Source: Kofleriaceae bacterium (GTDB lineage Bacteria; Myxococcota_A; Polyangia; Haliangiales; Haliangiaceae). From it: DNA of 64,000 nt. Positions 1 through 64,000 of the stretch are shown here, piece after piece. The translations under genes were made by a program, and so were the position numbers. Numbering within the stretch: the first letter of the stretch is position 1; the number at the start of each line of letters is the position of its first letter. The stretch is taken from contig JANXOP010000079.1 of NCBI GenBank assembly GCA_025357755.1, forward strand, positions 1 to 64,000. Direction: 5' to 3'. The notes beneath the pieces were generated by a model that saw nothing but the letters and a program-made list of their open reading frames with translations, was not told where the DNA came from and did no database searches.

Positions 1-345
1 GTTTACCTGTTTGGGCATTCCGCGGGCGGGACAGGGGGCTGGCACATCGGCACCAAATACGCCGACAGGTTCGCCGGCCTGGCGATCAGCGCCGCCGGCA
101 CGCGGCCCGATGGCTTCCCCTTCGACAAGGTCAAGGACAAGGCGCTGATGGTGATCGTCGGTTCAAAGGATGATCCGGGCACCGTGGCGCTGGCGCGACA
201 GATGGCAAAGGCGCTGCGGGAACATGGCCATGCACCCCAGTTCCTTGAGATCGCTGGTGCGACCCACACCACGGTCGTTGGTTTGGCCGAGCCGCGGGTT
301 CTCGATTTCTTCGACCAGCACAGCAAGCGTCGACAGCGGCCTTAA
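1..345 (+). CDS. Alpha/beta-hydrolase (esterase-like), C-terminal fragment
   Basis: The reading frame is open from the left edge, so the N-terminus lies outside the window and 114 codons are visible. The visible start has a nucleophile elbow GHSAGG (Ser at visible residue 7). An acidic residue in SKDD (about 57) and a histidine in ATHTT (89) follow at the spacing expected for an alpha/beta-hydrolase triad. The short strand-turn layout resembles dienelactone hydrolase or PHB-depolymerase-like esterases. The substrate cannot be told. It probably hydrolyses an ester, but that is family inference. Confidence 0.75.
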   Translation, partial: VYLFGHSAGGTGGWHIGTKYADRFAGLAISAAGTRPDGFPFDKVKDKALMVIVGSKDDPGTVALARQMAKALREHGHAPQFLEIAGATHTTVVGLAEPRVLDFFDQHSKRRQRP

Positions 346-417
346 CCCGCGTCGGGCGACACGACGTCGGGCGCGATCTGTGACACCTTCGTCGCCGTCT
401 GGCATGCTGATTACGGA

Positions 418-1299
418 GTGCGTGTCTGGATGCTGTCTCTTGCCGTGGCGTTTGCGGCGATATCCGGGTGCCACAGGGCAAACCCCCTGTTTACCGGTCG
501 AAACGGGGCGACACCAACGTCCGACGCCGCCGCGGCCTTTCCGCCGGACGCGGGCCCTGCGAACATTCGAGACGCAAACCCCACGCCACCGCCGGACGCG
601 GGCCCTGGGGACATTCGGGACGCAAACCCCACGCCACCTGGATCTTCGTCCCTCGACCTGGATCTCATCGGACACTGGGCGTTGGACGACGGGTCGGGCA
701 GTGGCACTGCGCTGGATTCTTCGCCCAACGCCAACGCCGGCGTCCTGCGCGACATGGACGCCACGACCAGTTGGACCCCAGGGCATTTTGGCACGGGGCT
801 ACGTTTTGAGCGCAAGGGATGGGTGCAAATCCCCCCCTCCACCAGCATCAACAGCATCAGGAACGCGTACACGATGGCGGCCTGGATCAATCCTGCCGAT
901 TCCTCGGTGAAATTCGGCACCATCCTGGCCAGACAGATCGGCGCGTCCTCAGGCGAATACTACGCACTGTTCGTCACCCCGGCGGGCCTGATCGTCGTGT
1001 TCAATAATGCGGGCTTCCTGGCGCGCCAGTTGCCAAGAGGCGTCTGGGTACACGTGGCTGCAACCTACGACGGGACGGTGGGCCGGATCTTTGTTGGTGG
1101 GGTCGAGGACCGGGTCGTTACCCTCGGTGGCACGACAACGGCGGACACCACGGCTTTCACCATCGGCGGCAACATCGACGACAACAGCGACACCGCGTCC
1201 AACAACTTCGATGGCATCATCGATGAGGTCCTGCTGTACCGCCGCGCGCTGCCCCCGGCCGACATTGCCCGTCTGGCCGCCGGCGAGCGGCCACACTAG
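418..1299 (+). CDS. LamG/concanavalin-like lipoprotein
   Basis: A 293-residue protein starts with a short hydrophobic signal ending in the lipobox AISGC (Cys18), so it is predicted to be a secreted lipoprotein. Residues about 42-74 are a Pro/Asp/Ala-rich linker made of two near-identical 16-residue repeats (DAGPxxIRDANPTPPx). From about residue 84 to the end it has the LamG/laminin-G jelly-roll pattern: GHWALDDGSG, then AAWINP, GVWVHVAATYDG and FDGIIDEVLLYRRAL. This domain usually binds carbohydrate or protein ligands. No catalytic site is visible. It stands alone, 72 bases after the hydrolase fragment. Confidence 0.85.
   Translation: MRVWMLSLAVAFAAISGCHRANPLFTGRNGATPTSDAAAAFPPDAGPANIRDANPTPPPDAGPGDIRDANPTPPGSSSLDLDLIGHWALDDGSGSGTALDSSPNANAGVLRDMDATTSWTPGHFGTGLRFERKGWVQIPPSTSINSIRNAYTMAAWINPADSSVKFGTILARQIGASSGEYYALFVTPAGLIVVFNNAGFLARQLPRGVWVHVAATYDGTVGRIFVGGVEDRVVTLGGTTTADTTAFTIGGNIDDNSDTASNNFDGIIDEVLLYRRALPPADIARLAAGERPH
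543..638 (+). repeat. Two-copy 48-bp tandem repeat
   Basis: Two adjacent 48-bp units (543-590 and 591-638) differ at only a few bases and encode two 16-residue copies of a Pro-rich linker inside the LamG lipoprotein. The length is a multiple of three, so copy-number change would keep the frame. Confidence 0.85.
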
Positions 1300-1319
1300 G
1301 GGGCCGGGCGGTCACGCCG

Positions 1320-2030
1320 CTACGACACGGCCTTCTTCGAGCGCCAGACCGCCTTCTTGTGCCGCAGCTTCGGCGGCGCCAGCAACGCGGGGTTTTTGAG
1401 GATCTCCTGCAGCAGCGCGCGCGGATCCCCGTCGGCCGCCTTGCGCATATCGCCGCCTTCGTCGCGGGCGATCTCGATCAGCAGGCGATTGGACACCACT
1501 GACCGCGGCGCCAGTTCCGTCACGTCCTCGGTGCTGGCCCACTGGTCGCGGTGTTTGATCATCAACCACGCAGGCTTGCCGTCGCCGGGGCGCCCACGCG
1601 TGCGCACCAGCACCCAGGATCCCCGCAGCTTCTTGCCGTGGAAGGTTAGTTTGAGATCCCCCTTCTTCAGCGCGGCGTCCGCATCGGGGGATTCGGGCGT
1701 CCAGGAACCATGGTCCCAGATCATCACGGTGCCGCCGCCGTACTCACCCTCGGGGATGATGCCCTCGAACTTGTTGTATTCGATTGGATGGTCCTCGACC
1801 TGCATGGCCAGGCGTTTGACGGTCGGGTCGTAACAGGGGCCCTTCGGCACCGCCCACGACAGCATCACCCCACCCCATTCCAGCCGCACGTCATAGTGCA
1901 ACGCCGTCGCCCGGTGCTTCTGCACCACGAACGCCAGGGCCTTCGTCTTGCGCGCACCGCCGGCCGTCGTGCCCTGGGGCTCGGTGGTAACAGAAAAGCG
2001 CCGCTTCTTGCGGTAGGTCTCGAGGGTCAC
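1320..2030 (-). CDS. LigD-type DNA 3'-phosphoesterase
   Basis: A stand-alone 236-residue homologue of the N-terminal phosphoesterase domain of bacterial NHEJ ligase LigD, which trims 3'-phosphates and 3'-ribonucleotides at DNA ends. The family opening LxxYRKKRxFxxTxEP is at residues 3-18. The active-site pattern is complete: His39, His45, Asp47 and Arg49 in QKHRATALHYDVRLE, then His81 in VEDHP and Tyr85. FEGIIPEGEYGGG follows. I chose GTG at 2030 because it places the family motif at the N-terminus. The longer frame upstream to 2297 has no family resemblance. The C-terminal ~50 residues are a basic tail. No ligase or polymerase domain is attached. Confidence 0.88.
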   Translation of the reverse strand: MTLETYRKKRRFSVTTEPQGTTAGGARKTKALAFVVQKHRATALHYDVRLEWGGVMLSWAVPKGPCYDPTVKRLAMQVEDHPIEYNKFEGIIPEGEYGGGTVMIWDHGSWTPESPDADAALKKGDLKLTFHGKKLRGSWVLVRTRGRPGDGKPAWLMIKHRDQWASTEDVTELAPRSVVSNRLLIEIARDEGGDMRKAADGDPRALLQEILKNPALLAPPKLRHKKAVWRSKKAVS

Positions 2031-2124
2031 GGGTCTACGATAAGACGACCGGCCGCCAAAAACGACTGCAGGGCGATGTCCGCATTTCGCCCGCCCCCCC
2101 GGGGTAGTAAAGTAATATGGACCC

Positions 2125-2550
2125 ATGGCTTCAGGCGACGCGCGGTGGCAACCCCTAACGGACCTCTTCAGCCGCATACGAGCGGCGTGGCCGGCCGGCA
2201 CGTGGACCTGGGATGAACGCTTCGAATGCGCGCTGTCGACGGTCAGCAAGACACACGATCCCGTGGCGCGCGCCGCCGCCGCCACCGCGATGCCCACTGT
2301 CTGGACAGCGCCGACGTTGACGAAGGCCCCGGACGCAGTTCGCGAGCTGGTGCGCGGGACAGGCGGGCTGCGCGGAGATCAGAAAATGTTCACGGCCGAC
2401 CTCGGCGTCTTACACGCGGGCGCCTTTGCATACTGTCTGTGGTGGCCCTGGGGCAACGGGGCGAATGCCTCCGCACGAATCAGCGCGGCCGGCACGGACA
2501 GCGACGACGACGTCGAGGCGCTGCTGCGATCGACCTTCAAGATCGGATAG
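2125..2550 (+). CDS. Hypothetical protein, 141 aa
   Basis: An ATG-started frame fills the otherwise empty 2.03-2.55 kb interval and ends 5 bases before the next gene, so the two may be cotranscribed. The protein is soluble, with no signal peptide or membrane span, Trp-rich in its middle (TWTWDERF, LWWPWG) and acidic near the end (TDSDDDVEAL). I do not recognise a family. It is divergent from the phosphoesterase gene, and the 94 bases between them should hold both promoters. Confidence 0.55.
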   Translation: MASGDARWQPLTDLFSRIRAAWPAGTWTWDERFECALSTVSKTHDPVARAAAATAMPTVWTAPTLTKAPDAVRELVRGTGGLRGDQKMFTADLGVLHAGAFAYCLWWPWGNGANASARISAAGTDSDDDVEALLRSTFKIG

Positions 2551-2555
2551 GGCCC

Positions 2556-3533
2556 GTGGCACCCGCAACCATTCGCTGGGGAATGATTGGCTGCGGCGAG
2601 GTGACCGAAGTCAAAAGCGGTCCAGCTTTTGCGCGTCCCCCGCATTCGTCCCTGGTCGCGGTCACGTCGCGCAGTCGCGCCCGCGCGCAAGACTACGCCC
2701 ACCGTCACAATGTGCCGCGTGTTCACGACGACGCAGCCGCGCTGGTCGGCGATCCCGACGTCGACGCCATTTACATCGCGACGCCCCCGTCATCGCACAA
2801 GACATACGCGGTGTTGGCCGCCGAGGCCGGCAAGCCCGTCTACGTGGAAAAGCCCATGGCCACCAGCCACGCCGATTGTCTGGAGATGATCAACGCGGCC
2901 GAACGCGCGCGCGTACCGCTGTTCGTGGCCTACTACCGCCGGGCGCTGCCGCGTTTCCAGGAGATCGCTCGGCTGCTGTCAGCCGGGGCGATTGGCGACA
3001 TTCGCGCCGTGACTGTGTCATTGCGCCAGCCGCCCGCACCCGCACACGCCGACCACGCCAACCTGCCCTGGCGGGTGATTCCGGCAATCGCGGGCGGCGG
3101 CCTGTTCATGGATCTGGCCAGCCACACGCTGGACCTGCTCGATTTCTTCTTGGGCCCCATCAACGATGCGCACGGCGTGACAGCGAACCAGGCCGGGCTG
3201 TACGACGCCGAGGACATCGTCGTTGGCCAGTTTCGATTCAAGTCCGGCGCCCTCGGGACGGGTTCGTGGTGTTTCGCCGCCGGGGATCGTGCCGACCGAA
3301 CGGAAATCATCGGCAGCCGCGGCCTTATCGCCTTCTCCACCTTCGCGGATATCCCGCACGAGATCACCATCGACGGCCAAACGACGACCAGCTTCATCCC
3401 CAATCCGCCGCACGTGCAAGAGCCCCTGATCACCAGCATCGTGGGTGCGCTGACGGGCCGCGGCTCTTGCCCCAGCACGGGCACCAGCGCCGCGCGCACG
3501 GCGTGGGTCATGGATCGCATCCGCGCCCACTGA
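2556..3533 (+). CDS. GFO/IDH/MocA-family NAD(P)-dependent oxidoreductase
   Basis: A 325-residue dehydrogenase of the Gfo/Idh/MocA family, which oxidises or reduces sugars, inositols and related polyols with NAD(P). An N-terminal Rossmann fold is shown by GMIGCGEV (G9, G12, G14). The family's EKP motif is at 98-100, with the catalytic lysine. The C-terminal alpha/beta domain contains GGGLFMDLASHTLDLLDFFLG, where the Asp/His pair matches the usual catalytic helix. The start is GTG at 2556, which keeps the full Rossmann strand; ATG at 2583 would cut into it. The substrate cannot be inferred from the neighbours. Confidence 0.87.
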   Translation: MAPATIRWGMIGCGEVTEVKSGPAFARPPHSSLVAVTSRSRARAQDYAHRHNVPRVHDDAAALVGDPDVDAIYIATPPSSHKTYAVLAAEAGKPVYVEKPMATSHADCLEMINAAERARVPLFVAYYRRALPRFQEIARLLSAGAIGDIRAVTVSLRQPPAPAHADHANLPWRVIPAIAGGGLFMDLASHTLDLLDFFLGPINDAHGVTANQAGLYDAEDIVVGQFRFKSGALGTGSWCFAAGDRADRTEIIGSRGLIAFSTFADIPHEITIDGQTTTSFIPNPPHVQEPLITSIVGALTGRGSCPSTGTSAARTAWVMDRIRAH

Positions 3534-3575
3534 TCGCGTCTGCGTCTTGGCACGTCCGTCGCATCGAGCGACGGC

Positions 3576-4949
3576 ATGCGACTGGTCTTCGATCGCGGCA
3601 CCCTTCTTCTGCATGACGTCCCCGACAGCGCCCGGATCCAGGAGATCCCCGGCGTTCTGTGGGACGATCGGGTCGGCTGCTTCAGGGCGCCCGCGCGGCT
3701 GACGTATTCGCTGCTGACGGCGTTGCGGCAGCGGGACGTCCCGGTGTCGGACAGGCCGTCCCCGCGTTTGGCCAATCCGTCCGGCTTTCATCCCATCCCG
3801 CTGCGGCCCTACCAGGAGGCCGCCCTTGAAGCGTGGCGCATGTCCGGCCGACGCGGGCTGGTTGTTCTTCCGACGGGTGCCGGGAAAACCCGCGTGGCGA
3901 TGGCGGCCATGGCGGCCACGCGCGCGCCGATCCTGTGCCTGGTGCCGACGCGGGCTCTTGTGGCCCAGTGGTGCGGGGCGCTGGACGAATTCTATGACGG
4001 CGTCGTCGGACGCTTCGGCGACGGCGAACGGACACTGGCGCCCATCACAGTGGCGACCTTCGCCAGCGCGCACCGCCACATGTCCGTCCTGGGCGACCGG
4101 TTTGGTTTGGTGGTCATCGACGAGGCGCACCACTTCGGCAGCGGCGGCCGCGACGAGGCACTGGAAATGACCATCGCGCCCTTGCGTCTTGGGCTGACCG
4201 CCACGCCCTGCGCGCCGGGTGCCGCGACCGATCGAATCACGACGCTGATCGGACCCGTGGTCTGTCACCTGGCCGTCGGGGATCTGACCGGGGACGCGCT
4301 GGCGCCGCTTGATCGCATCACATGGCGGCTGCGTCTGGATCCCTACGAACGCCGCGAATACGACGCCCTTACCGATGTGTACCGCAAGGCCTTCGCCGCC
4401 TTTCGGGGTGCGCGCCTGGGCAGCCAGTGGGAAGATTTCATCCGTCACGCCAGATGCACCGACGAGGGACGCATCGGCCTGTCTGCCTGGCGCCGGGCCA
4501 GTCGCCTTTTGGCCTACCCGCGCAGCAAGCAGGATGCCCTGCGTGTGCTGCTGGCGCGCCACCACGCTCAGCGGACACTGATCTTCGTCGCCAACAACGA
4601 AACCGCGTACGCCATCGCGCGCGAACATTTGATCATGCCCCTGACATGCGACATCGGTTCCAGGGAACGGCAGGCGGTTCTGAAGCGTTTTGCCGAAGGC
4701 TCGTTGCGCGCTTTGGTATCGGCGCAGGTTCTGAACGAAGGCATCGACGTTCCCGACGCCGAGGTGGGCATTGTCGTCGCCGGCAGCCACGGCGCGCGCG
4801 AGCACGTTCAGCGGGTCGGCCGCTTGCTGCGCCCCGCCCCCGGCAAGCGCGCGCTGATCTACGAACTGGTCATTGCCGCCAGCGGCGAGATGGCGCAGGC
4901 GGAAAGGAGGTCGGAGCCCCTTGCTGCCCGAACGCGAACTGCCGCTTAG
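3576..4949 (+). CDS. XPB/SSL2-like superfamily 2 DNA helicase
   Basis: A 457-residue helicase of the XPB/Rad25 type. A ~70-residue N-terminal damage-recognition-like segment (MRLVFDRGTLLL...LPDSARIQ-like start) precedes the motor. Motor motifs are RPYQ (77-80), Walker A PTGAGKT (to 105), Walker B/DEAH (182-185), LTATP (207-211), and in the second RecA lobe the QRVGRLLRP arginine-finger motif. In archaea XPB works with the Bax1 nuclease to open and cut DNA. The next gene, which overlaps this one by 29 bases, encodes a Bax1-like protein, so a helicase-nuclease pair is the natural reading. Bacterial XPB homologues are known but less common than UvrABC. Confidence 0.88.
   Translation: MRLVFDRGTLLLHDVPDSARIQEIPGVLWDDRVGCFRAPARLTYSLLTALRQRDVPVSDRPSPRLANPSGFHPIPLRPYQEAALEAWRMSGRRGLVVLPTGAGKTRVAMAAMAATRAPILCLVPTRALVAQWCGALDEFYDGVVGRFGDGERTLAPITVATFASAHRHMSVLGDRFGLVVIDEAHHFGSGGRDEALEMTIAPLRLGLTATPCAPGAATDRITTLIGPVVCHLAVGDLTGDALAPLDRITWRLRLDPYERREYDALTDVYRKAFAAFRGARLGSQWEDFIRHARCTDEGRIGLSAWRRASRLLAYPRSKQDALRVLLARHHAQRTLIFVANNETAYAIAREHLIMPLTCDIGSRERQAVLKRFAEGSLRALVSAQVLNEGIDVPDAEVGIVVAGSHGAREHVQRVGRLLRPAPGKRALIYELVIAASGEMAQAERRSEPLAARTRTAA
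4904..4910 (+). promoter_or_regulatory. Strong ribosome-binding site for the Bax1-like gene
   Basis: AAGGAGG lies inside the end of the helicase gene, ten bases ahead of TTG at 4921. It decides the start of the nuclease gene, since no such site precedes the other in-frame starts. Confidence 0.6.
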
Positions 4950-6117
4950 GGTCACGGACAGCGAGGCGTTCTTCGACTTCCTGGGCCCACAGGACGAGCC
5001 CTGGCTGCAGGTCTTGCTGCGCGAAATGCAGCGTTTCGAGGGGCGCCGCTGGCGGGAGCTTGCCGAACGTCTGGCCGAACCCCTGCCGTGCCAGGCGCCC
5101 CACTTCAAGCGCCGGTGCGCAACCCGGGTGCTGGCCCGCCTGTGGCGGCGGGAAAACATCGCCGTCGCGCCACCACCTGACCTGCGCGCGCGCGTGTTCG
5201 CGGCAGCGGCGGCAACACGGGCACCCGCCGCGGACATTCTGACCGCGGTCGCGGCCGACCTTGGGCTTGATCAAGCGGCGTTGCTGGAATCCCTGTTCGC
5301 GGATCTGCCGCCCGAACGCCGCGTGCGCGCCCCCGCCACACCGCCGGGCCCGGCCGAACTGGCGTTGCGAACCAACCTCGCCGTCACGCAGGCGGCGCTG
5401 ATGCGGGCGTCCCGGATCGCGTTGCGCGTGCGCGGGGCCGCACGCCCCATCGTGAGACTGGCCAAGCTGCAGGGGCTTCTGTGCGTGGTGAAACAGACCA
5501 CGCCCGACACCGAGCCCGTCCTCGATATCTCGGGGCCGTTCTCGCTGTTCCGCCACACCCTTTTGTATGGCCGCGCCCTGGCCGCCCTGCTGCCACACCT
5601 GGTGTGGTGCGCGCATTTCGAACTGCGCGCGCAAGCCCTTCTGTGGGGCCGCATCACCGATGTCACGCTACAAAGCGGCGTGCCCATCTTCGCGCCCGCG
5701 CCGCCCGTGCCCTTCGACAGCCGACTGGAACAGCGCTTCGCGGACGACTTTGAACGGCTCGCGCCCGACTGGCACCTCATCCGCGAGCCTGTACCGCTGC
5801 GTGCCGGCGGAACCCTCATCTTTCCCGACTTTCTCGTCGAGCACCGCATCCACCCGCAGCGCCGGGTGCTGGTCGAAATTGTCGGCTTTTGGACGCCCGA
5901 ATACCTCGCCAGCAAGCTGGCCCATCTGCGGCAGGTCAGCGCGGACAAGCTGATCGTGTGCCTCGACGAAGAACGCGCCTGCGCGCCCGGGGATCTGCCG
6001 GCCGAATTTTCCGTCGTGCGCTACCGGCGACGCATCGACGCATCCGCCGTGCTGCGCGAGGTGGAACGGATGACCGGCCTCCAGGAATCGGCGGGTTCCC
6101 GACAACCTGTGGCGTAA
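4921..6117 (+). CDS. Bax1-like (DUF790) nuclease, partner of XPB
   Basis: A 398-residue protein matching the DUF790/Bax1 family, the endonuclease partner of archaeal XPB helicase. The C-terminal third has a PD-(D/E)XK-type core: an aspartate in LIFPDFLVE, then VEIVGFWTPEYLASKL with the acidic residue and lysine, and later ADKLIVCLDEE. The N-terminal half is helical and basic and probably contacts DNA and the helicase. I chose TTG at 4921 because of the AAGGAGG site; the frame is open further upstream but without a signal. The gene overlaps the helicase by 29 bases, indicating translational coupling. Function in repair is inferred from the archaeal pair. Confidence 0.83.
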   Translation: MLPERELPLRVTDSEAFFDFLGPQDEPWLQVLLREMQRFEGRRWRELAERLAEPLPCQAPHFKRRCATRVLARLWRRENIAVAPPPDLRARVFAAAAATRAPAADILTAVAADLGLDQAALLESLFADLPPERRVRAPATPPGPAELALRTNLAVTQAALMRASRIALRVRGAARPIVRLAKLQGLLCVVKQTTPDTEPVLDISGPFSLFRHTLLYGRALAALLPHLVWCAHFELRAQALLWGRITDVTLQSGVPIFAPAPPVPFDSRLEQRFADDFERLAPDWHLIREPVPLRAGGTLIFPDFLVEHRIHPQRRVLVEIVGFWTPEYLASKLAHLRQVSADKLIVCLDEERACAPGDLPAEFSVVRYRRRIDASAVLREVERMTGLQESAGSRQPVA

Positions 6118-6126
6118 GATGTCTCG

Positions 6127-7464
6127 ATGGCGCGAAATCCAGGCCTGCGGATCGTCCTGTCGGCGGTGCTGGCGGGCGCGGTCGCGCACACGGCCCGTGA
6201 TCCCACTGCAGCCACCCAGCCCCGCGCGGCCCTTTCGTACACGGCGGGACTGCGCGGGCATGTGGCGGGCCTTGCCCGGCGGGCGACCGTCGTCGATGGG
6301 GCGCGGGCGACCGGCAGTGACATCCTGCAGCTGGACGCAGGTGATCTGTCGCCGCCTTCAACCCCAGAAGGACAGCCTGGCGACCAGCGTCGCCCGGCCC
6401 TGATGCTGGCCGCAGCTGCACGCATGGGAATCGACGTCGTGACGCCGGGCGAGACCGATCTGGTTGCCGGACCCGAACGCTTTGCTGCGCTTGCGCGGTC
6501 AGCCCACGTGACGGTGGTGGCGACCAATCTGCTGGGCCACAACGGCAAGCGCCCCTTTCTGGCGCATCACCTGGTCCCGCTCGGCGCGCGTTCTGTCGGC
6601 GTCTTCGGACTGATCGAGGGCTGGAACCTGCGCACCACCGACCCAGTCGCCGCCGCGCGCGAGGCCGTCGTCGCGCTAAAGGCCAAAGGGGCATCGCTGA
6701 TAGTGGGCCTGTTCCATCTGGCCGGCGGACAAGCACGGGCGACGGAAATTCTGGCCGCCGTTAGCGGCGTCAACGTCGTCGTTCTTGGCCACGCGTCAAC
6801 CGAGGGCGCGCCGCGAATCGCCGGCGTCGCCGGACAGACGTCGATCGTCGAGGCGGGCGACGCCACAAGCGCAGCCGGCGTCCTGGACGTCGTCTGGCCG
6901 GGTACAGGCACGCCCGGCCCGCCGCCGCACCATGTGACGCCCCTGGCAGCCAGCGTACCCGAGCAACTGGGCGTGGGCCTCCTGCTGCAACTGGACGCAG
7001 CCCCGATACTGCCCCAAAGGAAAGTGCCTGGTGCCCAGAAGGCGCCCGCCTTCGAGACCTGGGACTACGCCAGCAACGACGCCTGCGTGCTGTGCCACGC
7101 CCCCGCGTTCGAACAATGGAAAACCACCGACCACGCCCACGCCCTGGCGACGCTGATCAGAAAGAAGCGCAATCACGATGCCGCGTGCCTCGGCTGCCAC
7201 AGTGTCGGTTTCCTGCAGCCCGGCGGCACGCGCAGCCTGGAGACCGCGACCACCTTTTTCGCCAACGTCGGCTGCGAGTCCTGCCACGGCCCGGGCGTCG
7301 GTCACGTGCGTTCCGTGGACAAGAAGAAGGGAACCGCGCGCAAGGTGCCCGAAACCGTATGCCTTGGCTGTCACACCGCCGACCAGACCCTGGGCCCGTT
7401 CGAATACGCCAAGGCCGTGAAGGAAATCCTGGGCCCCGGCCACGGGGCACCGTCTTCGAAGTAG
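6127..7464 (+). CDS. Metallophosphatase-like domain fused to tetraheme cytochrome c
   Basis: A 445-residue exported protein. The N-terminal hydrophobic stretch (about 8-22) looks like a signal peptide. Residues about 35-290 resemble the calcineurin-like/UshA 5'-nucleotidase core (ILQLDAGDL, VVTPGETDL, VATNLL, VVLGHAS), but the family's Asp/His metal ligands look incomplete: the usual DxH and GNHE are replaced by LDAGD and GETD, so activity is doubtful. The C-terminus carries four c-type heme sites CxxCH at residues 320-324, 354-358, 383-387 and 412-416, in cytochrome c554-like spacing. It should sit in the periplasm and transfer electrons. It begins nine bases after the nuclease gene, but its role there is unclear. 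Confidence 0.82.
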   Translation: MARNPGLRIVLSAVLAGAVAHTARDPTAATQPRAALSYTAGLRGHVAGLARRATVVDGARATGSDILQLDAGDLSPPSTPEGQPGDQRRPALMLAAAARMGIDVVTPGETDLVAGPERFAALARSAHVTVVATNLLGHNGKRPFLAHHLVPLGARSVGVFGLIEGWNLRTTDPVAAAREAVVALKAKGASLIVGLFHLAGGQARATEILAAVSGVNVVVLGHASTEGAPRIAGVAGQTSIVEAGDATSAAGVLDVVWPGTGTPGPPPHHVTPLAASVPEQLGVGLLLQLDAAPILPQRKVPGAQKAPAFETWDYASNDACVLCHAPAFEQWKTTDHAHALATLIRKKRNHDAACLGCHSVGFLQPGGTRSLETATTFFANVGCESCHGPGVGHVRSVDKKKGTARKVPETVCLGCHTADQTLGPFEYAKAVKEILGPGHGAPSSK

Positions 7465-7555
7465 TGTTCACGGCGCGGCGAAGACTGGCCCCCGGCGCTG
7501 ACGCGCGTCGCCCGGCGACCGACAAGGTCCCCGGGCGACACCGACAATCACCTTC

Positions 7556-9013
7556 TTAGTAGCGGTAGTACTCGGGCTTGTACGGCCCCTCGACGGGCAC
7601 GCCCAGGTATTCGGCCTGGGTCTTGGTCAGCGTGGTCAGGTTGACGCCGACCTTGCCGAGATGCAACCGGGCGACCTTTTCGTCCAGCTTCTTCGGCAGC
7701 GTGTAGACCTTGCCGCTGGCGAAGGTCATGCCGGTCATTTCGTCCTTGCCCTTGGTGGCGTTCGCCCACAGCGCGATCTGCGCGATGCTTTGGTTGGTGA
7801 AGCTGTTGGACATGACGAAGCTGGGGTGGCCGGTGCCGCAGCCCAGGTTCACCAGACGCCCGCGCGCCAGCAACGTCAGCCGCCTGCCGTTCGGGAAGAT
7901 GAACTGGTCGACCTGCGGCTTGATGTTCTCTTCCTTGATCTCCTTGTTGTTCTCCAACCAGGCGACCTGGATCTCGCTGTCGAAGTGGCCGATGTTGGAG
8001 AGGATTGCCTCGTCCTTCATGACCTGGAAGTGCTCGGCGCGGATGACATCGAAGCAGCCCGTCGCGGTGACGAAGATGTCGGCGATCGGCGCCGCGGTCT
8101 CCATCGTGACGACCTCGTAGCCTTCCATCGAGGCCTGTAGCGCGCAGATCGGATCGATCTCGGTGATGAGCACGCGCGCGCCGAGGCCGCGAGCTGCGTG
8201 TGCGCAACCTTTGCCGACATCGCCATAGCCGGCGACGACGACGACCTTGCCCGCGACCATCACGTCGGTCGCGCGCTTGATGCCGTCGAACAGCGACTCG
8301 CGGCAACCGTAGAGGTTATCGAACTTCGACTTGGTGACCGAGTCGTTGACGTTGATGCAAGGGAACAGGAGCTTGCCCTTGTTCGCCATCTCGTAGAGGC
8401 GGTGAACGCCAGTGGTGGTCTCTTCCGAGACGCCCTTGATCTCGCCCGCCATCGTGGTGAAGCGCGTCTTGGAAGCGGCAAGCGACTTCTTGAGCACCGT
8501 GTAGATCACGCGCATCTCGTCGTTCGTCGCAGTCGACGGATCCGGCGTCTTGTTGGTCTTCTCGGCTTCGGCGCCCATGTGGACGAGCATCGTGAGATCG
8601 CCACCGTCGTCGAGGATCATGTTCGGGCCCTTGCCACCGTTGAACGCGGTGAGCTGGAGCTCGATGTTCGCCCAGTAATCCTCGAGGTTCTCGCCCTTCC
8701 AGGCGAACACCGGGATGCCAGCCTTCACCATCGCGGCGGCGGCTTCGTCCTGCGTCGAGTAGATGTTGCAAGAAGTCCAGGTGACTTCGGCGCCGAGCGA
8801 GACGAGCGTCTCCATGAGGACGGCGGTCTCGATCGTCATGTGGAGGCAGCCCGCGATGCGAGCGCCCTTGAGCGGGTGCTTACCCTTGTACTCCTCGCGG
8901 AGCGACATCAAACCCGGCATCTCCTTCTCGGCCATGCGGATCTTCTTGCGGCCGAGCTCGGCGAGGCTCATGTCTTGAACTTTGAACGCGGGGAATTCGT
9001 TGCGGCTTTCCAT
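7556..9013 (-). CDS. ahcY: Adenosylhomocysteinase (SAH hydrolase)
   Basis: A full-length 485-residue S-adenosyl-L-homocysteine hydrolase, which splits SAH into adenosine and homocysteine and so relieves methyltransferase inhibition. Visible family marks: [33 protein letters not shown], the NAD-binding loop [23 protein letters not shown], and the C-terminal KPEYYRY that reaches into the neighbouring subunit. GGAG lies nine bases before ATG at 9013. It follows the regulator gene by 24 bases, same strand. Odd: codon use changes within the gene. Upstream of about position 7998 on the coding strand 21 of 26 Leu codons are CTC; after about 7957 only 1 of 14 is CTC and 10 are CTG. The protein itself is intact. 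Confidence 0.96.
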
Positions 9014-9037
9014 GATCTATCTCCAGTACGTGCGTGG

Positions 9038-10072
9038 TTATGCAGTCGCTCGCAACGGCTTTCGACCGATCGCGAGCTGAAGGGGTGGGTGGTGAGGAGT
9101 CGGTAGGGGTTGGGTGACGATCGGCGTGAGGTCCGCCGCCGCGATCCAGTTCGTGAGCTTGCCGGGTTCGAAGCCGAGCCACACGTGGCCTTGCTCGCGC
9201 AGCGTCTCGTCGTCGTGCGGAGCGTGATCGACGAGCGCGAGATGACCACCGGGCCGGAGCAAGCGCGTGGCCGCCGCGATCGCATCTTGCGGCCGACCGA
9301 GAAAGTGAAGCACGCGCGAGATCACGACGAGGTCGGCGCCACGCTCCTTGGCCTGGCCGGCCGGGCCGAGCACTTCTTCGGCGAGCGCGGCATCTTCGAT
9401 GCTGCCTTCGCGCAACCGCACGTTCGCGAGGCCCCACTGTTCGAGCCGCGCCGCACAGCGCGCGAGGCGAGCCGCACTGCGATCGACCGCGACGACGCGT
9501 TCGTAGAGGGGGGCGAGCAGCGGCAAGAGCGCACCTTCTCCGGTGCCTGCATCGATCGCGAGGGCCCGCCCCGGCAACAGTGGCGCGAGGATCGGCAACC
9601 AGCCGACGAGCAGCGAATCGAGCGCCGGCGCCGGCGCTTCGTGGACGTGCTCGTCGAATAACTTCTTCGAGAGCTCTTCACGCTGCGCGACCACGCGCGC
9701 GACCTTCGCGAGGCTGCCGTCCTTGCTGCACAACCGGCGACCTTCGGTCACGGCCGCATCGATCACGCCGCGCCGCCCTTCGGCTGCACTGTCGCCCGCG
9801 GGCAAGCCTCGATCGCCGACGACGTCGGTCTGGAGCTCGGCCTTGAGCAGGATCCGCGTCCCATCGCGGCGCGAGGCGAGGAGCCCGACCTCGCGCAACG
9901 GTTGGGTCTTCTTCGTGATCTGCGGCTGACTCTCGTCCATCAGCAGGGCGAGCTCGCCGACCGTGAGCTCTTCTTCCGCGCACAGCGCGAGCAGACGGAG
10001 GCGGTCCTCATCGCCGAGCAAGCGGAACAAATCCGCGCGCACCGTCTGCATTCCCTTTATATATTCCATCAT
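9038..10072 (-). CDS. ArsR-family regulator fused to SAM methyltransferase (SahR-like)
   Basis: A 344-residue fusion. Residues about 8-75 form an ArsR-type winged helix (RLRLLALCAEEELTVGELALLMDESQPQITKKTQPLREVGLL region). Residues about 160-330 are a class I methyltransferase, with motif I AIDAGTGEG, motif II VVAVDRS and a later PGGHLALVDH. ArsR proteins of the SahR group control ahcY and methionine genes in Proteobacteria in response to SAH. This gene sits directly ahead of ahcY in the same direction, so it probably senses SAH/SAM through the methyltransferase fold and controls ahcY. Whether it still methylates anything is unknown. ATG at 10072 is followed by a second ATG at 10069; either may be used. 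Confidence 0.82.
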   Translation of the reverse strand: MMEYIKGMQTVRADLFRLLGDEDRLRLLALCAEEELTVGELALLMDESQPQITKKTQPLREVGLLASRRDGTRILLKAELQTDVVGDRGLPAGDSAAEGRRGVIDAAVTEGRRLCSKDGSLAKVARVVAQREELSKKLFDEHVHEAPAPALDSLLVGWLPILAPLLPGRALAIDAGTGEGALLPLLAPLYERVVAVDRSAARLARCAARLEQWGLANVRLREGSIEDAALAEEVLGPAGQAKERGADLVVISRVLHFLGRPQDAIAAATRLLRPGGHLALVDHAPHDDETLREQGHVWLGFEPGKLTNWIAAADLTPIVTQPLPTPHHPPLQLAIGRKPLRATA

Positions 10073-10099
10073 GCGAATCTAGGCAAGCAAGGTTCTGAA

Positions 10100-10174
10100 G
10101 GTAGGTAAAGTACGAGCCAATCCGGCAAGCTAAAGCCTCGCAGCCGTTTGACTTGTCGGAGTACCGCTCCTACC
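10100..10174 (+). ncRNA. Structured 5' leader element ahead of Ser/Thr kinase gene (class unknown)
   Basis: Three nested helices can be drawn from the bases. The outer one is GGTAGG (10100-10105) with CCTACC (10169-10174). The middle one is GTAC (10110-10113) with GTAC (10161-10164). The inner one is CCGGCAAG (10122-10129) with CTTGTCGG (10152-10159), 8 pairs including one G-U. The inner helix closes a 22-base loop containing TAAAGCC and CAGCCG. The element ends 23 bases before the kinase ATG and could be a riboswitch-like leader or a protein-binding site. It lacks the conserved blocks of c-di-GMP (GEMM) riboswitches. The opposite strand is the regulator gene's promoter region, so a DNA-level role is also possible. 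Confidence 0.35.
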
Positions 10175-10197
10175 ATTGAGGAAGTAACGCGTAGAAC

Positions 10198-11937
10198 ATG
10201 TCGGCGGAATCTGGCGGCAAGCCACCCACCGGGTCGTCGCCGGGGCGGCCAGTGGCCGACACCCCGCAGCGGCTGATCGTGCGCTCGCAGCAGGGTTCGG
10301 AATCCGTCCATGGAGTCTCCGACACCGCGGTCGCCACCGCGACGGCGACCCGCCAATCGGGCGAACGCCCGAGCGATCACTCGATCGATGCGACGATGGA
10401 TCCCGAGAGCGATCCGCGGGTCACGCCGAGCGGCGAGTTGCGCAAGTCGGGAGGCACGTCGTCCCCGCAAGACCTCATCGGCACCACGCTCGCGGGCCGC
10501 TATCTGGTCAAGCGCCAGATCGGGCAGGGCGGCATGGGCGCGGTGTTCGAGGCCACCCACACGCTGATCGGCAAGCGCGTCGCGGTGAAGGTGTTGCTCG
10601 AGAAGTACGCGGAGCGTGAAGCGATCGTCGCGCGCCTCAAGAAGGAAGCGCAGCTCGCGAGCTCGATCGGTAACGAGCACATCATCGACATCAACGACAT
10701 CGGCAACACCGATGACGGCCGCACGTTCGTGGTGATGGAGTATCTCGACGGTGAATCACTCGCCGAGTGCCTCGCACGCGAGCACGAGCTGCCCGAGCAA
10801 CGCACGCTGCGGATCGCCTCGCAGGCGGCCTCGGCGCTCGGCGCGGCCCACGCCGAAGGCATCGTCCATCGCGATATCAAGCCGGAGAACTTGTTCCTGC
10901 TCAAGCGCAAGGAGCTCGACTTCGTCAAGGTCGTGGACTTCGGGATCTCGAAGTCGCTGCGCGCCACCGGCGAACAAGAAGAAGCGCAACGGCTCACGCA
11001 GACCGGGATGGTGCTCGGCACGCCGCTGTACATGTCGCCGGAGCAAGCACGGGGCGACGAGGATCTCGATCATCGCGTCGATATCTACGCGCTCGGCGTG
11101 ATCATGTACGAGGCCATCACGGGTCGCGTGCCGTTCGCCGGCACGAACTACCTCTCGGTGATCTCGCAGGTCCTCAACGAGGAACCCAAGCCACTGCGCG
11201 AGATTCGCCCGGATGTCTCCGAGGAGCTCGAAGCGATCGTCAACAAGGCGATGAGCAAGGATCGCAGGCTCCGCTACGACGACGCCGAGGCGATGTTGAA
11301 GGACATCACGTCGGTGCTCGAGGACCCGACGCACTCCACCGAGCGCGCGCGGATCACCGGGCCGCGCAAGAAGTTCGCGCAGAGGGCCAAGGGCCTGCCG
11401 CGTACGGCCCTCGCGATCGGTGGCATCGGCATCGCGATCGCGCTCGTGATGCTCGCGGTCGTGCTGCTGATGGGTAAGAACGAGCCGCGCAAGAAGCCGG
11501 TCGACCCGAGCAATGTCCTCGTCGCTCCGGTTGGCGACGCGGGCGTCGCCCTCGCGACACCGGATGCCGCGCCGGTCGAGCCACCCGCGCCAAAGATCAC
11601 GCTGCAGATCGAGAGCGATCCGCCGGGCGCGATGATCTATCGCGACGAGGAACAGATCGGCCCATCGCCCCAGGCACTCCCGCTGATCCAGCGCGATCGG
11701 ATCGTGAAGATCACCGCGACGCTCGAGGGCTACAACAATGCGAGCACCACGATCAATCCGCTCGAGCGCAGCGACGGCCAGAAGATTCCGCTCAAGCTGC
11801 TCAAGCTGGCCAAGAACGCTCCGCAACCCGCGAAGCCGCACGGTTCTGGTTCGGGTTCGGGTTCGGGGACGCCCCATGCGGGTACGGCCGGTGGAGAGCT
11901 CGGTGGCTATCCGCCCAGTGGTACGCTCCCGAAGTAG
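10198..11937 (+). CDS. Ser/Thr protein kinase with TM segment and PEGA-like domain
   Basis: A 579-residue eukaryote-like (Hanks) kinase. A ~95-residue disordered Ser/Pro-rich N-terminus precedes the kinase domain (about 100-365): G-loop IGQGGMG, ATP lysine 131 in VAVK, HRDIKPEN with Asp226, DFGISKS and GTPLYMSPEQ. All key residues are present, so it should be active. A single membrane span lies at about 402-424, followed by an extracytoplasmic PEGA-like domain (ITLQIESDPPGAMIYRDEE region) and a GSGSGSG tail. The stop overlaps the GTG of the next gene, which encodes a TPR/PEGA membrane protein and is the likely partner or substrate. Target and signal are unknown. Confidence 0.93.
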   Translation: MSAESGGKPPTGSSPGRPVADTPQRLIVRSQQGSESVHGVSDTAVATATATRQSGERPSDHSIDATMDPESDPRVTPSGELRKSGGTSSPQDLIGTTLAGRYLVKRQIGQGGMGAVFEATHTLIGKRVAVKVLLEKYAEREAIVARLKKEAQLASSIGNEHIIDINDIGNTDDGRTFVVMEYLDGESLAECLAREHELPEQRTLRIASQAASALGAAHAEGIVHRDIKPENLFLLKRKELDFVKVVDFGISKSLRATGEQEEAQRLTQTGMVLGTPLYMSPEQARGDEDLDHRVDIYALGVIMYEAITGRVPFAGTNYLSVISQVLNEEPKPLREIRPDVSEELEAIVNKAMSKDRRLRYDDAEAMLKDITSVLEDPTHSTERARITGPRKKFAQRAKGLPRTALAIGGIGIAIALVMLAVVLLMGKNEPRKKPVDPSNVLVAPVGDAGVALATPDAAPVEPPAPKITLQIESDPPGAMIYRDEEQIGPSPQALPLIQRDRIVKITATLEGYNNASTTINPLERSDGQKIPLKLLKLAKNAPQPAKPHGSGSGSGSGTPHAGTAGGELGGYPPSGTLPK

Positions 11938-13592
11938 TGAGGGGCACAGCGCTGCTGTTCGTTGCGGCGGTGACCTCGGTGGCACACGCCGAGGGTCGCG
12001 ACGCCGGATACATCTCGAAAGATGTGCTCGAGCTCGAGATCGATCAGTGCGTCCCCGATAAGGCGATCTCGAAAGAGGAGCTGCTGCGTCGCGGTGGCGA
12101 GTACTACCAGCGCGGCGAAGTGCTGTATCTCCAGGGCGATTACAAAGGCGCCGTGCAGGAGCTCGTGTCGAGCTACTGCCAGGTCCCGTTCTATTCGATC
12201 TTGAAGGATATCGGTCAGGCATACGAGCGCGAGCTCGAGTACGGCCGTGCGATCGCGTACTTCTCGCGCTACGTGCTCGATGTCCCAGCCGATGCCAAGC
12301 GCGCGAATTCGTGCGCCCCGGATCCGCAGGAAGACAAGAAGAACGTGCTCGCGCGCATCCAGGTGCTCGAGAAACTCCCGGCGAAGATCCGCGTGCAAGT
12401 CACGCCGAACGATGCGCACATCAGCATCGTCCAGGATTCGATCGTCAGGTCGTACGGCAACTCGGGCTCCGAGCTCGTCGTGCCAGGCGGCCCTTATCAG
12501 CTCGTGATCGAGCGCGCCGGCTTTCACTCGGTGACGCGCGAGATCCACCCGGAGATCGGCAAGCCGTACACGTACTTCGAGACGCTCAGCGCGATCAAAG
12601 GTCACCTGCGCGTTCGCACGATCCCCGGCGATGCCCGGATCTTCCTCGATAACCGGCTCGTCGCGAGCGGTCTCTACGAGACCGATCTGCCGGGCGGCAA
12701 GTATCATGTCTCGGTCGAGGCGCAGGATCGTGTGACGGTCGACAAGGATGTCGACGTCCTCGCCGACAAGGACGCGGACATCTCGATCGAGATGCCGCGC
12801 GAGCCGGAGTTCGGGCGCAAGCAGTTGCTGCTGTACAGCGTGTTCGGCGGTAGCCTCGCGGCGGCCTTCGCGCTGCAGAATCAGAATGGCTCGACGATCG
12901 CGAGTGCGTCGGTGATCGGAGCGGGCACCGGCTTTCTCGGGGTCTACTACGGCACCGATCGTAACCTGGCGCTCGGTACGAGCTCGCTCACCGTCTCGGC
13001 ATCGCTGATCGGTGGCGTGAGCGGTGGTGTGCTCGGTGGCTTGATCAGCGGATCGCAGGACGTGGTGTTGCCGCTGATCGGTGGCGGGCTCGTCGTCGGT
13101 GGCGTCGCGGGGTATCTCGTCGGCGATCGCACGCATCCCACGCCAGGGGATGCGGCCGTGATCAACTCCGGCGCCTTGTGGGGCACCGTCGCGGGCAGCT
13201 TGTTCTCGGCGACGTTCAAGCCCGGTGATCAGATCTCCTCGGGGCTCGTGCTTTCGGGGCTCGGCATGGGCACCGTCGCAGGCGTCGTGCTGCAGCGCTT
13301 CTTCACGGTCAGCCGGACCCGCGCCTTGTTGATCGATGCGAGTGGCCTCGTCGGAGTGTTGCTCGCGCTCGCCGCCGAAAACGTCGTTCAACAGATCGTC
13401 GATAACCAGGCGACCTCGTCCACCGAGCGCACCGCGAACTACGCGCTCGGCGGGCTGACCACCGGGTTACTCCTCGGAGGCATCTTCACGCGCTCGATCG
13501 ATGATCCGAAGCTCGCGATCACGCCCGCGGTGAACAACGTGCGAACGGGCTCGGTCTCGACGACGACATTCGGCATCGCCGGTTCGTTTTGA
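11937..13592 (+). CDS. TPR/PEGA-domain membrane protein, kinase partner
   Basis: A 551-residue protein with a signal peptide (about 1-18, ending in AHA). A TPR-like segment follows (GGEYYQRGEVLYLQGDYKGAVQEL, then AYERELEYGRAIAYFSRYVLDVP). Two PEGA-type beta domains lie at about 145-220 (RVQVTPNDAHISIV) and 220-290 (LRVRTIPGDARIFLDNRLVASG). The C-terminal half holds many short Gly/Ala/Val-rich hydrophobic spans, suggesting a multi-pass membrane region. GTG at 11937 overlaps the kinase stop by one base, so the two are translationally coupled. PEGA domains are surface beta modules of unknown ligand. I infer a sensor or scaffold for the kinase. Confidence 0.8.
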   Translation: MRGTALLFVAAVTSVAHAEGRDAGYISKDVLELEIDQCVPDKAISKEELLRRGGEYYQRGEVLYLQGDYKGAVQELVSSYCQVPFYSILKDIGQAYERELEYGRAIAYFSRYVLDVPADAKRANSCAPDPQEDKKNVLARIQVLEKLPAKIRVQVTPNDAHISIVQDSIVRSYGNSGSELVVPGGPYQLVIERAGFHSVTREIHPEIGKPYTYFETLSAIKGHLRVRTIPGDARIFLDNRLVASGLYETDLPGGKYHVSVEAQDRVTVDKDVDVLADKDADISIEMPREPEFGRKQLLLYSVFGGSLAAAFALQNQNGSTIASASVIGAGTGFLGVYYGTDRNLALGTSSLTVSASLIGGVSGGVLGGLISGSQDVVLPLIGGGLVVGGVAGYLVGDRTHPTPGDAAVINSGALWGTVAGSLFSATFKPGDQISSGLVLSGLGMGTVAGVVLQRFFTVSRTRALLIDASGLVGVLLALAAENVVQQIVDNQATSSTERTANYALGGLTTGLLLGGIFTRSIDDPKLAITPAVNNVRTGSVSTTTFGIAGSF

Positions 13593-13610
13593 TCCTGGTA
13601 CCGTGGCGCC

Positions 13611-15599
13611 GTGACGCTGGAACGTCGCCCGAGTGCGTGCCCTCTCGATTGCCCTGATCTCTGTGGGCTCGAGGTCACGGTCGAGCACGGCCGCGTCCTG
13701 GCAGTCGATGGTGATCATCGCAGCTCGTTCACCAACGGGATGATCTGCGGCAAGGTCCGCAAGATCGCGGATCACCTCTACGGTCCCGATCGCTTGCTCT
13801 ATCCGATGCTGCGCGAGGGCGACCAGTGGCATCGGCTCGGCTGGGACGCCGCCCTCGACCTGGTCGCGAGCAAGCTCGAAGCGATCCGCGCGCGCCACGG
13901 CGGCACCGCGATCTTGCCGTACCACTACGGCGGCTCGAACGGCTGGCTCACCGACGGGGCACTCGCCGAGCGGTTCTGGCGCCGGATGGAGACGAGCCAG
14001 CTCGACAGGACGTATTGCTCCGCCGCGGCGACCGCGGCCTCACGCGGGCTGTACGGCAAGATGCCGGGCGTCGCGCTCGAAGACTACGAGCACGCGAAGT
14101 TGATCGTGTTGTGGGCCGTGAATCCCTCGGCGACCGGGATCCATCTCGTGCCGGTGATCAAGCGCGCGCGCGAACGCGGTGCGAAGCTAGTCGTGATCGA
14201 TCCGCGCGTCACGCCCTTGGCCCGCGGTGCCGACATGCATCTTGCCGTGCGACCCGGCGCAGATCTGCCGGTCGCGCTCGCGATCATCGATGCGTTGTTC
14301 GAGCGCGGTCACGCCGACAAACAGTTTCTCGCCGAGCACTGTGAAGGAGTCGACGAGCTTCGCCACCGCGCCGCACTGTGGCCGATCGAGCGCGCCGCGG
14401 CCGAGGCCAAGATCTCGGCGGCGCAGCTGTCCGAGTTTGTCGATCTCTACGCAGCAGCGTCGCCGGCGGCGCTGCGGCTCGGCTATGGCCTCGAGCGCAA
14501 TCGCAACGGGGGTAGTGCGGTCGCCGCGGCGATCGCGATTCCGGCGATCGCGAACAAGTTCGGCGTGCGCGGTGGCGGCTTCACGATGTCGAACAGCGAT
14601 GCGCCGTGGACCGTGAGCTCGGAGGCCGCGATCGGGACCGAGCCGCAGGTCGCGCGGCACGTCAACATGAGCGGTGTCGCCGAGGCGCTCGCGACGCTGC
14701 GCGATCCGCCGATCGAGTGCATCTTCATCTACAACGCGAATCCGGTCGCGACCGCGCCGGATCAACGCCGGTTGATCGAGCAGCTGCGCCGCGATGATCT
14801 GTTCGTGATCTGTCACGAGCAGGTGTGGACCGACACCGCGCAGCTCGCAGATCTGGTGCTGCCGGCGACCGCCTTCCTCGAGCATCGCGAGCTTCGTCGC
14901 GGCTACGGCAACATGCGGATGTACGATTCGCCGGCGGTCGCGACCCCCGCAGGTGAAGCGCGCAGCAACAACCAGCTGTTCGGGGCGTTGCTCGAGCGTT
15001 TCGGTCTCGTGCGTCCCGGCGATGCGATGACGGATCAAGAGCTCGTCGATCGGATGCTCGCGGCGGGCAGCCACGGCGAGGAGCTGCAAGCCTCGCTCGC
15101 GCGCGATGGCATCGCGCAGCCGGCGGGGACCGAGCGGCCCGTGATGTTCGTCGATTCGTTCCCGCCCTCCGGCAAGATCCAGCTCGTGCCGGAGGCGCTC
15201 GATCGCGAGGCGCTCGGCGGCCTGTACACCTACAAGGGCGATCCAGAGACCGAGGCGTTCCCGCTCGCCTTGATCTCGCCCGCGCTATCGACGCAGATCA
15301 GCTCGATGTTCGGTCAGCTTCGTCACGCGCCCGGCGAGCTCGAGCTCGCGACCGGCGATGCCGAAGCGCGCGGCATTCGCACCGGCGATCTGGTGCGAGC
15401 GTGGAACGCCACGGGCGAAGTGCGGTGCATCGCGAAGGTCACCGACGTGCGCCCAGGCGTGTGCGTGCTCGCGAAGGGCCTGTGGCGCAAGCACACCTCG
15501 AATGGCTACACCTCGAATGCGTTGATCCCTGGTGCGTACGCGGATCTCGGGGGGCAAGCCGCATTCAACGACGCCCGCATCCAGGTCGAGAAAGCCTAG
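13611..15599 (+). CDS. Molybdopterin oxidoreductase (DMSO-reductase family)
   Basis: A 662-residue catalytic subunit of the MopB/DMSO-reductase superfamily. A [4Fe-4S] site is formed by Cys10, Cys14, Cys18 and Cys46 (CPLDCPDLCGL and GMICGK). The Mo-bis-MGD fold follows, with NPSATGIHLVPVI, VIDPRVTPLA, IYNANPVATAPDQ and a C-terminal dinucleotide-binding barrel (GDLVRAWNATGEV). A cysteine at 136 in TYCSAAA is the best candidate Mo ligand, as in the formate/polysulfide reductase branch. No signal peptide or partner subunit is adjacent, so a soluble cytoplasmic enzyme of unknown substrate is likely. GTG at 13611. Its stop shares CTAG with the convergent kinase gene. Confidence 0.88.
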   Translation: MTLERRPSACPLDCPDLCGLEVTVEHGRVLAVDGDHRSSFTNGMICGKVRKIADHLYGPDRLLYPMLREGDQWHRLGWDAALDLVASKLEAIRARHGGTAILPYHYGGSNGWLTDGALAERFWRRMETSQLDRTYCSAAATAASRGLYGKMPGVALEDYEHAKLIVLWAVNPSATGIHLVPVIKRARERGAKLVVIDPRVTPLARGADMHLAVRPGADLPVALAIIDALFERGHADKQFLAEHCEGVDELRHRAALWPIERAAAEAKISAAQLSEFVDLYAAASPAALRLGYGLERNRNGGSAVAAAIAIPAIANKFGVRGGGFTMSNSDAPWTVSSEAAIGTEPQVARHVNMSGVAEALATLRDPPIECIFIYNANPVATAPDQRRLIEQLRRDDLFVICHEQVWTDTAQLADLVLPATAFLEHRELRRGYGNMRMYDSPAVATPAGEARSNNQLFGALLERFGLVRPGDAMTDQELVDRMLAAGSHGEELQASLARDGIAQPAGTERPVMFVDSFPPSGKIQLVPEALDREALGGLYTYKGDPETEAFPLALISPALSTQISSMFGQLRHAPGELELATGDAEARGIRTGDLVRAWNATGEVRCIAKVTDVRPGVCVLAKGLWRKHTSNGYTSNALIPGAYADLGGQAAFNDARIQVEKA

Positions 15600-17011
15600 C
15601 TCAGGAGCAGGATCGTCAACACGATGACGACGATCGTCAGCGCGACGATCCCGATCACGATCGCACTCCGGCCGAGCGAGCGCGTGACGGGCACGACGAT
15701 CGGCATCGGCTCGGGCGGGACCTGGAGGATGCTCGTCGCGACCATCGCGGGCTGCGAGTCGTACTGGATCGAGATCTCGGGCAACGACGCTGACGCAGCG
15801 GGAGCCATCCGAGGCTGTGACGCTCGCGGCGACAGCGACGGCATCGGCGGCAACGGCAACGCGCTGTGCTGGTCGTCGAGCGGCCCACTCGGCGGCATCG
15901 TGCGCTGGACCTCGGCCGAGAGCTGCTGCACGCGGACTCCCGGTGCTGGAGTCGGAACGCGAAAGCCTGTCACGGTCTGCGGCACCGGTGCGGTCGCGCG
16001 TGGCGGCCGGGTGCGCTCGTCCTCGAAATCGTGGGCCCGCATCTGCGGCAGGTTATCGATCGTCTTGTCCGGATCGAGCTCCGAGAAGGAGGGACGCACC
16101 GGAGGCAGCGACATCGAGATGCCGGCGGCCGTCATCGTCGGAATCTTCGTGCCACGTAGCCGCTTGAGCACCGTGACCACGGCCGCGAGCGACGGACGAT
16201 TCGGTGGGTCCTTTGCGAGCATCGCTTCGATCAGCTGCACGAGCTCCTCGGGCAGCCCGGTGACGCGTTCGGCGAGCGACGGCACCGGTTCGTCTTGATG
16301 CAGCAGGAGCGTCTCGACCGAGCTCGCGCCGTAGAATGGCGGTCGCCCGGAGAGCAGCTCGTACGACATCACCCCGAGGGCGTAGATATCGGTGCGCGCG
16401 TCGACGAGCTCGGACGCGCGCGCTTGTTCCGGCGACATGTACACGGGCGTGCCGAGCATCGAGCCGGTCAGCGTGCGAAAGTTGCCGGTCGGTGCGACCA
16501 GCTTCGCGAGGCCCCAATCGAGCAGCCGGACCTCGGGCCAGCCGCCCGGCACGTTCATCATGAACACGTTGTCGGGTTTGAGATCGCGATGGATGATGCC
16601 CTTCGCGTGCGCCGCGATCAGCGCCGAAGAGATCTTGTCGATGATCTCCGCGGCTTCGCTGACGTGGACCGCCCCCGTGCGCTTGAGACGGTCGCGCAGC
16701 GATTCACCCTCGAGCAGGTCCATCACGTAGTAGTGCCGACCGTCCGGCAGGGAGCCAAAATCGAAGATATCGACGATGTTCGGATGACCGATGCGATTGA
16801 CCGCCCGGGCTTCGGTGATGAAGCGCTCGACCGCGGAAGGCTCGTTGGAGAGCGCGGGCTTGAGGATCTTGATCGCCGCGCGCTTGCCAATCAGGGGATG
16901 CGTCGCGGCATAGACCACGCCCATGCCACCGACGCCGATCATCTCGTCGATCAGATAGCCGCTGACGCTCGTGCCCGCTCCCAGCAGCGCGCCATCGTCG
17001 AGACCGCCCAC
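15596..17011 (-). CDS. Ser/Thr protein kinase with C-terminal TM anchor (paralogue A)
   Basis: A 471-residue Hanks-type kinase. The catalytic domain is at about 19-285: G-loop IGVGGMG (25-31), Lys48 in AAIK, HRDLKPDN, and GTPVYMSPEQ. The usual DFG is DWG here (LLDWGLAK); the Asp that binds metal is kept, so it should still be active. A Pro-rich linker of about 140 residues leads to a C-terminal membrane span (last ~22 residues, IVIGIVALTIVVIVLTILLL), leaving almost nothing outside. GTG at 17011. It lies 21 bases after its closest paralogue, with which it shares long stretches (HPNIVDIFDF, VMDLLEGESLR), so the pair arose by tandem duplication. Confidence 0.93.
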   Translation of the reverse strand: MGGLDDGALLGAGTSVSGYLIDEMIGVGGMGVVYAATHPLIGKRAAIKILKPALSNEPSAVERFITEARAVNRIGHPNIVDIFDFGSLPDGRHYYVMDLLEGESLRDRLKRTGAVHVSEAAEIIDKISSALIAAHAKGIIHRDLKPDNVFMMNVPGGWPEVRLLDWGLAKLVAPTGNFRTLTGSMLGTPVYMSPEQARASELVDARTDIYALGVMSYELLSGRPPFYGASSVETLLLHQDEPVPSLAERVTGLPEELVQLIEAMLAKDPPNRPSLAAVVTVLKRLRGTKIPTMTAAGISMSLPPVRPSFSELDPDKTIDNLPQMRAHDFEDERTRPPRATAPVPQTVTGFRVPTPAPGVRVQQLSAEVQRTMPPSGPLDDQHSALPLPPMPSLSPRASQPRMAPAASASLPEISIQYDSQPAMVATSILQVPPEPMPIVVPVTRSLGRSAIVIGIVALTIVVIVLTILLLS

Positions 17012-17032
17012 GCGCCGATCATACTCCGATGC

Positions 17033-18373
17033 TCAGGCCACGATCGCGATCACGACCGCCGCCGCGATCGCGAGGACGAGCACGACACCGACGATCGACC
17101 ACAACCGCCGACCCTTCGTTGGTGGTCGAAGCTGGGTCACTTTAGGCGTCGTGCGGGTCACCGTCGCGGGTGCGCCGACCCCGAGCTGCGTCGTCGGGAC
17201 CGCGGATCTCGTCGCGCGAATCCCGGAGCTCGCGAGGTGGGCCAGCTTGCCCGCGACGCCGAGCACCGGTTCGGAGGGGTGACCAGATCTCGTCGAAACC
17301 ACGGGAGCTCCTGCGGGCGGGGTTGCGAACACGGGCGCCGCACCGACGGCGGTCGCGCTCATATCGAGGCTCGGCACCGGGCGGTCGTAGCTCGAGACGT
17401 GACCGATCACAGGCGCTGAAGAGAGAGAAGGCTGGAGCCGCTTGAGCACCGCCCGCACGGCGACGAGCGAGGGCCGGTGATCTGGATCGATGGCGACCAT
17501 CGCTTCGACGAGTTGCGCGAGCTCGGCCGGCAGCGAGCGGATCGTCGCGAGCATCTGGCTCGGCGTACCCGAGAGATCGAAGCCACCGGTCGCGAACCTG
17601 CGGGGTCGCTTGCCATCGAGGATCTCGAACGCGACCACCCCGAGCGCGAAGATATCCGTACGGTGATCGATCGCCTTCTCGCCGCGCAGCTGCTCGGGCG
17701 ACATGTAATCGGGCGTGCCGAGCTGCGCGCCGGTCGCGGTACGAAATGCGCGCGCCGAGAGCAGCTGGTTGTTCGCCATCAGCTTCGCGAGTCCGAAATC
17801 GAGCAACTTCACGTCGAGCTGATCCGGATGCTCGACGAGAAAGACGTTGTCGGGCTTGAGGTCGCGATGCACGAAGCCTTTGGCGTGCGCGGCATCGAGC
17901 GCCGACGCGACTTCGTCGAGCACGGTCGCCGCTTCCGCCGCCGACAACGGTCCCCGCTGGAGCCGCTTGCGCAGCGATTCGCCCTCGAGCAGGTCCATCA
18001 CGAGGTAGCGCCGGCCGTCGGGCAGGATGTCGAAGTCGAAGATATCGACGATGTTCGGGTGGCCGATCGCATTCACCGATCGCGCTTCTTGGATGAACCG
18101 TTCGATCGTCGCCGGGTTCTTCGAGAGCGAAGGCTTGAGCACCTTGATCGCGGCGCGCTTGCCGATGATCGGATGGGTCGCGCTGTACACGACGCCCATG
18201 CCACCGCGGCCGAGCTCGCCATCGATCACGTAGCCACCGACCGAGGTACCTTGGAGCTCGAGCCCTTGTTCGAACGGCTCGAGCTGCTCGGCCTGCCCGG
18301 TCATGAGGTCGTGATCGAGAGGTGGGATGGCCATCGCCTCGGTCACCCCCGCGTCGTCGTCCTCCTCCTCCAC
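17033..18373 (-). CDS. Ser/Thr protein kinase with C-terminal TM anchor (paralogue B)
   Basis: A 446-residue kinase, upstream tandem paralogue of the gene at 15596-17011. The kinase domain is at about 48-310: LGRGGMG, Lys78 in AAIK, HRDLKPDN, LLDFGLAK and GTPDYMSPEQ, all intact. It has an acidic N-terminus (MEEEDDD), a Pro/Ser-rich juxtamembrane linker, and a C-terminal membrane span (VGVVLVLAIAAAVVIAIV). The start is GTG at 18373, placing it 15 bases after the cytochrome gene stop, so it may be read from the same transcript. An internal ATG (MAIPPL, codon 14) is an alternative start. Confidence 0.92.
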   Translation of the reverse strand: MEEEDDDAGVTEAMAIPPLDHDLMTGQAEQLEPFEQGLELQGTSVGGYVIDGELGRGGMGVVYSATHPIIGKRAAIKVLKPSLSKNPATIERFIQEARSVNAIGHPNIVDIFDFDILPDGRRYLVMDLLEGESLRKRLQRGPLSAAEAATVLDEVASALDAAHAKGFVHRDLKPDNVFLVEHPDQLDVKLLDFGLAKLMANNQLLSARAFRTATGAQLGTPDYMSPEQLRGEKAIDHRTDIFALGVVAFEILDGKRPRRFATGGFDLSGTPSQMLATIRSLPAELAQLVEAMVAIDPDHRPSLVAVRAVLKRLQPSLSSAPVIGHVSSYDRPVPSLDMSATAVGAAPVFATPPAGAPVVSTRSGHPSEPVLGVAGKLAHLASSGIRATRSAVPTTQLGVGAPATVTRTTPKVTQLRPPTKGRRLWSIVGVVLVLAIAAAVVIAIVA

Positions 18374-18388
18374 GAGAGGAAGTGTAGG

Positions 18389-19705
18389 TCAAAGCGTCTC
18401 GAGGAACGCGGCCAAGGCCTCGCGATCGGCCTTCGAGGCCGCCTGGAATGCGTCGTGCGAAGCCTGCGCTTCACCGCCGTGCCACATGATGGCTTCGGCG
18501 TAGCTGCGTGCGCGGCCGTCGTGAAGAAACGCGATGCCGTCGCGGATCGTCGTTGCGATGCCGATGCCCCAAAGTGCCGGCGTCCGCCACTCCACACCTT
18601 GCGCTTCGAAATCCGGGCGCGCATCGGTGAGCAAGTCGCCCATGTCGTGGAGCAAGAGGTCGGTGTACGGATGGATGGTCTGGTTCGACAGCTCGGGGAT
18701 CGGCCCGGTGCCCGTGACGAGCGTCGGCAGGTGGCAGCTCGAACACTTGAACTGATCGAACAGCTCGCGGCCGTGGCTCGCTTCCGCATTGCGCGGCGCC
18801 GCGGCGGGCACGGCGATCGCGGATACGAGGAACGCCATGCCTTCCATCTGATCGTCCTGGATGTCGTTGTTGCCGTTGCCCTCGGGGAAGATGAAGCTCG
18901 ACAAGCCCATGTCGTTGTCGGCGGCCGAGGCGGCCTGGATGTGCAGCGTCGGCGTGTTCGCCTTCCAGCCGAACCGACCGCGCTCGGTCGCATGGGTCTC
19001 GGGATTCCACACGTCGTTGAGCGCACCCGAGATGCCATCACCATCCGCGTCAGCCGGATCCGCGAGGGCATCGATGTCGACCGATTCGAGCAGACCCAGC
19101 CCGATCATCGGAGGCGCGATGCGAAACGACGTGCGCATGTCCACGGGAATCGCGTTGCCGAGACCATCGCGAATCGCGAGGTGCGGCGTGCGTAGCGAGA
19201 TGGTCTCGCCATCACCGAAGGTCTGCACTTGCTCGGTCCACGTCAGCGTGATGCTCGCCTCGGCGGCGCCATTCGTCGCGTGATCCTGGAGCTGCGTGCC
19301 GTAGCCCGGGACCGAGACCGGACCGCCGGGCACATCCGGCGTGCCCTCGGGCAGGCTCACCCGCACGAGCGCTTCGGACTGCGGACCATTGATGTCGATG
19401 ATGCCGGTCGGCCCGATCTGCGGTAGCCCGCGACCGAAGCCGACGTGACAGCCGAGACACGAGTCGTTGTTGTACTGAGGCCCGAGCTGCGGAATCTCCC
19501 AGACGAAGTTGAACGGGCTCGTGCCGAGCGTGAACTTCGATTGCTCCTCCATCGTGAGGTTCGCAGCGGGATGCGTGAACGCGGTGTACTTCCGATCGTC
19601 GATGGTGGTGTCGCCACCTTGTCGCGATTCATCAGGGCCGTCACTGCCGCCGCTGCATCCCGACAGCGAAGCAGTCAGCGCGACGAGCGCCAAGCGAGAC
19701 CCCAT
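18389..19705 (-). CDS. Di-heme cytochrome c lipoprotein (DUF1111/di-heme oxidoreductase-like)
   Basis: A 438-residue lipoprotein: the signal ends in SLSGC (Cys17). Two c-type heme sites are visible, CLGCH (83-87) and CSSCH (321-325). The layout of an N-terminal heme, a long beta-rich middle and a C-terminal heme followed by RTPALWGIG and FLHDGRA motifs is that of the DUF1111 'di-heme oxidoreductase' family, distantly related to di-heme cytochrome c peroxidase. It should be on the periplasmic face of a membrane. The start is ATG at 19705; a frame open far upstream runs antiparallel through lysA in another register and is not real. It follows lysA by 17 bases. Confidence 0.86.
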   Translation of the reverse strand: MGSRLALVALTASLSGCSGGSDGPDESRQGGDTTIDDRKYTAFTHPAANLTMEEQSKFTLGTSPFNFVWEIPQLGPQYNNDSCLGCHVGFGRGLPQIGPTGIIDINGPQSEALVRVSLPEGTPDVPGGPVSVPGYGTQLQDHATNGAAEASITLTWTEQVQTFGDGETISLRTPHLAIRDGLGNAIPVDMRTSFRIAPPMIGLGLLESVDIDALADPADADGDGISGALNDVWNPETHATERGRFGWKANTPTLHIQAASAADNDMGLSSFIFPEGNGNNDIQDDQMEGMAFLVSAIAVPAAAPRNAEASHGRELFDQFKCSSCHLPTLVTGTGPIPELSNQTIHPYTDLLLHDMGDLLTDARPDFEAQGVEWRTPALWGIGIATTIRDGIAFLHDGRARSYAEAIMWHGGEAQASHDAFQAASKADREALAAFLETL

Positions 19706-19722
19706 GCCGAGCAGGATAGCAG

Positions 19723-20985
19723 CTACGCGAGCTTTTCGTTCGCGACGAGTTGCTCGTAGGTCTCGCGGGTCCGGATCACGGTGTAGGTGTTGCCCTCGAC
19801 GAGGACTTCCGGGGCACGTGGCCGCGTGTTGTAGTTCGAGGCCATCGCGGCGCCGTATGCCCCGGCGGCACCGATCCAGATCAGCTCGCCGGCCTCGAGC
19901 GCCGGTAGCTCGCGGTCGCGAGCGAAGAAATCGCCGGTCTCGCAGATCGGGCCGACGACATCGGTCTTCACGAGCGGGCGATTCGGGTTCTTTAGCGGCT
20001 GGATCGGATGGAACGAGCCGTACAGCGCGGGCCGCATCAGATCGTTCATCGCCGCGTCGACGATGGTGAAGTGCTTGAGCTCGTTGTGCTTGCGGAACAT
20101 CACGCGCGAGATCAGCGCGCCCGCACTGCCGACGAGCACCCGCCCCGGTTCGGTCATCAGCTTGAGGCCGAGCTTCGCGATCGGTGCGAGCGCCTTCTGC
20201 ACCGCCGCGCCGTACTCGGCGGGCGTCGGCGGCACGCCATCGCCCTTGCCGTAATCGATGCCGAGGCCACCACCGACATCGACGTGGCGCAGCTTGATGC
20301 CGTCCTTGTCGAGATCCGTGATCAACTGCACGAGGCGCGCGATCGCATCGGCGAACGGCGAGGTCTTCGTCAGCTGACTCCCGATGTGACAATCCACACC
20401 GATGACCTCGAGGCCTGCGCGCTTCGCAGCATCGCGGAACAGCTCCGGCGCTTCGGCCATCGACACGCCGAACTTGTTCGTCTTGAGGCCCGTCGAGATG
20501 TACGGGTGGGTCTCCGGATCGACATCTGGGTTGACGCGGATCGAGATCCGCGCGCGCTTGCCCATCTTCTGCGCGACGGCATCGAGCGCGACGAGCTCCT
20601 CGGCCGATTCGACATTGAAGCAACCGATGCCTGCCTCGAGCGCGGTCTTCATCTCGGACTCGCTCTTGCCGACCCCCGAGAACACGACGTGCTCCGCGGT
20701 GCCACCAGCGCGCAACCAGCGATAGAGCTCGCCGACCGAGACGATGTCCGCGCCGGCGCCGAGCTCGACCAGCACGCCGAGCACGCCGAGTGTGGAGTTC
20801 GCTTTCACCGCGTAGCAAATCTCGTGCGGCATGAACGCGAGCGCTTCGTCGAACGCGCGATATGCACGCTCGATCTCGGTGCGCGAATAGACGTACGCCG
20901 GGGTGCCGACAGCCTCGGCGATCGCGGTGAGGGAGACGCCCTCGCAGTGCAGCTCGCCGTTGTTGTATTCGAATGGTCCAGACAT
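19723..20985 (-). CDS. lysA: Diaminopimelate decarboxylase
   Basis: A 420-residue fold-III PLP enzyme that decarboxylates meso-diaminopimelate to lysine, the last step of lysine synthesis. PLP lysine 61 lies in CYAVKANS. Other marks are HIGSQ, VDVGGGLGIDY, the EPGRVLVG loop, CETGDFFARDRELP with the catalytic Cys, and GAYGAAMASNYN near the end. Length is normal. ATG at 20985 lies 11 bases after the argH stop, so the two form an operon. Confidence 0.96.
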   Translation of the reverse strand: MSGPFEYNNGELHCEGVSLTAIAEAVGTPAYVYSRTEIERAYRAFDEALAFMPHEICYAVKANSTLGVLGVLVELGAGADIVSVGELYRWLRAGGTAEHVVFSGVGKSESEMKTALEAGIGCFNVESAEELVALDAVAQKMGKRARISIRVNPDVDPETHPYISTGLKTNKFGVSMAEAPELFRDAAKRAGLEVIGVDCHIGSQLTKTSPFADAIARLVQLITDLDKDGIKLRHVDVGGGLGIDYGKGDGVPPTPAEYGAAVQKALAPIAKLGLKLMTEPGRVLVGSAGALISRVMFRKHNELKHFTIVDAAMNDLMRPALYGSFHPIQPLKNPNRPLVKTDVVGPICETGDFFARDRELPALEAGELIWIGAAGAYGAAMASNYNTRPRAPEVLVEGNTYTVIRTRETYEQLVANEKLA

Positions 20986-20996
20986 CAGCCAGGGTT

Positions 20997-22394
20997 CTAC
21001 CCTAGCTCGGCCTCGACGCGGGAAATCTCTGACAACACTCGCTCGCGTGCCGGACCACCGACGAGGTCGCGGCGATCGACGGCGCGATCGGGATCGAGCC
21101 ACTCCGCAACATCGGCCTCGAACAACGCATGCGCACCGCGCAACGTCGCGAGATCCAATGCACTCAGCTCGACGCCACGCTCGTCGGCAACGCGCACGAG
21201 GTGGCCCGCAATATCGTGGGCTTCGCGGAACGGCACGTTCTTCGCGACGAGATAGTCGGCGAGCTCGGTCGCCACGAGGTGGCCGGCCCCGACCGCGGCG
21301 CGCATCCGCACGGTGTCGAACACGGTCGTGAGGATCATTCCTCGCGCGACTTCCAGACACGCGGAGACCGTCTCGACCGCATCGTAGAGCGGCTCCTGGG
21401 TCTCCTGGAGATCCTTGTTGTACGCGAGCGGCAGGCCCTTCACGACCGTGCACAGCGTCACCCACGCCCCCATCACCCGACCGGCTTTGCCGCGCACGAG
21501 CTCCGCGAGATCCGGATTCTTCTTCTGCGGCATCAGGGAGCTACCGGAGCTGTACGCCTCGCCGATCCGCGCGAAGCCGAACTCTTGCGAGGCCCACAGG
21601 ACGAGCTCTTCGCCGAGCCGCGACAGATGGATCTGGATCAGGGCGCACGCTGCGACGAGCTCGATCGCGAAGTCGCGATCGCCGACCGCATCGAGCGAAT
21701 TGCGCGTGAGCTCTCCGAAGCCGAGCGCGCGTGCGGTCTGCTCGCGATCGATCGGCAACGTGGTGCCCGCGAGCGCACCCGAACCGAGCGGAGATTCATC
21801 GGCACGATACGCGGCGTCTGCGACCCGACCACGATCGCGCGACAGCATCGCCTCGTACGCGAGCAGGTGATGCGCGAGGCGTACCGGTTGCGCGCGCTGC
21901 AAGTGGGTGTAGCCCGGCATCAAGGTATCGACGTGCTTCTTCGCCTGCACGACGAGCGCGCGGCGCAGCTCGTCGATCAGATCGATCAACTGTTCCGCGG
22001 AGCCGATCGCGTACAGCCGCAGATCGGTCGCGACTTGATCGTTGCGGCTCCGCGCGGTGTGCAGACGTCGGCCGGCATCGCCGATCGCGTCGACGAGGCG
22101 CGCCTCGACGTTCATGTGAACATCCTCGAGCGCGTCGTCCCAGGCGAGCTCGCCGCTCGCGAGCTTGCCCTCGACCATCTTCAGGCCCGCCGTGATCTTG
22201 TCGCGATCCTCTGCCGTGATCAGGCCACGCGAGGCGAGCATCTCGGCGTGCGCGATCGATCCGGCGACATCATGAGGGAGCAAGCGGCGATCGAAATCGA
22301 CCGAGGCATTGAGCGCCGCAGCGACGGGATCCAGCGCCTGCTCGAACCTGCGACCACGCGCGCCTTTGGCACCTTTAGACTCGCTCGTAGACAT
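20997..22394 (-). CDS. argH: Argininosuccinate lyase
   Basis: A 465-residue fumarase/aspartase-superfamily enzyme that splits argininosuccinate to arginine and fumarate. The signature [12 protein letters not shown] is intact. Also visible are [27 protein letters not shown], the catalytic [10 protein letters not shown] region, and a normal C-terminal helical domain. ATG at 22394. It lies directly ahead of lysA (11-base gap), giving a two-step amino-acid operon, and 15 bases after the glycine-rich lipoprotein gene. Confidence 0.96.
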
Positions 22395-22409
22395 CCGTGA
22401 CCGTGATTA

Positions 22410-23660
22410 TCACGACGCGGTTGGCGAAACGGGATTCCCCGTGATCGCCGTCGCCTGGAACAACCGGATCGCGCCCGCGCCGCCACCACCGCCGCCGCCG
22501 CCATCCTGATTCGCGGTGCCACCGGGGCCGGCGGCGGTCGTCGCACCTCCTGCACCGCCATCGCCACCATTGTTGCCACCGGTGCCACTCGCCGGCGCCG
22601 CCGTGATGCTGGTCGGCTCGTTGCCATTGGCGCCGCTGTTGTTGTTGCTGCTGCCCTCGCCGCCACCGCCGCCGTTCGCGAAGATCATGCCGTGGTTCGT
22701 CACGATCGGCGCGTCGAAGGCGATCAACCCGCCGGAGCCACCGCCGCCACCGCCACCGTTGCCGCCGTTCATCGCCGCGTTGCCACTGCCCGCGGCACCC
22801 GACGCGTTGATCGTACCGTTCACGATGATCTGCGTGTTCGCGATCAAGTAGACCGCGCCCCCGCCGAGGCCTTTCGAGCCGACGCCACCGCTCTTGCCGT
22901 CCTGGCCGTAGCACCCGCCGCGGATCGCGGTCGGCGGTTCGAGAGCCCCCGCCACGCCGCCGTTGTGGTTGCTTCCCTTGCCGCCCGCGCCACCGACAGC
23001 GCCGAAGCTGCCGCCCGCACCGCCGCCGTTGTTCTCGGGCGGCGTGCCCGGGTCGCACAGCGTGAGGTTGTCGGCAGCGACCGCGCCGGCGCCGACCTGA
23101 CCACCGCGATGACTCGCGAGATCGATCGAATCAAGGGTGAGCGTGCTGGTCGCGACCATCACGAGCGGCTTGCCGCCGGTGACCGCGATCGCCCCCGTGG
23201 TCGTGACCTCGGTGCCCGCGATCACGCACACGGCCGGAGCGCCGATCACGGTCGTCGAGCACAGGCTCGAAGCGTCGGTGTCGATCGAACCCGTGATCGC
23301 GACCGCGTCTTTCGGGATGTCACCATCCGCGAAACACACCTTGCCGAAGCCAGTACCGAAGCACGTGACGCCCGTCGCCGGGCCATCGAGATAGACCTTG
23401 GCATCGACGTCGGAGGCATCCGTCGTCGAGCCATCGCCGACGCAGGTGTTCGAGAGCGTGCTCGCGGCGGCGCCAAACCGGTAGCCCGAGGCACAGCTCG
23501 AATCGGCGAAGCTGCAGTACCCACTCGTGCACGTACCGGCGCCGCATTGGCTGTCGCGTTCACATGAGAACGCACCACCGCCGAACGGGCTGCACGCGAC
23601 GCACAAGCCGCAGCCGACGGCCGCGACGATGGTGATCCACTTCGCCATCGTCCTCGCCAT
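22410..23660 (-). CDS. Glycine-rich Cys-containing lipoprotein
   Basis: A ~416-residue protein with a lipoprotein-type signal ending near LCVAC (Cys about 23). A Cys-rich segment follows (CERDSQCGAGTCTSGYCSF), then a beta-rich stretch (AITGSIDTDASSLCSTT; TTTGAIAVTGGKPLVMVATSTLTLDSID), and a ~230-residue Gly/Ala/Asn-rich region with runs of up to nine glycines. This resembles the secreted glycine-rich 'surface coat' proteins common in myxobacteria; function is unknown. ATG at 23660 or 23648 could start it. The Gly-rich tract is GGC/GGT-repetitive DNA. A similar protein is at 48397-49485. Confidence 0.75.
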   Translation of the reverse strand: MARTMAKWITIVAAVGCGLCVACSPFGGGAFSCERDSQCGAGTCTSGYCSFADSSCASGYRFGAAASTLSNTCVGDGSTTDASDVDAKVYLDGPATGVTCFGTGFGKVCFADGDIPKDAVAITGSIDTDASSLCSTTVIGAPAVCVIAGTEVTTTGAIAVTGGKPLVMVATSTLTLDSIDLASHRGGQVGAGAVAADNLTLCDPGTPPENNGGGAGGSFGAVGGAGGKGSNHNGGVAGALEPPTAIRGGCYGQDGKSGGVGSKGLGGGAVYLIANTQIIVNGTINASGAAGSGNAAMNGGNGGGGGGGSGGLIAFDAPIVTNHGMIFANGGGGGEGSSNNNSGANGNEPTSITAAPASGTGGNNGGDGGAGGATTAAGPGGTANQDGGGGGGGGAGAIRLFQATAITGNPVSPTAS

Positions 23661-23712
23661 CGTCCCCGATTGTACTGCAGGACCGAGTAAATCGGCTTAT
23701 CCTTCTCGTCGG

Positions 23713-25518
23713 GTGGTCAAGCCTGCGCCACAGCAGTCCCGGTATCTCGGCCCCGGCGACAAGCTCGGGAGATACGAGCTGATCCGCCAGATCGCGATCG
23801 GCGGCATGGCCGAGCTCTACCTCGCGCGCACGCTCGGCTTCGAGGGGTTCGAGAAGCTCGTGGTCATCAAGCGCATCCTGCCGCAGTTCTCGAACACCAC
23901 CAGCTTCGTCGCGATGTTCACGAACGAAGCGCGGCTCGCAGCGACCCTGCAGCATCCGAACGTCGCGCAGGTCTACGACATCGGGATCGACGACGGCGAC
24001 TACTTCTTCGCGATGGAGTACGTCCACGGTGAAGACCTCCATCGCACGATGTTGCAGTCGCTCGAGCAAGGCGTGCCGATCTCGCTGGAGTTCGCGCTCA
24101 CGCTCGGCACGGGGCTGTGCGCGGGCCTGCACTACGCGCACGACAAGGCCGGCCCCGACGGCACGCCACTCCAGATCGTGCATCGCGATGTGTCGCCCTC
24201 GAACGTGCTCGTCAGCTACGACGGTGCGGTCAAGCTCGTCGATTTCGGCATCGCGCGCGGCGCGCAGGGCAAGGTGATCACGGCGACCGGACTCAAGGGC
24301 AAGATCATCTACATGTCGCCGGAGCAGTGCCGCGCCGACGCCGCGCTCGATCGGCGCAGCGATATCTATTCGGTCGGCACGATCCTCTACGAGCTGACGT
24401 GCGGTCGTACGCCGTTCCACGGCACTGACTACGCGATCCTCAATCAGATCGTCGGCAGCGACGTGCCCCCGCCGAGCACGATCGTGCCGAACTTTCCGCC
24501 GGTGCTCGAAGCGATCATCCTCCGCGCGCTCGCTCGCGATCCGGATCAGCGCTACGCGAGCGCGCTCGAGCTGCAAGGCGCGCTCGAGGAGTTCGCGCAT
24601 GACAGCCGGCTACGGATCTCGCCCCTCGTGCTCGCGCGGTTGATGGGGTCGTTGTTTCCCGCGCGGCTCGAAGAGTGGGCCGAGGCGAAGAGCCAGGGTG
24701 CCTTCTTCGTCGAGCAACACGTCGTGCAGACGCTGATCGACAGCGGCAAGACACCCGATCCAAATGATCCGGAGACCCGCGCGCAGATCAAGGCCATGGC
24801 CGAGCGGCTCGGCATCGAGGATCCGACCGCGCTGACGCGCCTGCCGATCGAGCTCGACGACGAAGTGCCGACCCACACCGCGCATCCAGCGCCGCGCAGA
24901 TCGCAACCGGCGCTCTACGCGTATGGCGGCACGATGGTGAGCCATCCGCAGAGCGACGTGAACGCGACCCCCAGTGCATTGTACGCGCACGCGGCCGACG
25001 GTGCGGTGCCGATCGACACGCCGCTACATGCCGATGTGACCGATCGCGTCGCGGTGCCGCGGCTCGCATCGCCGACCAACTTCATCAAGTTGCCGCCACG
25101 GCGCAACAAGGTCCTCGCGGGGGTCGGGATCCTCGCGTTCGGCGGTGGCATCGCTGCGTTCATCGCGCTCGGTGGCGGTAGCTCGTCGGAGGAGCTGGTG
25201 CCGGCCACGCCGGCCGTTCGACCGACGGTGCAGTCGACCGTGCAGCCGACCGTGCAGCCGACCGTGCAGCCGATCGTGCAGCCGACCGTGCAGCCGATCG
25301 AGCAACCCGTTCCCGACGCTGCCCAGCCGGCGCAGACCCTCGAGGAACCGCCACCTGTCGAGGTCCCGGTGGCGAAACCTGCGCCGGTCTCTCATGTTGC
25401 AAAGCCCGTCGCGAAGAAGAACCCGCGCCCGAAACCGCGACCCGTGGCAAAATCCAAAGCGGAAAAGACGTGGGACGCCGACTCGCCGTTCATGCCGGTT
25501 CGCACCGACAAGCACTGA
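23713..25518 (+). CDS. Ser/Thr protein kinase with VQP-repeat extracytoplasmic tail
   Basis: A ~601-residue Hanks kinase. The kinase domain is at about 20-285: LIRQIAIGGMAELYLAR glycine loop, VVIKR lysine, HRDVSPSN catalytic loop (the VSPSN form common in myxobacterial kinases), VDFGIAR and IIYMSPEQ. A membrane span lies near VLAGVGILAFGGGIAAFIAL, followed by a Pro/Val/Gln repeat (VQPT units) and a basic Pro/Lys-rich tail. GTG at 23713 is the best start because the frame further upstream overlaps the divergent lipoprotein gene and carries no kinase sequence. It overlaps the next gene by 49 bases, so the two are a coupled pair. Confidence 0.9.
   Translation: MVKPAPQQSRYLGPGDKLGRYELIRQIAIGGMAELYLARTLGFEGFEKLVVIKRILPQFSNTTSFVAMFTNEARLAATLQHPNVAQVYDIGIDDGDYFFAMEYVHGEDLHRTMLQSLEQGVPISLEFALTLGTGLCAGLHYAHDKAGPDGTPLQIVHRDVSPSNVLVSYDGAVKLVDFGIARGAQGKVITATGLKGKIIYMSPEQCRADAALDRRSDIYSVGTILYELTCGRTPFHGTDYAILNQIVGSDVPPPSTIVPNFPPVLEAIILRALARDPDQRYASALELQGALEEFAHDSRLRISPLVLARLMGSLFPARLEEWAEAKSQGAFFVEQHVVQTLIDSGKTPDPNDPETRAQIKAMAERLGIEDPTALTRLPIELDDEVPTHTAHPAPRRSQPALYAYGGTMVSHPQSDVNATPSALYAHAADGAVPIDTPLHADVTDRVAVPRLASPTNFIKLPPRRNKVLAGVGILAFGGGIAAFIALGGGSSSEELVPATPAVRPTVQSTVQPTVQPTVQPIVQPTVQPIEQPVPDAAQPAQTLEEPPPVEVPVAKPAPVSHVAKPVAKKNPRPKPRPVAKSKAEKTWDADSPFMPVRTDKH
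25228..25299 (+). repeat. Six-unit 12-bp tandem repeat in kinase tail
   Basis: Six consecutive 12-bp units of the form GTGCAGCCGAcC encode VQPT/VQPI. Units differ by single bases, so copy number could change without a frameshift. It lies just outside the predicted membrane span. Confidence 0.85.
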
Positions 25519-26342
25519 TCTCGCTCGCGGCGCTGCTCGCGCTCGCTGCACCCGCCCTCGCCGTGCCGCGCTCGCGCGCGGCCAAAGCGCAATTCGCAAA
25601 GGGCGTCGCCGCATATCGCAAGGACGACTACGCCGGCGCGAGCGCCGCGTTCGGCAAGTCGTACGCGGTCGAGGCTGACGTGGAGACCCTGTTCGCCTGG
25701 GCGCAAGCCGAGCGCAAGCGTGGCGACTGCGACAAGGCGAGCGAGCTCTACGGCAAGCTCCTCGTCTCGAAGTTGCCGGCGGCGAACAAGACCGTCGTGC
25801 GGGACCAGCTCGAGGAGTGCAAGCGGATCATCGCCGACGACCAGGCCGCGGCCGACAAGGCGACCGCCGATCGCGCCGAGGCCGACCGCGCGCGTCAGGC
25901 CGAGGCTGATCGCGCCGCGCAGGCCGATGCCGATCGTGAAGCTCGAGCGCGAGCAGACCGCGCGCCGCAGGTCCCACTTACCGCGCCACCGGTCGTCGCG
26001 AGCTCCTCGCCTTGGTACAAAGATGGCCTCGGCGACACCCTCGTCCTGCTCGGTCTCGCGGGGGTCGGTACGAGTGTCGCGCTGTTGATGTCGAGCCACG
26101 CCGCCGAGGCCGACTCCAGGAGCCCATCGCTGACCTACCCTCAGTTCATCGCGCTCGACGACAAAGCGACCTCGCGCGGCACGCTTGGCATGATCGCGGG
26201 AGGCGTCGGTGTCGGCTCGATCCTGCTCGGCGTGATTCGCTACGCGACGCGCTCGACCGGCGCCTCGACGAACGAGGCGACGAAGGTCACGGCGTGGCTC
26301 GGCGGCGCCGGTGGCGGCCTCGCGATCTCTGGCGAGCTCTAG
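25470..26342 (+). CDS. TPR-like membrane protein, partner of upstream kinase
   Basis: A 290-residue protein with a signal peptide (ISLAALLALAAPALA). A TPR-like helical repeat region follows (AKGVAAYRKDDYAGASAAFGKSYAVEADVETLFAWAQAERKRGDCDKA) and then a charged Ala/Asp/Arg-rich segment of about 45 residues, likely a coiled coil (ADRAEADRARQAEADRAA). Two hydrophobic spans (DTLVLLGLAGVGTSVALLM; GTLGMIAGGVGVGSILLGV) come at the end. GTG at 25470 lies within the kinase gene. The arrangement of a kinase followed by a TPR membrane protein repeats that at 10198-13592. Its stop overlaps the convergent MDR gene at CTAG. Confidence 0.75.
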   Translation: MGRRLAVHAGSHRQALISLAALLALAAPALAVPRSRAAKAQFAKGVAAYRKDDYAGASAAFGKSYAVEADVETLFAWAQAERKRGDCDKASELYGKLLVSKLPAANKTVVRDQLEECKRIIADDQAAADKATADRAEADRARQAEADRAAQADADREARARADRAPQVPLTAPPVVASSSPWYKDGLGDTLVLLGLAGVGTSVALLMSSHAAEADSRSPSLTYPQFIALDDKATSRGTLGMIAGGVGVGSILLGVIRYATRSTGASTNEATKVTAWLGGAGGGLAISGEL

Positions 26343-27331
26343 CTGATCTCGATGACGATCTTGCCGCGGGCGCGACCACGCTCGAGCTCCGCGAATGCTT
26401 CGGCCACGTCGGCCAGTGGATACGCCTTGTGGATCTGTGGCTTCAAGGCGCCGCTCTCGACCCACCCGGCGATCTCGGCGAGCTGGGTTCCATCGGGGCG
26501 CATGAACAGATAGACGAACTTCGCACCGCGCTTGGCCTCCTCGGCTCGGCGCTTGCGCGTCGCGAACCAGATCACGGGCGGGGCGAACCAAGGCAACCAG
26601 GCCTTCGCGAACGCGGCATCCGGCATACCGCCGACTCCGACGACGGTGCCGCCGCGCTTCGTCACCGCGAGCGAGTCGATCTCGGAAGCGCCGCCGAGCG
26701 TATCGAAGACGGCGTCGAGATCCTGCACCGCATCGCGCAGCTTCTCCTGCGTGTAGTCGATCACCTGATCGGCGCCGAGCTGCTTTACGAACGCGAGGTT
26801 CTTCGTGCTGGTCGTCGTCGCGACCCAGAGTCCGAGCTGCTTTGCGATCTGGATCGCGTGGCAACCCACACCACCGGCACCGGCATGGATCAGCACGCGT
26901 TGCCCCGGCACGAGCGCGGCACCTTCGCGCAGCGCCTGCAGCGCCGTCAGCGTGACGAGCGGTAGCGCTGCGGCCTCGCCGAACGACGCATTTTTGGGCT
27001 TCTTCGCGACGAACTGCTCGTCGGCACACACGCGCTCGGCGAGCCCACCCATGCGCAGCTTCTCGAGCCGCACGAAGACCTCGTCGCCGATCGCTGCGCG
27101 CGTGACCTCGCGGCCGATCGCCTCGACGACTCCCGCGACATCACAGCCGAGATGCAACGGTGGCTTCAACGCCAGGGCCAGCTTGGCCTTGCCGTCACGG
27201 ATCTTGAAGTCGAGGGGATTGAGGCTCGCCGCACGGACGGCGATCCGGACATCGCGTGGACCCATCTCGGGCTCCGCGACCTCGGCAACTTCGACGGCTG
27301 CACCGTAGCGGCGCGCGATAACGGCTTTCAC
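26339..27331 (-). CDS. Zinc-independent MDR-family NAD(P)H quinone-type oxidoreductase
   Basis: A 330-residue medium-chain dehydrogenase/reductase. The N-terminal GroES-like fold reads SLNPLDFKIRDG and HLGCDVAGVVEAIG. The NADP-binding loop is VLIHAGAGGVGCHAIQIAKQLG. The structural and catalytic zinc ligands of alcohol dehydrogenases are absent, so it belongs with quinone oxidoreductases/enoyl reductases. The C-terminus PLADVAEAFAELERGRARGKIVIE is typical. The start is GTG at 27331. It follows the XRE-cupin regulator gene by 21 bases on the same strand and may be controlled by it. Confidence 0.9.
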   Translation of the reverse strand: MKAVIARRYGAAVEVAEVAEPEMGPRDVRIAVRAASLNPLDFKIRDGKAKLALALKPPLHLGCDVAGVVEAIGREVTRAAIGDEVFVRLEKLRMGGLAERVCADEQFVAKKPKNASFGEAAALPLVTLTALQALREGAALVPGQRVLIHAGAGGVGCHAIQIAKQLGLWVATTTSTKNLAFVKQLGADQVIDYTQEKLRDAVQDLDAVFDTLGGASEIDSLAVTKRGGTVVGVGGMPDAAFAKAWLPWFAPPVIWFATRKRRAEEAKRGAKFVYLFMRPDGTQLAEIAGWVESGALKPQIHKAYPLADVAEAFAELERGRARGKIVIEIS

Positions 27332-27352
27332 CGCCGGAGTATCGTCCGAATA

Positions 27353-28051
27353 TCAGCCGATTTCTTCGGCGTACGTCATCACGAGGTACATCACTGCTTC
27401 GGTGCGCCCCCCGTTGCGATACGCGTGCGGCGTATCGGCTTCGAACAGCACCGAATCGCCGGTCTCGAGCTTGTGCGTATCGCCCGCGACATCGATCTCG
27501 ATGGTGCCCGCGGTGACGACGAGGTTCTCCGAGGTGCCGGGCGGGTGAGCGTCGGCATCTTCGACCGCGCCCGCGGCGAGACGGAGCTCGTAGAACTCGA
27601 CGCGACGCGGTTCGTCGAACGGGAACAACGCACGCGAGCTGAAGCTGCGATCCTTGCTCGTGAGGATCTTCGATTCCGCCGAGCGCAACACGAGGGCACC
27701 GGATTGCGTACGCGCGCTGATCAGCGCGGAGAACGTGACCTCGAGAGCGCGGGCGATCTTCCACAGCACGTTGATCGTCGGTGCACTCTGGCCGAGCTCG
27801 ATCTGGCCGAGCATCGCGCGCGAGACGCCGGAGATCTGCGCGAGGCGCTCGAGCGAGAGACCGCGGCGCGTGCGCAGCCGCCGGAGGTTGGCGCCGACGA
27901 CCGGCGCGAGATCCGCGGTCTCGGTCGGCGTCGCGGTCGTGACCGCGGACGGAGCGGGGAGCGCCGCGGAGGCTTCCTCGCTACCTCCGCCACGCGTGGT
28001 CTTGCTCTGTGTTGCCACGGACTTGTCGGCTTTCTTTTTGACCAGACCCAA
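27353..28051 (-). CDS. XRE-family regulator with C-terminal cupin
   Basis: A 232-residue (or shorter) regulator. A ~45-residue Ala/Thr-rich tail leads to a helix-turn-helix at about 50-108 (LRRLRTRRGLSLERLAQISGVSRAMLGQIELG). A cupin sensor domain at about 125-230 follows (PGTSENLVVTAGTIEIDVAGDTHKLETGDSVLFEADTPHAYRN). This architecture typically represses nearby metabolic genes and senses a small molecule in the cupin. The frame begins with TTG at 28051; GTG at 28018 is an alternative and the N-terminus is uncertain. Directly repeated motifs lie just upstream (28063-28095). The MDR gene is downstream and upp is upstream, all in one direction. Confidence 0.88.
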   Translation of the reverse strand: MGLVKKKADKSVATQSKTTRGGGSEEASAALPAPSAVTTATPTETADLAPVVGANLRRLRTRRGLSLERLAQISGVSRAMLGQIELGQSAPTINVLWKIARALEVTFSALISARTQSGALVLRSAESKILTSKDRSFSSRALFPFDEPRRVEFYELRLAAGAVEDADAHPPGTSENLVVTAGTIEIDVAGDTHKLETGDSVLFEADTPHAYRNGGRTEAVMYLVMTYAEEIG

Positions 28052-28062
28052 ACGGGATCTAT

Positions 28063-28095
28063 ATCCGTTATTGCGGAGAACCTCAATCCGCTATT
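28063..28095. promoter_or_regulatory. Possible operator: direct repeat ATCCG(T/C)TATT
   Basis: ATCCGTTATT at 28063-28072 and ATCCGCTATT at 28086-28095 match at nine of ten bases. They lie 23 bases apart, just upstream of the XRE-cupin gene, in unusually AT-rich DNA. The second copy overlaps the upp stop codon. Autoregulation by the XRE protein is a guess from position. Confidence 0.3.
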
Positions 28096-28723
28096 TCGTA
28101 CCGAACATCCGGTCCCCTGCGTCGCCGAGCCCCGGAACGATGTAGCTCTTCTCGTTGAGCCGCTCGTCGATCGAGGCCGTGTAGACCGGCACGTCGGGGT
28201 GCGTGGCGTGGAAGACCTGCAAGCCTTCCGGAACGGTCAGCAGGCACATGAACTTGATCGAGCGCGGCCCGGTCTTCTTGATCCGCGAGACGGCGGCGAC
28301 CGCGGAATTGCCGGTCGCGAGCATCGGGTCGACGATGATCACGTCGCGCTCGGACATCGAGTCCGGAACCTTGAAGTAGTACTCGACCGGCGCGAGCGTC
28401 TGGTGGTCGCGGTACAGGCCGATGTGGCCGACGCGCGCCGACGGAATCAGATCCAGCATGCCGTCCAGCAAGCCGTTGCCGGCGCGCAAGATCGAGATCA
28501 AGACGAGCTTCTTGCCGTCGAGCACCGGCGCCATCGTCTTGCCGATCGGCGTCTCGACTTCGATCATCGTCGTCGGGAAATCGCGGCAGACCTCGTAAGC
28601 AAGCAGCGTGCTGATCTCGCGAAGCAACGTCCGGAACTTGCTGGTGCTCGTGTCTTTGTCCCGCATCAACGTCAGCTTGTGCTGGACCAACGGATGCGCG
28701 ACGACGTGAACTTCGGCGGCCAT
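28091..28723 (-). CDS. upp: Uracil phosphoribosyltransferase
   Basis: A 210-residue type I phosphoribosyltransferase that makes UMP from uracil and PRPP (pyrimidine salvage, cytoplasm). The PRPP loop [11 protein letters not shown] is intact. Also present are [34 protein letters not shown] and the uracil-binding C-terminus [16 protein letters not shown]. Length and start (ATG at 28723) are normal for the family. Confidence 0.96.
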
Positions 28724-28744
28724 TTCGGCCGGACCCTAACAGAA

Positions 28745-28909
28745 CTAGCGCTGCGCGACGTGCGTCGGCGTAGCGGCCTGTGCCGCGGTCGAAACCGAGG
28801 TCACGCCAATGACAGCGGCGAGGGCCACGCAGGCCGCGAACACCGCGTCACGGAGGCGCGAGGTGCGTTGGCGAGCGGTGATCGACGCGAGGTGATTGTT
28901 CGTGGTCAT
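28745..28909 (-). CDS. Small secreted or membrane protein, 54 aa
   Basis: A short frame starting at ATG 28909 (MTTNNHL), with one hydrophobic helix (VFAACVALAAVIGVTSVSTAAQA) resembling a signal peptide with an AQA cleavage site. Cleavage would leave only about nine residues. No family is recognised. The stop is 21 bases ahead of upp, same direction. Coding preference fits its neighbours, but the evidence is limited to the open frame and the clear signal-like segment. Confidence 0.45.
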   Translation of the reverse strand: MTTNNHLASITARQRTSRLRDAVFAACVALAAVIGVTSVSTAAQAATPTHVAQR

Positions 28910-28984
28910 GTTCGAGCTGTATTTCACGGACGGTGCCAGGTCCAAGCCCAGCGATCTCGGCTAGTTAGGTGGCGAGACAACCAG

Positions 28985-29012
28985 CCTGCGATGTCGCACG
29001 TCCTGTCGCAGG
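28985..29012. promoter_or_regulatory. Inverted repeat in divergent promoter region
   Basis: CCTGCGA (28985-28991) pairs with TCGCAGG (29006-29012), and TGTCGCA occurs twice in direct order at 28992-28998 and 29004-29010. It lies in the 169-base gap between the small secreted-protein gene and the VOC/ArsR operon. It could be a second regulator site; no family match is claimed. Confidence 0.25.
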
Positions 29013-29046
29013 GACAGTCGCGGATCATGGCGATGTTCGCGGTTGC

Positions 29047-29074
29047 AGATAGTTAACCGTTGAGTTAACTATCT
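29047..29074. promoter_or_regulatory. Perfect 11-bp inverted repeat, likely ArsR operator
   Basis: AGATAGTTAAC (29047-29057), a six-base spacer, then GTTAACTATCT (29064-29074): every base pairs. It is AT-rich in a high-GC genome and ends four bases before the first codon of the VOC-ArsR-SRPBCC operon. That is the usual kind of site for an autoregulating ArsR repressor. Repression by blocking transcription of the operon is inferred. Confidence 0.7.
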
Positions 29075-29078
29075 GGGA

Positions 29079-29531
29079 ATGGACATCGCATCCAAACCCG
29101 TTCCCAAAGGCTGGTCGCGCATCTCTTCGAGCGTGACCTACGAGCACGCCGGCCCTGCCATCGATTGGCTGTGCCGGGTGTTCGGCTTCGAGCTCCAGCT
29201 CAAGGTCGATGGTGAGGGTGGCACGGTCGTCCACTCCGAGCTCACGCTCGGTGGAGGCTTGATCATGGTCGGCGACAACGTCGGCAAGGATCGACCCTGG
29301 CAGAAGAGCCCGCAGCAGCTCGGCGGCGGCTGCACCCAGGCGCTGTGCATCTACATCGACGACGTCGAGGCGCATTGCGAGCACGCGCGAGCGGCGGGCG
29401 CGACGATCGCGATGGAACCCAAGACGAGCGATTACGGCGACGACTACTGGGTCGACCGGAGCTACGAGGTGATCGATCTCGAAGGTCATCACTGGTGGTT
29501 CATGCAGCGCCTGCGTGACAAGACCTCGTGA
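29079..29531 (+). CDS. VOC-family (glyoxalase/PhnB-like) protein
   Basis: A 150-residue vicinal-oxygen-chelate fold protein of the PhnB/bleomycin-resistance branch. Paired beta-alpha-beta-beta-beta units are visible: VTYEHAGPAIDWLCRVFGFELQLKV, GGGLIMVGDN, then ALCIYIDDVEAHCEHARAAGATIAMEPKTSDYG and VIDLEGHHWWFMQ. Such proteins bind metal or small toxic compounds; the ligand is unknown here. ATG at 29079 is four bases after the palindrome, so the mRNA is either leaderless or starts within the operator. The stop overlaps the next gene's GTG by four bases. Confidence 0.88.
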   Translation: MDIASKPVPKGWSRISSSVTYEHAGPAIDWLCRVFGFELQLKVDGEGGTVVHSELTLGGGLIMVGDNVGKDRPWQKSPQQLGGGCTQALCIYIDDVEAHCEHARAAGATIAMEPKTSDYGDDYWVDRSYEVIDLEGHHWWFMQRLRDKTS

Positions 29532-29857
29532 CCCTCGACCAGACCTTCCTCGCGCTCGCCGATCCGACCCGCCGTGGCGTGATCGATCTCTTGCGCGCGA
29601 GGCCGCGGCGAGCGAGCGATCTCGCCGCCGAGCTCGATGCGAGTCGCCCGGCGATGAGCAAGCACCTGCGCGTGCTGCGCTCGAGCGGCCTCGTCGAGAC
29701 CTCGCTCGAGGCCGATGCGCGCGTGCGGGTGTACTCGTTGCGGCGCGAACGTTTCGGCGAACTGCGGGTCTGGCTCGATCAAGTCGAGCGCTTCTGGGGC
29801 GAGCAGCTCGCCGGCTTCGCGGCCCACATCGCGAGCCGAGGGGCGGTGAAGAAATGA
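29528..29857 (+). CDS. ArsR-family transcriptional repressor
   Basis: A 109-residue winged-helix protein of the ArsR/SmtB superfamily: LALADPTRRGVIDLLRARPRRASDLAAEL, then the recognition helix ASRPAMSKHLRVLRSSGLVE and a wing (ARVRVYSLRRE). No cysteine pair for metal sensing is present, so it belongs to the non-metal group often paired with SRPBCC/AHSA1 proteins. The GTG start overlaps the VOC stop by four bases; its stop overlaps the next ATG by four bases. It is the probable ligand of the 29047-29074 palindrome. Confidence 0.92.
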   Translation: MTLDQTFLALADPTRRGVIDLLRARPRRASDLAAELDASRPAMSKHLRVLRSSGLVETSLEADARVRVYSLRRERFGELRVWLDQVERFWGEQLAGFAAHIASRGAVKK

Positions 29858-30339
29858 CGGGTGATCGAGCCGTCGCGATGGTCACGGTACCTTGCTCGCC
29901 CGAGCTCGCGTTCGAGGTCTTCACCACCGAGACCGATCTATGGTGGCGCCGAGGCGTGAGGTTTCGCGCATCGAGCTCGGGGGTACTCGCGTTCGAGCCG
30001 AAGCTCGGCGGGCGCCTGTTCGAGCAGTACGAGACGCACGCCTACGAGGCCGGCCGGATCACCGCGTGGGATCCACCGGCGCGGCTCGAGTTCGAATGGC
30101 GCGCCAGCAACTTCGCACCGGACGAGCTCACGTTCGTGACCGTCACGTTCGAACCGACGCCGAGCGGCAGCACGCGAGTCACCGTCGAGCATCGTGGGTT
30201 CGCGGCGCTGCGACCCGATCATCCGGTACGTCACGGCGCGACGGTTCCTGCCTTCATCGCGCGCATGGGGATGTGGTGGGGCGACTTGTTGACGGGCTTG
30301 CGCGTCCATGTGCCCGAGGCCACGCGAACCGGCACTTGA
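29854..30339 (+). CDS. SRPBCC/AHSA1-family protein
   Basis: A 161-residue START-like (SRPBCC) fold protein: VTVPCSPELAFEVFTTETDLWWRRGVRF, LEPKLGGRLFEQY-like core, GRITAWDPPARLEFEWRA and FVTVTFEPTPSGSTRVTVEHRGF. The family binds hydrophobic small molecules and often follows an ArsR gene. The start is ATG at 29854 with a classic ATGA overlap; longer upstream reading in this frame runs through ArsR out of register and is rejected. Function probably joins that of the VOC protein in handling one small compound. Confidence 0.9.
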   Translation: MTGDRAVAMVTVPCSPELAFEVFTTETDLWWRRGVRFRASSSGVLAFEPKLGGRLFEQYETHAYEAGRITAWDPPARLEFEWRASNFAPDELTFVTVTFEPTPSGSTRVTVEHRGFAALRPDHPVRHGATVPAFIARMGMWWGDLLTGLRVHVPEATRTGT

Positions 30340-30399
30340 CGCAGGGCGCCGTCGAGCAAAGTAAGCGCATCGTCGACGGAAACGTTATCCTCCGCGGTG

Positions 30400-32751
30400 A
30401 TGCAGCACAGGGCGCTCGCGCTGGTTTTGCTATCCGGACTCGTCGCGTGTGGCGATAACAACGGCACGGGTGCCACGGTCGGAAGTCCCGATCATGTCGT
30501 CACGTCGTTGACGCCGAATCCGCTGATCGCAGGAGCCACGTTGACCGCGACGTGCACGGTGTACGACGCGAACGACAACGCGCTCGCCGGCTTCACGCCG
30601 ACGTTCGCGATCTCGCCCGACGACGCGAACACGGTGATCACGGAGCTCTCCGCGGTTGTCACGAAGGCGGGCCACTACGCGGGCCAATGCAGCATCCCGG
30701 AGCTCGCTGGCGACTTCGCGCAGTTCGAGGTCGTGCATGCCTTGCCGGCGCAGATCATGATCGGCAAGGCGCCCGATCAACAGGTCTACCGGATCGCTAC
30801 GGCCGTCGAGATCACGCACGTGGTCACCGACCCGTACGGCAACGAGATTCCCGAGGCCGTGGTCACGGACGCGAGCACGCCAGTCAACGGCCTGGGCCCG
30901 ATCACGAGCGCAGCACCCGATGCGTTCATGTACGGCAGCGAGGGCAAGTATCACGTCCATGCGACCGTCGCGCCGCCCACCGATGCGGGTCGGGAGGTCA
31001 GCGCGGATCTCGATCTGATCGTCAACGAGAGCGGCCCCAAGATCACGTGCGGCTCGCCGCTCGACGGCACGATGCTGAACGCGGCCGCCGGCCAGGCTCT
31101 GACGTTCACCGGCACGGCCGTCGATACGAACGGCACGATGAGCGTCACGGTCGATGGTAACCCGGTCGTCCTGGCTGGCGATGGTTCGTTCAGCGCGCCG
31201 GTCACGTCGAAGTTCGGCATCAACTTCATCGATGTCGAGGCGACCGATACCTATGGCGTCACGACCGCGAAGGTCTGCACGTTCCTCGCGTCGTCGCAGT
31301 GGGTGGGCACGAACGCGCAGCTCGATGGTGCGGTCGCGCTCCACCTCGGTGCGGCGGCGATCGACGATGGGAACCGCGGTGGCGACATCAACTCGCTGGG
31401 CGACCTCTTGAACACGGTCGCGAATTCGAGCGGCCTCCACACCACGCTCGATAGCGCGCTCGTCGCGGCGAATCCGCTGCATCCGAACACCTGTGACCAG
31501 TCGGTGTTCGGGGTCTGCGTGCTCCGCGATCAGGTCGATTATCAGAGCTCGTCGCTGCCGGGGCCGAACACGGATACGTTGGCGCTCGTCGCGGGTGGCC
31601 TCGCGGTGACCGAGAAGATCGCGAACCCGGCGGTCAACCTTCGTATCCACGGTCAGGTCAGTGGTATCGGCTACGACACCACCGGCCCGGTGACGTTCGC
31701 GTACATCCAGGTCAGTGCGGTCTTCGACCTCGGGCTCGTCGGCGGTAAGCCGCACATGAGCGTGCGACCCGGGAGCGTGAGCGTCAGCGTCGGCAGCATC
31801 TCGACAGATTTCGGCGGCATCAGCGGCTGGCTGATCGACAACATCATCGTGCCGCTCGCGCAGGGCACCCTGAAGACGACCGTCAGTAACCTGGTCTCGA
31901 GCTACATCTCGAACAACTTCAACGCGGTGCTCGACAGCGTGGTCTCGAACCTCGATATCAGCTCGCTCGGCACGAGCTTCGCCGTACCGCGCCTCGATAC
32001 CGGCTCGGTCTCGCTCGGCTTTGGCGTCGGATTCTCCTCGCTCGATACGTCGACGACGCGCGTGCTGTTCGGCATCGGCACCAAGCTCACTGCCGCGGCG
32101 GCGAACCTGTACCCCACGCTCGGTGCGCCCGTACCGGCAGGTGCGGTGCTGAACGATCCGAACACGGCCGGACAACCCGCGGGCGTCGCGGCGCATATCG
32201 CGATCCTCGATCAAGCCCTGCACGCGCTGTGGAAGGCGAACTACTTCCACGCGACGGTCGATGGTTCGACGCTCGGTGCGGCCCCCGGCACGACGGTCTC
32301 GCTCGACGCGCGGCTACCGCCCGTCGCGAACTTCGCGAACGGCACGGTGGAGGTCGCGCTCGGCGATGTCGATCTCACGCTCGATACGCCGGGCAATCCG
32401 AGCCTCGCGCTCACCGCAGGCATCCGCGCACATACGAACGTCACGCTCGTGGGGAGCTCGCTCAGCTTCACCGGCATCGTGCTCGACGAGGTTCATCTCT
32501 CGAGCGACCTCATCGAGCTCTCGGTGATGCAACAGCAGCAATTCCAGGATCTGGTCGCGATGCTCGCGCAGCAAGTGATCACGACCTCGCTCGACAATGC
32601 CTTGCCGGCGCTGCCGATTCCGAGCTTCACGCTGCCCGCCTCGCTCGGGTCCTACGGTCTGCCGGTCGGGAGCCGCCTCGGCATCACCTCGCCATCGCTC
32701 GTCCTCGCGCCGCCAGAGTTCGTGCTTCGCGGTGGCTTCGGGATCCAGTAG
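30400..32751 (+). CDS. Large lipoprotein with Ig-like repeats and BPI-like C-terminus
   Basis: A 783-residue lipoprotein: signal LALVLLSGLVAC with lipobox Cys18. Residues about 25-300 are beta-sandwich, Ig-like/cadherin-like segments (LIAGATLTATCTVYDANDNALAGFTPTF; DVEATDTYGVTTAKVC). Residues about 300-783 have long amphipathic beta/alpha stretches typical of bactericidal/permeability-increasing (BPI/LBP) folds. These include a repeated LDTxSVSLGFGVGFSS pattern and an ending SPSLVLAPPEFVLRGGFGI. BPI-type modules bind lipid; that assignment is structural intuition from pattern. ATG at 30400 is preferred to GTG at 30397. The stop abuts the convergent XRE gene with no gap. Confidence 0.7.
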   Translation: MQHRALALVLLSGLVACGDNNGTGATVGSPDHVVTSLTPNPLIAGATLTATCTVYDANDNALAGFTPTFAISPDDANTVITELSAVVTKAGHYAGQCSIPELAGDFAQFEVVHALPAQIMIGKAPDQQVYRIATAVEITHVVTDPYGNEIPEAVVTDASTPVNGLGPITSAAPDAFMYGSEGKYHVHATVAPPTDAGREVSADLDLIVNESGPKITCGSPLDGTMLNAAAGQALTFTGTAVDTNGTMSVTVDGNPVVLAGDGSFSAPVTSKFGINFIDVEATDTYGVTTAKVCTFLASSQWVGTNAQLDGAVALHLGAAAIDDGNRGGDINSLGDLLNTVANSSGLHTTLDSALVAANPLHPNTCDQSVFGVCVLRDQVDYQSSSLPGPNTDTLALVAGGLAVTEKIANPAVNLRIHGQVSGIGYDTTGPVTFAYIQVSAVFDLGLVGGKPHMSVRPGSVSVSVGSISTDFGGISGWLIDNIIVPLAQGTLKTTVSNLVSSYISNNFNAVLDSVVSNLDISSLGTSFAVPRLDTGSVSLGFGVGFSSLDTSTTRVLFGIGTKLTAAAANLYPTLGAPVPAGAVLNDPNTAGQPAGVAAHIAILDQALHALWKANYFHATVDGSTLGAAPGTTVSLDARLPPVANFANGTVEVALGDVDLTLDTPGNPSLALTAGIRAHTNVTLVGSSLSFTGIVLDEVHLSSDLIELSVMQQQQFQDLVAMLAQQVITTSLDNALPALPIPSFTLPASLGSYGLPVGSRLGITSPSLVLAPPEFVLRGGFGIQ

Positions 32752-33108
32752 CTACTTCTTCGCGAGGCGCAGGAGCTGGCGCACGATCCCGAGCACCATC
32801 GTACGGGACTCCGGCGAGAGCTCGGCGATCTGGCGCGCGACCTCTTCGATCGCGCGGGGTAGGGCGGGTTTCGCGACCCGGGCGGGCGCCTTGCCGAACC
32901 GCACGTCGAGATGATTCGCGAGCCCGTCCTCGACGATCGCATGCAGCGTGCTGAACGGAATGTCACGCGTACCGCGCTCGATCTCGCTGACATACTTACC
33001 GACGATGCCAGCGCGCGTGCCGAGCTCGGCCTGGGTGTAGCCGCGTGCTTCGCGGCGGCCTCGAATCACCAAGCCAAGCGTTCGTAGTGCGTCTTTGGCC
33101 GTTGCCAT
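32752..33108 (-). CDS. XRE-family helix-turn-helix protein
   Basis: A 118-residue DNA-binding protein with a canonical Cro/C1 helix-turn-helix at about 10-65 (IRGRREARGYTQAELGTRAGIVGKYVSEIERG). A C-terminal helical tail (PRAIEEVARQIAELSPESRTMVLGIVRQLLRLAKK) probably serves for dimerisation. It is divergent from the small gene at 33203, and a short inverted repeat lies between them. Its target is unknown. Confidence 0.88.
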   Translation of the reverse strand: MATAKDALRTLGLVIRGRREARGYTQAELGTRAGIVGKYVSEIERGTRDIPFSTLHAIVEDGLANHLDVRFGKAPARVAKPALPRAIEEVARQIAELSPESRTMVLGIVRQLLRLAKK

Positions 33109-33144
33109 CGCTCTCAGTCATCGGCCGGACTCGGATTAGGGATA

Positions 33145-33159
33145 TCCACGTTCGGTGGA
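33145..33159. promoter_or_regulatory. Short inverted repeat TCCAC-N5-GTGGA, possible XRE operator
   Basis: TCCAC (33145-33149) and GTGGA (33155-33159) flank a five-base spacer between two divergent genes. A third TCCAC occurs at 33174-33178. The site resembles a dyad for the XRE protein encoded 37 bases away; this is inferred from position only. Confidence 0.3.
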
Positions 33160-33202
33160 CTTCTGTTTCGAGGTCCACGGCAGGTAGGATGTCGGTGTTG
33201 TC

Positions 33203-33565
33203 ATGGCGCCCGCCCGGCCACTCGCTCTGGACCGGATGATTCGCGAGGCGATAGCGCGTGTTGGCGAGGTTCCAGGGGTCGAGATCGTGCTCGCGATCGA
33301 TCCGGACCCGATCCTCGTGACCGCACGAACGGACCGGCTCGCGGAGCTGCTCGATCGGATGATCGGGAGCTCGATCGTGGCGGTTCGGCGGTTCGGCCAG
33401 ATCCTGATCGCGGTCTATCCAGATAGCGACCTCAAGAGTGTCCGGATCGAGCTCGCGCACCGGGTCCCGCTCGATGCGACCGTCCTCGCGATCCTCGCGG
33501 AGTGCGGTGGATCGGCGACCGTCGAGCCCGATGCAACGATCATGTACTTTCCGCGCTCTCGCTAG
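33203..33565 (+). CDS. Small protein resembling a degenerate histidine-kinase ATPase fold
   Basis: A 120-residue soluble protein. The stretch VEIVLAIDPDPILVTARTDRLAELLDRMIGSSIVAVRR follows the pattern of the HATPase_c beta strand and N-box helix, where histidine kinases read xDPxRLxQVLxNLLxNAxKx. The ATP-binding asparagines are missing and no phosphoacceptor domain is present, so it should not bind ATP normally. It could be a vestigial or adaptor domain; other folds are possible. It is divergent from the XRE gene. Confidence 0.5.
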   Translation: MAPARPLALDRMIREAIARVGEVPGVEIVLAIDPDPILVTARTDRLAELLDRMIGSSIVAVRRFGQILIAVYPDSDLKSVRIELAHRVPLDATVLAILAECGGSATVEPDATIMYFPRSR

Positions 33566-33610
33566 CGGCTGACCATCTCGGACTCGATCAGCTAGAGTGG
33601 GATCGCGGCC

Positions 33611-34315
33611 ATGAGCGATCACCCAAACAAGCGCCACTACCGGTTCTATGACCTCCTGATGGTCGGGTTCGTGACCGTGTTGTTGTGCTCGAACCTGATC
33701 GGTCCGGGCAAGACCTGCATGATCTTCGGCGTCACGTTCGGAGCCGGCAACCTGTTCTTTCCGATCGGCTACATCTTCGGCGACGTCCTGACCGAGGTCT
33801 ACGGCTTCGCGCGCGCGCGCAAGGTCATCTGGGCGGGCTTCGGCGCGATGATCTTCGCGACGGTGATGGGCTTGTTCGTCGTCCACGCGCCCACCGATCC
33901 GAACGAGCCGTACAACAAGGTGCTCCAGCCCGCGCTCGAGCTCGTGTTCGGCAACACGTGGCGGATCGTCGTCGCCTCGATCGTGGCATTCTGGGTCGGC
34001 GACTTCGTCAACTGCTTCGTGATGGCGAAGATGAAGGTGCTGACCAAGGGCAAGCACCTGTGGACGCGGACGATCGGCTCGACCTTCACGAGCCAGTTCG
34101 TCGACAGCATCCTGTTCTACCCGATCGCGTTCCTCGGCCAGTGGGAGACCCGCACGATCATCGGCGTCGTGATCTTCAACTGGTTGTTCAAGGTCGTGGT
34201 CGAGGTCGTGCTCACGCCCGTGACCTACTTCGTCGTTGGCCGGCTCAAGCGCGCCGAGAACGAGGACTACTTCGACGACAAGACCGCGTTCACGCCGTTC
34301 TCGCTCGCGGACTAG
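33611..34315 (+). CDS. YhhQ-type queuosine-precursor transporter (VUT family)
   Basis: A 234-residue integral membrane protein with about six hydrophobic spans (LLMVGFVTVLLCSNLIG; FGAGNLFFPIGYIFGDVLTEVYG; VIWAGFGAMIFATVMGLFVV; IVVASIVAFWVGDFVNCFVMAKMK; IIGVVIFNWLFKVVVEVVLTPVTYFVVGRLK). The FPIGYIFGDVLTEVYG segment and the WTRTIGSTFTSQFVDSILF motif are hallmarks of the YhhQ/DUF165 family. E. coli YhhQ imports the queuosine precursors preQ0 and preQ1. No queuosine gene is adjacent. Its stop overlaps the convergent oxidoreductase gene at CTAG. Confidence 0.9.
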   Translation: MSDHPNKRHYRFYDLLMVGFVTVLLCSNLIGPGKTCMIFGVTFGAGNLFFPIGYIFGDVLTEVYGFARARKVIWAGFGAMIFATVMGLFVVHAPTDPNEPYNKVLQPALELVFGNTWRIVVASIVAFWVGDFVNCFVMAKMKVLTKGKHLWTRTIGSTFTSQFVDSILFYPIAFLGQWETRTIIGVVIFNWLFKVVVEVVLTPVTYFVVGRLKRAENEDYFDDKTAFTPFSLAD

Positions 34316-35670
34316 GCCAGCGCGCGCAGATGCTCGGCGAGCTTGTAGCCGAGCGCGACGAGCGTGAGGCCACTGTTGGCGATGCCGGCGGCACGCAAGA
34401 TCGAGCCATCGATCACGTACGCGTTCGGGATGCCCTTGACCGCGAAGAACGCCGGGGTCGTATCGGTCGTATGCTCGACGAACTGGTTCGCCGTGCCGGA
34501 GTGATGCGCGGCATTGCGGAACGCCCACGTACCGTGCGGGACGATCTTGGACTCGAGGATATCGTCGGCGAACTCCGCGAGGAACTTGTCGACACTTTGC
34601 TCGTACGAGCGCAGCTCCGCGGGCGTGACCTCCCAGTTGAGCAGCGGCTTGCCCGCGCCCTTCATCTGGATGCCGCGGGTCTGCAGCGGTGTCTGCTCGC
34701 CCAGGATGAGGAGCGAGAAGTAGGTGCCGCGAAACCCGAGCCGGGTCTTGAACAAGATCGCTTCGCGCACGGCCTCGAGGTTGCCGAGCAGCATCATGAT
34801 CTTCTTCGGCGAGAACGGATCGTTGCGCAGGTCCGAGAGGATGTAGCGCGCGGGCCCTGTGATCGAGCCGAGCCGCATGTCCGCGGCCGGCCGCAAGTAC
34901 ACCGCAGTCTTGAGCCCTGCCGTCTCGTAGGTCAGGCCGGCACGAACCTCGGCCGATAACAGGGTGGTGCACGAGACCTGCTTGAGCCGGCTCTCGGGCT
35001 TGAGCTTGATCTTCGCGACGTACGCCATCGGGTGATCGTGATAGCCCGGTACGAACCCGGTCTCCTGGCCGAGCGACCTCGCGAGCAGCACCGGAGTCGC
35101 GAGCCCACCGGCCGAGGCGATCACGTAGTCGGCTTCGATTCGAAGGGTACGCTTGCCGTCCTTCACCTCGACGGCCCCGTCGGTGATCTTCTCGGCGTGG
35201 CCGTAGACCACCACGATCTGATCGCCGGGATACTTCTGGTTCGCGAGCTTCCACAGGTTGTGGCGCGTCTGCGGCAACACCATGTGCGCGACGGTCGCGC
35301 CACCGTGCTCGACGCTGGCCTTGTTCGCCTCCCACGCCTTGTTGCACTCGGCGAGATCGCTGGCGTTCAAGAAGAACGACCACGCCTTGTCGTAGTACGG
35401 CCGCATGCCCTTCGGCTCGATCCCGGCCTTGACGAGGTCGTTGTCGTCGAGCTCGATCAGCGCGTTGTGCCAGTAGTTCGTGGTGCCGCCGAGACCCTCG
35501 CCGCGATTGATCGAGGTGTTGAGATCGCCGGTCGGGCAATCGACATCGTCGAACAGTGGCTTCTGCTTCTTGCTCTGCTCGACGAGGGTGACCTCGAAGT
35601 CGTTGCGCAGCAAGGTGGCCACCAGGGAGCCGCAGAGGCCTGCTCCGATCACTACGACGCGCTTCTTCAT
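34312..35670 (-). CDS. FAD-dependent GMC-like oxidoreductase
   Basis: A 452-residue flavoprotein. The FAD-binding N-terminus VVVIGAGLCGSLVAT is followed by VTLVEQ. In the middle are GLGGTTNYW (GMC-like substrate loop) and ASAGGLATPVLLARSL. The C-terminus carries HGTWAFRNAAHHSGTANQFVEHTT and AYVIDGSILRAAGIANSGLTLVALGYKLAEHL, the GMC_oxred_C pattern with its active-site histidine. It probably oxidises an alcohol or sterol-like substrate; none can be named. It is 13 bases downstream of ppk1 on the same strand. Confidence 0.86.
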   Translation of the reverse strand: MKKRVVVIGAGLCGSLVATLLRNDFEVTLVEQSKKQKPLFDDVDCPTGDLNTSINRGEGLGGTTNYWHNALIELDDNDLVKAGIEPKGMRPYYDKAWSFFLNASDLAECNKAWEANKASVEHGGATVAHMVLPQTRHNLWKLANQKYPGDQIVVVYGHAEKITDGAVEVKDGKRTLRIEADYVIASAGGLATPVLLARSLGQETGFVPGYHDHPMAYVAKIKLKPESRLKQVSCTTLLSAEVRAGLTYETAGLKTAVYLRPAADMRLGSITGPARYILSDLRNDPFSPKKIMMLLGNLEAVREAILFKTRLGFRGTYFSLLILGEQTPLQTRGIQMKGAGKPLLNWEVTPAELRSYEQSVDKFLAEFADDILESKIVPHGTWAFRNAAHHSGTANQFVEHTTDTTPAFFAVKGIPNAYVIDGSILRAAGIANSGLTLVALGYKLAEHLRALA

Positions 35671-35683
35671 CGGCGCGACCAGT

Positions 35684-37939
35684 CTACCGCCGCTTGCGCG
35701 AGACCGTCTGGATCTTGCGCCGACGAAGCCGCGTCGCTTCTTTCAGGCGGCGATCGGTGCGCTCGATGAGCTGGACCTGACTGTGCTTCGCACCCGAACC
35801 GTTGCGCTGGACGTAGCTGCCATCGGGCTGCATGTCCCACGCGCCACGCTGATCGCTCAACAGCGTATCGAGGATGAAGCGCAGCTCGGACTGCAATCGC
35901 GGATCTTCGATCGGACACAGGACCTCGACCCGCTTCTCGAGGTTGCGCTGCATCGCATCCGCCGAGCCGATGTAGTACTCGGCCCTGCCGGCATTGTGGA
36001 AGTAGTAGATCCGGCTGTGCTCGAGGAAGCGGCCGATCACGCTGACCACCTTGATCGACGACGAGACGCCCTCGAGGCCCGGTCGTAGCCGACACGTATC
36101 GCGGACGACGAGATCGATCGTCACGCCGCGCTGCGAGGCGCGATAGAGCGCCCGCACGATGTCGATATCTTCGAGTGCATTGAGCTTCCACTGGATGTGG
36201 CCGCGCTCGCCGGCGCCGACATTCGCGATCTCGCGCTCGATCTTCTCGAGCAGCGCTTGCTTGAGCTGCTTCGGCGCGACGAGCAGCTTCTGATACTTGC
36301 GGCGCGGCTTGTACCCGGTGGTGAGGTAGTTGAACAGCTCGGTGAGGTCGCGGCCGATCGCGTCGTCGCACGTGAACAGTGCGAGGTCGGTGTACATGCG
36401 CGCGGTGCCGGCGTGGTAGTTGCCGGTCGAGATGTGCGCGTAGCGGCGGAGCCCGTCGTAGTCGTTGCGCACGACGAGCGTGACCTTGGTGTGGGTCTTC
36501 AGCCCGACCACCCCGTAGGTGACGTGGATCCCGGCGCGCTCCATGCGCGTGGCCCACTTGATGTTCGCTTCCTCGTCGAACCGCGCCTTGAGCTCGAGCA
36601 CGACAGCAACCTGCTTGCCGTTGCGCGAGGCGCGGACCAGGTGCTTGATGACCTCGGAGTCCTTCGAGGTGCGATACAGCGTGGTCTTGATCGCGCGGAC
36701 CTTCGGATCGTCCGCGGCTTCCTTGAAGAACCGCTCGACGGACTCCTGGAAGGATTCGAACGGGTGATGGACGAGCATCTGCTTCACGTCGCGAAGCGCG
36801 TGGAAGATGTTGCCCTCGGTCAGGAAATCGACCGGCTGCGCGGGTGCATGCGGCGCATCGTGGAGCTCGGGAATGTCGAGCATGCCGACCTCCATGAGAT
36901 CGCGCTGCCCGAGCATGCCTTCGGCCTCGAACACGTCGAGCATTTCGTCTAGACCGAGCTCGGCGGCGAGCCGACCGCGGAGTTGCGGCTGCATGTTCTT
37001 GTCGACCTGGAGCCGCACGACCGGCGCGAATCGCCGATTACGCAGCTCGATCTCGATGAGCTCGAGCAAGTCGTCGGCTTCTTCTTCATCGCGTTCGGTG
37101 ATCGCGTTGCGCGTGACGCGGAAGAGCGAGCACGCCTCGATCTCCATGCCGGGGAACAAGAGGTCCAGGTTGTTCGCGATCACGTCGGCGAGATCGATGA
37201 AGGTCCTCGACGTACCGAGCCGGACCCACCGCGAGAGGCCACCACCGATCGGCACCTTGACCCGCGCGAGCAACGATTCGCTATCGTTCGTGTAGCGCAG
37301 CGAAACGAGCAGGTTGAGCGACAGGTTCGAGACGAACGGAAACGGGTGCGCCGGATCCATCGCCTGCGGCGTGACGAGCGGGAAGATGTTCTTGAGGTAG
37401 TACTCGCGGATCCACGCGCGTTCGCCCGCGTCGAGATCCTTGAACGGTGCGAGCCACACGCCGACCGCCTTGAGATCGGCGAGCGTCTTCTCGAGGATCT
37501 GGATCTTCTTGGCCTCGAGCCGCGTGATCAGCTCGATCGTATCGGCGATCTGCTGCTGCGGTGTACGGCCATCGGGGGTGACCGTGTGGACCTGCGCGCC
37601 GACCTGCTGCTTCAAGCCGCCGATGCGCTTCTGGAAGAACTCGTCGATGTTCGAGCTGACGATCGCGAGGAACTTCACCCGCTCGAGCAGCGGCGTGCGG
37701 TCGTCCTCGGCCTCGTGCATCACGCGCCAACAGAAGTTGAGGTACGTGAGCTCGCGGTTGAGATAGAGCTCGGGCGCATCGAGCGCGGTCGGCACGACAT
37801 CGCCACTGGTCCCGGGTGCGGCCGGCGTTCGCCCGAGGACTTCGATCACGCGCAGCGACGGCCGCGGTGAGGGCTCGAGCTCGGGGACTGCATGCGCCGC
37901 GCTGACCTCGTGTGTTCCACTGTGTCGCTCGGCGGCCAT
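35684..37939 (-). CDS. ppk1: Polyphosphate kinase 1
   Basis: A ~751-residue polyphosphate kinase that reversibly polymerises ATP gamma-phosphate into polyphosphate. The N-terminal domain begins YLNRELTYLNFCWRVMHEA and has SSNIDEFFQKRIGGL. The two phospholipase-D-like domains include ALRDVKQMLVHHPFESF, IKTTLYRTSKDSEV, VLELKARFDEEANI and the catalytic histidine in VVGLKTHTKVTLVVR. The frame extends to a TTG at 37948, but ATG at 37939 is the likely start. A basic tail (RRRKIQTVSRKRR) ends the protein. A possible Pho box lies just upstream. Confidence 0.95.
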   Translation of the reverse strand: MAAERHSGTHEVSAAHAVPELEPSPRPSLRVIEVLGRTPAAPGTSGDVVPTALDAPELYLNRELTYLNFCWRVMHEAEDDRTPLLERVKFLAIVSSNIDEFFQKRIGGLKQQVGAQVHTVTPDGRTPQQQIADTIELITRLEAKKIQILEKTLADLKAVGVWLAPFKDLDAGERAWIREYYLKNIFPLVTPQAMDPAHPFPFVSNLSLNLLVSLRYTNDSESLLARVKVPIGGGLSRWVRLGTSRTFIDLADVIANNLDLLFPGMEIEACSLFRVTRNAITERDEEEADDLLELIEIELRNRRFAPVVRLQVDKNMQPQLRGRLAAELGLDEMLDVFEAEGMLGQRDLMEVGMLDIPELHDAPHAPAQPVDFLTEGNIFHALRDVKQMLVHHPFESFQESVERFFKEAADDPKVRAIKTTLYRTSKDSEVIKHLVRASRNGKQVAVVLELKARFDEEANIKWATRMERAGIHVTYGVVGLKTHTKVTLVVRNDYDGLRRYAHISTGNYHAGTARMYTDLALFTCDDAIGRDLTELFNYLTTGYKPRRKYQKLLVAPKQLKQALLEKIEREIANVGAGERGHIQWKLNALEDIDIVRALYRASQRGVTIDLVVRDTCRLRPGLEGVSSSIKVVSVIGRFLEHSRIYYFHNAGRAEYYIGSADAMQRNLEKRVEVLCPIEDPRLQSELRFILDTLLSDQRGAWDMQPDGSYVQRNGSGAKHSQVQLIERTDRRLKEATRLRRRKIQTVSRKRR

Positions 37940-37948
37940 CGAGCTCAA

Positions 37949-37980
37949 AGTATACCGCTAGCGTGACGGCAGCGTGACTT
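37949..37980 (-). promoter_or_regulatory. Possible Pho box and -10 element ahead of ppk1
   Basis: On the coding strand GTCACGC occurs twice with an 11-base period (37978-37972 and 37967-37961), the spacing of PhoB half-sites. A TATACT hexamer follows (37954-37949), ten bases before the ATG. The half-sites match CTGTCAT only partly (GTCA core). PhoB control of ppk1 is common, so the arrangement is suggestive but not proven. Confidence 0.35.
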
Positions 37981-38011
37981 CGTCGCCGATCTGAAAGCGA
38001 CAGAATTTCGC

Positions 38012-38650
38012 TTAGTTAAGTGTCTTGTTCTCGACGCCGTTGAGGACGTTGTACCAGCGCTTATCCTTGCGAGTTCCTTGGACGACCCAGACGTAGGGGG
38101 TCTGGACGCCCGCGTCTTCGATCTTCCAGTGCCCCAGGTCGACCTTCCACAGCGCCTTGCCGGTGCGTAGATCGACCGCGACGAGCTCGTGCCAGTCCGG
38201 GCCGCCGACCAACTCGTACGACCGGATGTGATCGGTCAGCGTGATCGGGCCAGGCTGGACCGTGATCGGATCGTGCTCGGGTGCGAGCCGAAATCCACCG
38301 AGCTTGGTCGCGTCGTGCATCGAGAGTGCGAACACCTCGGCGCGCCCGTTGCGCTCGACCCGAACGGTGACCGCGACATCGTTCCACGCGATCGCGGGGC
38401 GGCCCTTCTCGCCGGCGTAGTGCGGGATCAACGCCTGCCAGAGTTGCTCGCCCTTGTGATCGAGCTCGATGAACGAGCGGTCGTGGTTCTTCTCGTCGGA
38501 GATCACGAACTTGGTGTCCGCATCGATCGCGATCGTATCGATCACGTCGCCGGGCTCCGGTCGCGCGTGGACCATGTACCAAGCCCCGAGGCCCGCGACG
38601 CCGATGCCGACGACCGCGATCAGGGGACCGAGCCAGGGGATGCGTGCCAT
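38012..38650 (-). CDS. Membrane-anchored PQQ-like beta-propeller fragment
   Basis: A 212-residue protein with an N-terminal membrane anchor (GPLIAVVGIGVAGLGAWYMV) and a periplasmic beta-rich part. Repeated strands resemble PQQ/WD-type propeller blades (FIELDHKGEQLWQALIPH; LVAVDLRTGKALWKVDLGHW), but only about two blades are present, so it is not a full propeller. Function is unknown. It starts 11 bases after the zinc-ribbon gene stop, same strand. Confidence 0.7.
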   Translation of the reverse strand: MARIPWLGPLIAVVGIGVAGLGAWYMVHARPEPGDVIDTIAIDADTKFVISDEKNHDRSFIELDHKGEQLWQALIPHYAGEKGRPAIAWNDVAVTVRVERNGRAEVFALSMHDATKLGGFRLAPEHDPITVQPGPITLTDHIRSYELVGGPDWHELVAVDLRTGKALWKVDLGHWKIEDAGVQTPYVWVVQGTRKDKRWYNVLNGVENKTLN

Positions 38651-38661
38651 CTCAGCTCACC

Positions 38662-39153
38662 TCAACTCTGCCCGACGGGCTTGCCGCCTGCGGGGTTCGA
38701 GTAGTCGAACGGCTTGGGCCGCTCGAGAGCATTGCCGCTGGGCACCTTCGCCTGTGCGAGCACGCGACGACCGGTGGCGAAGAACAGCGTGACCTTCCCG
38801 GGCTCGGAGATCTCGACGACGCCCTGGCCAAAGTTCGGGTGCTCGACGCGATCACCGACGTTGAAGCTCTCGGACGCTCGGTACGACCGCGGCGGCTTCG
38901 AGAGGTCGGCGGCGACTTGCGGCTTGTCGAAGCGCTCCACCGGCGCCTTCTCGCGCGGCACCTTGGCGGTCGCCATCGAGGGCTGGCGCGCGGCCTTCGG
39001 CGCGGCTTTCGGGTTCTTGTAGCGGTGCTCTTTATTGCACTCCTTACAATGAACCTTGACGATCGAGTCACCTACCTTGGCGACCACCACATGCCAGACA
39101 TCACCGCACTTGGAGCATAAGGCTTCGACATCGGCTCCGACGGACGCGCTCAT
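38662..39153 (-). CDS. Zinc-ribbon protein with UvrD-C-like Tudor domain
   Basis: A 163-residue soluble protein. A CxxC...CxxC zinc ribbon lies at the N-terminus (ALCSKCGDVWHVV and VHCKECNKEH). A basic Ala/Pro/Lys-rich linker leads to a C-terminal SH3/Tudor-like motif, VGDRVEHPNFGQGVVEISEPGKVTLFFATGRRVL. This matches the C-terminal domain of UvrD/PcrA helicases that contacts RNA polymerase. ATG at 39153 is chosen because it places the zinc ribbon near the start; a longer frame adds 12 residues without support. A transcription- or repair-linked role is inferred. Confidence 0.78.
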   Translation of the reverse strand: MSASVGADVEALCSKCGDVWHVVVAKVGDSIVKVHCKECNKEHRYKNPKAAPKAARQPSMATAKVPREKAPVERFDKPQVAADLSKPPRSYRASESFNVGDRVEHPNFGQGVVEISEPGKVTLFFATGRRVLAQAKVPSGNALERPKPFDYSNPAGGKPVGQS

Positions 39154-39202
39154 CTGCGGCGCAGCATAGCAGAGCACATCGCGGATCAACTCGTGGTACT
39201 TC

Positions 39203-40129
39203 GTGGATGTGAGTCAGGCGGCGGCTGATGTGCTGGTGAGTGAAGGTCACGAGATGTTCCGAGGGGAACACTTCGAGCAGGCGGCCGACCGCTTCCGGCG
39301 CGCGACGGTGATGTTCCCGCCTCACTCGGTCGCGTGGAAAGGGCTGGGTCACGCCCTCCTGTGCATGGGCAAGCCGCACGAGGCGGCACGCGCGTTCGAT
39401 CAAGCGATCGGCCTCAAATCGGACAGTGCGACGGCGCTGTGGGGTGGCGCACTCGCGCACGCCGAAATCGGCAACAAGGTCGTCGCGCAGAACTATCTGC
39501 GCCGCACGCTCGCGCTCCAGCCGACCTGGATCACGATGGCGCAGGGCGTCCCGCAGCTCGCGCACTTTCTCCAGGTCTCGACGCGAGCGGCCGACCTGCT
39601 GCGTCAAACCTTCGGTGCGTTCTCGGGTCGCACCTATCGCCACGCCGTGGAGACGCAGCGCGCCATCGAGGTGGGGCGGATCGCGAACCTGCCGGTGTTC
39701 GGGCAGTGGACGTTCGTCTCGATCGGCGTTTCGAACAAGGCGTGGCCCGAGGCGCGGCCGCGCGTCGAGCTGCTGATGGCGTCGACGGTCGATAGCGAGG
39801 TCTGCGGTCAGATCATCGCGAACCTCGGCTTTCACCTCACGACGACCGAGTTCTTCCCCGAGCCCGCAACGATGGTGCGCGACGTGGTCGCTTCGCTCGG
39901 CGCGGGCGAGCTCTCGCAACGACTCCCGCACGTCTACGTGTGCTCGCCCAAGGCATGGAACGTCCATCTGCCGCTCGAGGTCGGGCCGCCCGCGATCACG
40001 CTCGCGCAGATCTTTCCGATCAGCGAGACGGAGTATCAGACCTGGCGCAACCTCGGCGCCGAACGATTCGAGCGTTCGCTGGTCGAGCGTCGCGTTGACA
40101 TCGCGGACCTTCGCCGCTCTGGAACGTGA
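39203..40129 (+). CDS. TPR protein with suppressor-of-fused (SUFU) domain
   Basis: A 308-residue soluble protein. TPR repeats occupy about 10-110 (GHEMFRGEHFEQAADRFRRATVMFP, GKPHEAARAFDQAIGLK, GNKVVAQNYLRRTLALQP). From about 125 onward the sequence follows the SUFU domain: FVSIGVSNKAWPEARPRVELLMAS, ICGQIIANLGFHLTT-like core, LGAGELSQRLPHVYVCSPK and an AITLAQIFPISETEYQTW ending. Bacterial SUFU domains are often toxin immunity proteins or adaptors. No toxin is adjacent. GTG at 39203. Divergent from the zinc-ribbon gene, 49 bases apart. Confidence 0.8.
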   Translation: MDVSQAAADVLVSEGHEMFRGEHFEQAADRFRRATVMFPPHSVAWKGLGHALLCMGKPHEAARAFDQAIGLKSDSATALWGGALAHAEIGNKVVAQNYLRRTLALQPTWITMAQGVPQLAHFLQVSTRAADLLRQTFGAFSGRTYRHAVETQRAIEVGRIANLPVFGQWTFVSIGVSNKAWPEARPRVELLMASTVDSEVCGQIIANLGFHLTTTEFFPEPATMVRDVVASLGAGELSQRLPHVYVCSPKAWNVHLPLEVGPPAITLAQIFPISETEYQTWRNLGAERFERSLVERRVDIADLRRSGT

Positions 40130-40136
40130 CTTGTTG

Positions 40137-40157
40137 GCAACGCGCAACTCGCGTTGC
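40137..40157 (+). other. Perfect 8-bp hairpin after the SUFU gene
   Basis: GCAACGCG (40137-40144), loop CAACT, then CGCGTTGC (40150-40157). It lies 8 bases after the SUFU gene stop and 38 before the ABC ATPase gene. No T-run follows, so it is not a standard intrinsic terminator; it may slow transcription or protect mRNA ends. Confidence 0.4.
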
Positions 40158-40195
40158 GGTGAGGTGTCTCGCTCGGTGTACGCTCGGACCTCGCG

Positions 40196-40912
40196 ATGGC
40201 GCCCCTGATCGAGCTCGTCGACATCGCCCGCTACTACGTGATGGGTGATGAAAAGATCGCTGCGCTCGATGGCGTTTCGTTCTCGATCTCCCGCGGCGAG
40301 ATGGTCGCGATCGTCGGCTCTTCGGGCAGTGGAAAATCGACGCTGTTGAACATCCTCGGCTGTCTCGATACGCCCTCGGCTGGTGAGTACCGGCTCGACG
40401 GCACGAATGTCCAGGATCTCTCCGACGACGATCGCGCACGCGTCCGCAATCGCCAGATCGGCTTCGTGTTCCAGAGCTTTCAGTTGCTGCATCGCGCCTC
40501 GGCGGTCAAGAACGTCGGGTTGCCGCTTCAGTACCGAGGTGTGCCCGCGCGGGAGCGCGACGTGCGGGCGAAGAAGGCGCTCGAACGCGTCGGCCTCGCC
40601 CATCGCACCGGCCACAAGCCGTATCAGCTCTCGGGTGGTCAGCGCCAGCGCACCGCGATCGCGCGCGCGCTGGTCACCGAGCCGTCGCTGTTGTTGTGTG
40701 ACGAGCCGACCGGCAACCTCGATTCGTCGACGACCGAGGACATCCTCGGCTTGTTCAAGGTGCTGCACGAAGAGGGCAACACGATCATCATCGTGACGCA
40801 CGAGCCCGAGATCGCGGCGCGCTGTCCACGTGCGATCCGCGTGTTCGATGGCAAGGTCACGCTCGACGGCAAAGGCAGCGAGGTCGCGTTCGCGAAGCTG
40901 GGTGCCGCATGA
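40196..40912 (+). CDS. MacB-type ABC transporter ATPase
   Basis: A 238-residue ATP-binding subunit of the LolD/MacB group. Walker A GSSGSGKST (41-49), Q-loop FVFQSFQLL, signature LSGGQRQR, Walker B LLLCDEPTGNLD and the H-loop VTHEPE are intact. It powers a type VII (MacB) exporter whose permease is the fifth gene of the operon. The stop overlaps the next ATG by four bases (ATGA), as do the three following junctions, so all five genes are translated as one unit. Confidence 0.93.
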   Translation: MAPLIELVDIARYYVMGDEKIAALDGVSFSISRGEMVAIVGSSGSGKSTLLNILGCLDTPSAGEYRLDGTNVQDLSDDDRARVRNRQIGFVFQSFQLLHRASAVKNVGLPLQYRGVPARERDVRAKKALERVGLAHRTGHKPYQLSGGQRQRTAIARALVTEPSLLLCDEPTGNLDSSTTEDILGLFKVLHEEGNTIIIVTHEPEIAARCPRAIRVFDGKVTLDGKGSEVAFAKLGAA

Positions 40913-42051
40913 AGTGGACCGCGGTGGTGCTACTGGCGGCGTGTCATGGTCCGGGGGAGCAGCACGCGGCGCACACCGCGACCCGTACGGGCACCGTCAC
41001 GCGCGGCGAGCTCGGCGACCGCGAGCTGATGACCGGCGAGCTGCGCGCGCCGAGTGCGGTCGACTTCGTCGCGCCGCGCACCGAGATGTGGCAGATCGCG
41101 ATCCGCTGGATGGCCGAGGATGGCGCGATGGTCAAGGCTGGCGAGCGCGTGCTCGAGTTCGACAACTCGACGGTGACCGCGGATCTCGAACAGAAGCGGC
41201 TCGCGCTGCTCGATGCCGAATCCACGTTCCGCAGCGCGAAGGACCTCGCGGCGATCGAGACCGCGAACAAGCAGAACCTCCTCGAGCAGCACGAGGTCGC
41301 GTACGAAAAAGCCACGCTGCGCGCCGACGTGCCCGAGGATCTGCTCGCGAAGCGCGAGCTCCAGGAGCGCCAGCTCGAGAAGAAGCGGACGGAGGCCGAG
41401 GTCAAGAAGGCCAAGGCAGACGTAGTCTCGGATCGCCTCGCGAGCTCGCTCGATCTCTCGGTCAAACAGATCGAGCTCGACAAGGCGCGCCACGCGATCC
41501 AGGTCGCCGATCAGACGATCAAACAGCTGACGCTGGTCGCGCCTCGCGATGGCGTCGTGCTCGTGCAGGAGCACCCGTGGGAGGGCCACAAGTATCACAT
41601 CGGTGATTCGGTCCAGCCCGGGTGGGCGGTGGTGTCGATGCCCGATCTATCGCAGGAGATGGAGGTCCACAGCGAGCTCTCGGATGTCGATGACGGCCGC
41701 GTCGACGTCGGTGAAGTCGGCACGTGCGTCCTCGATGCGTATCCGGATGATCCGATCGCGTGCACCGTCGTTGGCATCACACCCGTCGCGCGGATCAAGG
41801 GTCAGAATTCGCTGCGCCGCGCGTTCGACGTCAGGCTCTCGCTCGAGAAGGGCCGTTCCAAAGATCGGCTGCGGGTCGGCATGTCGGTGAAGATCGTGAT
41901 GGTCAAACTCGGTGCCAAAGCGGCACTGCTCGTACCGCGGGGTGCCCGGCTAGCGAGTAACGTGAAGCTCGGCGCGTGCGATGCGCAGCACTGCGTCGTC
42001 GAGAGTGGCTTGCACGAAGGCGACACCGTCGTGATCGGAGGTGGCGAGTGA
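40909..42051 (+). CDS. Membrane-fusion (HlyD-like) lipoprotein 1
   Basis: A 380-residue periplasmic adaptor with lipobox LLAAC (Cys12). Domains in order are a beta-barrel/lipoyl-like part (VDFVAPRTEMWQIAIRWMAEDGAMVKAGERVLEFD), a long helical hairpin (about 95-205, rich in Glu/Lys/Ala, coiled-coil-like), the second lipoyl half (LVAPRDGVVLVQEHPWEG) and a beta domain. It should link the inner-membrane ABC pump to an outer-membrane channel. It is the first of three successive adaptor genes, which is unusual. Confidence 0.87.
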   Translation: MKWTAVVLLAACHGPGEQHAAHTATRTGTVTRGELGDRELMTGELRAPSAVDFVAPRTEMWQIAIRWMAEDGAMVKAGERVLEFDNSTVTADLEQKRLALLDAESTFRSAKDLAAIETANKQNLLEQHEVAYEKATLRADVPEDLLAKRELQERQLEKKRTEAEVKKAKADVVSDRLASSLDLSVKQIELDKARHAIQVADQTIKQLTLVAPRDGVVLVQEHPWEGHKYHIGDSVQPGWAVVSMPDLSQEMEVHSELSDVDDGRVDVGEVGTCVLDAYPDDPIACTVVGITPVARIKGQNSLRRAFDVRLSLEKGRSKDRLRVGMSVKIVMVKLGAKAALLVPRGARLASNVKLGACDAQHCVVESGLHEGDTVVIGGGE

Positions 42052-43226
42052 GGCGCGCGCTGCTCCTGATCGCGCTCGCGGCGTGCAGCAAGAAGCCTGC
42101 GGAGCTGCAATTCGTCGACGTCAAGCGCGACGACCTCGTGCTCGGTGTCGAGGTCAGTGGCGAGCTCGCAGCCGTGGATTCGACCGACATCCACCCGCCA
42201 AACATCGGCGAGATCTGGGACTTCAAGATCTCGAACCTCGCGTCCGATGGCGATGACGTCAAGACAGGCGCGCCGATCGTCGCCTTCGATCCTTCGAACG
42301 TGATGCGGGCGCTCGAGAACATGCAGAACGAAGCCGAGGCCGCGCAGAAATCGCTCGAGAAGAAGCGCGACGATGCGGCGCTCGCGCGGCGCGACGACGA
42401 GCTCAAGGTCGCCCAGGCCGAGTCCGCTCTGAAGAAAGCCGACTTGAAGGTGCAGGGGCCCTCGGATCTCGAAGCCAAGGTCAACCTCGAGACCGAGAAG
42501 CTCGACGAGCAGACCGCGAAGCTCGCGCTCGCCGGTGCGAAGTACAAGGCCGATGCGACGAGGCGCTCGGACGAGCAAGAGATCGCGCAGCTCTCGGAGA
42601 AGGCGACCTACGCGAAGCATCGCGCCGAGGTGCTCGCGAAATCGCTCCGGGAGATGGAGGTCGCCTCGCCGCGAGATGGCACGGTCGTCCTCGATACGAA
42701 CTGGCAGGGCGAGAAGCGCAAGGTCGGCGATGCCTCGTACCGCGGCGATACCGTGATGCGGATCGTCGGGCTCGCGAAGATGAAGGGCAAGGGGATCGTC
42801 GACGAGGTCGACCTCGCGAAGGTCGCGGTCGCGCAGCCCGTGCGGTTGCGACTCGACGCCTTGCCCGATGTCGAGCTCCACGGCTCGGTGACCGAGATCG
42901 AGAAGAACGTCGGTGCGAAATCACAGGTCGATCCGAGCAAGGTCGCGAAGCTGTCGATCGAGCTCGCGAAGACCAGCGTGCCGCTGCGACCGAACATGCG
43001 CTTCCGCGGCCAGGTCGAGACCGAGAAGCTCGCGCAGGTCATCCAGGTTCCGACCGAAGCGGTGTTCGTGACGCCCGAAGGTCCAGTCGCCTATCGCGCG
43101 ACGAGCGGGGGCTTCGAGCGCGTGAAGCTCGTGCTCGGCAAGCGCTCGGCCTCGGCGATCGAAGTAAAATCGGGTCTCGCCGCGGGTGATCGCGTTTCGC
43201 GGATAGAGCCCGGAGCCGCGAAATGA
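42048..43226 (+). CDS. Membrane-fusion (HlyD-like) lipoprotein 2
   Basis: A 392-residue adaptor. The start is GTG at 42048, overlapping the previous stop by four bases (GTGA) and giving MRRALLLIALAAC with lipobox Cys13. An N-terminal lipoyl-like half (LGVEVSGELAAVDSTDIHPPNI, ASDGDDVKTGAPIVAFD) is followed by a helical hairpin (about 85-195, charged repeats) and the second half (EVASPRDGTVVLDTN). C-terminal barrel segments include VIQVPTEAVFVTPEGPVAY. Similar in plan to adaptors 1 and 3 but clearly diverged, so it probably has a distinct partner. Confidence 0.86.
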   Translation: MRRALLLIALAACSKKPAELQFVDVKRDDLVLGVEVSGELAAVDSTDIHPPNIGEIWDFKISNLASDGDDVKTGAPIVAFDPSNVMRALENMQNEAEAAQKSLEKKRDDAALARRDDELKVAQAESALKKADLKVQGPSDLEAKVNLETEKLDEQTAKLALAGAKYKADATRRSDEQEIAQLSEKATYAKHRAEVLAKSLREMEVASPRDGTVVLDTNWQGEKRKVGDASYRGDTVMRIVGLAKMKGKGIVDEVDLAKVAVAQPVRLRLDALPDVELHGSVTEIEKNVGAKSQVDPSKVAKLSIELAKTSVPLRPNMRFRGQVETEKLAQVIQVPTEAVFVTPEGPVAYRATSGGFERVKLVLGKRSASAIEVKSGLAAGDRVSRIEPGAAK

Positions 43227-44482
43227 AACGCCTCGCCGTCGCGCTCGTCGCGCTCGCGGCCATCGGTGCGGGCGTGTGGTGGTTCGTGCTGCGCACGCCG
43301 CTCGTCCACGACGAGACCTCGACGTATGTGGCAAGAAAAGAGAAGTTCGTTCGTCGCGTGAATGCCGAGGGTAACCTGCGTGCAGTCAAGGCGACGAAGA
43401 TCACCGCCCCGCAAGGAGCCGGCGATTTCGGTCCGATGAAGGTCGCGTGGCTCGCGGCCGACGGCACGTACGTGAAGAAAGGCGAGCCGGTTGCGAAGTT
43501 CGATCCGAGCGATCCAGAGAAGCGCCTGCGCGATGGCCAATCGGACCTCGCGTCGGCGAACGCGAAGTACGCGAGCGAGCAGATCAAGGCGAAGACCGCG
43601 ATCGCGGGTCGCGAGACCGATGCCGAGATGGCGGCGAGCGAGCTCGATCAGACCAAGCGCTTCCAATCCAAGGACGCGCAGATCTTCTCGCGCAATCAGA
43701 TCATCGAATCCGAGATCGATGCGAACCTCGCCGACGCGAAGCAAGCGCATGCGAGCCAGGCCAAGCAGATCGAGCATCGTCGGTCGCAATCGACCTCGGC
43801 GGTGATCGGGGTCCAGCGCCAGAAGGCGCAGCTCGCCGTCGATCACGCGAACAAGGAGCTGCGCTCGATGGAGCTCGATGCGCCCTACGACGGCATCCTC
43901 GTGCTCAATCGCAACTGGCGCGGTCAGCTGCGCAAGGTCGGCGACTCGCTGTTCCCCGGTCAGCCGGTCGGCGAGATTCCGATGCTCGATGCGATGGAGG
44001 CCGAGGTCTACGTGCTCGAGGTCGATGGCAGCGGCCTCGTCGAGAACCAACCCGCCGAGGTGATCGTCGAGGCACGCCCGGAGCAAGTCTGGAACGGCAA
44101 GGTCCGCGTCGTCGACAAGCTCGCGCAACCGCGCGATCCGAACTCGCCGGTCAACTACTTCGGCGTGACGATCGCGCTCGCCACGACCGACAAGGCGATC
44201 ATGAAGCCCGGCCAGCGCGTGCGCGCGACGCTCGTGCTCGATCAGGAAGACGCGATCGTGGTGCCGCGGCAGGCGGTGTTCGAGAAGGACAACAAGCCCA
44301 TCGTCTACAAGCGTACGCCGACCGGCTTCACGACCCAGGCGGTGGAGCTCGGCGTCTCGAGCGCGGGGCGGGTCGTGATCAAGAGCGGCATCGTGGAAGG
44401 CGACGAGATCGCGCTGCGCGATCCGACGCGCACGCTCGACGCGCTCGGCAGTGCCGGCTCGGCGGAAAAGGCGGCGAAGTGA
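43223..44482 (+). CDS. Membrane-fusion (HlyD-like) protein 3
   Basis: A 419-residue adaptor with an N-terminal membrane anchor (LAVALVALAAIGAGVWWFVL) and no lipobox, unlike adaptors 1 and 2. Lipoyl half TAPQGAGDFGPMKVAWLAADGTYVKKGEPVAKFD, a helical hairpin (about 90-205), second half MELDAPYDGILVLNRNWRG, and a C-terminal beta-barrel with AIVVPRQAVFEKDNKPIVY. ATG at 43223 overlaps the previous stop (ATGA). Its stop overlaps the permease GTG. It is the best match to a standard MacA-like partner. Confidence 0.88.
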   Translation: MKRLAVALVALAAIGAGVWWFVLRTPLVHDETSTYVARKEKFVRRVNAEGNLRAVKATKITAPQGAGDFGPMKVAWLAADGTYVKKGEPVAKFDPSDPEKRLRDGQSDLASANAKYASEQIKAKTAIAGRETDAEMAASELDQTKRFQSKDAQIFSRNQIIESEIDANLADAKQAHASQAKQIEHRRSQSTSAVIGVQRQKAQLAVDHANKELRSMELDAPYDGILVLNRNWRGQLRKVGDSLFPGQPVGEIPMLDAMEAEVYVLEVDGSGLVENQPAEVIVEARPEQVWNGKVRVVDKLAQPRDPNSPVNYFGVTIALATTDKAIMKPGQRVRATLVLDQEDAIVVPRQAVFEKDNKPIVYKRTPTGFTTQAVELGVSSAGRVVIKSGIVEGDEIALRDPTRTLDALGSAGSAEKAAK

Positions 44483-45717
44483 GGCGGCTCCTCGATGCCT
44501 TCTCGACCGCGTTCGGCAGCCTCGGCGAGCACAAGCTGCGCACCACCCTGACCATGCTCGGCATGATGTTCGGCGTCGGTGCAGTGATCGCGATGCTCTC
44601 GATCGGCGCGGGTGCGGAGCGTCAGGCGCTCGCCCTGATCGACAAGCTCGGCACCCGCAATGTCGTGCTCCGCGCGAAGCAGTACAAGCCCGACGAGCTC
44701 GCCGAGCTCCGCAAGAAATCGATCGGCCTGTCACAACGCGACATCGAAGCGATCGACGAAGCGGTCCCTGGCGTCTCGTTCGCCACGCCGCGTGTCGAGA
44801 TCGATCCGTACAAGATCCTCGCGGCAGGTGCGAAGACCACCGCGCAGGTCTTCGGCGTCGGCGAACGGCATCCCGAGGTCACCGCGTTCGCGCTCGCCGA
44901 GGGCCGATTCTTCGACAAGCACGATCTCACTCGTCACGGCCAGGTCTGCGTGATCGGTGCGGGCGTGCGCCGCGATCTGTTCGGCGCCGACCCCGCGCTT
45001 GGCAAGGACGTCAAGATCAACGACGTCTGGTTCGAGGTCGTCGGCGTGCTCGCGCCCGAGGCAAATCCGGTCGCGCAAGTCCAAGGTGTCTCGGTCTCCT
45101 CGAGCGAGCACGAGATCTACGTTCCCTCGACGACGGCTCTGCGCAAGCTCGAGCGTGATCCGATGAAGTCGCCGCTCGCCGAGATCGTGGTCCGCCTCGA
45201 CGAGAAAGCACCGGCGGGCGAGACCGGCGCCGTGATCGGTACGCTGCTCGATCGGCTCCACGGTGGCGTCCGCGACTACGACATCGTGGTGCCCGAGGCG
45301 CTACTCCAGCACTCCAAGCAGACCCAGCAGCTGTTCAACCTCGTCATGGGCTTGATCGCCGGCATCTCGCTGCTCGTCGGTGGCATCGGCATCATGAACA
45401 TCATGCTCGCCTCGGTGCTCGAGCAGACTCGCGAGATCGGGGTGCGCCGCGCGGTCGGCGCGCGCCGCTCCGATATTCGCTTCCAGTTCCTGGTCACCGC
45501 GTTCTCGCTCGCGCTCCTCGGTGGGCTCCTCGGCGTCGCGCTCGGTGTGGCACTCGGGCGCGGCGTCGCGGTCTACGCCGATTGGCCGACGGTCGTCACC
45601 ACGTGGTCGATCACGCTGTCGCTCGGCGTCTCGATCATCGTCGGTGTCGCCTCGGGCCTGTACCCCGCGATGCGCGCCGCGAAGCTCGACCCGATCCAGG
45701 CGCTTCACGCCGAGTAG
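44479..45717 (+). CDS. MacB-like ABC permease
   Basis: A 412-residue inner-membrane permease of the MacB/FtsX family. An N-terminal span (LRTTLTMLGMMFGVGAVIAMLSIGAGAE) is followed by a large periplasmic domain (about 60-280). Three C-terminal spans follow: LFNLVMGLIAGISLLVGGIGIMNIMLASVLEQTREIGVRRAVGARR, SLALLGGLLGVALGVALGRG and SITLSLGVSIIVGVASGLYPAMRAAKLDPIQAL. The EIGVRRAVGARR and PAMRAAKLDPIQALH motifs mark the family. GTG at 44479, overlapping the third adaptor's stop. Substrate unknown. Confidence 0.93.
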   Translation: MRRLLDAFSTAFGSLGEHKLRTTLTMLGMMFGVGAVIAMLSIGAGAERQALALIDKLGTRNVVLRAKQYKPDELAELRKKSIGLSQRDIEAIDEAVPGVSFATPRVEIDPYKILAAGAKTTAQVFGVGERHPEVTAFALAEGRFFDKHDLTRHGQVCVIGAGVRRDLFGADPALGKDVKINDVWFEVVGVLAPEANPVAQVQGVSVSSSEHEIYVPSTTALRKLERDPMKSPLAEIVVRLDEKAPAGETGAVIGTLLDRLHGGVRDYDIVVPEALLQHSKQTQQLFNLVMGLIAGISLLVGGIGIMNIMLASVLEQTREIGVRRAVGARRSDIRFQFLVTAFSLALLGGLLGVALGVALGRGVAVYADWPTVVTTWSITLSLGVSIIVGVASGLYPAMRAAKLDPIQALHAE

Positions 45718-45806
45718 GGAGAGCGGGAAAGCCAGGTAACGGCCGGCAACTCGCGGGCTGCCAGCAATTGACTTCCCACCCGATCGCCGACGACCGTGTA
45801 GTCATC

Positions 45807-46478
45807 ATGGACATGACGTCTCGGCTGTTGATCGCGCTGGGGATGGTGGGGTGCGTCGATGCGCCGCCCCACGCGGTCGTCCACGCGCGAGCCGGCATGG
45901 CGAGCCTCGGCGGTCCGGTGCTGGTGTTGCCGACCCGCTGTATCACGGCGTTGGACGCGATGTACTGCGTCCCTATGGCGGCTCCAGGCGTCCGCGCGCC
46001 CGTACCGGCGAGCTACGCGGAGCTCATCGATCCCTCTCTCCGGCTCAAGCTCGAGTTCGCCGGGTACACGCTCGCCGAGGCCGCCGTCATGACCGTGACG
46101 ACGCGCGATCGGATCGAGACGCAAACGTCGACGACGCACGACGACGCGCTTCCGATCAAGACCACCACGAGCGAGGTCACGCCGGCCCTCTCCCTCGCGG
46201 AGCTCGCCGAACCGGAGGTGGTCGCGGTCGCGCGGTCGCTCCGGCTCGCGGGCATCATCACGTCCGTGCTGGATGTGGCGTCCGCACCGCACGGCACGGC
46301 GCGATACACGCTGACCGTGACGCTGCGCGAGCTCGACCGGCTCGACCCGGTGTGGTCGGTCACTTGCTCCGAGATCTTCCTCGGCAACGAAGCGACGTCC
46401 AAGCTCCTGGGCAACTGCGTCGGCAATGGGGTGCTCGCGGTCTACGCTCCGGACAACTTGCTGGGAAGGCCGCTGTGA
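45807..46478 (+). CDS. Lipoprotein of a four-gene lipoprotein operon, member 1
   Basis: A 223-residue lipoprotein (signal LLIALGMVGC, Cys16). The remainder is alpha/beta: ITALDAMYCVPMA, LTVTLRELDRLDPVWSVTCSEIFLG, then ATSKLLGNCVGNGVLAVYAPDNL. It has paired Cys near the C-terminus. The middle carries Thr-rich DRIETQTSTTHDDALP. No family is recognised. It starts 90 bases after the MacB permease, same strand, and its stop overlaps the next GTG by four bases. Confidence 0.72.
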   Translation: MDMTSRLLIALGMVGCVDAPPHAVVHARAGMASLGGPVLVLPTRCITALDAMYCVPMAAPGVRAPVPASYAELIDPSLRLKLEFAGYTLAEAAVMTVTTRDRIETQTSTTHDDALPIKTTTSEVTPALSLAELAEPEVVAVARSLRLAGIITSVLDVASAPHGTARYTLTVTLRELDRLDPVWSVTCSEIFLGNEATSKLLGNCVGNGVLAVYAPDNLLGRPL

Positions 46479-47062
46479 GGGCTGCGGTGCGAGCCCTGGT
46501 CCTGGTCGCAGTCGCGGCGTGCGGCGTCGAGCATCTGCCACCCGTCGTGCTCGTGCGTCACGGTGTAAGCCCTGCCGCGATTCATCGCGTCGTGTTGCTT
46601 CCCTCCGAGTGCGCGTCGCAGATCTGCAAGGGCCTCGACGCGATCGTGGCCTCGGAGCTCGCGTTCCGTGGCATCGATGTCGTCGACCTGAGCCGGATCG
46701 CCGCGGTCGAACGCACGCGCACCGAGCTCGAGATCACGACGAGCCTCACCACGAACGTGCGGCCGACGAACACGCACGATTTTCGGCGCATCGAAGTGTC
46801 CGGCCCGTTGCTCTCGGATGTCGATGTCTGGTCGATGCGCGACCAGCTCGCCGCGATGGGCGTCGATGCCGTGGTCCGCGTGCGGACCGCGACGATCCAG
46901 GCCAAGCCGCAGCTCGAGCTCGGCTTGATCCGCGTGACCCGAGCCAGCGATGCCTCGCTGGTGTGGGCCAGTGCATGCCAGGTCGAGCTCCACGCGGCGA
47001 CGACCCCGATGCGCAGCGCGGAGACGGCGTTGCGCTGCGCACTGAAGGGAGGGCTGCCATGA
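46475..47062 (+). CDS. CsgG-like lipoprotein, member 2
   Basis: A 195-residue lipoprotein with lipobox VAVAAC (Cys16). A segment VVLLPSECASQICKGLDAIVASELAFRGIDVVDLSRIAAVERTRTE resembles the CsgG/GNA1162-type fold, in which a lipoprotein with a Rossmann-like core builds oligomeric outer-membrane pores or gates. The match is by pattern only. It starts with GTG at 46475, overlapping the first member's stop; its stop overlaps the next ATG by four bases. Confidence 0.68.
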   Translation: MRAAVRALVLVAVAACGVEHLPPVVLVRHGVSPAAIHRVVLLPSECASQICKGLDAIVASELAFRGIDVVDLSRIAAVERTRTELEITTSLTTNVRPTNTHDFRRIEVSGPLLSDVDVWSMRDQLAAMGVDAVVRVRTATIQAKPQLELGLIRVTRASDASLVWASACQVELHAATTPMRSAETALRCALKGGLP

Positions 47063-47676
47063 AGGCGCTGGCCTGCCTCCTTCTCTCCGGCTGCGCCATC
47101 GGTGCGGGCGGAAGCTCGGTCGGCGAGTGGCGCGCCAAGCGGGTGGTCGAATCGACCGCGTGCCTCGAGACCAGCCCTGGCGTGTGCGGGAAGACCGTCG
47201 TGATCGGCAGCGACCAGCCGCCACGCAGCTTCGGCGGCGGCATCTTCACGTTCTCCGCCCCTGGTTACGCGCGCGCCGAGACCCGAGGGACGTCCGAGAG
47301 CGCGTTCGTGCTCGACGGATCATTCGAATACCTGCGTGGCCGGGGACCCTTCGCGCTCGGTGCGCGGCTCGGGCTCACGCTCGTCGATGGTCAGCAACAC
47401 AGCTGGCTCGTGATGCCGGTGACCGCGATGGCCTACTGGGGCGGAGCGTGGGGCACGGTGTTCGCGGGCGTCGGTTACGCGCCGCTCGCGAAGGTGAGCG
47501 CGGTTGGCGTCTCGACCACCTACGAGCACGACGGCATCGAGGCCTTGCTCGGCACGCGTATCATCTTGCGCGAGACGCTCGGCATCTCCATCTCCTTCAG
47601 TCCCGAGGTGCGCTACCAGCTCGTCGGTGATTCAACCCTGATCTCGGTCGTCGGCAGCCTCGGCCTGCACTTCTAG
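47059..47676 (+). CDS. Outer-membrane-barrel-like lipoprotein, member 3
   Basis: A 205-residue protein with lipobox LLLSGC (Cys12). The mature part alternates beta strands with aromatic and Gly residues (SFGGGIFTFSAPGYARAETRG; ALGARLGLTLVDGQQHSWLVMPVTAMAYWGGAWGTVFAGVGYAPL; LGISISFSPEVRYQLV) and ends with SVVGSLGLHF, an aromatic C-terminus typical of small outer-membrane barrels. ATG at 47059. Function unknown. Confidence 0.72.
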   Translation: MKALACLLLSGCAIGAGGSSVGEWRAKRVVESTACLETSPGVCGKTVVIGSDQPPRSFGGGIFTFSAPGYARAETRGTSESAFVLDGSFEYLRGRGPFALGARLGLTLVDGQQHSWLVMPVTAMAYWGGAWGTVFAGVGYAPLAKVSAVGVSTTYEHDGIEALLGTRIILRETLGISISFSPEVRYQLVGDSTLISVVGSLGLHF

Positions 47677-47687
47677 CAAGGAACCTC

Positions 47688-48395
47688 ATGACGTCTCTCC
47701 AGCTCTTTTCTTCCATGGTGCTCGTCGGATGCGCGTCCTCGGCGGCGCCCGTGCTCCATCCGCAAGCCATGCACGGCGAGGTCACCGATCCACCCGGCAG
47801 GGTGCTCGTGATGTCGGCCACCTGCGGCAGTGTCGAACACGAGTGTCGCGATACCTGGGCGCCCGCTGTCGACCAGCTGGTCATGACCGGCCTCGAGTTC
47901 CACGGGTATCCGACGATCGATCCCGCATCGCTTCGCAAGGACGAGCGCCAGCGAACCGAAACCACGGTCGCGGGCGAGACCACGACCGTGTCCGACTCGA
48001 GCTCGACCACCAAGTCGGCCGAGATCGTCTTCGTGATCCCACTCGTCGGTGCGACGACGTCCGACGCGCACAGCGTGCAAGTCGTCAACTCGCGCCAGAA
48101 GACCATCGTGCTCGAGGGAGCGCGGTTCGAGGACCTCACGCTCGCCGATCGGCAACAACTCACCGGCGCCGCGAAGGCCGGTTCGGTGCTGACCACGCGG
48201 ATCACCGTCGGTGCGAACTATAGTAACTGGCGGGTCGCGCAGAACGTCGAGGTGATGCTCAAGCTCGCATCGCCGACCTCGGGCAAGATGCTGTGGTCGA
48301 CGCGCTGCGAGGCGAGCTCCGAACAGTTTGCTTCGGTCGACCAGGCGATCGAGAACGCGGCGCGCTGCGCGGTCGGCGCGCTGACCGGTCCGTGA
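47688..48395 (+). CDS. Lipoprotein, member 4
   Basis: A 235-residue lipoprotein: signal SSMVLVGC (Cys15). Core segments include RVLVMSATCGSVEHECRDTWAPAVDQLVMTGLEFHGYPTIDP, a Thr/Ser-rich linker (TTVAGETTTVSDSSSTT), SAEIVFVIPLVG and an ending KMLWSTRCEASSEQF...ENAARCAVGAL. The W-x-x-x-C...AA-x-x-AL ending resembles members 1 and 2, so the three may share ancestry. It ends the operon one base ahead of a convergent gene. Confidence 0.68.
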   Translation: MTSLQLFSSMVLVGCASSAAPVLHPQAMHGEVTDPPGRVLVMSATCGSVEHECRDTWAPAVDQLVMTGLEFHGYPTIDPASLRKDERQRTETTVAGETTTVSDSSSTTKSAEIVFVIPLVGATTSDAHSVQVVNSRQKTIVLEGARFEDLTLADRQQLTGAAKAGSVLTTRITVGANYSNWRVAQNVEVMLKLASPTSGKMLWSTRCEASSEQFASVDQAIENAARCAVGALTGP

Positions 48396-48396
48396 T

Positions 48397-49485
48397 CTAC
48401 CAGGTGATGACGACGGTGCCGGCCCCGGCGTGATTACCCGGCGTGTTGATCGCGTTCGTGCCGTTGTTGATCGAACCACCACCACCACCGTTGTACGTGC
48501 CGCTGCCGTAGCCACCCGCACCGCCGCCGGAGTAGCCACCGCCACCGCCGCCGGTGAAGCCTGCCGCGCCGCCACCACCGAACGCACCCGGCCGACCCTG
48601 GTCGCCTGCCGCGCCGCCCGTCGAGCCGTTCGCGAACGAGAGGCCGGGCCCGTTGGGCGAGCCATATGTCGACGATCCATCCGAGCTGCCGATGCCATTG
48701 CCCGAGTAGCCGCCTCCGCCGGTGCCACCCGCATAGCCATTGGTGTTCGTGAAGAACGTGCCGCCGCCGCCGGCGGTACCGCCCGCCGCGCCTGGCATCA
48801 TGCCGGACCCCGCCGCGCCATTTTGCGTGATGAGGCCAGGGCCACCGTTGCAGCCACCACCATTGGCGAGCGCGACGCTACCGCCTGCACCACCACCCCC
48901 GCCGGCGATCACGAGGATCGTCGTGCCTCGGACCACGTACGAGCCACCACCACCGGTGCCACTACGCTGGCCCGCGTTCGCCGTGCCGAGGCCCGCGACG
49001 CCTGCCCCACCGACGACGATGCTGAGCGCCTGGGCGGCCGCGACGGGGAAGTCACCCTCGAGCGTTGCACCGAGCCCACCCGTGAAGGCCTGCCCGGTGA
49101 CGCTGCCACCTTGACCACCGGCGGCGAGCACGTGCAGCGAGGTCACACAGGTCGGCACCGCGAACGTCTGGATCGCGACGGTCGGCGTGAACGTCATCGT
49201 GCCGTGGTTGAGGTTCGCATGCGCGCACCCGGTCACCGTGTCGCAGCTATCCGTCGTGCACACATCGCCGTCGTCACACGCATTGGTCGCGTGGACGCAC
49301 GTGTCGTTGGCATCGCAGCTGTCGGTCGTGCACGCGTTGCTGTCGTCGCACGAGATGGTGCAGACGTGCGACGTGGTGCCATCGGGTATGGTTTGACCGC
49401 CGTCACCGCCGCCGCCGCTGTGGCCGTTCGGTGTGCCCGCGACCGCGCACGCACTAAGTCCCAACGCCAAGCAGGCGGCCCTCAT
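48397..49485 (-). CDS. Glycine-rich lipoprotein with Cys-rich repeats
   Basis: A 362-residue lipoprotein (LALGLSAC, Cys13). Two tandem CDDxNxCTTDSCDxxxxC repeats at about 41-95 resemble Dictyostelium-type Cys-rich modules common in myxobacterial surface proteins. Residues about 115-360 are Gly/Ala/Ser/Asn-rich, with a regular beta-like rhythm and many GGGGG runs, ending in AGTVVITW. It is likely a secreted surface protein, similar to the one at 22410-23660. Convergent with the lipoprotein operon. Confidence 0.75.
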   Translation of the reverse strand: MRAACLALGLSACAVAGTPNGHSGGGGDGGQTIPDGTTSHVCTISCDDSNACTTDSCDANDTCVHATNACDDGDVCTTDSCDTVTGCAHANLNHGTMTFTPTVAIQTFAVPTCVTSLHVLAAGGQGGSVTGQAFTGGLGATLEGDFPVAAAQALSIVVGGAGVAGLGTANAGQRSGTGGGGSYVVRGTTILVIAGGGGGAGGSVALANGGGCNGGPGLITQNGAAGSGMMPGAAGGTAGGGGTFFTNTNGYAGGTGGGGYSGNGIGSSDGSSTYGSPNGPGLSFANGSTGGAAGDQGRPGAFGGGGAAGFTGGGGGGYSGGGAGGYGSGTYNGGGGGSINNGTNAINTPGNHAGAGTVVITW

Positions 49486-49496
49486 CAGGCCGACTA

Positions 49497-51071
49497 TTAC
49501 TTATGCGGGCGGGCGACGTCGAGCTGAATGTGACGTTGCTCCAGGAGCTCGCCGGTCGCCTTGAGGAGCGCCGCGGTCGCCTTCTTGTGGACCAGGACCG
49601 CCGTGAGCTCGGCCAGTTGCGCCGCGGCGAGCTCGTCTTGGTGCTGGCCGAGGACGAAGTTCGAGGACTGGTTCGAGAGGAACTTGCGCTGCTCGACCTC
49701 GAGGCTCTCCGTCGAGAGCTGGCGAAACTTCGAGGCTGCGAGCACCTGACGCGCTGCGCTGGTCTGGTCGCGGACCGCCTGACGCACCGCGAACCAGATG
49801 TCCTGGAGTGCCTGGTCGCGGCGGACGATCGCCATGTCGTGGTGCGTCTTCTCGATCTCGGCCTGGGCGCGGGTCGCGCGCTGGAGTGGGGTCCACGAGA
49901 AGTTGAGGACCACGCTATAGGCGTGTGCATCGGCATCGCCGACCTCGTTCAGCGTCGAGCCATACGTATTCTTCTGGCCGATCAGCTGGCCCGAGAGCCC
50001 GAGGTCGAGCTGCGGCAAGCGGTTGTTCTCGGCCTGGCGTACGGCGAGGAGCGCGGTCTGCAGATCGAGATCGAGCTGGACGACCTCGGGGCGATGCTTG
50101 ATAGCGATCGCGAGCGCGTCTTCGGCGGAGCTGGTCTGCGCATCGAACTGCGGTGGCTCGACCGGCAGGATCGGCCGCGTCCACTCCTCGTGGGCGAGGT
50201 TGAGCACCGCGCGCAGTGTGTCGTAGCTTGACTCGATCGTCGACTCGGCGACCAGCACCTGGAGCTTGCGCTGAGCGAGCGTGCTCTCCGCGGCGATCAG
50301 ATCCGAAGGTGGCATCAGGCCCGCATCGATCTGGCGCCGGGTCAACGCCATCTGATCCTCGGAGCGCTTCTGCGAGCGCAGCTGGAGATCGTAGCTGTAC
50401 AGCGCCTGGACGACATCCCAGTACGCGTCCTCGGTCCGCTGGACGACATCGGCCGCCGCGACCGCGAGTTGCGCACGCTCGCGCTCGGACGCGATCTTCG
50501 CGCGCAGCAGCTCGACCCGGGGCACGACGAGATCCGGCGAGAATCCGCGCAGCAGCGGCTGCGTCACCGACGCGGTCAAGGTCGCGCGATAGTTCAGGGG
50601 CTCGACCGCGGTGCCCGCCGACGAGCGGGCGCGACCATTCGAGAAATCGAGCGCGACCTGCGTGCCGGTCTCGAGCCGATCGCTCAGCGTGATCCGCCAA
50701 TCGTCGGTGACGAACGAGATGTTCTGGTTGGCGTTACCTTCCTGCACGGTCAGCGGCGGCGAATCGGAGCGGTTGTGATCGAGCTGCGCCGAGAGCACGG
50801 GCTCGAAGGCGCCCGCCGCGACGGTGATGCCGAGCTTGGCGACCTCGACTTGCTGTCGCTCGACGACGATGCCGAGGTTCTGATGCAGCGCCACGCCGAT
50901 CGCTTCGCTCAGCGAGAGCCGCCACACCTTCGCGGCTTCGACGGACGGGGGCAACGGCGGCAAGGCCGCCATGAAATCGGGCGGCACGTACGCGTCCCCA
51001 TCTGCGTGCGCAGCGCGCGCGAGCATCGCGAGCGCGATCGCCACCCTACCGAGCTGTCGGCTGACCACCAT
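49497..51071 (-). CDS. TolC-like outer-membrane efflux protein
   Basis: A 524-residue outer-membrane channel with a signal peptide (VAIALAMLARAAHA). It has the two-repeat OEP architecture: LSLSEAIGVALHQNLGIVVERQQVEVAKLGITVAAGAFEPVLSAQL in the first half and SAEDALAIAIKHRPEVVQLDLDLQTALLAVRQAENNRLPQLDLGLSGQ in the second, each followed by long alpha-helical hairpins. It could serve the MacB-adaptor operon 4 kb away, which lacks its own outer-membrane partner; this is inferred from proximity. It is 11 bases ahead of the glycine-rich lipoprotein gene, same strand. Confidence 0.9.
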   Translation of the reverse strand: MVVSRQLGRVAIALAMLARAAHADGDAYVPPDFMAALPPLPPSVEAAKVWRLSLSEAIGVALHQNLGIVVERQQVEVAKLGITVAAGAFEPVLSAQLDHNRSDSPPLTVQEGNANQNISFVTDDWRITLSDRLETGTQVALDFSNGRARSSAGTAVEPLNYRATLTASVTQPLLRGFSPDLVVPRVELLRAKIASERERAQLAVAAADVVQRTEDAYWDVVQALYSYDLQLRSQKRSEDQMALTRRQIDAGLMPPSDLIAAESTLAQRKLQVLVAESTIESSYDTLRAVLNLAHEEWTRPILPVEPPQFDAQTSSAEDALAIAIKHRPEVVQLDLDLQTALLAVRQAENNRLPQLDLGLSGQLIGQKNTYGSTLNEVGDADAHAYSVVLNFSWTPLQRATRAQAEIEKTHHDMAIVRRDQALQDIWFAVRQAVRDQTSAARQVLAASKFRQLSTESLEVEQRKFLSNQSSNFVLGQHQDELAAAQLAELTAVLVHKKATAALLKATGELLEQRHIQLDVARPHK

Positions 51072-51097
51072 GTTCGCGAGCGTACTCTCGCGGCGCG

Positions 51098-52348
51098 CTA
51101 GAGCGCGTCACGAGCAGCGACGTTCAGCGTGATGACACCGGCCTCGAACCCTTGTTGCGAGCGATCCGGCAGGGCGAAGCCAGTCGGGACGTTTTGGTTG
51201 TCGAAGCCGCTGTACACCATGTAGCGGCTCGAGCCCTTCGCCGCGACGTCGGCCCCGGTCAGCAGGCCGAGGTGCTCGCCGGCATCTGGCGTCGTCGCAT
51301 TCCACTGCAGGTCGCGGATCCCGGCATAGTTCACCGACCAGGTCACGCCGTCGAGCGACGTGGCGTGCCACACCCCCGCCATGTTGTTGAACACGATCGG
51401 CTGGTTCATGTTCTCGGTATCGGCATCGCTGTGCAGCCACATCTCGTAGCGACAGTGGGTGGCGTCGTAGATCACGCTCGGTTGCCCACCCCCGCTCGAC
51501 GGGACGGCTGACATCCGGAGCAGCGTGTGGACCGGCGCTTCGGCGATGGCCCAATGGATGCCGTCGACCGAGGTCGCGTGCGAGATGCCGTATGCGCTCG
51601 TGTTCGAGCAGCCCGTGCCGTTGCACGCGAAGCTCGAGAACCACAGCTGATAGGTGCCGTTGACCAGCACGACCTCGGGATCGGCGACGATGCCTTCGGA
51701 GCCGGAGAACACGTCGGCCGCGGTCAGCACCTGACCTGCGAGCGCGTGCGGCGACTCCGTTGCGGACACGCGCGTGAACGTCTTGCCGTCGGCGGAGAAG
51801 GCCGCGCCGATCGCGTAGTTGTAGAATCCTTTGCCCTGATAGTTCGGATCGTTGCCGCCGCTGTAGAGCATCAAGTACCGGCGATCGGCGGGAGCGTCCG
51901 GGTTGTAGACCACCGTCGGAGTTTCCGTCGTGCCGTGGTCCCACGCACTCGTCGCGGTCGGCGTGACGAGCGACGGCGCGTCGTCGATCGTCCACGCGGT
52001 GAGATCCGGGCTCTCGGCGTGGCGGATCATCGACGTGATCGCGCTCTGATAGTTCACCGAGTTCGGGCCGTGATAGTAGAGCTCCCACATCGAGCTCGCT
52101 TCGTCCCAGCGCAGATCCGGATCGGTGATCGCGATATCGACGGTGTTGTTCGTGTACGTGTGCGTGCCCGAGATCAGCCGTGGTGCGGGCGTGCGGCGGT
52201 AGAAGTTGCCGATCGAGCCGATCGGCTGACACGCGCTGATCGGCGCATCGGAGCCCATCTGGAGTGCGCCGTCGACGGTGGGTTTGTCGTTGCTGCCGCA
52301 GGCAGCGAAGAGGATCGCGAGGATCGCGAGGGCGGCGTACTTCTTCAT
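51098..52348 (-). CDS. Lipoprotein with five-bladed beta-propeller (GH43/GH32-like)
   Basis: A 416-residue lipoprotein (AILFAAC, Cys17). Repeated motifs of glycosidase propellers are visible: DPDLRWDEASSMWELYYHG, TPTVVYNPDAPADRRYLMLYSGG, DPEVVLVNGTYQLWFSS, QPSVIYDATHCRYEMWLHS and ISHATSVDGIHWAIA. The pattern is that of GH43/GH32/GH117-type five-bladed propellers; possible acidic catalytic residues (Asp in DPDLRW, DPEVV) are present, but activity cannot be claimed. ATG at 52348 overlaps the Kelch gene stop by four bases. Third gene of a three-gene operon. Confidence 0.75.
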   Translation of the reverse strand: MKKYAALAILAILFAACGSNDKPTVDGALQMGSDAPISACQPIGSIGNFYRRTPAPRLISGTHTYTNNTVDIAITDPDLRWDEASSMWELYYHGPNSVNYQSAITSMIRHAESPDLTAWTIDDAPSLVTPTATSAWDHGTTETPTVVYNPDAPADRRYLMLYSGGNDPNYQGKGFYNYAIGAAFSADGKTFTRVSATESPHALAGQVLTAADVFSGSEGIVADPEVVLVNGTYQLWFSSFACNGTGCSNTSAYGISHATSVDGIHWAIAEAPVHTLLRMSAVPSSGGGQPSVIYDATHCRYEMWLHSDADTENMNQPIVFNNMAGVWHATSLDGVTWSVNYAGIRDLQWNATTPDAGEHLGLLTGADVAAKGSSRYMVYSGFDNQNVPTGFALPDRSQQGFEAGVITLNVAARDAL

Positions 52349-53334
52349 TTCAAGACCAGCTCGTAGGTTCCCGCGCAACCATTCGCACAGTCGGGGCCCT
52401 GACCACCATAGAGAACGACGCGGTCGCCGATCGGATCGAACGCGACACCAGTGGCGGCACGCGACGGCAGGGTTCCACCCTCGTCGATCTTCGCGAAGAC
52501 GCCATCGCTGCCCGCGCGCCACGTATCGTGAGTCGGAGTGCCAGCCACGTTGCCACCTATGATGAAGGTCGCATCGGCGCCCGGGATATGGACGAGCGAC
52601 GCGTCGCCGCGGTTGATCCCGGTGCAGGTCGTACAGACATTGGTCCAGGCCGCCCCATCGAAGGCGAAGAGCCCGTCGGCGGCGCTCTTGCCGGAGTTAT
52701 CCTGGATCGCGAGGATCCGATCGTGATCGGAGTCCACGGTGACCGCGGTTCCCTCGCCACCCGTGTTCGCACTGTTGCGTGGCTCGACCGTCCACCGGTC
52801 GGTCTCGAGCGAGGACAGATCGTCCTTCGCGACGTTCGCACCGTAACCGCCCGCCTGATAGAGCTTGCCGTGGAACGCTACGAGCGACGCCTGGTCGCGC
52901 GCCGAAGGCATCGCGCCTGTCGTCGCGAAGAAGTCCCACTTCGTTCCCGTGGGTGACGTGTAGACCTCCGCGTGTTGATCGATGCCGCCAGCGTCGGACA
53001 CGCCGCCAAACACGTAGAACTGCCCTCCATCCGCCGCGAACCCGGAGCGATAGCGGGTGGTGAACGCGCCGAGGCAGTCATCGCAAACGACGTTCCAGGT
53101 GTTGCCGTCGAGTCGCCACAGCTTGTTCGCGACCGCGCCGCCGAAGGCTCCTCCGAACAGATACACGTGTGCACTCGCAGGGTCGTAGGTCAGCCGCGGC
53201 GAGAGCAGCGGCCCGGGCTGGTCGGCGCCGGTCACGAGCTTCCACGTGCGCTCGCCCGGAGCACCGCGATCCGGATCGCGCGCGGGCTTGGCGATGCAGC
53301 CGGCCGCGAGGAGCGCGATCAGTGCGGTCTTCAT
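52345..53334 (-). CDS. Kelch-repeat lipoprotein
   Basis: A 329-residue lipoprotein (ALIALLAAGC). Kelch-type blades repeat about six times: AHVYLFGGAFGGAVANKLWRLDG, QFYVFGGVSDAGG, GKLYQAGGYGANVAKDDLSSLETDRW, ATFIIGGNVAGTPTHDTWRAG and DRVVLYGGQGPD. Kelch propellers bind proteins or sugars. The start is likely ATG at 53334, which overlaps the upstream gene's TGA by four bases; ATG at 53343 is an alternative. The stop overlaps the propeller gene's ATG. Confidence 0.82.
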   Translation of the reverse strand: MKTALIALLAAGCIAKPARDPDRGAPGERTWKLVTGADQPGPLLSPRLTYDPASAHVYLFGGAFGGAVANKLWRLDGNTWNVVCDDCLGAFTTRYRSGFAADGGQFYVFGGVSDAGGIDQHAEVYTSPTGTKWDFFATTGAMPSARDQASLVAFHGKLYQAGGYGANVAKDDLSSLETDRWTVEPRNSANTGGEGTAVTVDSDHDRILAIQDNSGKSAADGLFAFDGAAWTNVCTTCTGINRGDASLVHIPGADATFIIGGNVAGTPTHDTWRAGSDGVFAKIDEGGTLPSRAATGVAFDPIGDRVVLYGGQGPDCANGCAGTYELVLK

Positions 53335-54215
53335 CGCTGCCATCCGACGAGTAAGGCGCCGCCATCGCGCTCGAGCTTCGCGTCGATCGTGATGCTCGAG
53401 TGCGTCCGGAGGGCGAGGTACGTCCCGAGGCCCGTGACGATCGCGCCCCCGATCCAGAGCCCGACGGTGAGCTCGCGCCAGCTGTCGAAGCTGCTCGAAT
53501 TCCGATCGTACGACTGCGTCGAGGTGCTCAGCTCATCGCGCAGCGAATGCAGCTTCGTCACGTCGATGACGACGCCCGTGATCCCGAGCGCGAGCCCCCC
53601 GCCGACGACGATCCACGGCAGCTTCGACGGCGAGGGCACGACAGGCTCGCGCAGCTTCACGCTCCCGGGTGCGACGAGCTGTACGCGCACGAGCTGCGCA
53701 TCGCGGTTCTTCACCTCGACCTCGCGCTGTGCGTCGAGATAGCCGGGCGCCCGGACCGAGAGCGTGTAGCGCCCCGGCACCAGATGGATCGTGCCGCGAC
53801 CGGCGAGCTCGTCGGGAAGAAAGCCGGTGATCGAGATCTCGGGTTGCGCCGCGGCCGGCGTGACATCGATCGTGATCTTCGCGACGTTTTGATCGCGCAG
53901 CTTCTGGGCGAGCTGACCTTCGGCCTCGCCGAGCCAGGTCGGCAGCGGATCGCTCGCGTTCGCACGCGCGTGGCACTTCGCGAAGAACAGCTCGGACTGT
54001 GCCCACAGCTCGCGGCGGAGATACGCGAGGCCGATGAAGCACGCGTTCTCGGCGCGGGGATGCTGCGCATCGGCCTGCTTGAACGCATTGATCGCCTGGC
54101 TCCAATCACCGCGCTTGGCCAGATCCTGGCCCTTGACGACGAGGTCCTCGCTGCTATCCGCGTGCGCTGTCGACGAGGCAATCGTCCACACTCCGAGCAG
54201 CACGAGACACCTCAT
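53331..54215 (-). CDS. TPR/PEGA-domain membrane protein
   Basis: A 294-residue protein with a signal peptide (LLGVWTIASSTAHA). TPR-like helices (LVVKGQDLAKRGDWSQAINAFKQADAQHPRAENACFIGLAYLRREL) lie at about 20-80. A PEGA-type domain follows at about 110-180 (ITIDVTPAAAQPEISITGF...GTIHLVPGRYTLSVRAPGYLDAQREV). Two hydrophobic spans (LPWIVVGGGLALGITGVVI; VGLWIGGAIVTGLGTYLAL) close the protein. The same TPR-PEGA-membrane plan appears in the kinase partner at 11937-13592. First gene of the operon with the Kelch and propeller lipoproteins. Confidence 0.82.
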   Translation of the reverse strand: MRCLVLLGVWTIASSTAHADSSEDLVVKGQDLAKRGDWSQAINAFKQADAQHPRAENACFIGLAYLRRELWAQSELFFAKCHARANASDPLPTWLGEAEGQLAQKLRDQNVAKITIDVTPAAAQPEISITGFLPDELAGRGTIHLVPGRYTLSVRAPGYLDAQREVEVKNRDAQLVRVQLVAPGSVKLREPVVPSPSKLPWIVVGGGLALGITGVVIDVTKLHSLRDELSTSTQSYDRNSSSFDSWRELTVGLWIGGAIVTGLGTYLALRTHSSITIDAKLERDGGALLVGWQR

Positions 54216-54337
54216 CTAATGCATATCGTAGAACAAACTGTCTTGCGAAGGCCCCCTCCAACGAGCCCAATAATAATGACGGGGAGGGAGGGAATGCCGA
54301 CTTGCGTCCCTCGGTTTGACGCGGCAGGATGCCCGCG

Positions 54338-55246
54338 ATGAAGACCCTCTCCACTGTGTTCTTGGCAGCCAGCCTGGTGACGGCGCTCGGCTGCCAGAAC
54401 GATTCGAAGCTCGACAAGGGCGGTACGGCCAGCAGCAACGGCGGCGGCGGCGGCGATCTCGAGTCGCGAGTCAAGAAGCTCGAAGCGGAGCAGGCCAAGC
54501 ACGCCGAGGCGCTCGACTTCCTCGACAAGGTCTACGCGCAGCAGAAGACGCAGGCGGATCAGCAGGAGCGCGAAGAGCCGGCTCCGGACGCGGTCTTTGC
54601 CGTCGATATCGCGCCCGATCTCGCGGCCGGTCAGGTCGAGGGTCCGGCGAACGCGCCCGTCACGATCGTCGAGGCCTTCGACTTCGCGTGCCCGTACTGC
54701 CGCCAGGTCTCGACGACGCTCGAGAGCCTCGTCAAGAGCTACAACGGCAAGGTCCGCGTCGTGTTCAAGAACATGGTCGTCCACCCGCAGGTCGCCACCA
54801 CGGCGCACCTCGCGAGCTGCGCCGCTGCGAAGCAGGGCAAGTACCCGGTGTTCAAGAATGCGCTCTGGGAGAAGGGCTTCGATCCCTACGCGGCCGCGCG
54901 TGATCCTTCCAAGCTCGGCGAAGAGAACATCGTCGCGATCGCGAAGGGCGTCGGCCTCGATGTCGACAAGCTCAAGACCGACATGAAGTCGGACGAGTGC
55001 AAGAAGTCGCTCGATACCGACATGGCCGAGCTCGCGAAGTTCCACGTCAACTCGACGCCGACCCTGTTCGTCAACGGCACGCACGTCGGCGGCGCGCTCC
55101 CCGAGGCGCAGTTCAAGGCGATGATCGACGACAAGCTCAAGGCGGTCGAGGCCTCGGGCGTCGCGCCGGCCGATTACTACGAGAAGGAAGTGATGGGAAA
55201 GGGCGAGAAGCAGTTCCGCTCGAAGAAGGACCCGAAGCCGAGCTGA
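54338..55246 (+). CDS. DsbA-like thioredoxin-fold lipoprotein
   Basis: A 302-residue lipoprotein (LVTALGC). A Gly-rich linker leads into a ~40-residue coiled coil (LESRVKKLEAEQAKHAEALDFLDKVYAQQKTQAD), then a DsbA/thioredoxin fold with a CPYC active site at about 118-121 (VEAFDFACPYCRQVSTTLESL). The cis-proline segment STPTLFVNGTHVGG follows. It should form or shuffle disulfides on the periplasmic side. ATG at 54338 is preferred to TTG/ATG nine bases earlier. An intrinsic terminator follows. Confidence 0.9.
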   Translation: MKTLSTVFLAASLVTALGCQNDSKLDKGGTASSNGGGGGDLESRVKKLEAEQAKHAEALDFLDKVYAQQKTQADQQEREEPAPDAVFAVDIAPDLAAGQVEGPANAPVTIVEAFDFACPYCRQVSTTLESLVKSYNGKVRVVFKNMVVHPQVATTAHLASCAAAKQGKYPVFKNALWEKGFDPYAAARDPSKLGEENIVAIAKGVGLDVDKLKTDMKSDECKKSLDTDMAELAKFHVNSTPTLFVNGTHVGGALPEAQFKAMIDDKLKAVEASGVAPADYYEKEVMGKGEKQFRSKKDPKPS

Positions 55247-55251
55247 TCGCC

Positions 55252-55277
55252 AGCCCGCCTCGTGCGGGCTTTTTATT
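55252..55277 (+). terminator. Rho-independent terminator after the DsbA-like gene
   Basis: AGCCCGC (55252-55258), loop CTCGT, GCGGGCT (55264-55270), then TTTTATT. It begins five bases after the stop. Its T-run contains the stop codon of the convergent DUF3108-like gene. Confidence 0.9.
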
Positions 55278-56139
55278 GTCGCAAGCGCGCCCCGACGCCG
55301 GGCGCGTAGTCCGTGATCTCGAGCTTGATGTCGCCGTAGTCGGTCTTCGCGACGTTCTGCAACGGCACTCGACCATCGTCGTCGCTGATCCACACCGAGA
55401 AGTCGCGGGGCGTATCGCCGACCGGCTGGTTGTTGCGATCGACCTTGAACGTGTGACCGTCGAGTTGGATCGCCGGGAAGTCGCCGATCGCGGTGGTCAG
55501 CGTGGTCTTCCCTTTGACCTTCATCTCGACGTGCCACATGTACCGGCTGCGCATGACCTCGGCGGTGATCGTCGAGCCTGCCGGCGCGTCCCACGTACGC
55601 AGCGCGACGAGGAACGCGTTGTAGTCCCACACATCGGGCAGCGAAACGTGCTGCGGCTCGGGGACCGGCGCGGCATCGTTGACGTGAAAATCGACCGGTA
55701 CGAGATCGTTCGCACGCTCGAAGAACCGGGCATCGGTGCGCTCTTTGTCGTCACCCTTGCTCGCGAACTCGTCCGTCGTCCAGCGCAGAGGGCGGCCGGT
55801 CTCGACATCGATCCACGAGGTGAAGTAGTCATCGACCTTCGCGACCATCTGCGCGAGACCGATCGCCTTCGCGTGGCTCTGCACGGTGATCGCCTTCTTG
55901 CCGCCGACCTCGGTGGCTTCGCCGATCGCGAAGTCGTAGGTCGCTAGCTCCATGCCTTGGAGCTGGAGCCGATACGACATGTGCTCGCCGGGCGTGACCA
56001 GCGGTGGGCCTATGCCAAACCGGTCATTCGGGATAGCCGCGCCCGACCCGGCTTTCGGAAGGGTCGGAGCGGTCGGCGCGCTTCCGCAGCCCCAGGCGAA
56101 GGCGGACAGGACCGTCGAGAGACAGGCTAGGCGTAGCAC
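55273..56139 (-). CDS. DUF3108-like lipoprotein
   Basis: A 288-residue lipoprotein (VLSAFAWGC, Cys18). The body follows the DUF3108 pattern: FGIGPPLVTPGEHMSYRLQLQGMELATYDFAIGEA, VDDYFTSWIDVETGRPLRWTTDE, WHVEMKVKGKTTLTTAIGDFPAIQLDG and FSVWISDDDGRVPLQ. These proteins are secreted beta-rich proteins, possibly lipid-binding. Function unknown. It converges on the DsbA-like gene and shares its terminator region. Confidence 0.78.
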   Translation of the reverse strand: MLRLACLSTVLSAFAWGCGSAPTAPTLPKAGSGAAIPNDRFGIGPPLVTPGEHMSYRLQLQGMELATYDFAIGEATEVGGKKAITVQSHAKAIGLAQMVAKVDDYFTSWIDVETGRPLRWTTDEFASKGDDKERTDARFFERANDLVPVDFHVNDAAPVPEPQHVSLPDVWDYNAFLVALRTWDAPAGSTITAEVMRSRYMWHVEMKVKGKTTLTTAIGDFPAIQLDGHTFKVDRNNQPVGDTPRDFSVWISDDDGRVPLQNVAKTDYGDIKLEITDYAPGVGARLRQ

Positions 56140-56250
56140 TCGGCAAGCCTAGCGCACTCGGTAAGACCGCGAAACCGTTGGCACGGAACGTCACAACGGC
56201 TCACTCGATCATCTTGGGTTTGTTACGACGTGCTGGTAAGGTCCGCGCCA

Positions 56251-56266
56251 ATCGCTCGTTAGCGAT
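56251..56266 (+). other. Leader hairpin ahead of korA
   Basis: ATCGCT, loop CGTT, AGCGAT (56251-56266), 17 bases before the korA ATG. GAGGTAG, the likely ribosome-binding site, lies just after it at about 56273. It may influence translation; no known class. Confidence 0.3.
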
Positions 56267-56283
56267 CTAGTAGAGGTAGCTCG

Positions 56284-58158
<1,875 letters not shown>

Positions 58159-58160
58159 TC

Positions 58161-59186
58161 ATGACCGAAACAGTAAAGCTCAAGCTCTCGAAGAAAGACC
58201 TGGAGACCGACCAGGATGTTCGCTGGTGTCCGGGCTGCGGTGACTACGCGATCCTCGCGACGGTCCAGCGCACGCTCGCGAACCTCGGCATCAAGCGCGA
58301 GAACACGGTCTTTGTTTCGGGCATCGGCTGTTCGAGCCGGTTCCCGTACTACATGAACACGTACGGGTTCCACACCATCCACGGCCGCGCGCCGACGGTC
58401 GCGTCGGGGCTCAAGATCACGCGCCCCGATCTCGATGTCTGGGTGATCACCGGCGATGGCGACGGGCTCTCGATCGGTGGCAATCACATGGTCCATGCGC
58501 TCCGCCGCAACATGGATCTCAAGATCATCCTGTTCAACAACCAGATCTACGGCCTCACGAAGGGGCAGTACTCGCCGACCTCGGTCGTCGGTACGCGCGC
58601 GCCCTCGACGCCGACCGGCTCGATCGATCACCCGCTCAACCCGATCAGCCTCGCGTTGGGTGTCGGCGCCACGTTCGTCGCGCGCGCGGCAGACACGGAT
58701 GCCAAGGGCATGGCGAAGATCCTCGAGGAGGCCTACCGCCACAAGGGCGCGGTGTTCATCGAGATGCTCCAGAACTGCCCGGTCTTCAACGACGGCATCT
58801 GGGAGGGCTTGAAGGACGATCCGGCGAACAAGCAGCTGATCCTTCAAGAGGGCAAGCCGCTCTTGTTCGCGAACGGCACCAAGGGCATCAAGCTCGGTGT
58901 TGGCCTCGTGCCGGAGATCGTCGACGTGATCGACGGCGACACCAGCCAGCTCCTCGTTCACACCGAGAAGGGCTCGCCGCTCTACGCGAACTTGCTCGCA
59001 CAGCTCGTCACGCCGGACTTTCCGATGCCGATGGGCGTGCTCTATCGCACCGACAAGTCGACCTACGATCAGCAGGCCAATGCCCAGGTCGCCGACGCGA
59101 TCGCGAAACAGGGTCCCGGCGACCTCGCAAAGCTGATGTACTCGGGGATGGTATGGGAAGTCGGCGCGGACGGTACGCGGCACTAA
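58161..59186 (+). CDS. korB: 2-oxoacid:ferredoxin oxidoreductase, beta subunit
   Basis: A 341-residue TPP-binding beta subunit. WCPGCGDYAIL carries the Cys pair of the 4Fe-4S site together with later Cys (GIGCSSRFP). The thiamine motif is GDGDGLSIGGNHMVHALRRNMDLKIILFNNQIYGLTKGQYSPTS (GDG...NN). It forms the enzyme with korA, upstream by two bases. The end overlaps a lipoprotein gene by 34 bases. The substrate is most likely 2-oxoglutarate. Confidence 0.95.
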   Translation: MTETVKLKLSKKDLETDQDVRWCPGCGDYAILATVQRTLANLGIKRENTVFVSGIGCSSRFPYYMNTYGFHTIHGRAPTVASGLKITRPDLDVWVITGDGDGLSIGGNHMVHALRRNMDLKIILFNNQIYGLTKGQYSPTSVVGTRAPSTPTGSIDHPLNPISLALGVGATFVARAADTDAKGMAKILEEAYRHKGAVFIEMLQNCPVFNDGIWEGLKDDPANKQLILQEGKPLLFANGTKGIKLGVGLVPEIVDVIDGDTSQLLVHTEKGSPLYANLLAQLVTPDFPMPMGVLYRTDKSTYDQQANAQVADAIAKQGPGDLAKLMYSGMVWEVGADGTRH

Positions 59187-60475
59187 TTTTTCTCGGCGCA
59201 TGCTCGGTGGGCGCGCCACCAGGGTTCTCCGTAGGGACCTCGTGGACCGCGCCACTGATCGGCCCGCTCGAGAATGGTGAGCTGCTCGTACCGGTGTTCG
59301 TCAACGGCGCCGGGCCGTACATCTTCGCGATCGATCCGGACGCACCGGTCTCGATCGTCGAGGATCACGTGGTCAAAGAAGCGAAGCTGATCGTCGATAC
59401 CGGCGGGCGCATGCTCGACGAATCGGACACCAGCCGGCCGCGGTTCTACGCCGAGACGCTCGGCATCGAGATCGGCTCGCTCACGGTCGAGCGCCGCGAT
59501 ACCGAGATCGTGACCGACCACGTCTACGATCTCGACGGCCGCCAGATCGATGGCGTGATCGGGCACGACATCGTCAGCGATTCGGTCGCGTTCGAATTCG
59601 ACCGCGATCGGGGGCTCGTCACCGTGATGACCTCGACGGACGCGGCCGCTGCCGTGCCCGGGTTCGGCGGCCAGGCCGTGCCCTGGAAGAAGCTGACCGC
59701 GCAGATGAAGAGCATCCACACGCAGCCGATCGCGCGCCGGCTGGTCGACGCGCAGATCGATGGCGCCACGTACACGCTGCACGTCGATTTCGGTGCACCG
59801 GCGAGCCAGCTCCAGGAGCGCGCATGGCCGACCGCGAAGCTCGCCATCGCCGAGCGCCACGGCACGGTCACCGACGAGGTTGGCGTGCCGCGATCGATCG
59901 ACAAGGTCGGGACGGCCGAGACCGTGACCGTCGGCGCGACCACGGCACACCGGGTCGAGTTCATCCCGTTCCGCGACAAGCGCTGGCACGACGAAGACTT
60001 CGAAGGGACGCTCGGCCTCGATTTCTTCCGCGATCAGACCGTGCTCGTCGACCTCGACCACGACACCTACTACACCAAGCCGCGCGGCGACCTCGCAGCG
60101 ACTACCGCCGCCCGGATCGCGCGCTGGCAAACGCTGCTGTTGCCGGCGTGCACGCACGTGGGTTGCGCCTCGGTCAACGTGATCGATCCGCTCGCCGCGA
60201 TGCCCGCCGAAACGAGGCCGGCGCAGCACCCCGGCGTGGTGATTTCGGTCGTGCGGGACCCCGCCGCCGCGCACCTCCCGCTCGAGGTCGTGCTGTCGGT
60301 CACCGCCCCGGGTGCGGACCCCCGCCGGCTCGTCGCGAACCTCCCGGCGTCGGTGGACCGGGCGATGACCCACCTCCCATCCGGATATGTCGGGGCGACC
60401 GTCACGGTCATCGATGCGAGTCCGTTCCCGCGAGCGTGTCCCACGAGCGATGGTTGCGTTGACGAGTTGAGATAA
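59153..60475 (+). CDS. Retropepsin-like two-lobe lipoprotein
   Basis: A 440-residue lipoprotein (ALIFLGAC, Cys17). Two lobes resemble retroviral-type aspartic proteases. Lobe one: LVPVFVNGAGPYIFAIDPDAPVSIV and IDGVIGHDIV. Lobe two: VDAQIDGATYTLHVDFGAPASQL and FEGTLGLDFFRDQTVLVDLDHDT. The DTG-like Asp is kept in both lobes (DPDA, DFGA), but the T and G are changed in lobe one and the T in lobe two. Protease activity is therefore uncertain. It starts inside korB by ATG at 59153, so it may be read with kor, although no metabolic link is obvious. Confidence 0.75.
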   Translation: MGSRRGRYAALIFLGACSVGAPPGFSVGTSWTAPLIGPLENGELLVPVFVNGAGPYIFAIDPDAPVSIVEDHVVKEAKLIVDTGGRMLDESDTSRPRFYAETLGIEIGSLTVERRDTEIVTDHVYDLDGRQIDGVIGHDIVSDSVAFEFDRDRGLVTVMTSTDAAAAVPGFGGQAVPWKKLTAQMKSIHTQPIARRLVDAQIDGATYTLHVDFGAPASQLQERAWPTAKLAIAERHGTVTDEVGVPRSIDKVGTAETVTVGATTAHRVEFIPFRDKRWHDEDFEGTLGLDFFRDQTVLVDLDHDTYYTKPRGDLAATTAARIARWQTLLLPACTHVGCASVNVIDPLAAMPAETRPAQHPGVVISVVRDPAAAHLPLEVVLSVTAPGADPRRLVANLPASVDRAMTHLPSGYVGATVTVIDASPFPRACPTSDGCVDELR

Positions 60476-60487
60476 GATGCCGCGGTC

Positions 60488-61111
60488 ATGACCGCGCACG
60501 TCGTATCCCCGGAAGAAGTCGAGAAGACCATCGCCGCGTTCACGCGCCTCGATCAAAAGGGCGACAAGAAGGCGATGAACAAGCTCGCGCAGCGGCTCCA
60601 AAAAGAGCAGCCGAACTTGCTCCAACATGCCGCCGCCGTTCGCACCGAGCATGGCGACGCGGTCGGTGAAGCCGCCGTGTTCTACGCGACGCTGATCTGG
60701 GCGATGTTCGATCGCGGCGATGACGGCACGCTGCCGCGGATCACCCAGCAGAACCTCAACGACGCCGATCAGGTCGTGACCTCGGCGCTCGCTCGCCTGC
60801 CGGGTCTCGCCGAGCTCCCGCCACAAGAGCGCGTCGCGCCCGAGCTCGTCGGCACGCAGCCGCACATCTACGCGAAGCTGGCCGAGCTCCTCGCCGAGGA
60901 TGTGAAGGAAGCCGCGATGACCGTCGAGACCGCTTCGACGATCATCAAGCCGACCGAAGTCGTGATCGAAGCCTTCGACGCGGCGGTCAACGGTCGTCGC
61001 AAGGGTCAGCAGCAGGGAACGGTCGTCTCGACGGACAAGACCGGTCGCAACGAACCTTGCCCGTGCGGCTCGGGCAAGAAGTTCAAGAAGTGCCACGGCG
61101 TCGCGGCGTAG
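60488..61111 (+). CDS. SEC-C-motif protein
   Basis: A 207-residue soluble protein. Residues 1-170 are helical ([29 protein letters not shown] and [15 protein letters not shown]). The C-terminus is a SEC-C zinc-binding motif, [17 protein letters not shown], as at the end of SecA. Such small SEC-C proteins may bind ribosomes or SecB/translocation factors. Starts 12 bases after the lipoprotein gene and its stop abuts the convergent kinase gene with no gap. Confidence 0.9.
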
Positions 61112-64000
61112 TTAGCTCGTCACGCGCGCTTTGACGTGCTGGATCCAGTGACCATCGGGCTGGACGTCGAGCCCGACACGCTCGGTGCGATTCGCGAGGC
61201 GCTCGGCGATGCCGACATCTCGACAGGCGACCTCGGTGAGTCCGATCGCGCCGGCCGGGACCCTCGGCAGCACCTCGATCACGCGCTCGACGTTCTGACC
61301 GAAGTAGTCGAGGCGACCGGCGTGGGTGAGCGCCATCATCGGGCCGCGGTGGACCGCGACGACGCATTGCAACTTCTCGGTCTGCGGATGAGCGGAGACC
61401 CTTGCCTGCAGCGCGAGCGCCGCCTCGACCGCCGCGGTTGGCCGATCGAACGCGGTGATCACCATGCCGCCGAACGTCTTCACGATCGTGCCGCCATGCT
61501 CCTTCGCGAGCTCTGCGGCGAGCTCGAAGAACTGCGACGCGACCGGGAAGGCCTTCGCATCACCGAGCTGCCTGAACAGAGCCGACGCGTCGTCGAGCTG
61601 TGCGACCACGAGCGTGGTCTGCGTGATCGCCATCAAGCGACCAGGCGCGAGTTGCTGATCGGGGAACAGCTCGCGGAACGTCGAGGTCGCCATCGCGCGC
61701 GCCGCGGTGAGCGCGAAGGCGCGATCACCCGCACGTTCGACGCGCACGACGATCTCGTGGCCTGCGGTGCTCGCGAACGTGATCAGCTGATCGCCCGCGG
61801 TGAGTGCGGGAATCTCGGCGGGTTTACCGAGCATGATATCGACCCGTCGGACCCCGCCAGCTGCGACGACGCGGACCTCGTGCTCGCCGGAGAGTTGCGC
61901 GGACCGCACGACGTAGTATCCCGACGGGAGCGCGAGCGGCAACACGAAGCGTTCGTTCGGCTGGAGCCGGATCTGCGCGACGACGTGCGGGAAGTTGCCG
62001 GGGCCACCGACGCAGAAGGTCTCGGTCGAGACATCGCGAATCATGGGCGCGGCGCGGAAGACTAGCTCGATCGCGCGCGAGAAATCGACGCGGTAGTCGA
62101 GGTTGCACGCCTTGCAGCTCGCGTGCTCTTCGATCTTGGCGAGCGAATCGACGACGTTCGAAGGAATCTTGCACGACGGGCAGATCACGTCCCACACCAT
62201 CTCGACGAGGCCGAGCCGGGTCGCGTGGAGCGCCGCATCGACCACGTGGTGCTCGGGCACGTCGAATTTCTGCGCGAGCTCGAGCGGGCGAATCCGCGCG
62301 ACATCTTGATCGGAGGCTCGCTCGAGGTAGTGGATGATCGCGTCCGCGGCACGCTCGTCGGTCGCGGCGGCGAGCTCGACTCGGCCCTTCTCGAGGCGGG
62401 TGCGCGCATCGCTCGCGAGCACGACCTCGGGCGCGATCGGATCGATCCCAGGGGCAGGTCCCGCAGCGAGGATCGCATCGAGGCGGCGATAGACCTTGCC
62501 GAGCTTGCGCTTGTAGACGATGCCCATCTGCCACTTCGAGGCGAAGCGCGCGATCAAGCGACGCGGCTCCATCGTCACGATGTTGCGCACGCGCGTCCCG
62601 CCGTTCGGTAAGCGCTCGAGCGTGACCTCGGCGGTGTACCAGCGCAGGACGCCTCGATCGAAGACGCGGAGCACGGTGTGACGCGTTCCTTCGACCCATT
62701 CGTACGGCATCTCCTGCCAGCGCAGCGGCATGCCCGCGACGGTCTGGCGCCCGGTCGTGCGCTCGGCGGTGATCTCGAACTTCACGGCGGTGAGCCCCGC
62801 CGCGCGATTCATCTTCTCGGTGTTCGACACGTACGGCCACAGCTGCTCCGGCGAACACGCAAGGTCCCACTGGAACGCGTAGGTCTGGACCCAGCTCGGC
62901 TTGATGATCGGGTGCGATGGGTGAGCCTTGACGGCCGCGGTCGAGCCCGAGACGACCTGCTCGATCGCGGCGAGCATCTCGGTCGCATCTTGGGGACGCG
63001 TGCTCGGATCCTTCTGCAGGCAACGCGCGACGAGCGCGCTGAGCGCGGGCGAGACGTCGGGGACGAGGCTCGCGAGGGTCGGTGGCGTGGTGCTGGCGAT
63101 CTCCATGAGCATGGCGACCTGACCCTCGCTCTTGGACGCGAACGGCGAGCGCCCGGCGATCATCGTGAACAGCGACGACGCGAGCGCGTAGACGTCGGTG
63201 GCAGCCGTCACGCCTTGGTTCAGGCACTGCTCGGGCGCCATGTACTCCGGCGTGCCGAGCAGCTGACCTTCACGCGTTCCCTCGTGTGGCGCGGCTTCGA
63301 TCAGCCGCGCGATGCCGAAGTCGCCGAGCTTCACGATCTGTTCGTTCGCTGCGGCTTCGTGTTCGAGGCCGTCGCGCACGAACATCAAGTTATCGGGTTT
63401 GACGTCGCGATGAACGATGCCCTGGCGATGCGGCTCCTCGAGCGCGTGGCACGCGTCCACGATGATGCCGATCGCCAGCATCGAGGGCAGCGTACCGAGC
63501 TTCTTCAGCGCCGCCGCGACGCTGCCACCGTGTACGAGCTCGAGCACGAGGTAGTGGAGGCCGCGATCTTCATTGAGATCGATGATGTTCGCGACGTAGG
63601 GACTGCCGACCAGCGCGAGCACGCGAGCTTCCTTGCGGAACCTGCGCAGCAATGCCGGATCGGCCGCGATCTCGGGCTTGAGCAGCTTGATCGCGACATC
63701 GGGACCGCCGGCGAGATCATGCGCGGACCACACCTCACCGCTCGAGCCGACGCCGAGCTGGCGCGAGAGCTCGAAGCGGCCGAGCTGGAGGCCAGGCCCG
63801 GGTCGCGGCGAGCGAACCTGGTCGCCATCCAAGTCCTCGACGGTGGCGCGCATCGCACGTGTGCCGAGCTCGAGCCGGCGAGCCACGTCGAGCGCGGTCG
63901 GCCGGTGGTCCGGATCCGCGAGCAACATCTGATCGATCATCGCGCGCAGTGCGGGTGGCGGCGTTCGCGTGCCGGCGAACAGCGCGAGGAGGGCGCCGAG
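61112..64000 (-). CDS. Double Ser/Thr kinase, START-like, zinc-ribbon and cyclase-like fusion protein (N-terminus cut off)
   Basis: 962 residues are visible; the protein continues past the right edge. The first ~50 visible residues (PPPALRAMIDQMLLADPDHRPTALDVARRL) are the end of a first kinase domain. A complete second kinase follows: FELSRQLGVGSSGEV, AIKLLK, HRDVKPDN, GDFGIAR and GTPEYMAPEQ. Next comes a START/SRPBCC-like domain (WVQTYAFQWDLACSPEQLWPYVSNTEKMNRAAGL), a CPSC...CKAC zinc ribbon in a DUF5939-like region, and a class III cyclase-like domain (VAQLDDASALFRQLGD; KTFGGMVITAF; RLDYFGQNVERVIEVL). The second metal Asp of cyclases (GD) is Gly here (codons at 61466-61471), so cyclase activity is doubtful. 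Confidence 0.85.
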   Translation of the reverse strand, partial: LGALLALFAGTRTPPPALRAMIDQMLLADPDHRPTALDVARRLELGTRAMRATVEDLDGDQVRSPRPGPGLQLGRFELSRQLGVGSSGEVWSAHDLAGGPDVAIKLLKPEIAADPALLRRFRKEARVLALVGSPYVANIIDLNEDRGLHYLVLELVHGGSVAAALKKLGTLPSMLAIGIIVDACHALEEPHRQGIVHRDVKPDNLMFVRDGLEHEAAANEQIVKLGDFGIARLIEAAPHEGTREGQLLGTPEYMAPEQCLNQGVTAATDVYALASSLFTMIAGRSPFASKSEGQVAMLMEIASTTPPTLASLVPDVSPALSALVARCLQKDPSTRPQDATEMLAAIEQVVSGSTAAVKAHPSHPIIKPSWVQTYAFQWDLACSPEQLWPYVSNTEKMNRAAGLTAVKFEITAERTTGRQTVAGMPLRWQEMPYEWVEGTRHTVLRVFDRGVLRWYTAEVTLERLPNGGTRVRNIVTMEPRRLIARFASKWQMGIVYKRKLGKVYRRLDAILAAGPAPGIDPIAPEVVLASDARTRLEKGRVELAAATDERAADAIIHYLERASDQDVARIRPLELAQKFDVPEHHVVDAALHATRLGLVEMVWDVICPSCKIPSNVVDSLAKIEEHASCKACNLDYRVDFSRAIELVFRAAPMIRDVSTETFCVGGPGNFPHVVAQIRLQPNERFVLPLALPSGYYVVRSAQLSGEHEVRVVAAGGVRRVDIMLGKPAEIPALTAGDQLITFASTAGHEIVVRVERAGDRAFALTAARAMATSTFRELFPDQQLAPGRLMAITQTTLVVAQLDDASALFRQLGDAKAFPVASQFFELAAELAKEHGGTIVKTFGGMVITAFDRPTAAVEAALALQARVSAHPQTEKLQCVVAVHRGPMMALTHAGRLDYFGQNVERVIEVLPRVPAGAIGLTEVACRDVGIAERLANRTERVGLDVQPDGHWIQHVKARVTS

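Follow-up and report, generated by a model that had tools for sequence, protein, structure and literature searches.

A composite ahcY gene of two species marks a probable chimeric contig in a Kofleriaceae draft genome

Background

In known natural mosaics both ends of the transferred tract are as a rule visible and several carriers are found. The mosaic penA gene of Neisseria is an example of such an interspecies mosaic gene. The adenosylhomocysteinase gene (ahcY) described here resembles these genes in that it has a conserved housekeeping function and its ancestry changes abruptly. Unlike them, it has a single carrier and a single junction; the tract is nearly identical to the donor and runs to a contig end.

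Chimeric contigs from metagenomes are the second group for comparison. Chimeric contigs are said to be able to form at any shared k-mer (PMC4496567), and chimeric nodes common to two species are described as a known trouble when mixed reads are assembled with de Bruijn graphs (PMC8171044). The authors of GUNC regard misassemblies as relatively rare compared with mis-binning (PMC8201837). The contig analyzed here, C302, is like such chimeric contigs (PMC4496567, PMC8171044): two species are combined, they meet within a conserved stretch, one arm extends to an end of the contig, and a separate contig carries the native downstream block. A point of difference is that the join keeps the reading frame and the composite ahcY looks normal.

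The window analyzed in this study is the initial 64 kb of C302, a contig of 80,665 bases. It belongs to the draft genome G000, which has a size of 8.61 Mb in 450 contigs, a completeness of 89.9% and a contamination of 5.7%. The closest named records (L024-L040) are draft genomes too, nearly all of them labelled MAG, and are named Myxococcales, Deltaproteobacteria, Kofleriaceae or Proteobacteria. G000 itself is presumably a metagenome-assembled genome.

Results and discussion

The left arm of the contig is nearly identical to another species

The left end of the window was found to match the genome G029, which belongs to the same class as G000 but to a different family. Positions 1-7954 aligned with contig C3 of G029 in a single match from base 1, with 33 mismatches and no gaps (99.6%), and the 1399 bases beside the join (6556-7954) were identical throughout. 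The following stretch from 7955 to 9013 differed from G029 at 228 positions (78.5% identity). With no mismatch up to 7954 and 228 beyond, the ancestry of the sequence switches between the neighbouring bases 7954 and 7955. The features on both sides of the join are listed in Table 1.

Table 1. Features of the window and their positions
Feature	Position	Strand	Remark
Left arm, foreign	1..7954		Collinear with G029:C3 27412-19459, reversed; alignment
Laminin_G_3 domain protein	418-1299	+	Pfam; left arm
LigD 3'-phosphoesterase-domain protein	1320-2297	-	Pfam; left arm
Gfo/Idh/MocA oxidoreductase	2226-3533	+	Pfam; left arm
XPB-type helicase	3576-4949	+	Pfam; left arm
DUF790 protein	4873-6117	+	Pfam; left arm
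Cytochrome c554-type protein	6127-7464	+	Pfam; left arm
ahcY (adenosylhomocysteinase), two-species composite	7556..9013	-	3' part on left arm; native up to codon 353, G029-type from codon 354 to 485 and stop
Probable crossover stretch in ahcY	7911..7957	-	47 bases identical between G029 and G008, G012, G013
Join	7954..7955		Last G029-type base / first differing base
Native part of contig	7955..64000		Native composition on to contig end 80665

Matches to ahcY were present in 34 of the 36 genomes searched, G000 included. When the gene was split at codon 338 and the best matches at 103 loci were compared, the two parts pointed to different relatives. Among the matches listed, the 5' part reached at most 86.8% identity to other genomes of the same genus and 78.7% to G029, and the 3' part was 97.7% identical to G029, with no other genome above 84.4%. 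The part of ahcY to the right of the join shared 78.3-86.3% with 13 genomes of the genus and 78.5% with G029.

Six same-genus genomes searched with the left arm had no near-identical counterpart of it. These carried an ordinary ahcY 3' end (78-81%) and otherwise only shorter or weaker matches. A search for near-identical G029 DNA elsewhere in G000, which covered a further 47.9 kb of C3 out of a G029 genome of 4.5 Mb, found none. The 9.6 kb that follow the left arm on C3 had no match in G000, and two other stretches of 20 kb and 18.3 kb matched at 67-85% and 69-89%, respectively. The absence of further G029 DNA is allowed by an assembly artefact and by a transfer alike.

On the G029-type arm the genes for an XPB-type helicase and a DUF790 protein adjoin each other (3576-6117), a possible case of the helicase-nuclease pairing XPB-Bax1. 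No tRNA was found within the window.

The right side is native and the block expected beyond ahcY lies on another contig

To the right of ahcY the window was collinear in patches with L024, L025, L028, L030 and L032 of the same genus. The collinearity with L024 reached 24.4 kb, and L024 lacked about 4.8 kb of the window (13.6-18.4 kb). In a survey of 11 loci with L024 as reference, a conserved block was located approximately 1.75-2.5 kb after ahcY in six (L024 itself, L025, L028, L029, L030 and L032) of eight loci that presumably belong to the same genus (L024, L025, L028-L032 and L036). There was no block after ahcY in L031, where only 3.3 kb past the gene are available, in L036 or in L037, whose kinship is unproved. 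In L026, L027 and L033, of likewise unproved kinship, the block was found on the opposite side of ahcY with inverted neighbours. In comparison with L024, the pair formed by ahcY and the neighbouring methyltransferase gene seems to be turned round with respect to the genes on either side in these three loci.

Since the right side of the window follows the order of L024, the block would be expected after ahcY in G000 as well. A search with that stretch of L024 found it on a separate contig, C72, at 71-75% identity. C72 consists of 13,974 bases, encodes a penicillin-binding protein and a MurE/MurF-type protein, and has a native composition with 16.9 GATCG and CGATC motifs per kb. Its first 400 bases gave no match to G029 at an E-value of 0.001. 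The native continuation is thus present elsewhere in the assembly for the downstream block only: neither the last 399 native bases of ahcY nor the adjoining 1.75-2.5 kb (approximately) were found in G000, and there was no second ahcY in this genome. Most or all of ahcY was also lacking in G014 and G015, two drafts of the same genus.

The first 135 bases of C72 (L118) represent a dispersed repeat with a 96% copy on contig C121 of G000. Besides C72, 30 matches were found in G000, G001, G003, G004, G005, G007, G018 and G020, nine of which lie at most 30 bases from the first base of their contig (in G003, G004, G007 and G020). The repeat resembles the end of a group II intron (Rfam RF02003, 34.8 bits, E 1.6e-6) at a score below the gathering score of 49, and a search of C72 positions 1-600 at the gathering score returned no Rfam match.

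Position of the join within ahcY

The stretch of 47 bases at the join corresponds to gene index 1056-1102 (0-based). The length of the run shared at the crossover was taken from relatives, which stand in for the true native sequence. In nine of 16 relatives the exact run overlapping this stretch was the longest one shared with the ahcY of G029. All nine are members of the genus, which comprises 13 genomes here, and three of them (G002, G004 and G010) showed ties. In the other seven relatives the run ranked second to sixth. Its length varied from 17 to 47 bases, with at least 26 bases in 11 of 16 relatives and the full 47 in G008, G012 and G013. On mean identity across the genus, gene index 717-723 was equally conserved.

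With k-mers no longer than the shared run, an assembler could change over at this stretch. Homologous recombination would favour the same kind of identical stretch, so that the place of the join separates neither reading from the other. In the ahcY of G010 (L009) codon 219 reads TGA, in frame, against TGC (Cys) in the window; the frame is otherwise open and this is perhaps a sequence error.

Assembly join or transfer between families

The alignments identified both sources of the sequence and the precise place of the join, and they located the native block on C72. It had been proposed that the join lies inside a conserved gene between two related genomes, and this agrees with our data, as the left arm derives from the species of G029 (99.6%) and the right part from the genus of G000. 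The original prediction also held natural recombination and an assembly join to be equally likely. Here we arrive at a different view: assembly is favoured by the combination of a left arm almost identical to the genome of another species, the terminal position of this arm in the contig, and the location of the native block on C72. We therefore regard C302 as very probably an inter-species chimeric contig from metagenome assembly, with a join that is not a real biological feature. This grading and the one given to transfer below are judgements of likelihood and not computed odds.

Such a contig may have arisen as follows. A member of the G000 genus would have coexisted in one sample with a strain of G029's species, and near codons 354-368 their ahcY genes would share an exact run a few tens of bases long. 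Through a k-mer crossover the assembler would have passed from the native ahcY into the copy of the other species and followed it over 8 kb as far as the contig start. A group II intron-like element present in multiple copies probably halted the native path on the way from ahcY to the following block. A short native piece, made up of the ahcY 3' end and the gap, would thereby have been left outside the genome. Beyond a co-occurring strain of the G029 species the artefact needs nothing. Several points count against it. The native ahcY 3' end is missing from G000, which a real replacement also predicts, although G014 and G015 lack most or all of the gene too. The join does not lie at the longest shared run in seven of the 16 relatives, gene index 717-723 is as conserved, and misassemblies are described as rarer than mis-binning (PMC8201837).

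Natural homologous recombination is the strongest of the other explanations, though we judge it unlikely. The lineage of G000 would very recently have gained at least 8 kb from the species of G029 by one crossover in ahcY. The unbroken frame and complete protein, the lack of a second ahcY in G000 and the location of the join in a highly conserved stretch are in agreement with this, as are the patches of similarity (68.7-75.4%) that the two lineages share beside ahcY in the methyltransferase region. However, an identity of 99.6% together with 1399 identical bases at the join would demand an almost contemporary transfer between families, and along the 5' part of ahcY the window and G029 share only 78.5%. 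Moreover, the tract runs to the contig start and no return junction was seen, even though an unassembled gap could hide one. The native downstream block survives on C72, where the first 400 bases are free of G029 matches. The same junction was not found in independent genomes among the best matches at 103 loci, which is weak evidence with one genome per species. A real recent transfer would bridge two families of one class at approximately 78% donor-recipient identity and leave a working composite enzyme, and we give this combination a small chance. If it were nevertheless true, ahcY would be a true interspecies mosaic gene.

Under the preferred reading of an assembly chimera, the case is a warning with respect to quality. 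The gene content, the synteny and the ahcY sequence within the left 8 kb are most likely those of another species, and taken at face value would mimic a gene transfer or a new gene neighbourhood. Unless reads support it, neither the genes at 1-7954 nor the final 132 codons of ahcY should be assigned to the G000 species.

Misbinning of the whole contig was ruled out, since foreign sequence is confined to 1-7954; the remaining 72.7 kb are native in composition and in part syntenic with same-genus records.

Codon usage and composition across the join

The join had originally been noticed as a switch in leucine codons within ahcY, with CTC used for 21 of 26 leucines to the right of about 7998 and for 1 of 14 to the left. 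Our recount gave identical numbers. At or right of 7998 the remaining leucines were encoded by CTG (2) and other codons (3), and left of it by CTG (10) and TTG (3). Arginine behaved similarly, with CGC dropping from 13 of 13 to 2 of 6. A codon scan, which had been named beforehand as a possible means of refuting the shift, confirmed it: a likelihood scan that took in every synonymous codon of ahcY placed the change-point at 7999, and none of 300 within-amino-acid shuffles reached the observed score. Both this position and the alignment join at 7954/7955 are consistent with the breakpoint interval of 7930-8100 given earlier, the join falling inside it.

For serine, a change from TCG to AGC/TCC had been reported. 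In the window TCG indeed decreased from 10 of 16 to 0 of 5, but this is weak evidence, as the ahcY of G029 itself has a similar change across the equivalent place (8 of 16 to 0 of 5).

The frame of ahcY is open and the protein exceeds the cut-off of TIGR00936 (637.6 bits, cut-off 497.6), so the earlier description of an unbroken frame and a normal protein holds. Codon use in the bare sequence detected the join despite a kept frame and a full-length protein.

Codon use can vary within genes, and an ordinary intragenic shift, caused for example by expression or local composition, would be in line with the serine change in G029. We consider this extremely improbable. When CTC was compared across the alignment-defined join, Fisher's test gave p = 3.5e-5 for the ahcY of the window, and no leucine shift was present in the ahcY of G029 and 15 other relatives (p 0.32 to 1; n = 16, with G006 left out). 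Furthermore, a change of the matching source from one base to the next is not codon choice. The alignment switch at 7954/7955 and the 16 relatives without a leucine shift refute ordinary codon drift.

The same break extends to the neighbouring genes. All six left-hand ORFs checked favoured CTG, as had been claimed. The corresponding statement that all genes on the right favour CTC was true for 40 of 42 automatically picked ORFs through the contig end, and thus not for all. The density of GATCG and CGATC, described as high on the right, was 13.6 per kb in 7955-80665 vs 4.3 per kb in 1-7954.

Both genomes are drafts, and in principle the contig of G029 could be the chimeric one and the window the true arrangement of a single genome. 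There is hardly any probability in this: C3 carried 2.2-6.2 GATCG and CGATC motifs per kb in all nineteen 4-kb bins (73 kb), ahcY included, and the ahcY of G029 uses CTG on both sides of the join position, whereas the window has the switch and an uneven composition across 7955. From the even composition of C3 it follows that the mixed sequence is the contig of the window and not that of G029.

At 46001-50000 of the window the GATCG density was about half of that in the flanking bins and CTGG was higher; both ORFs picked there still preferred CTC.
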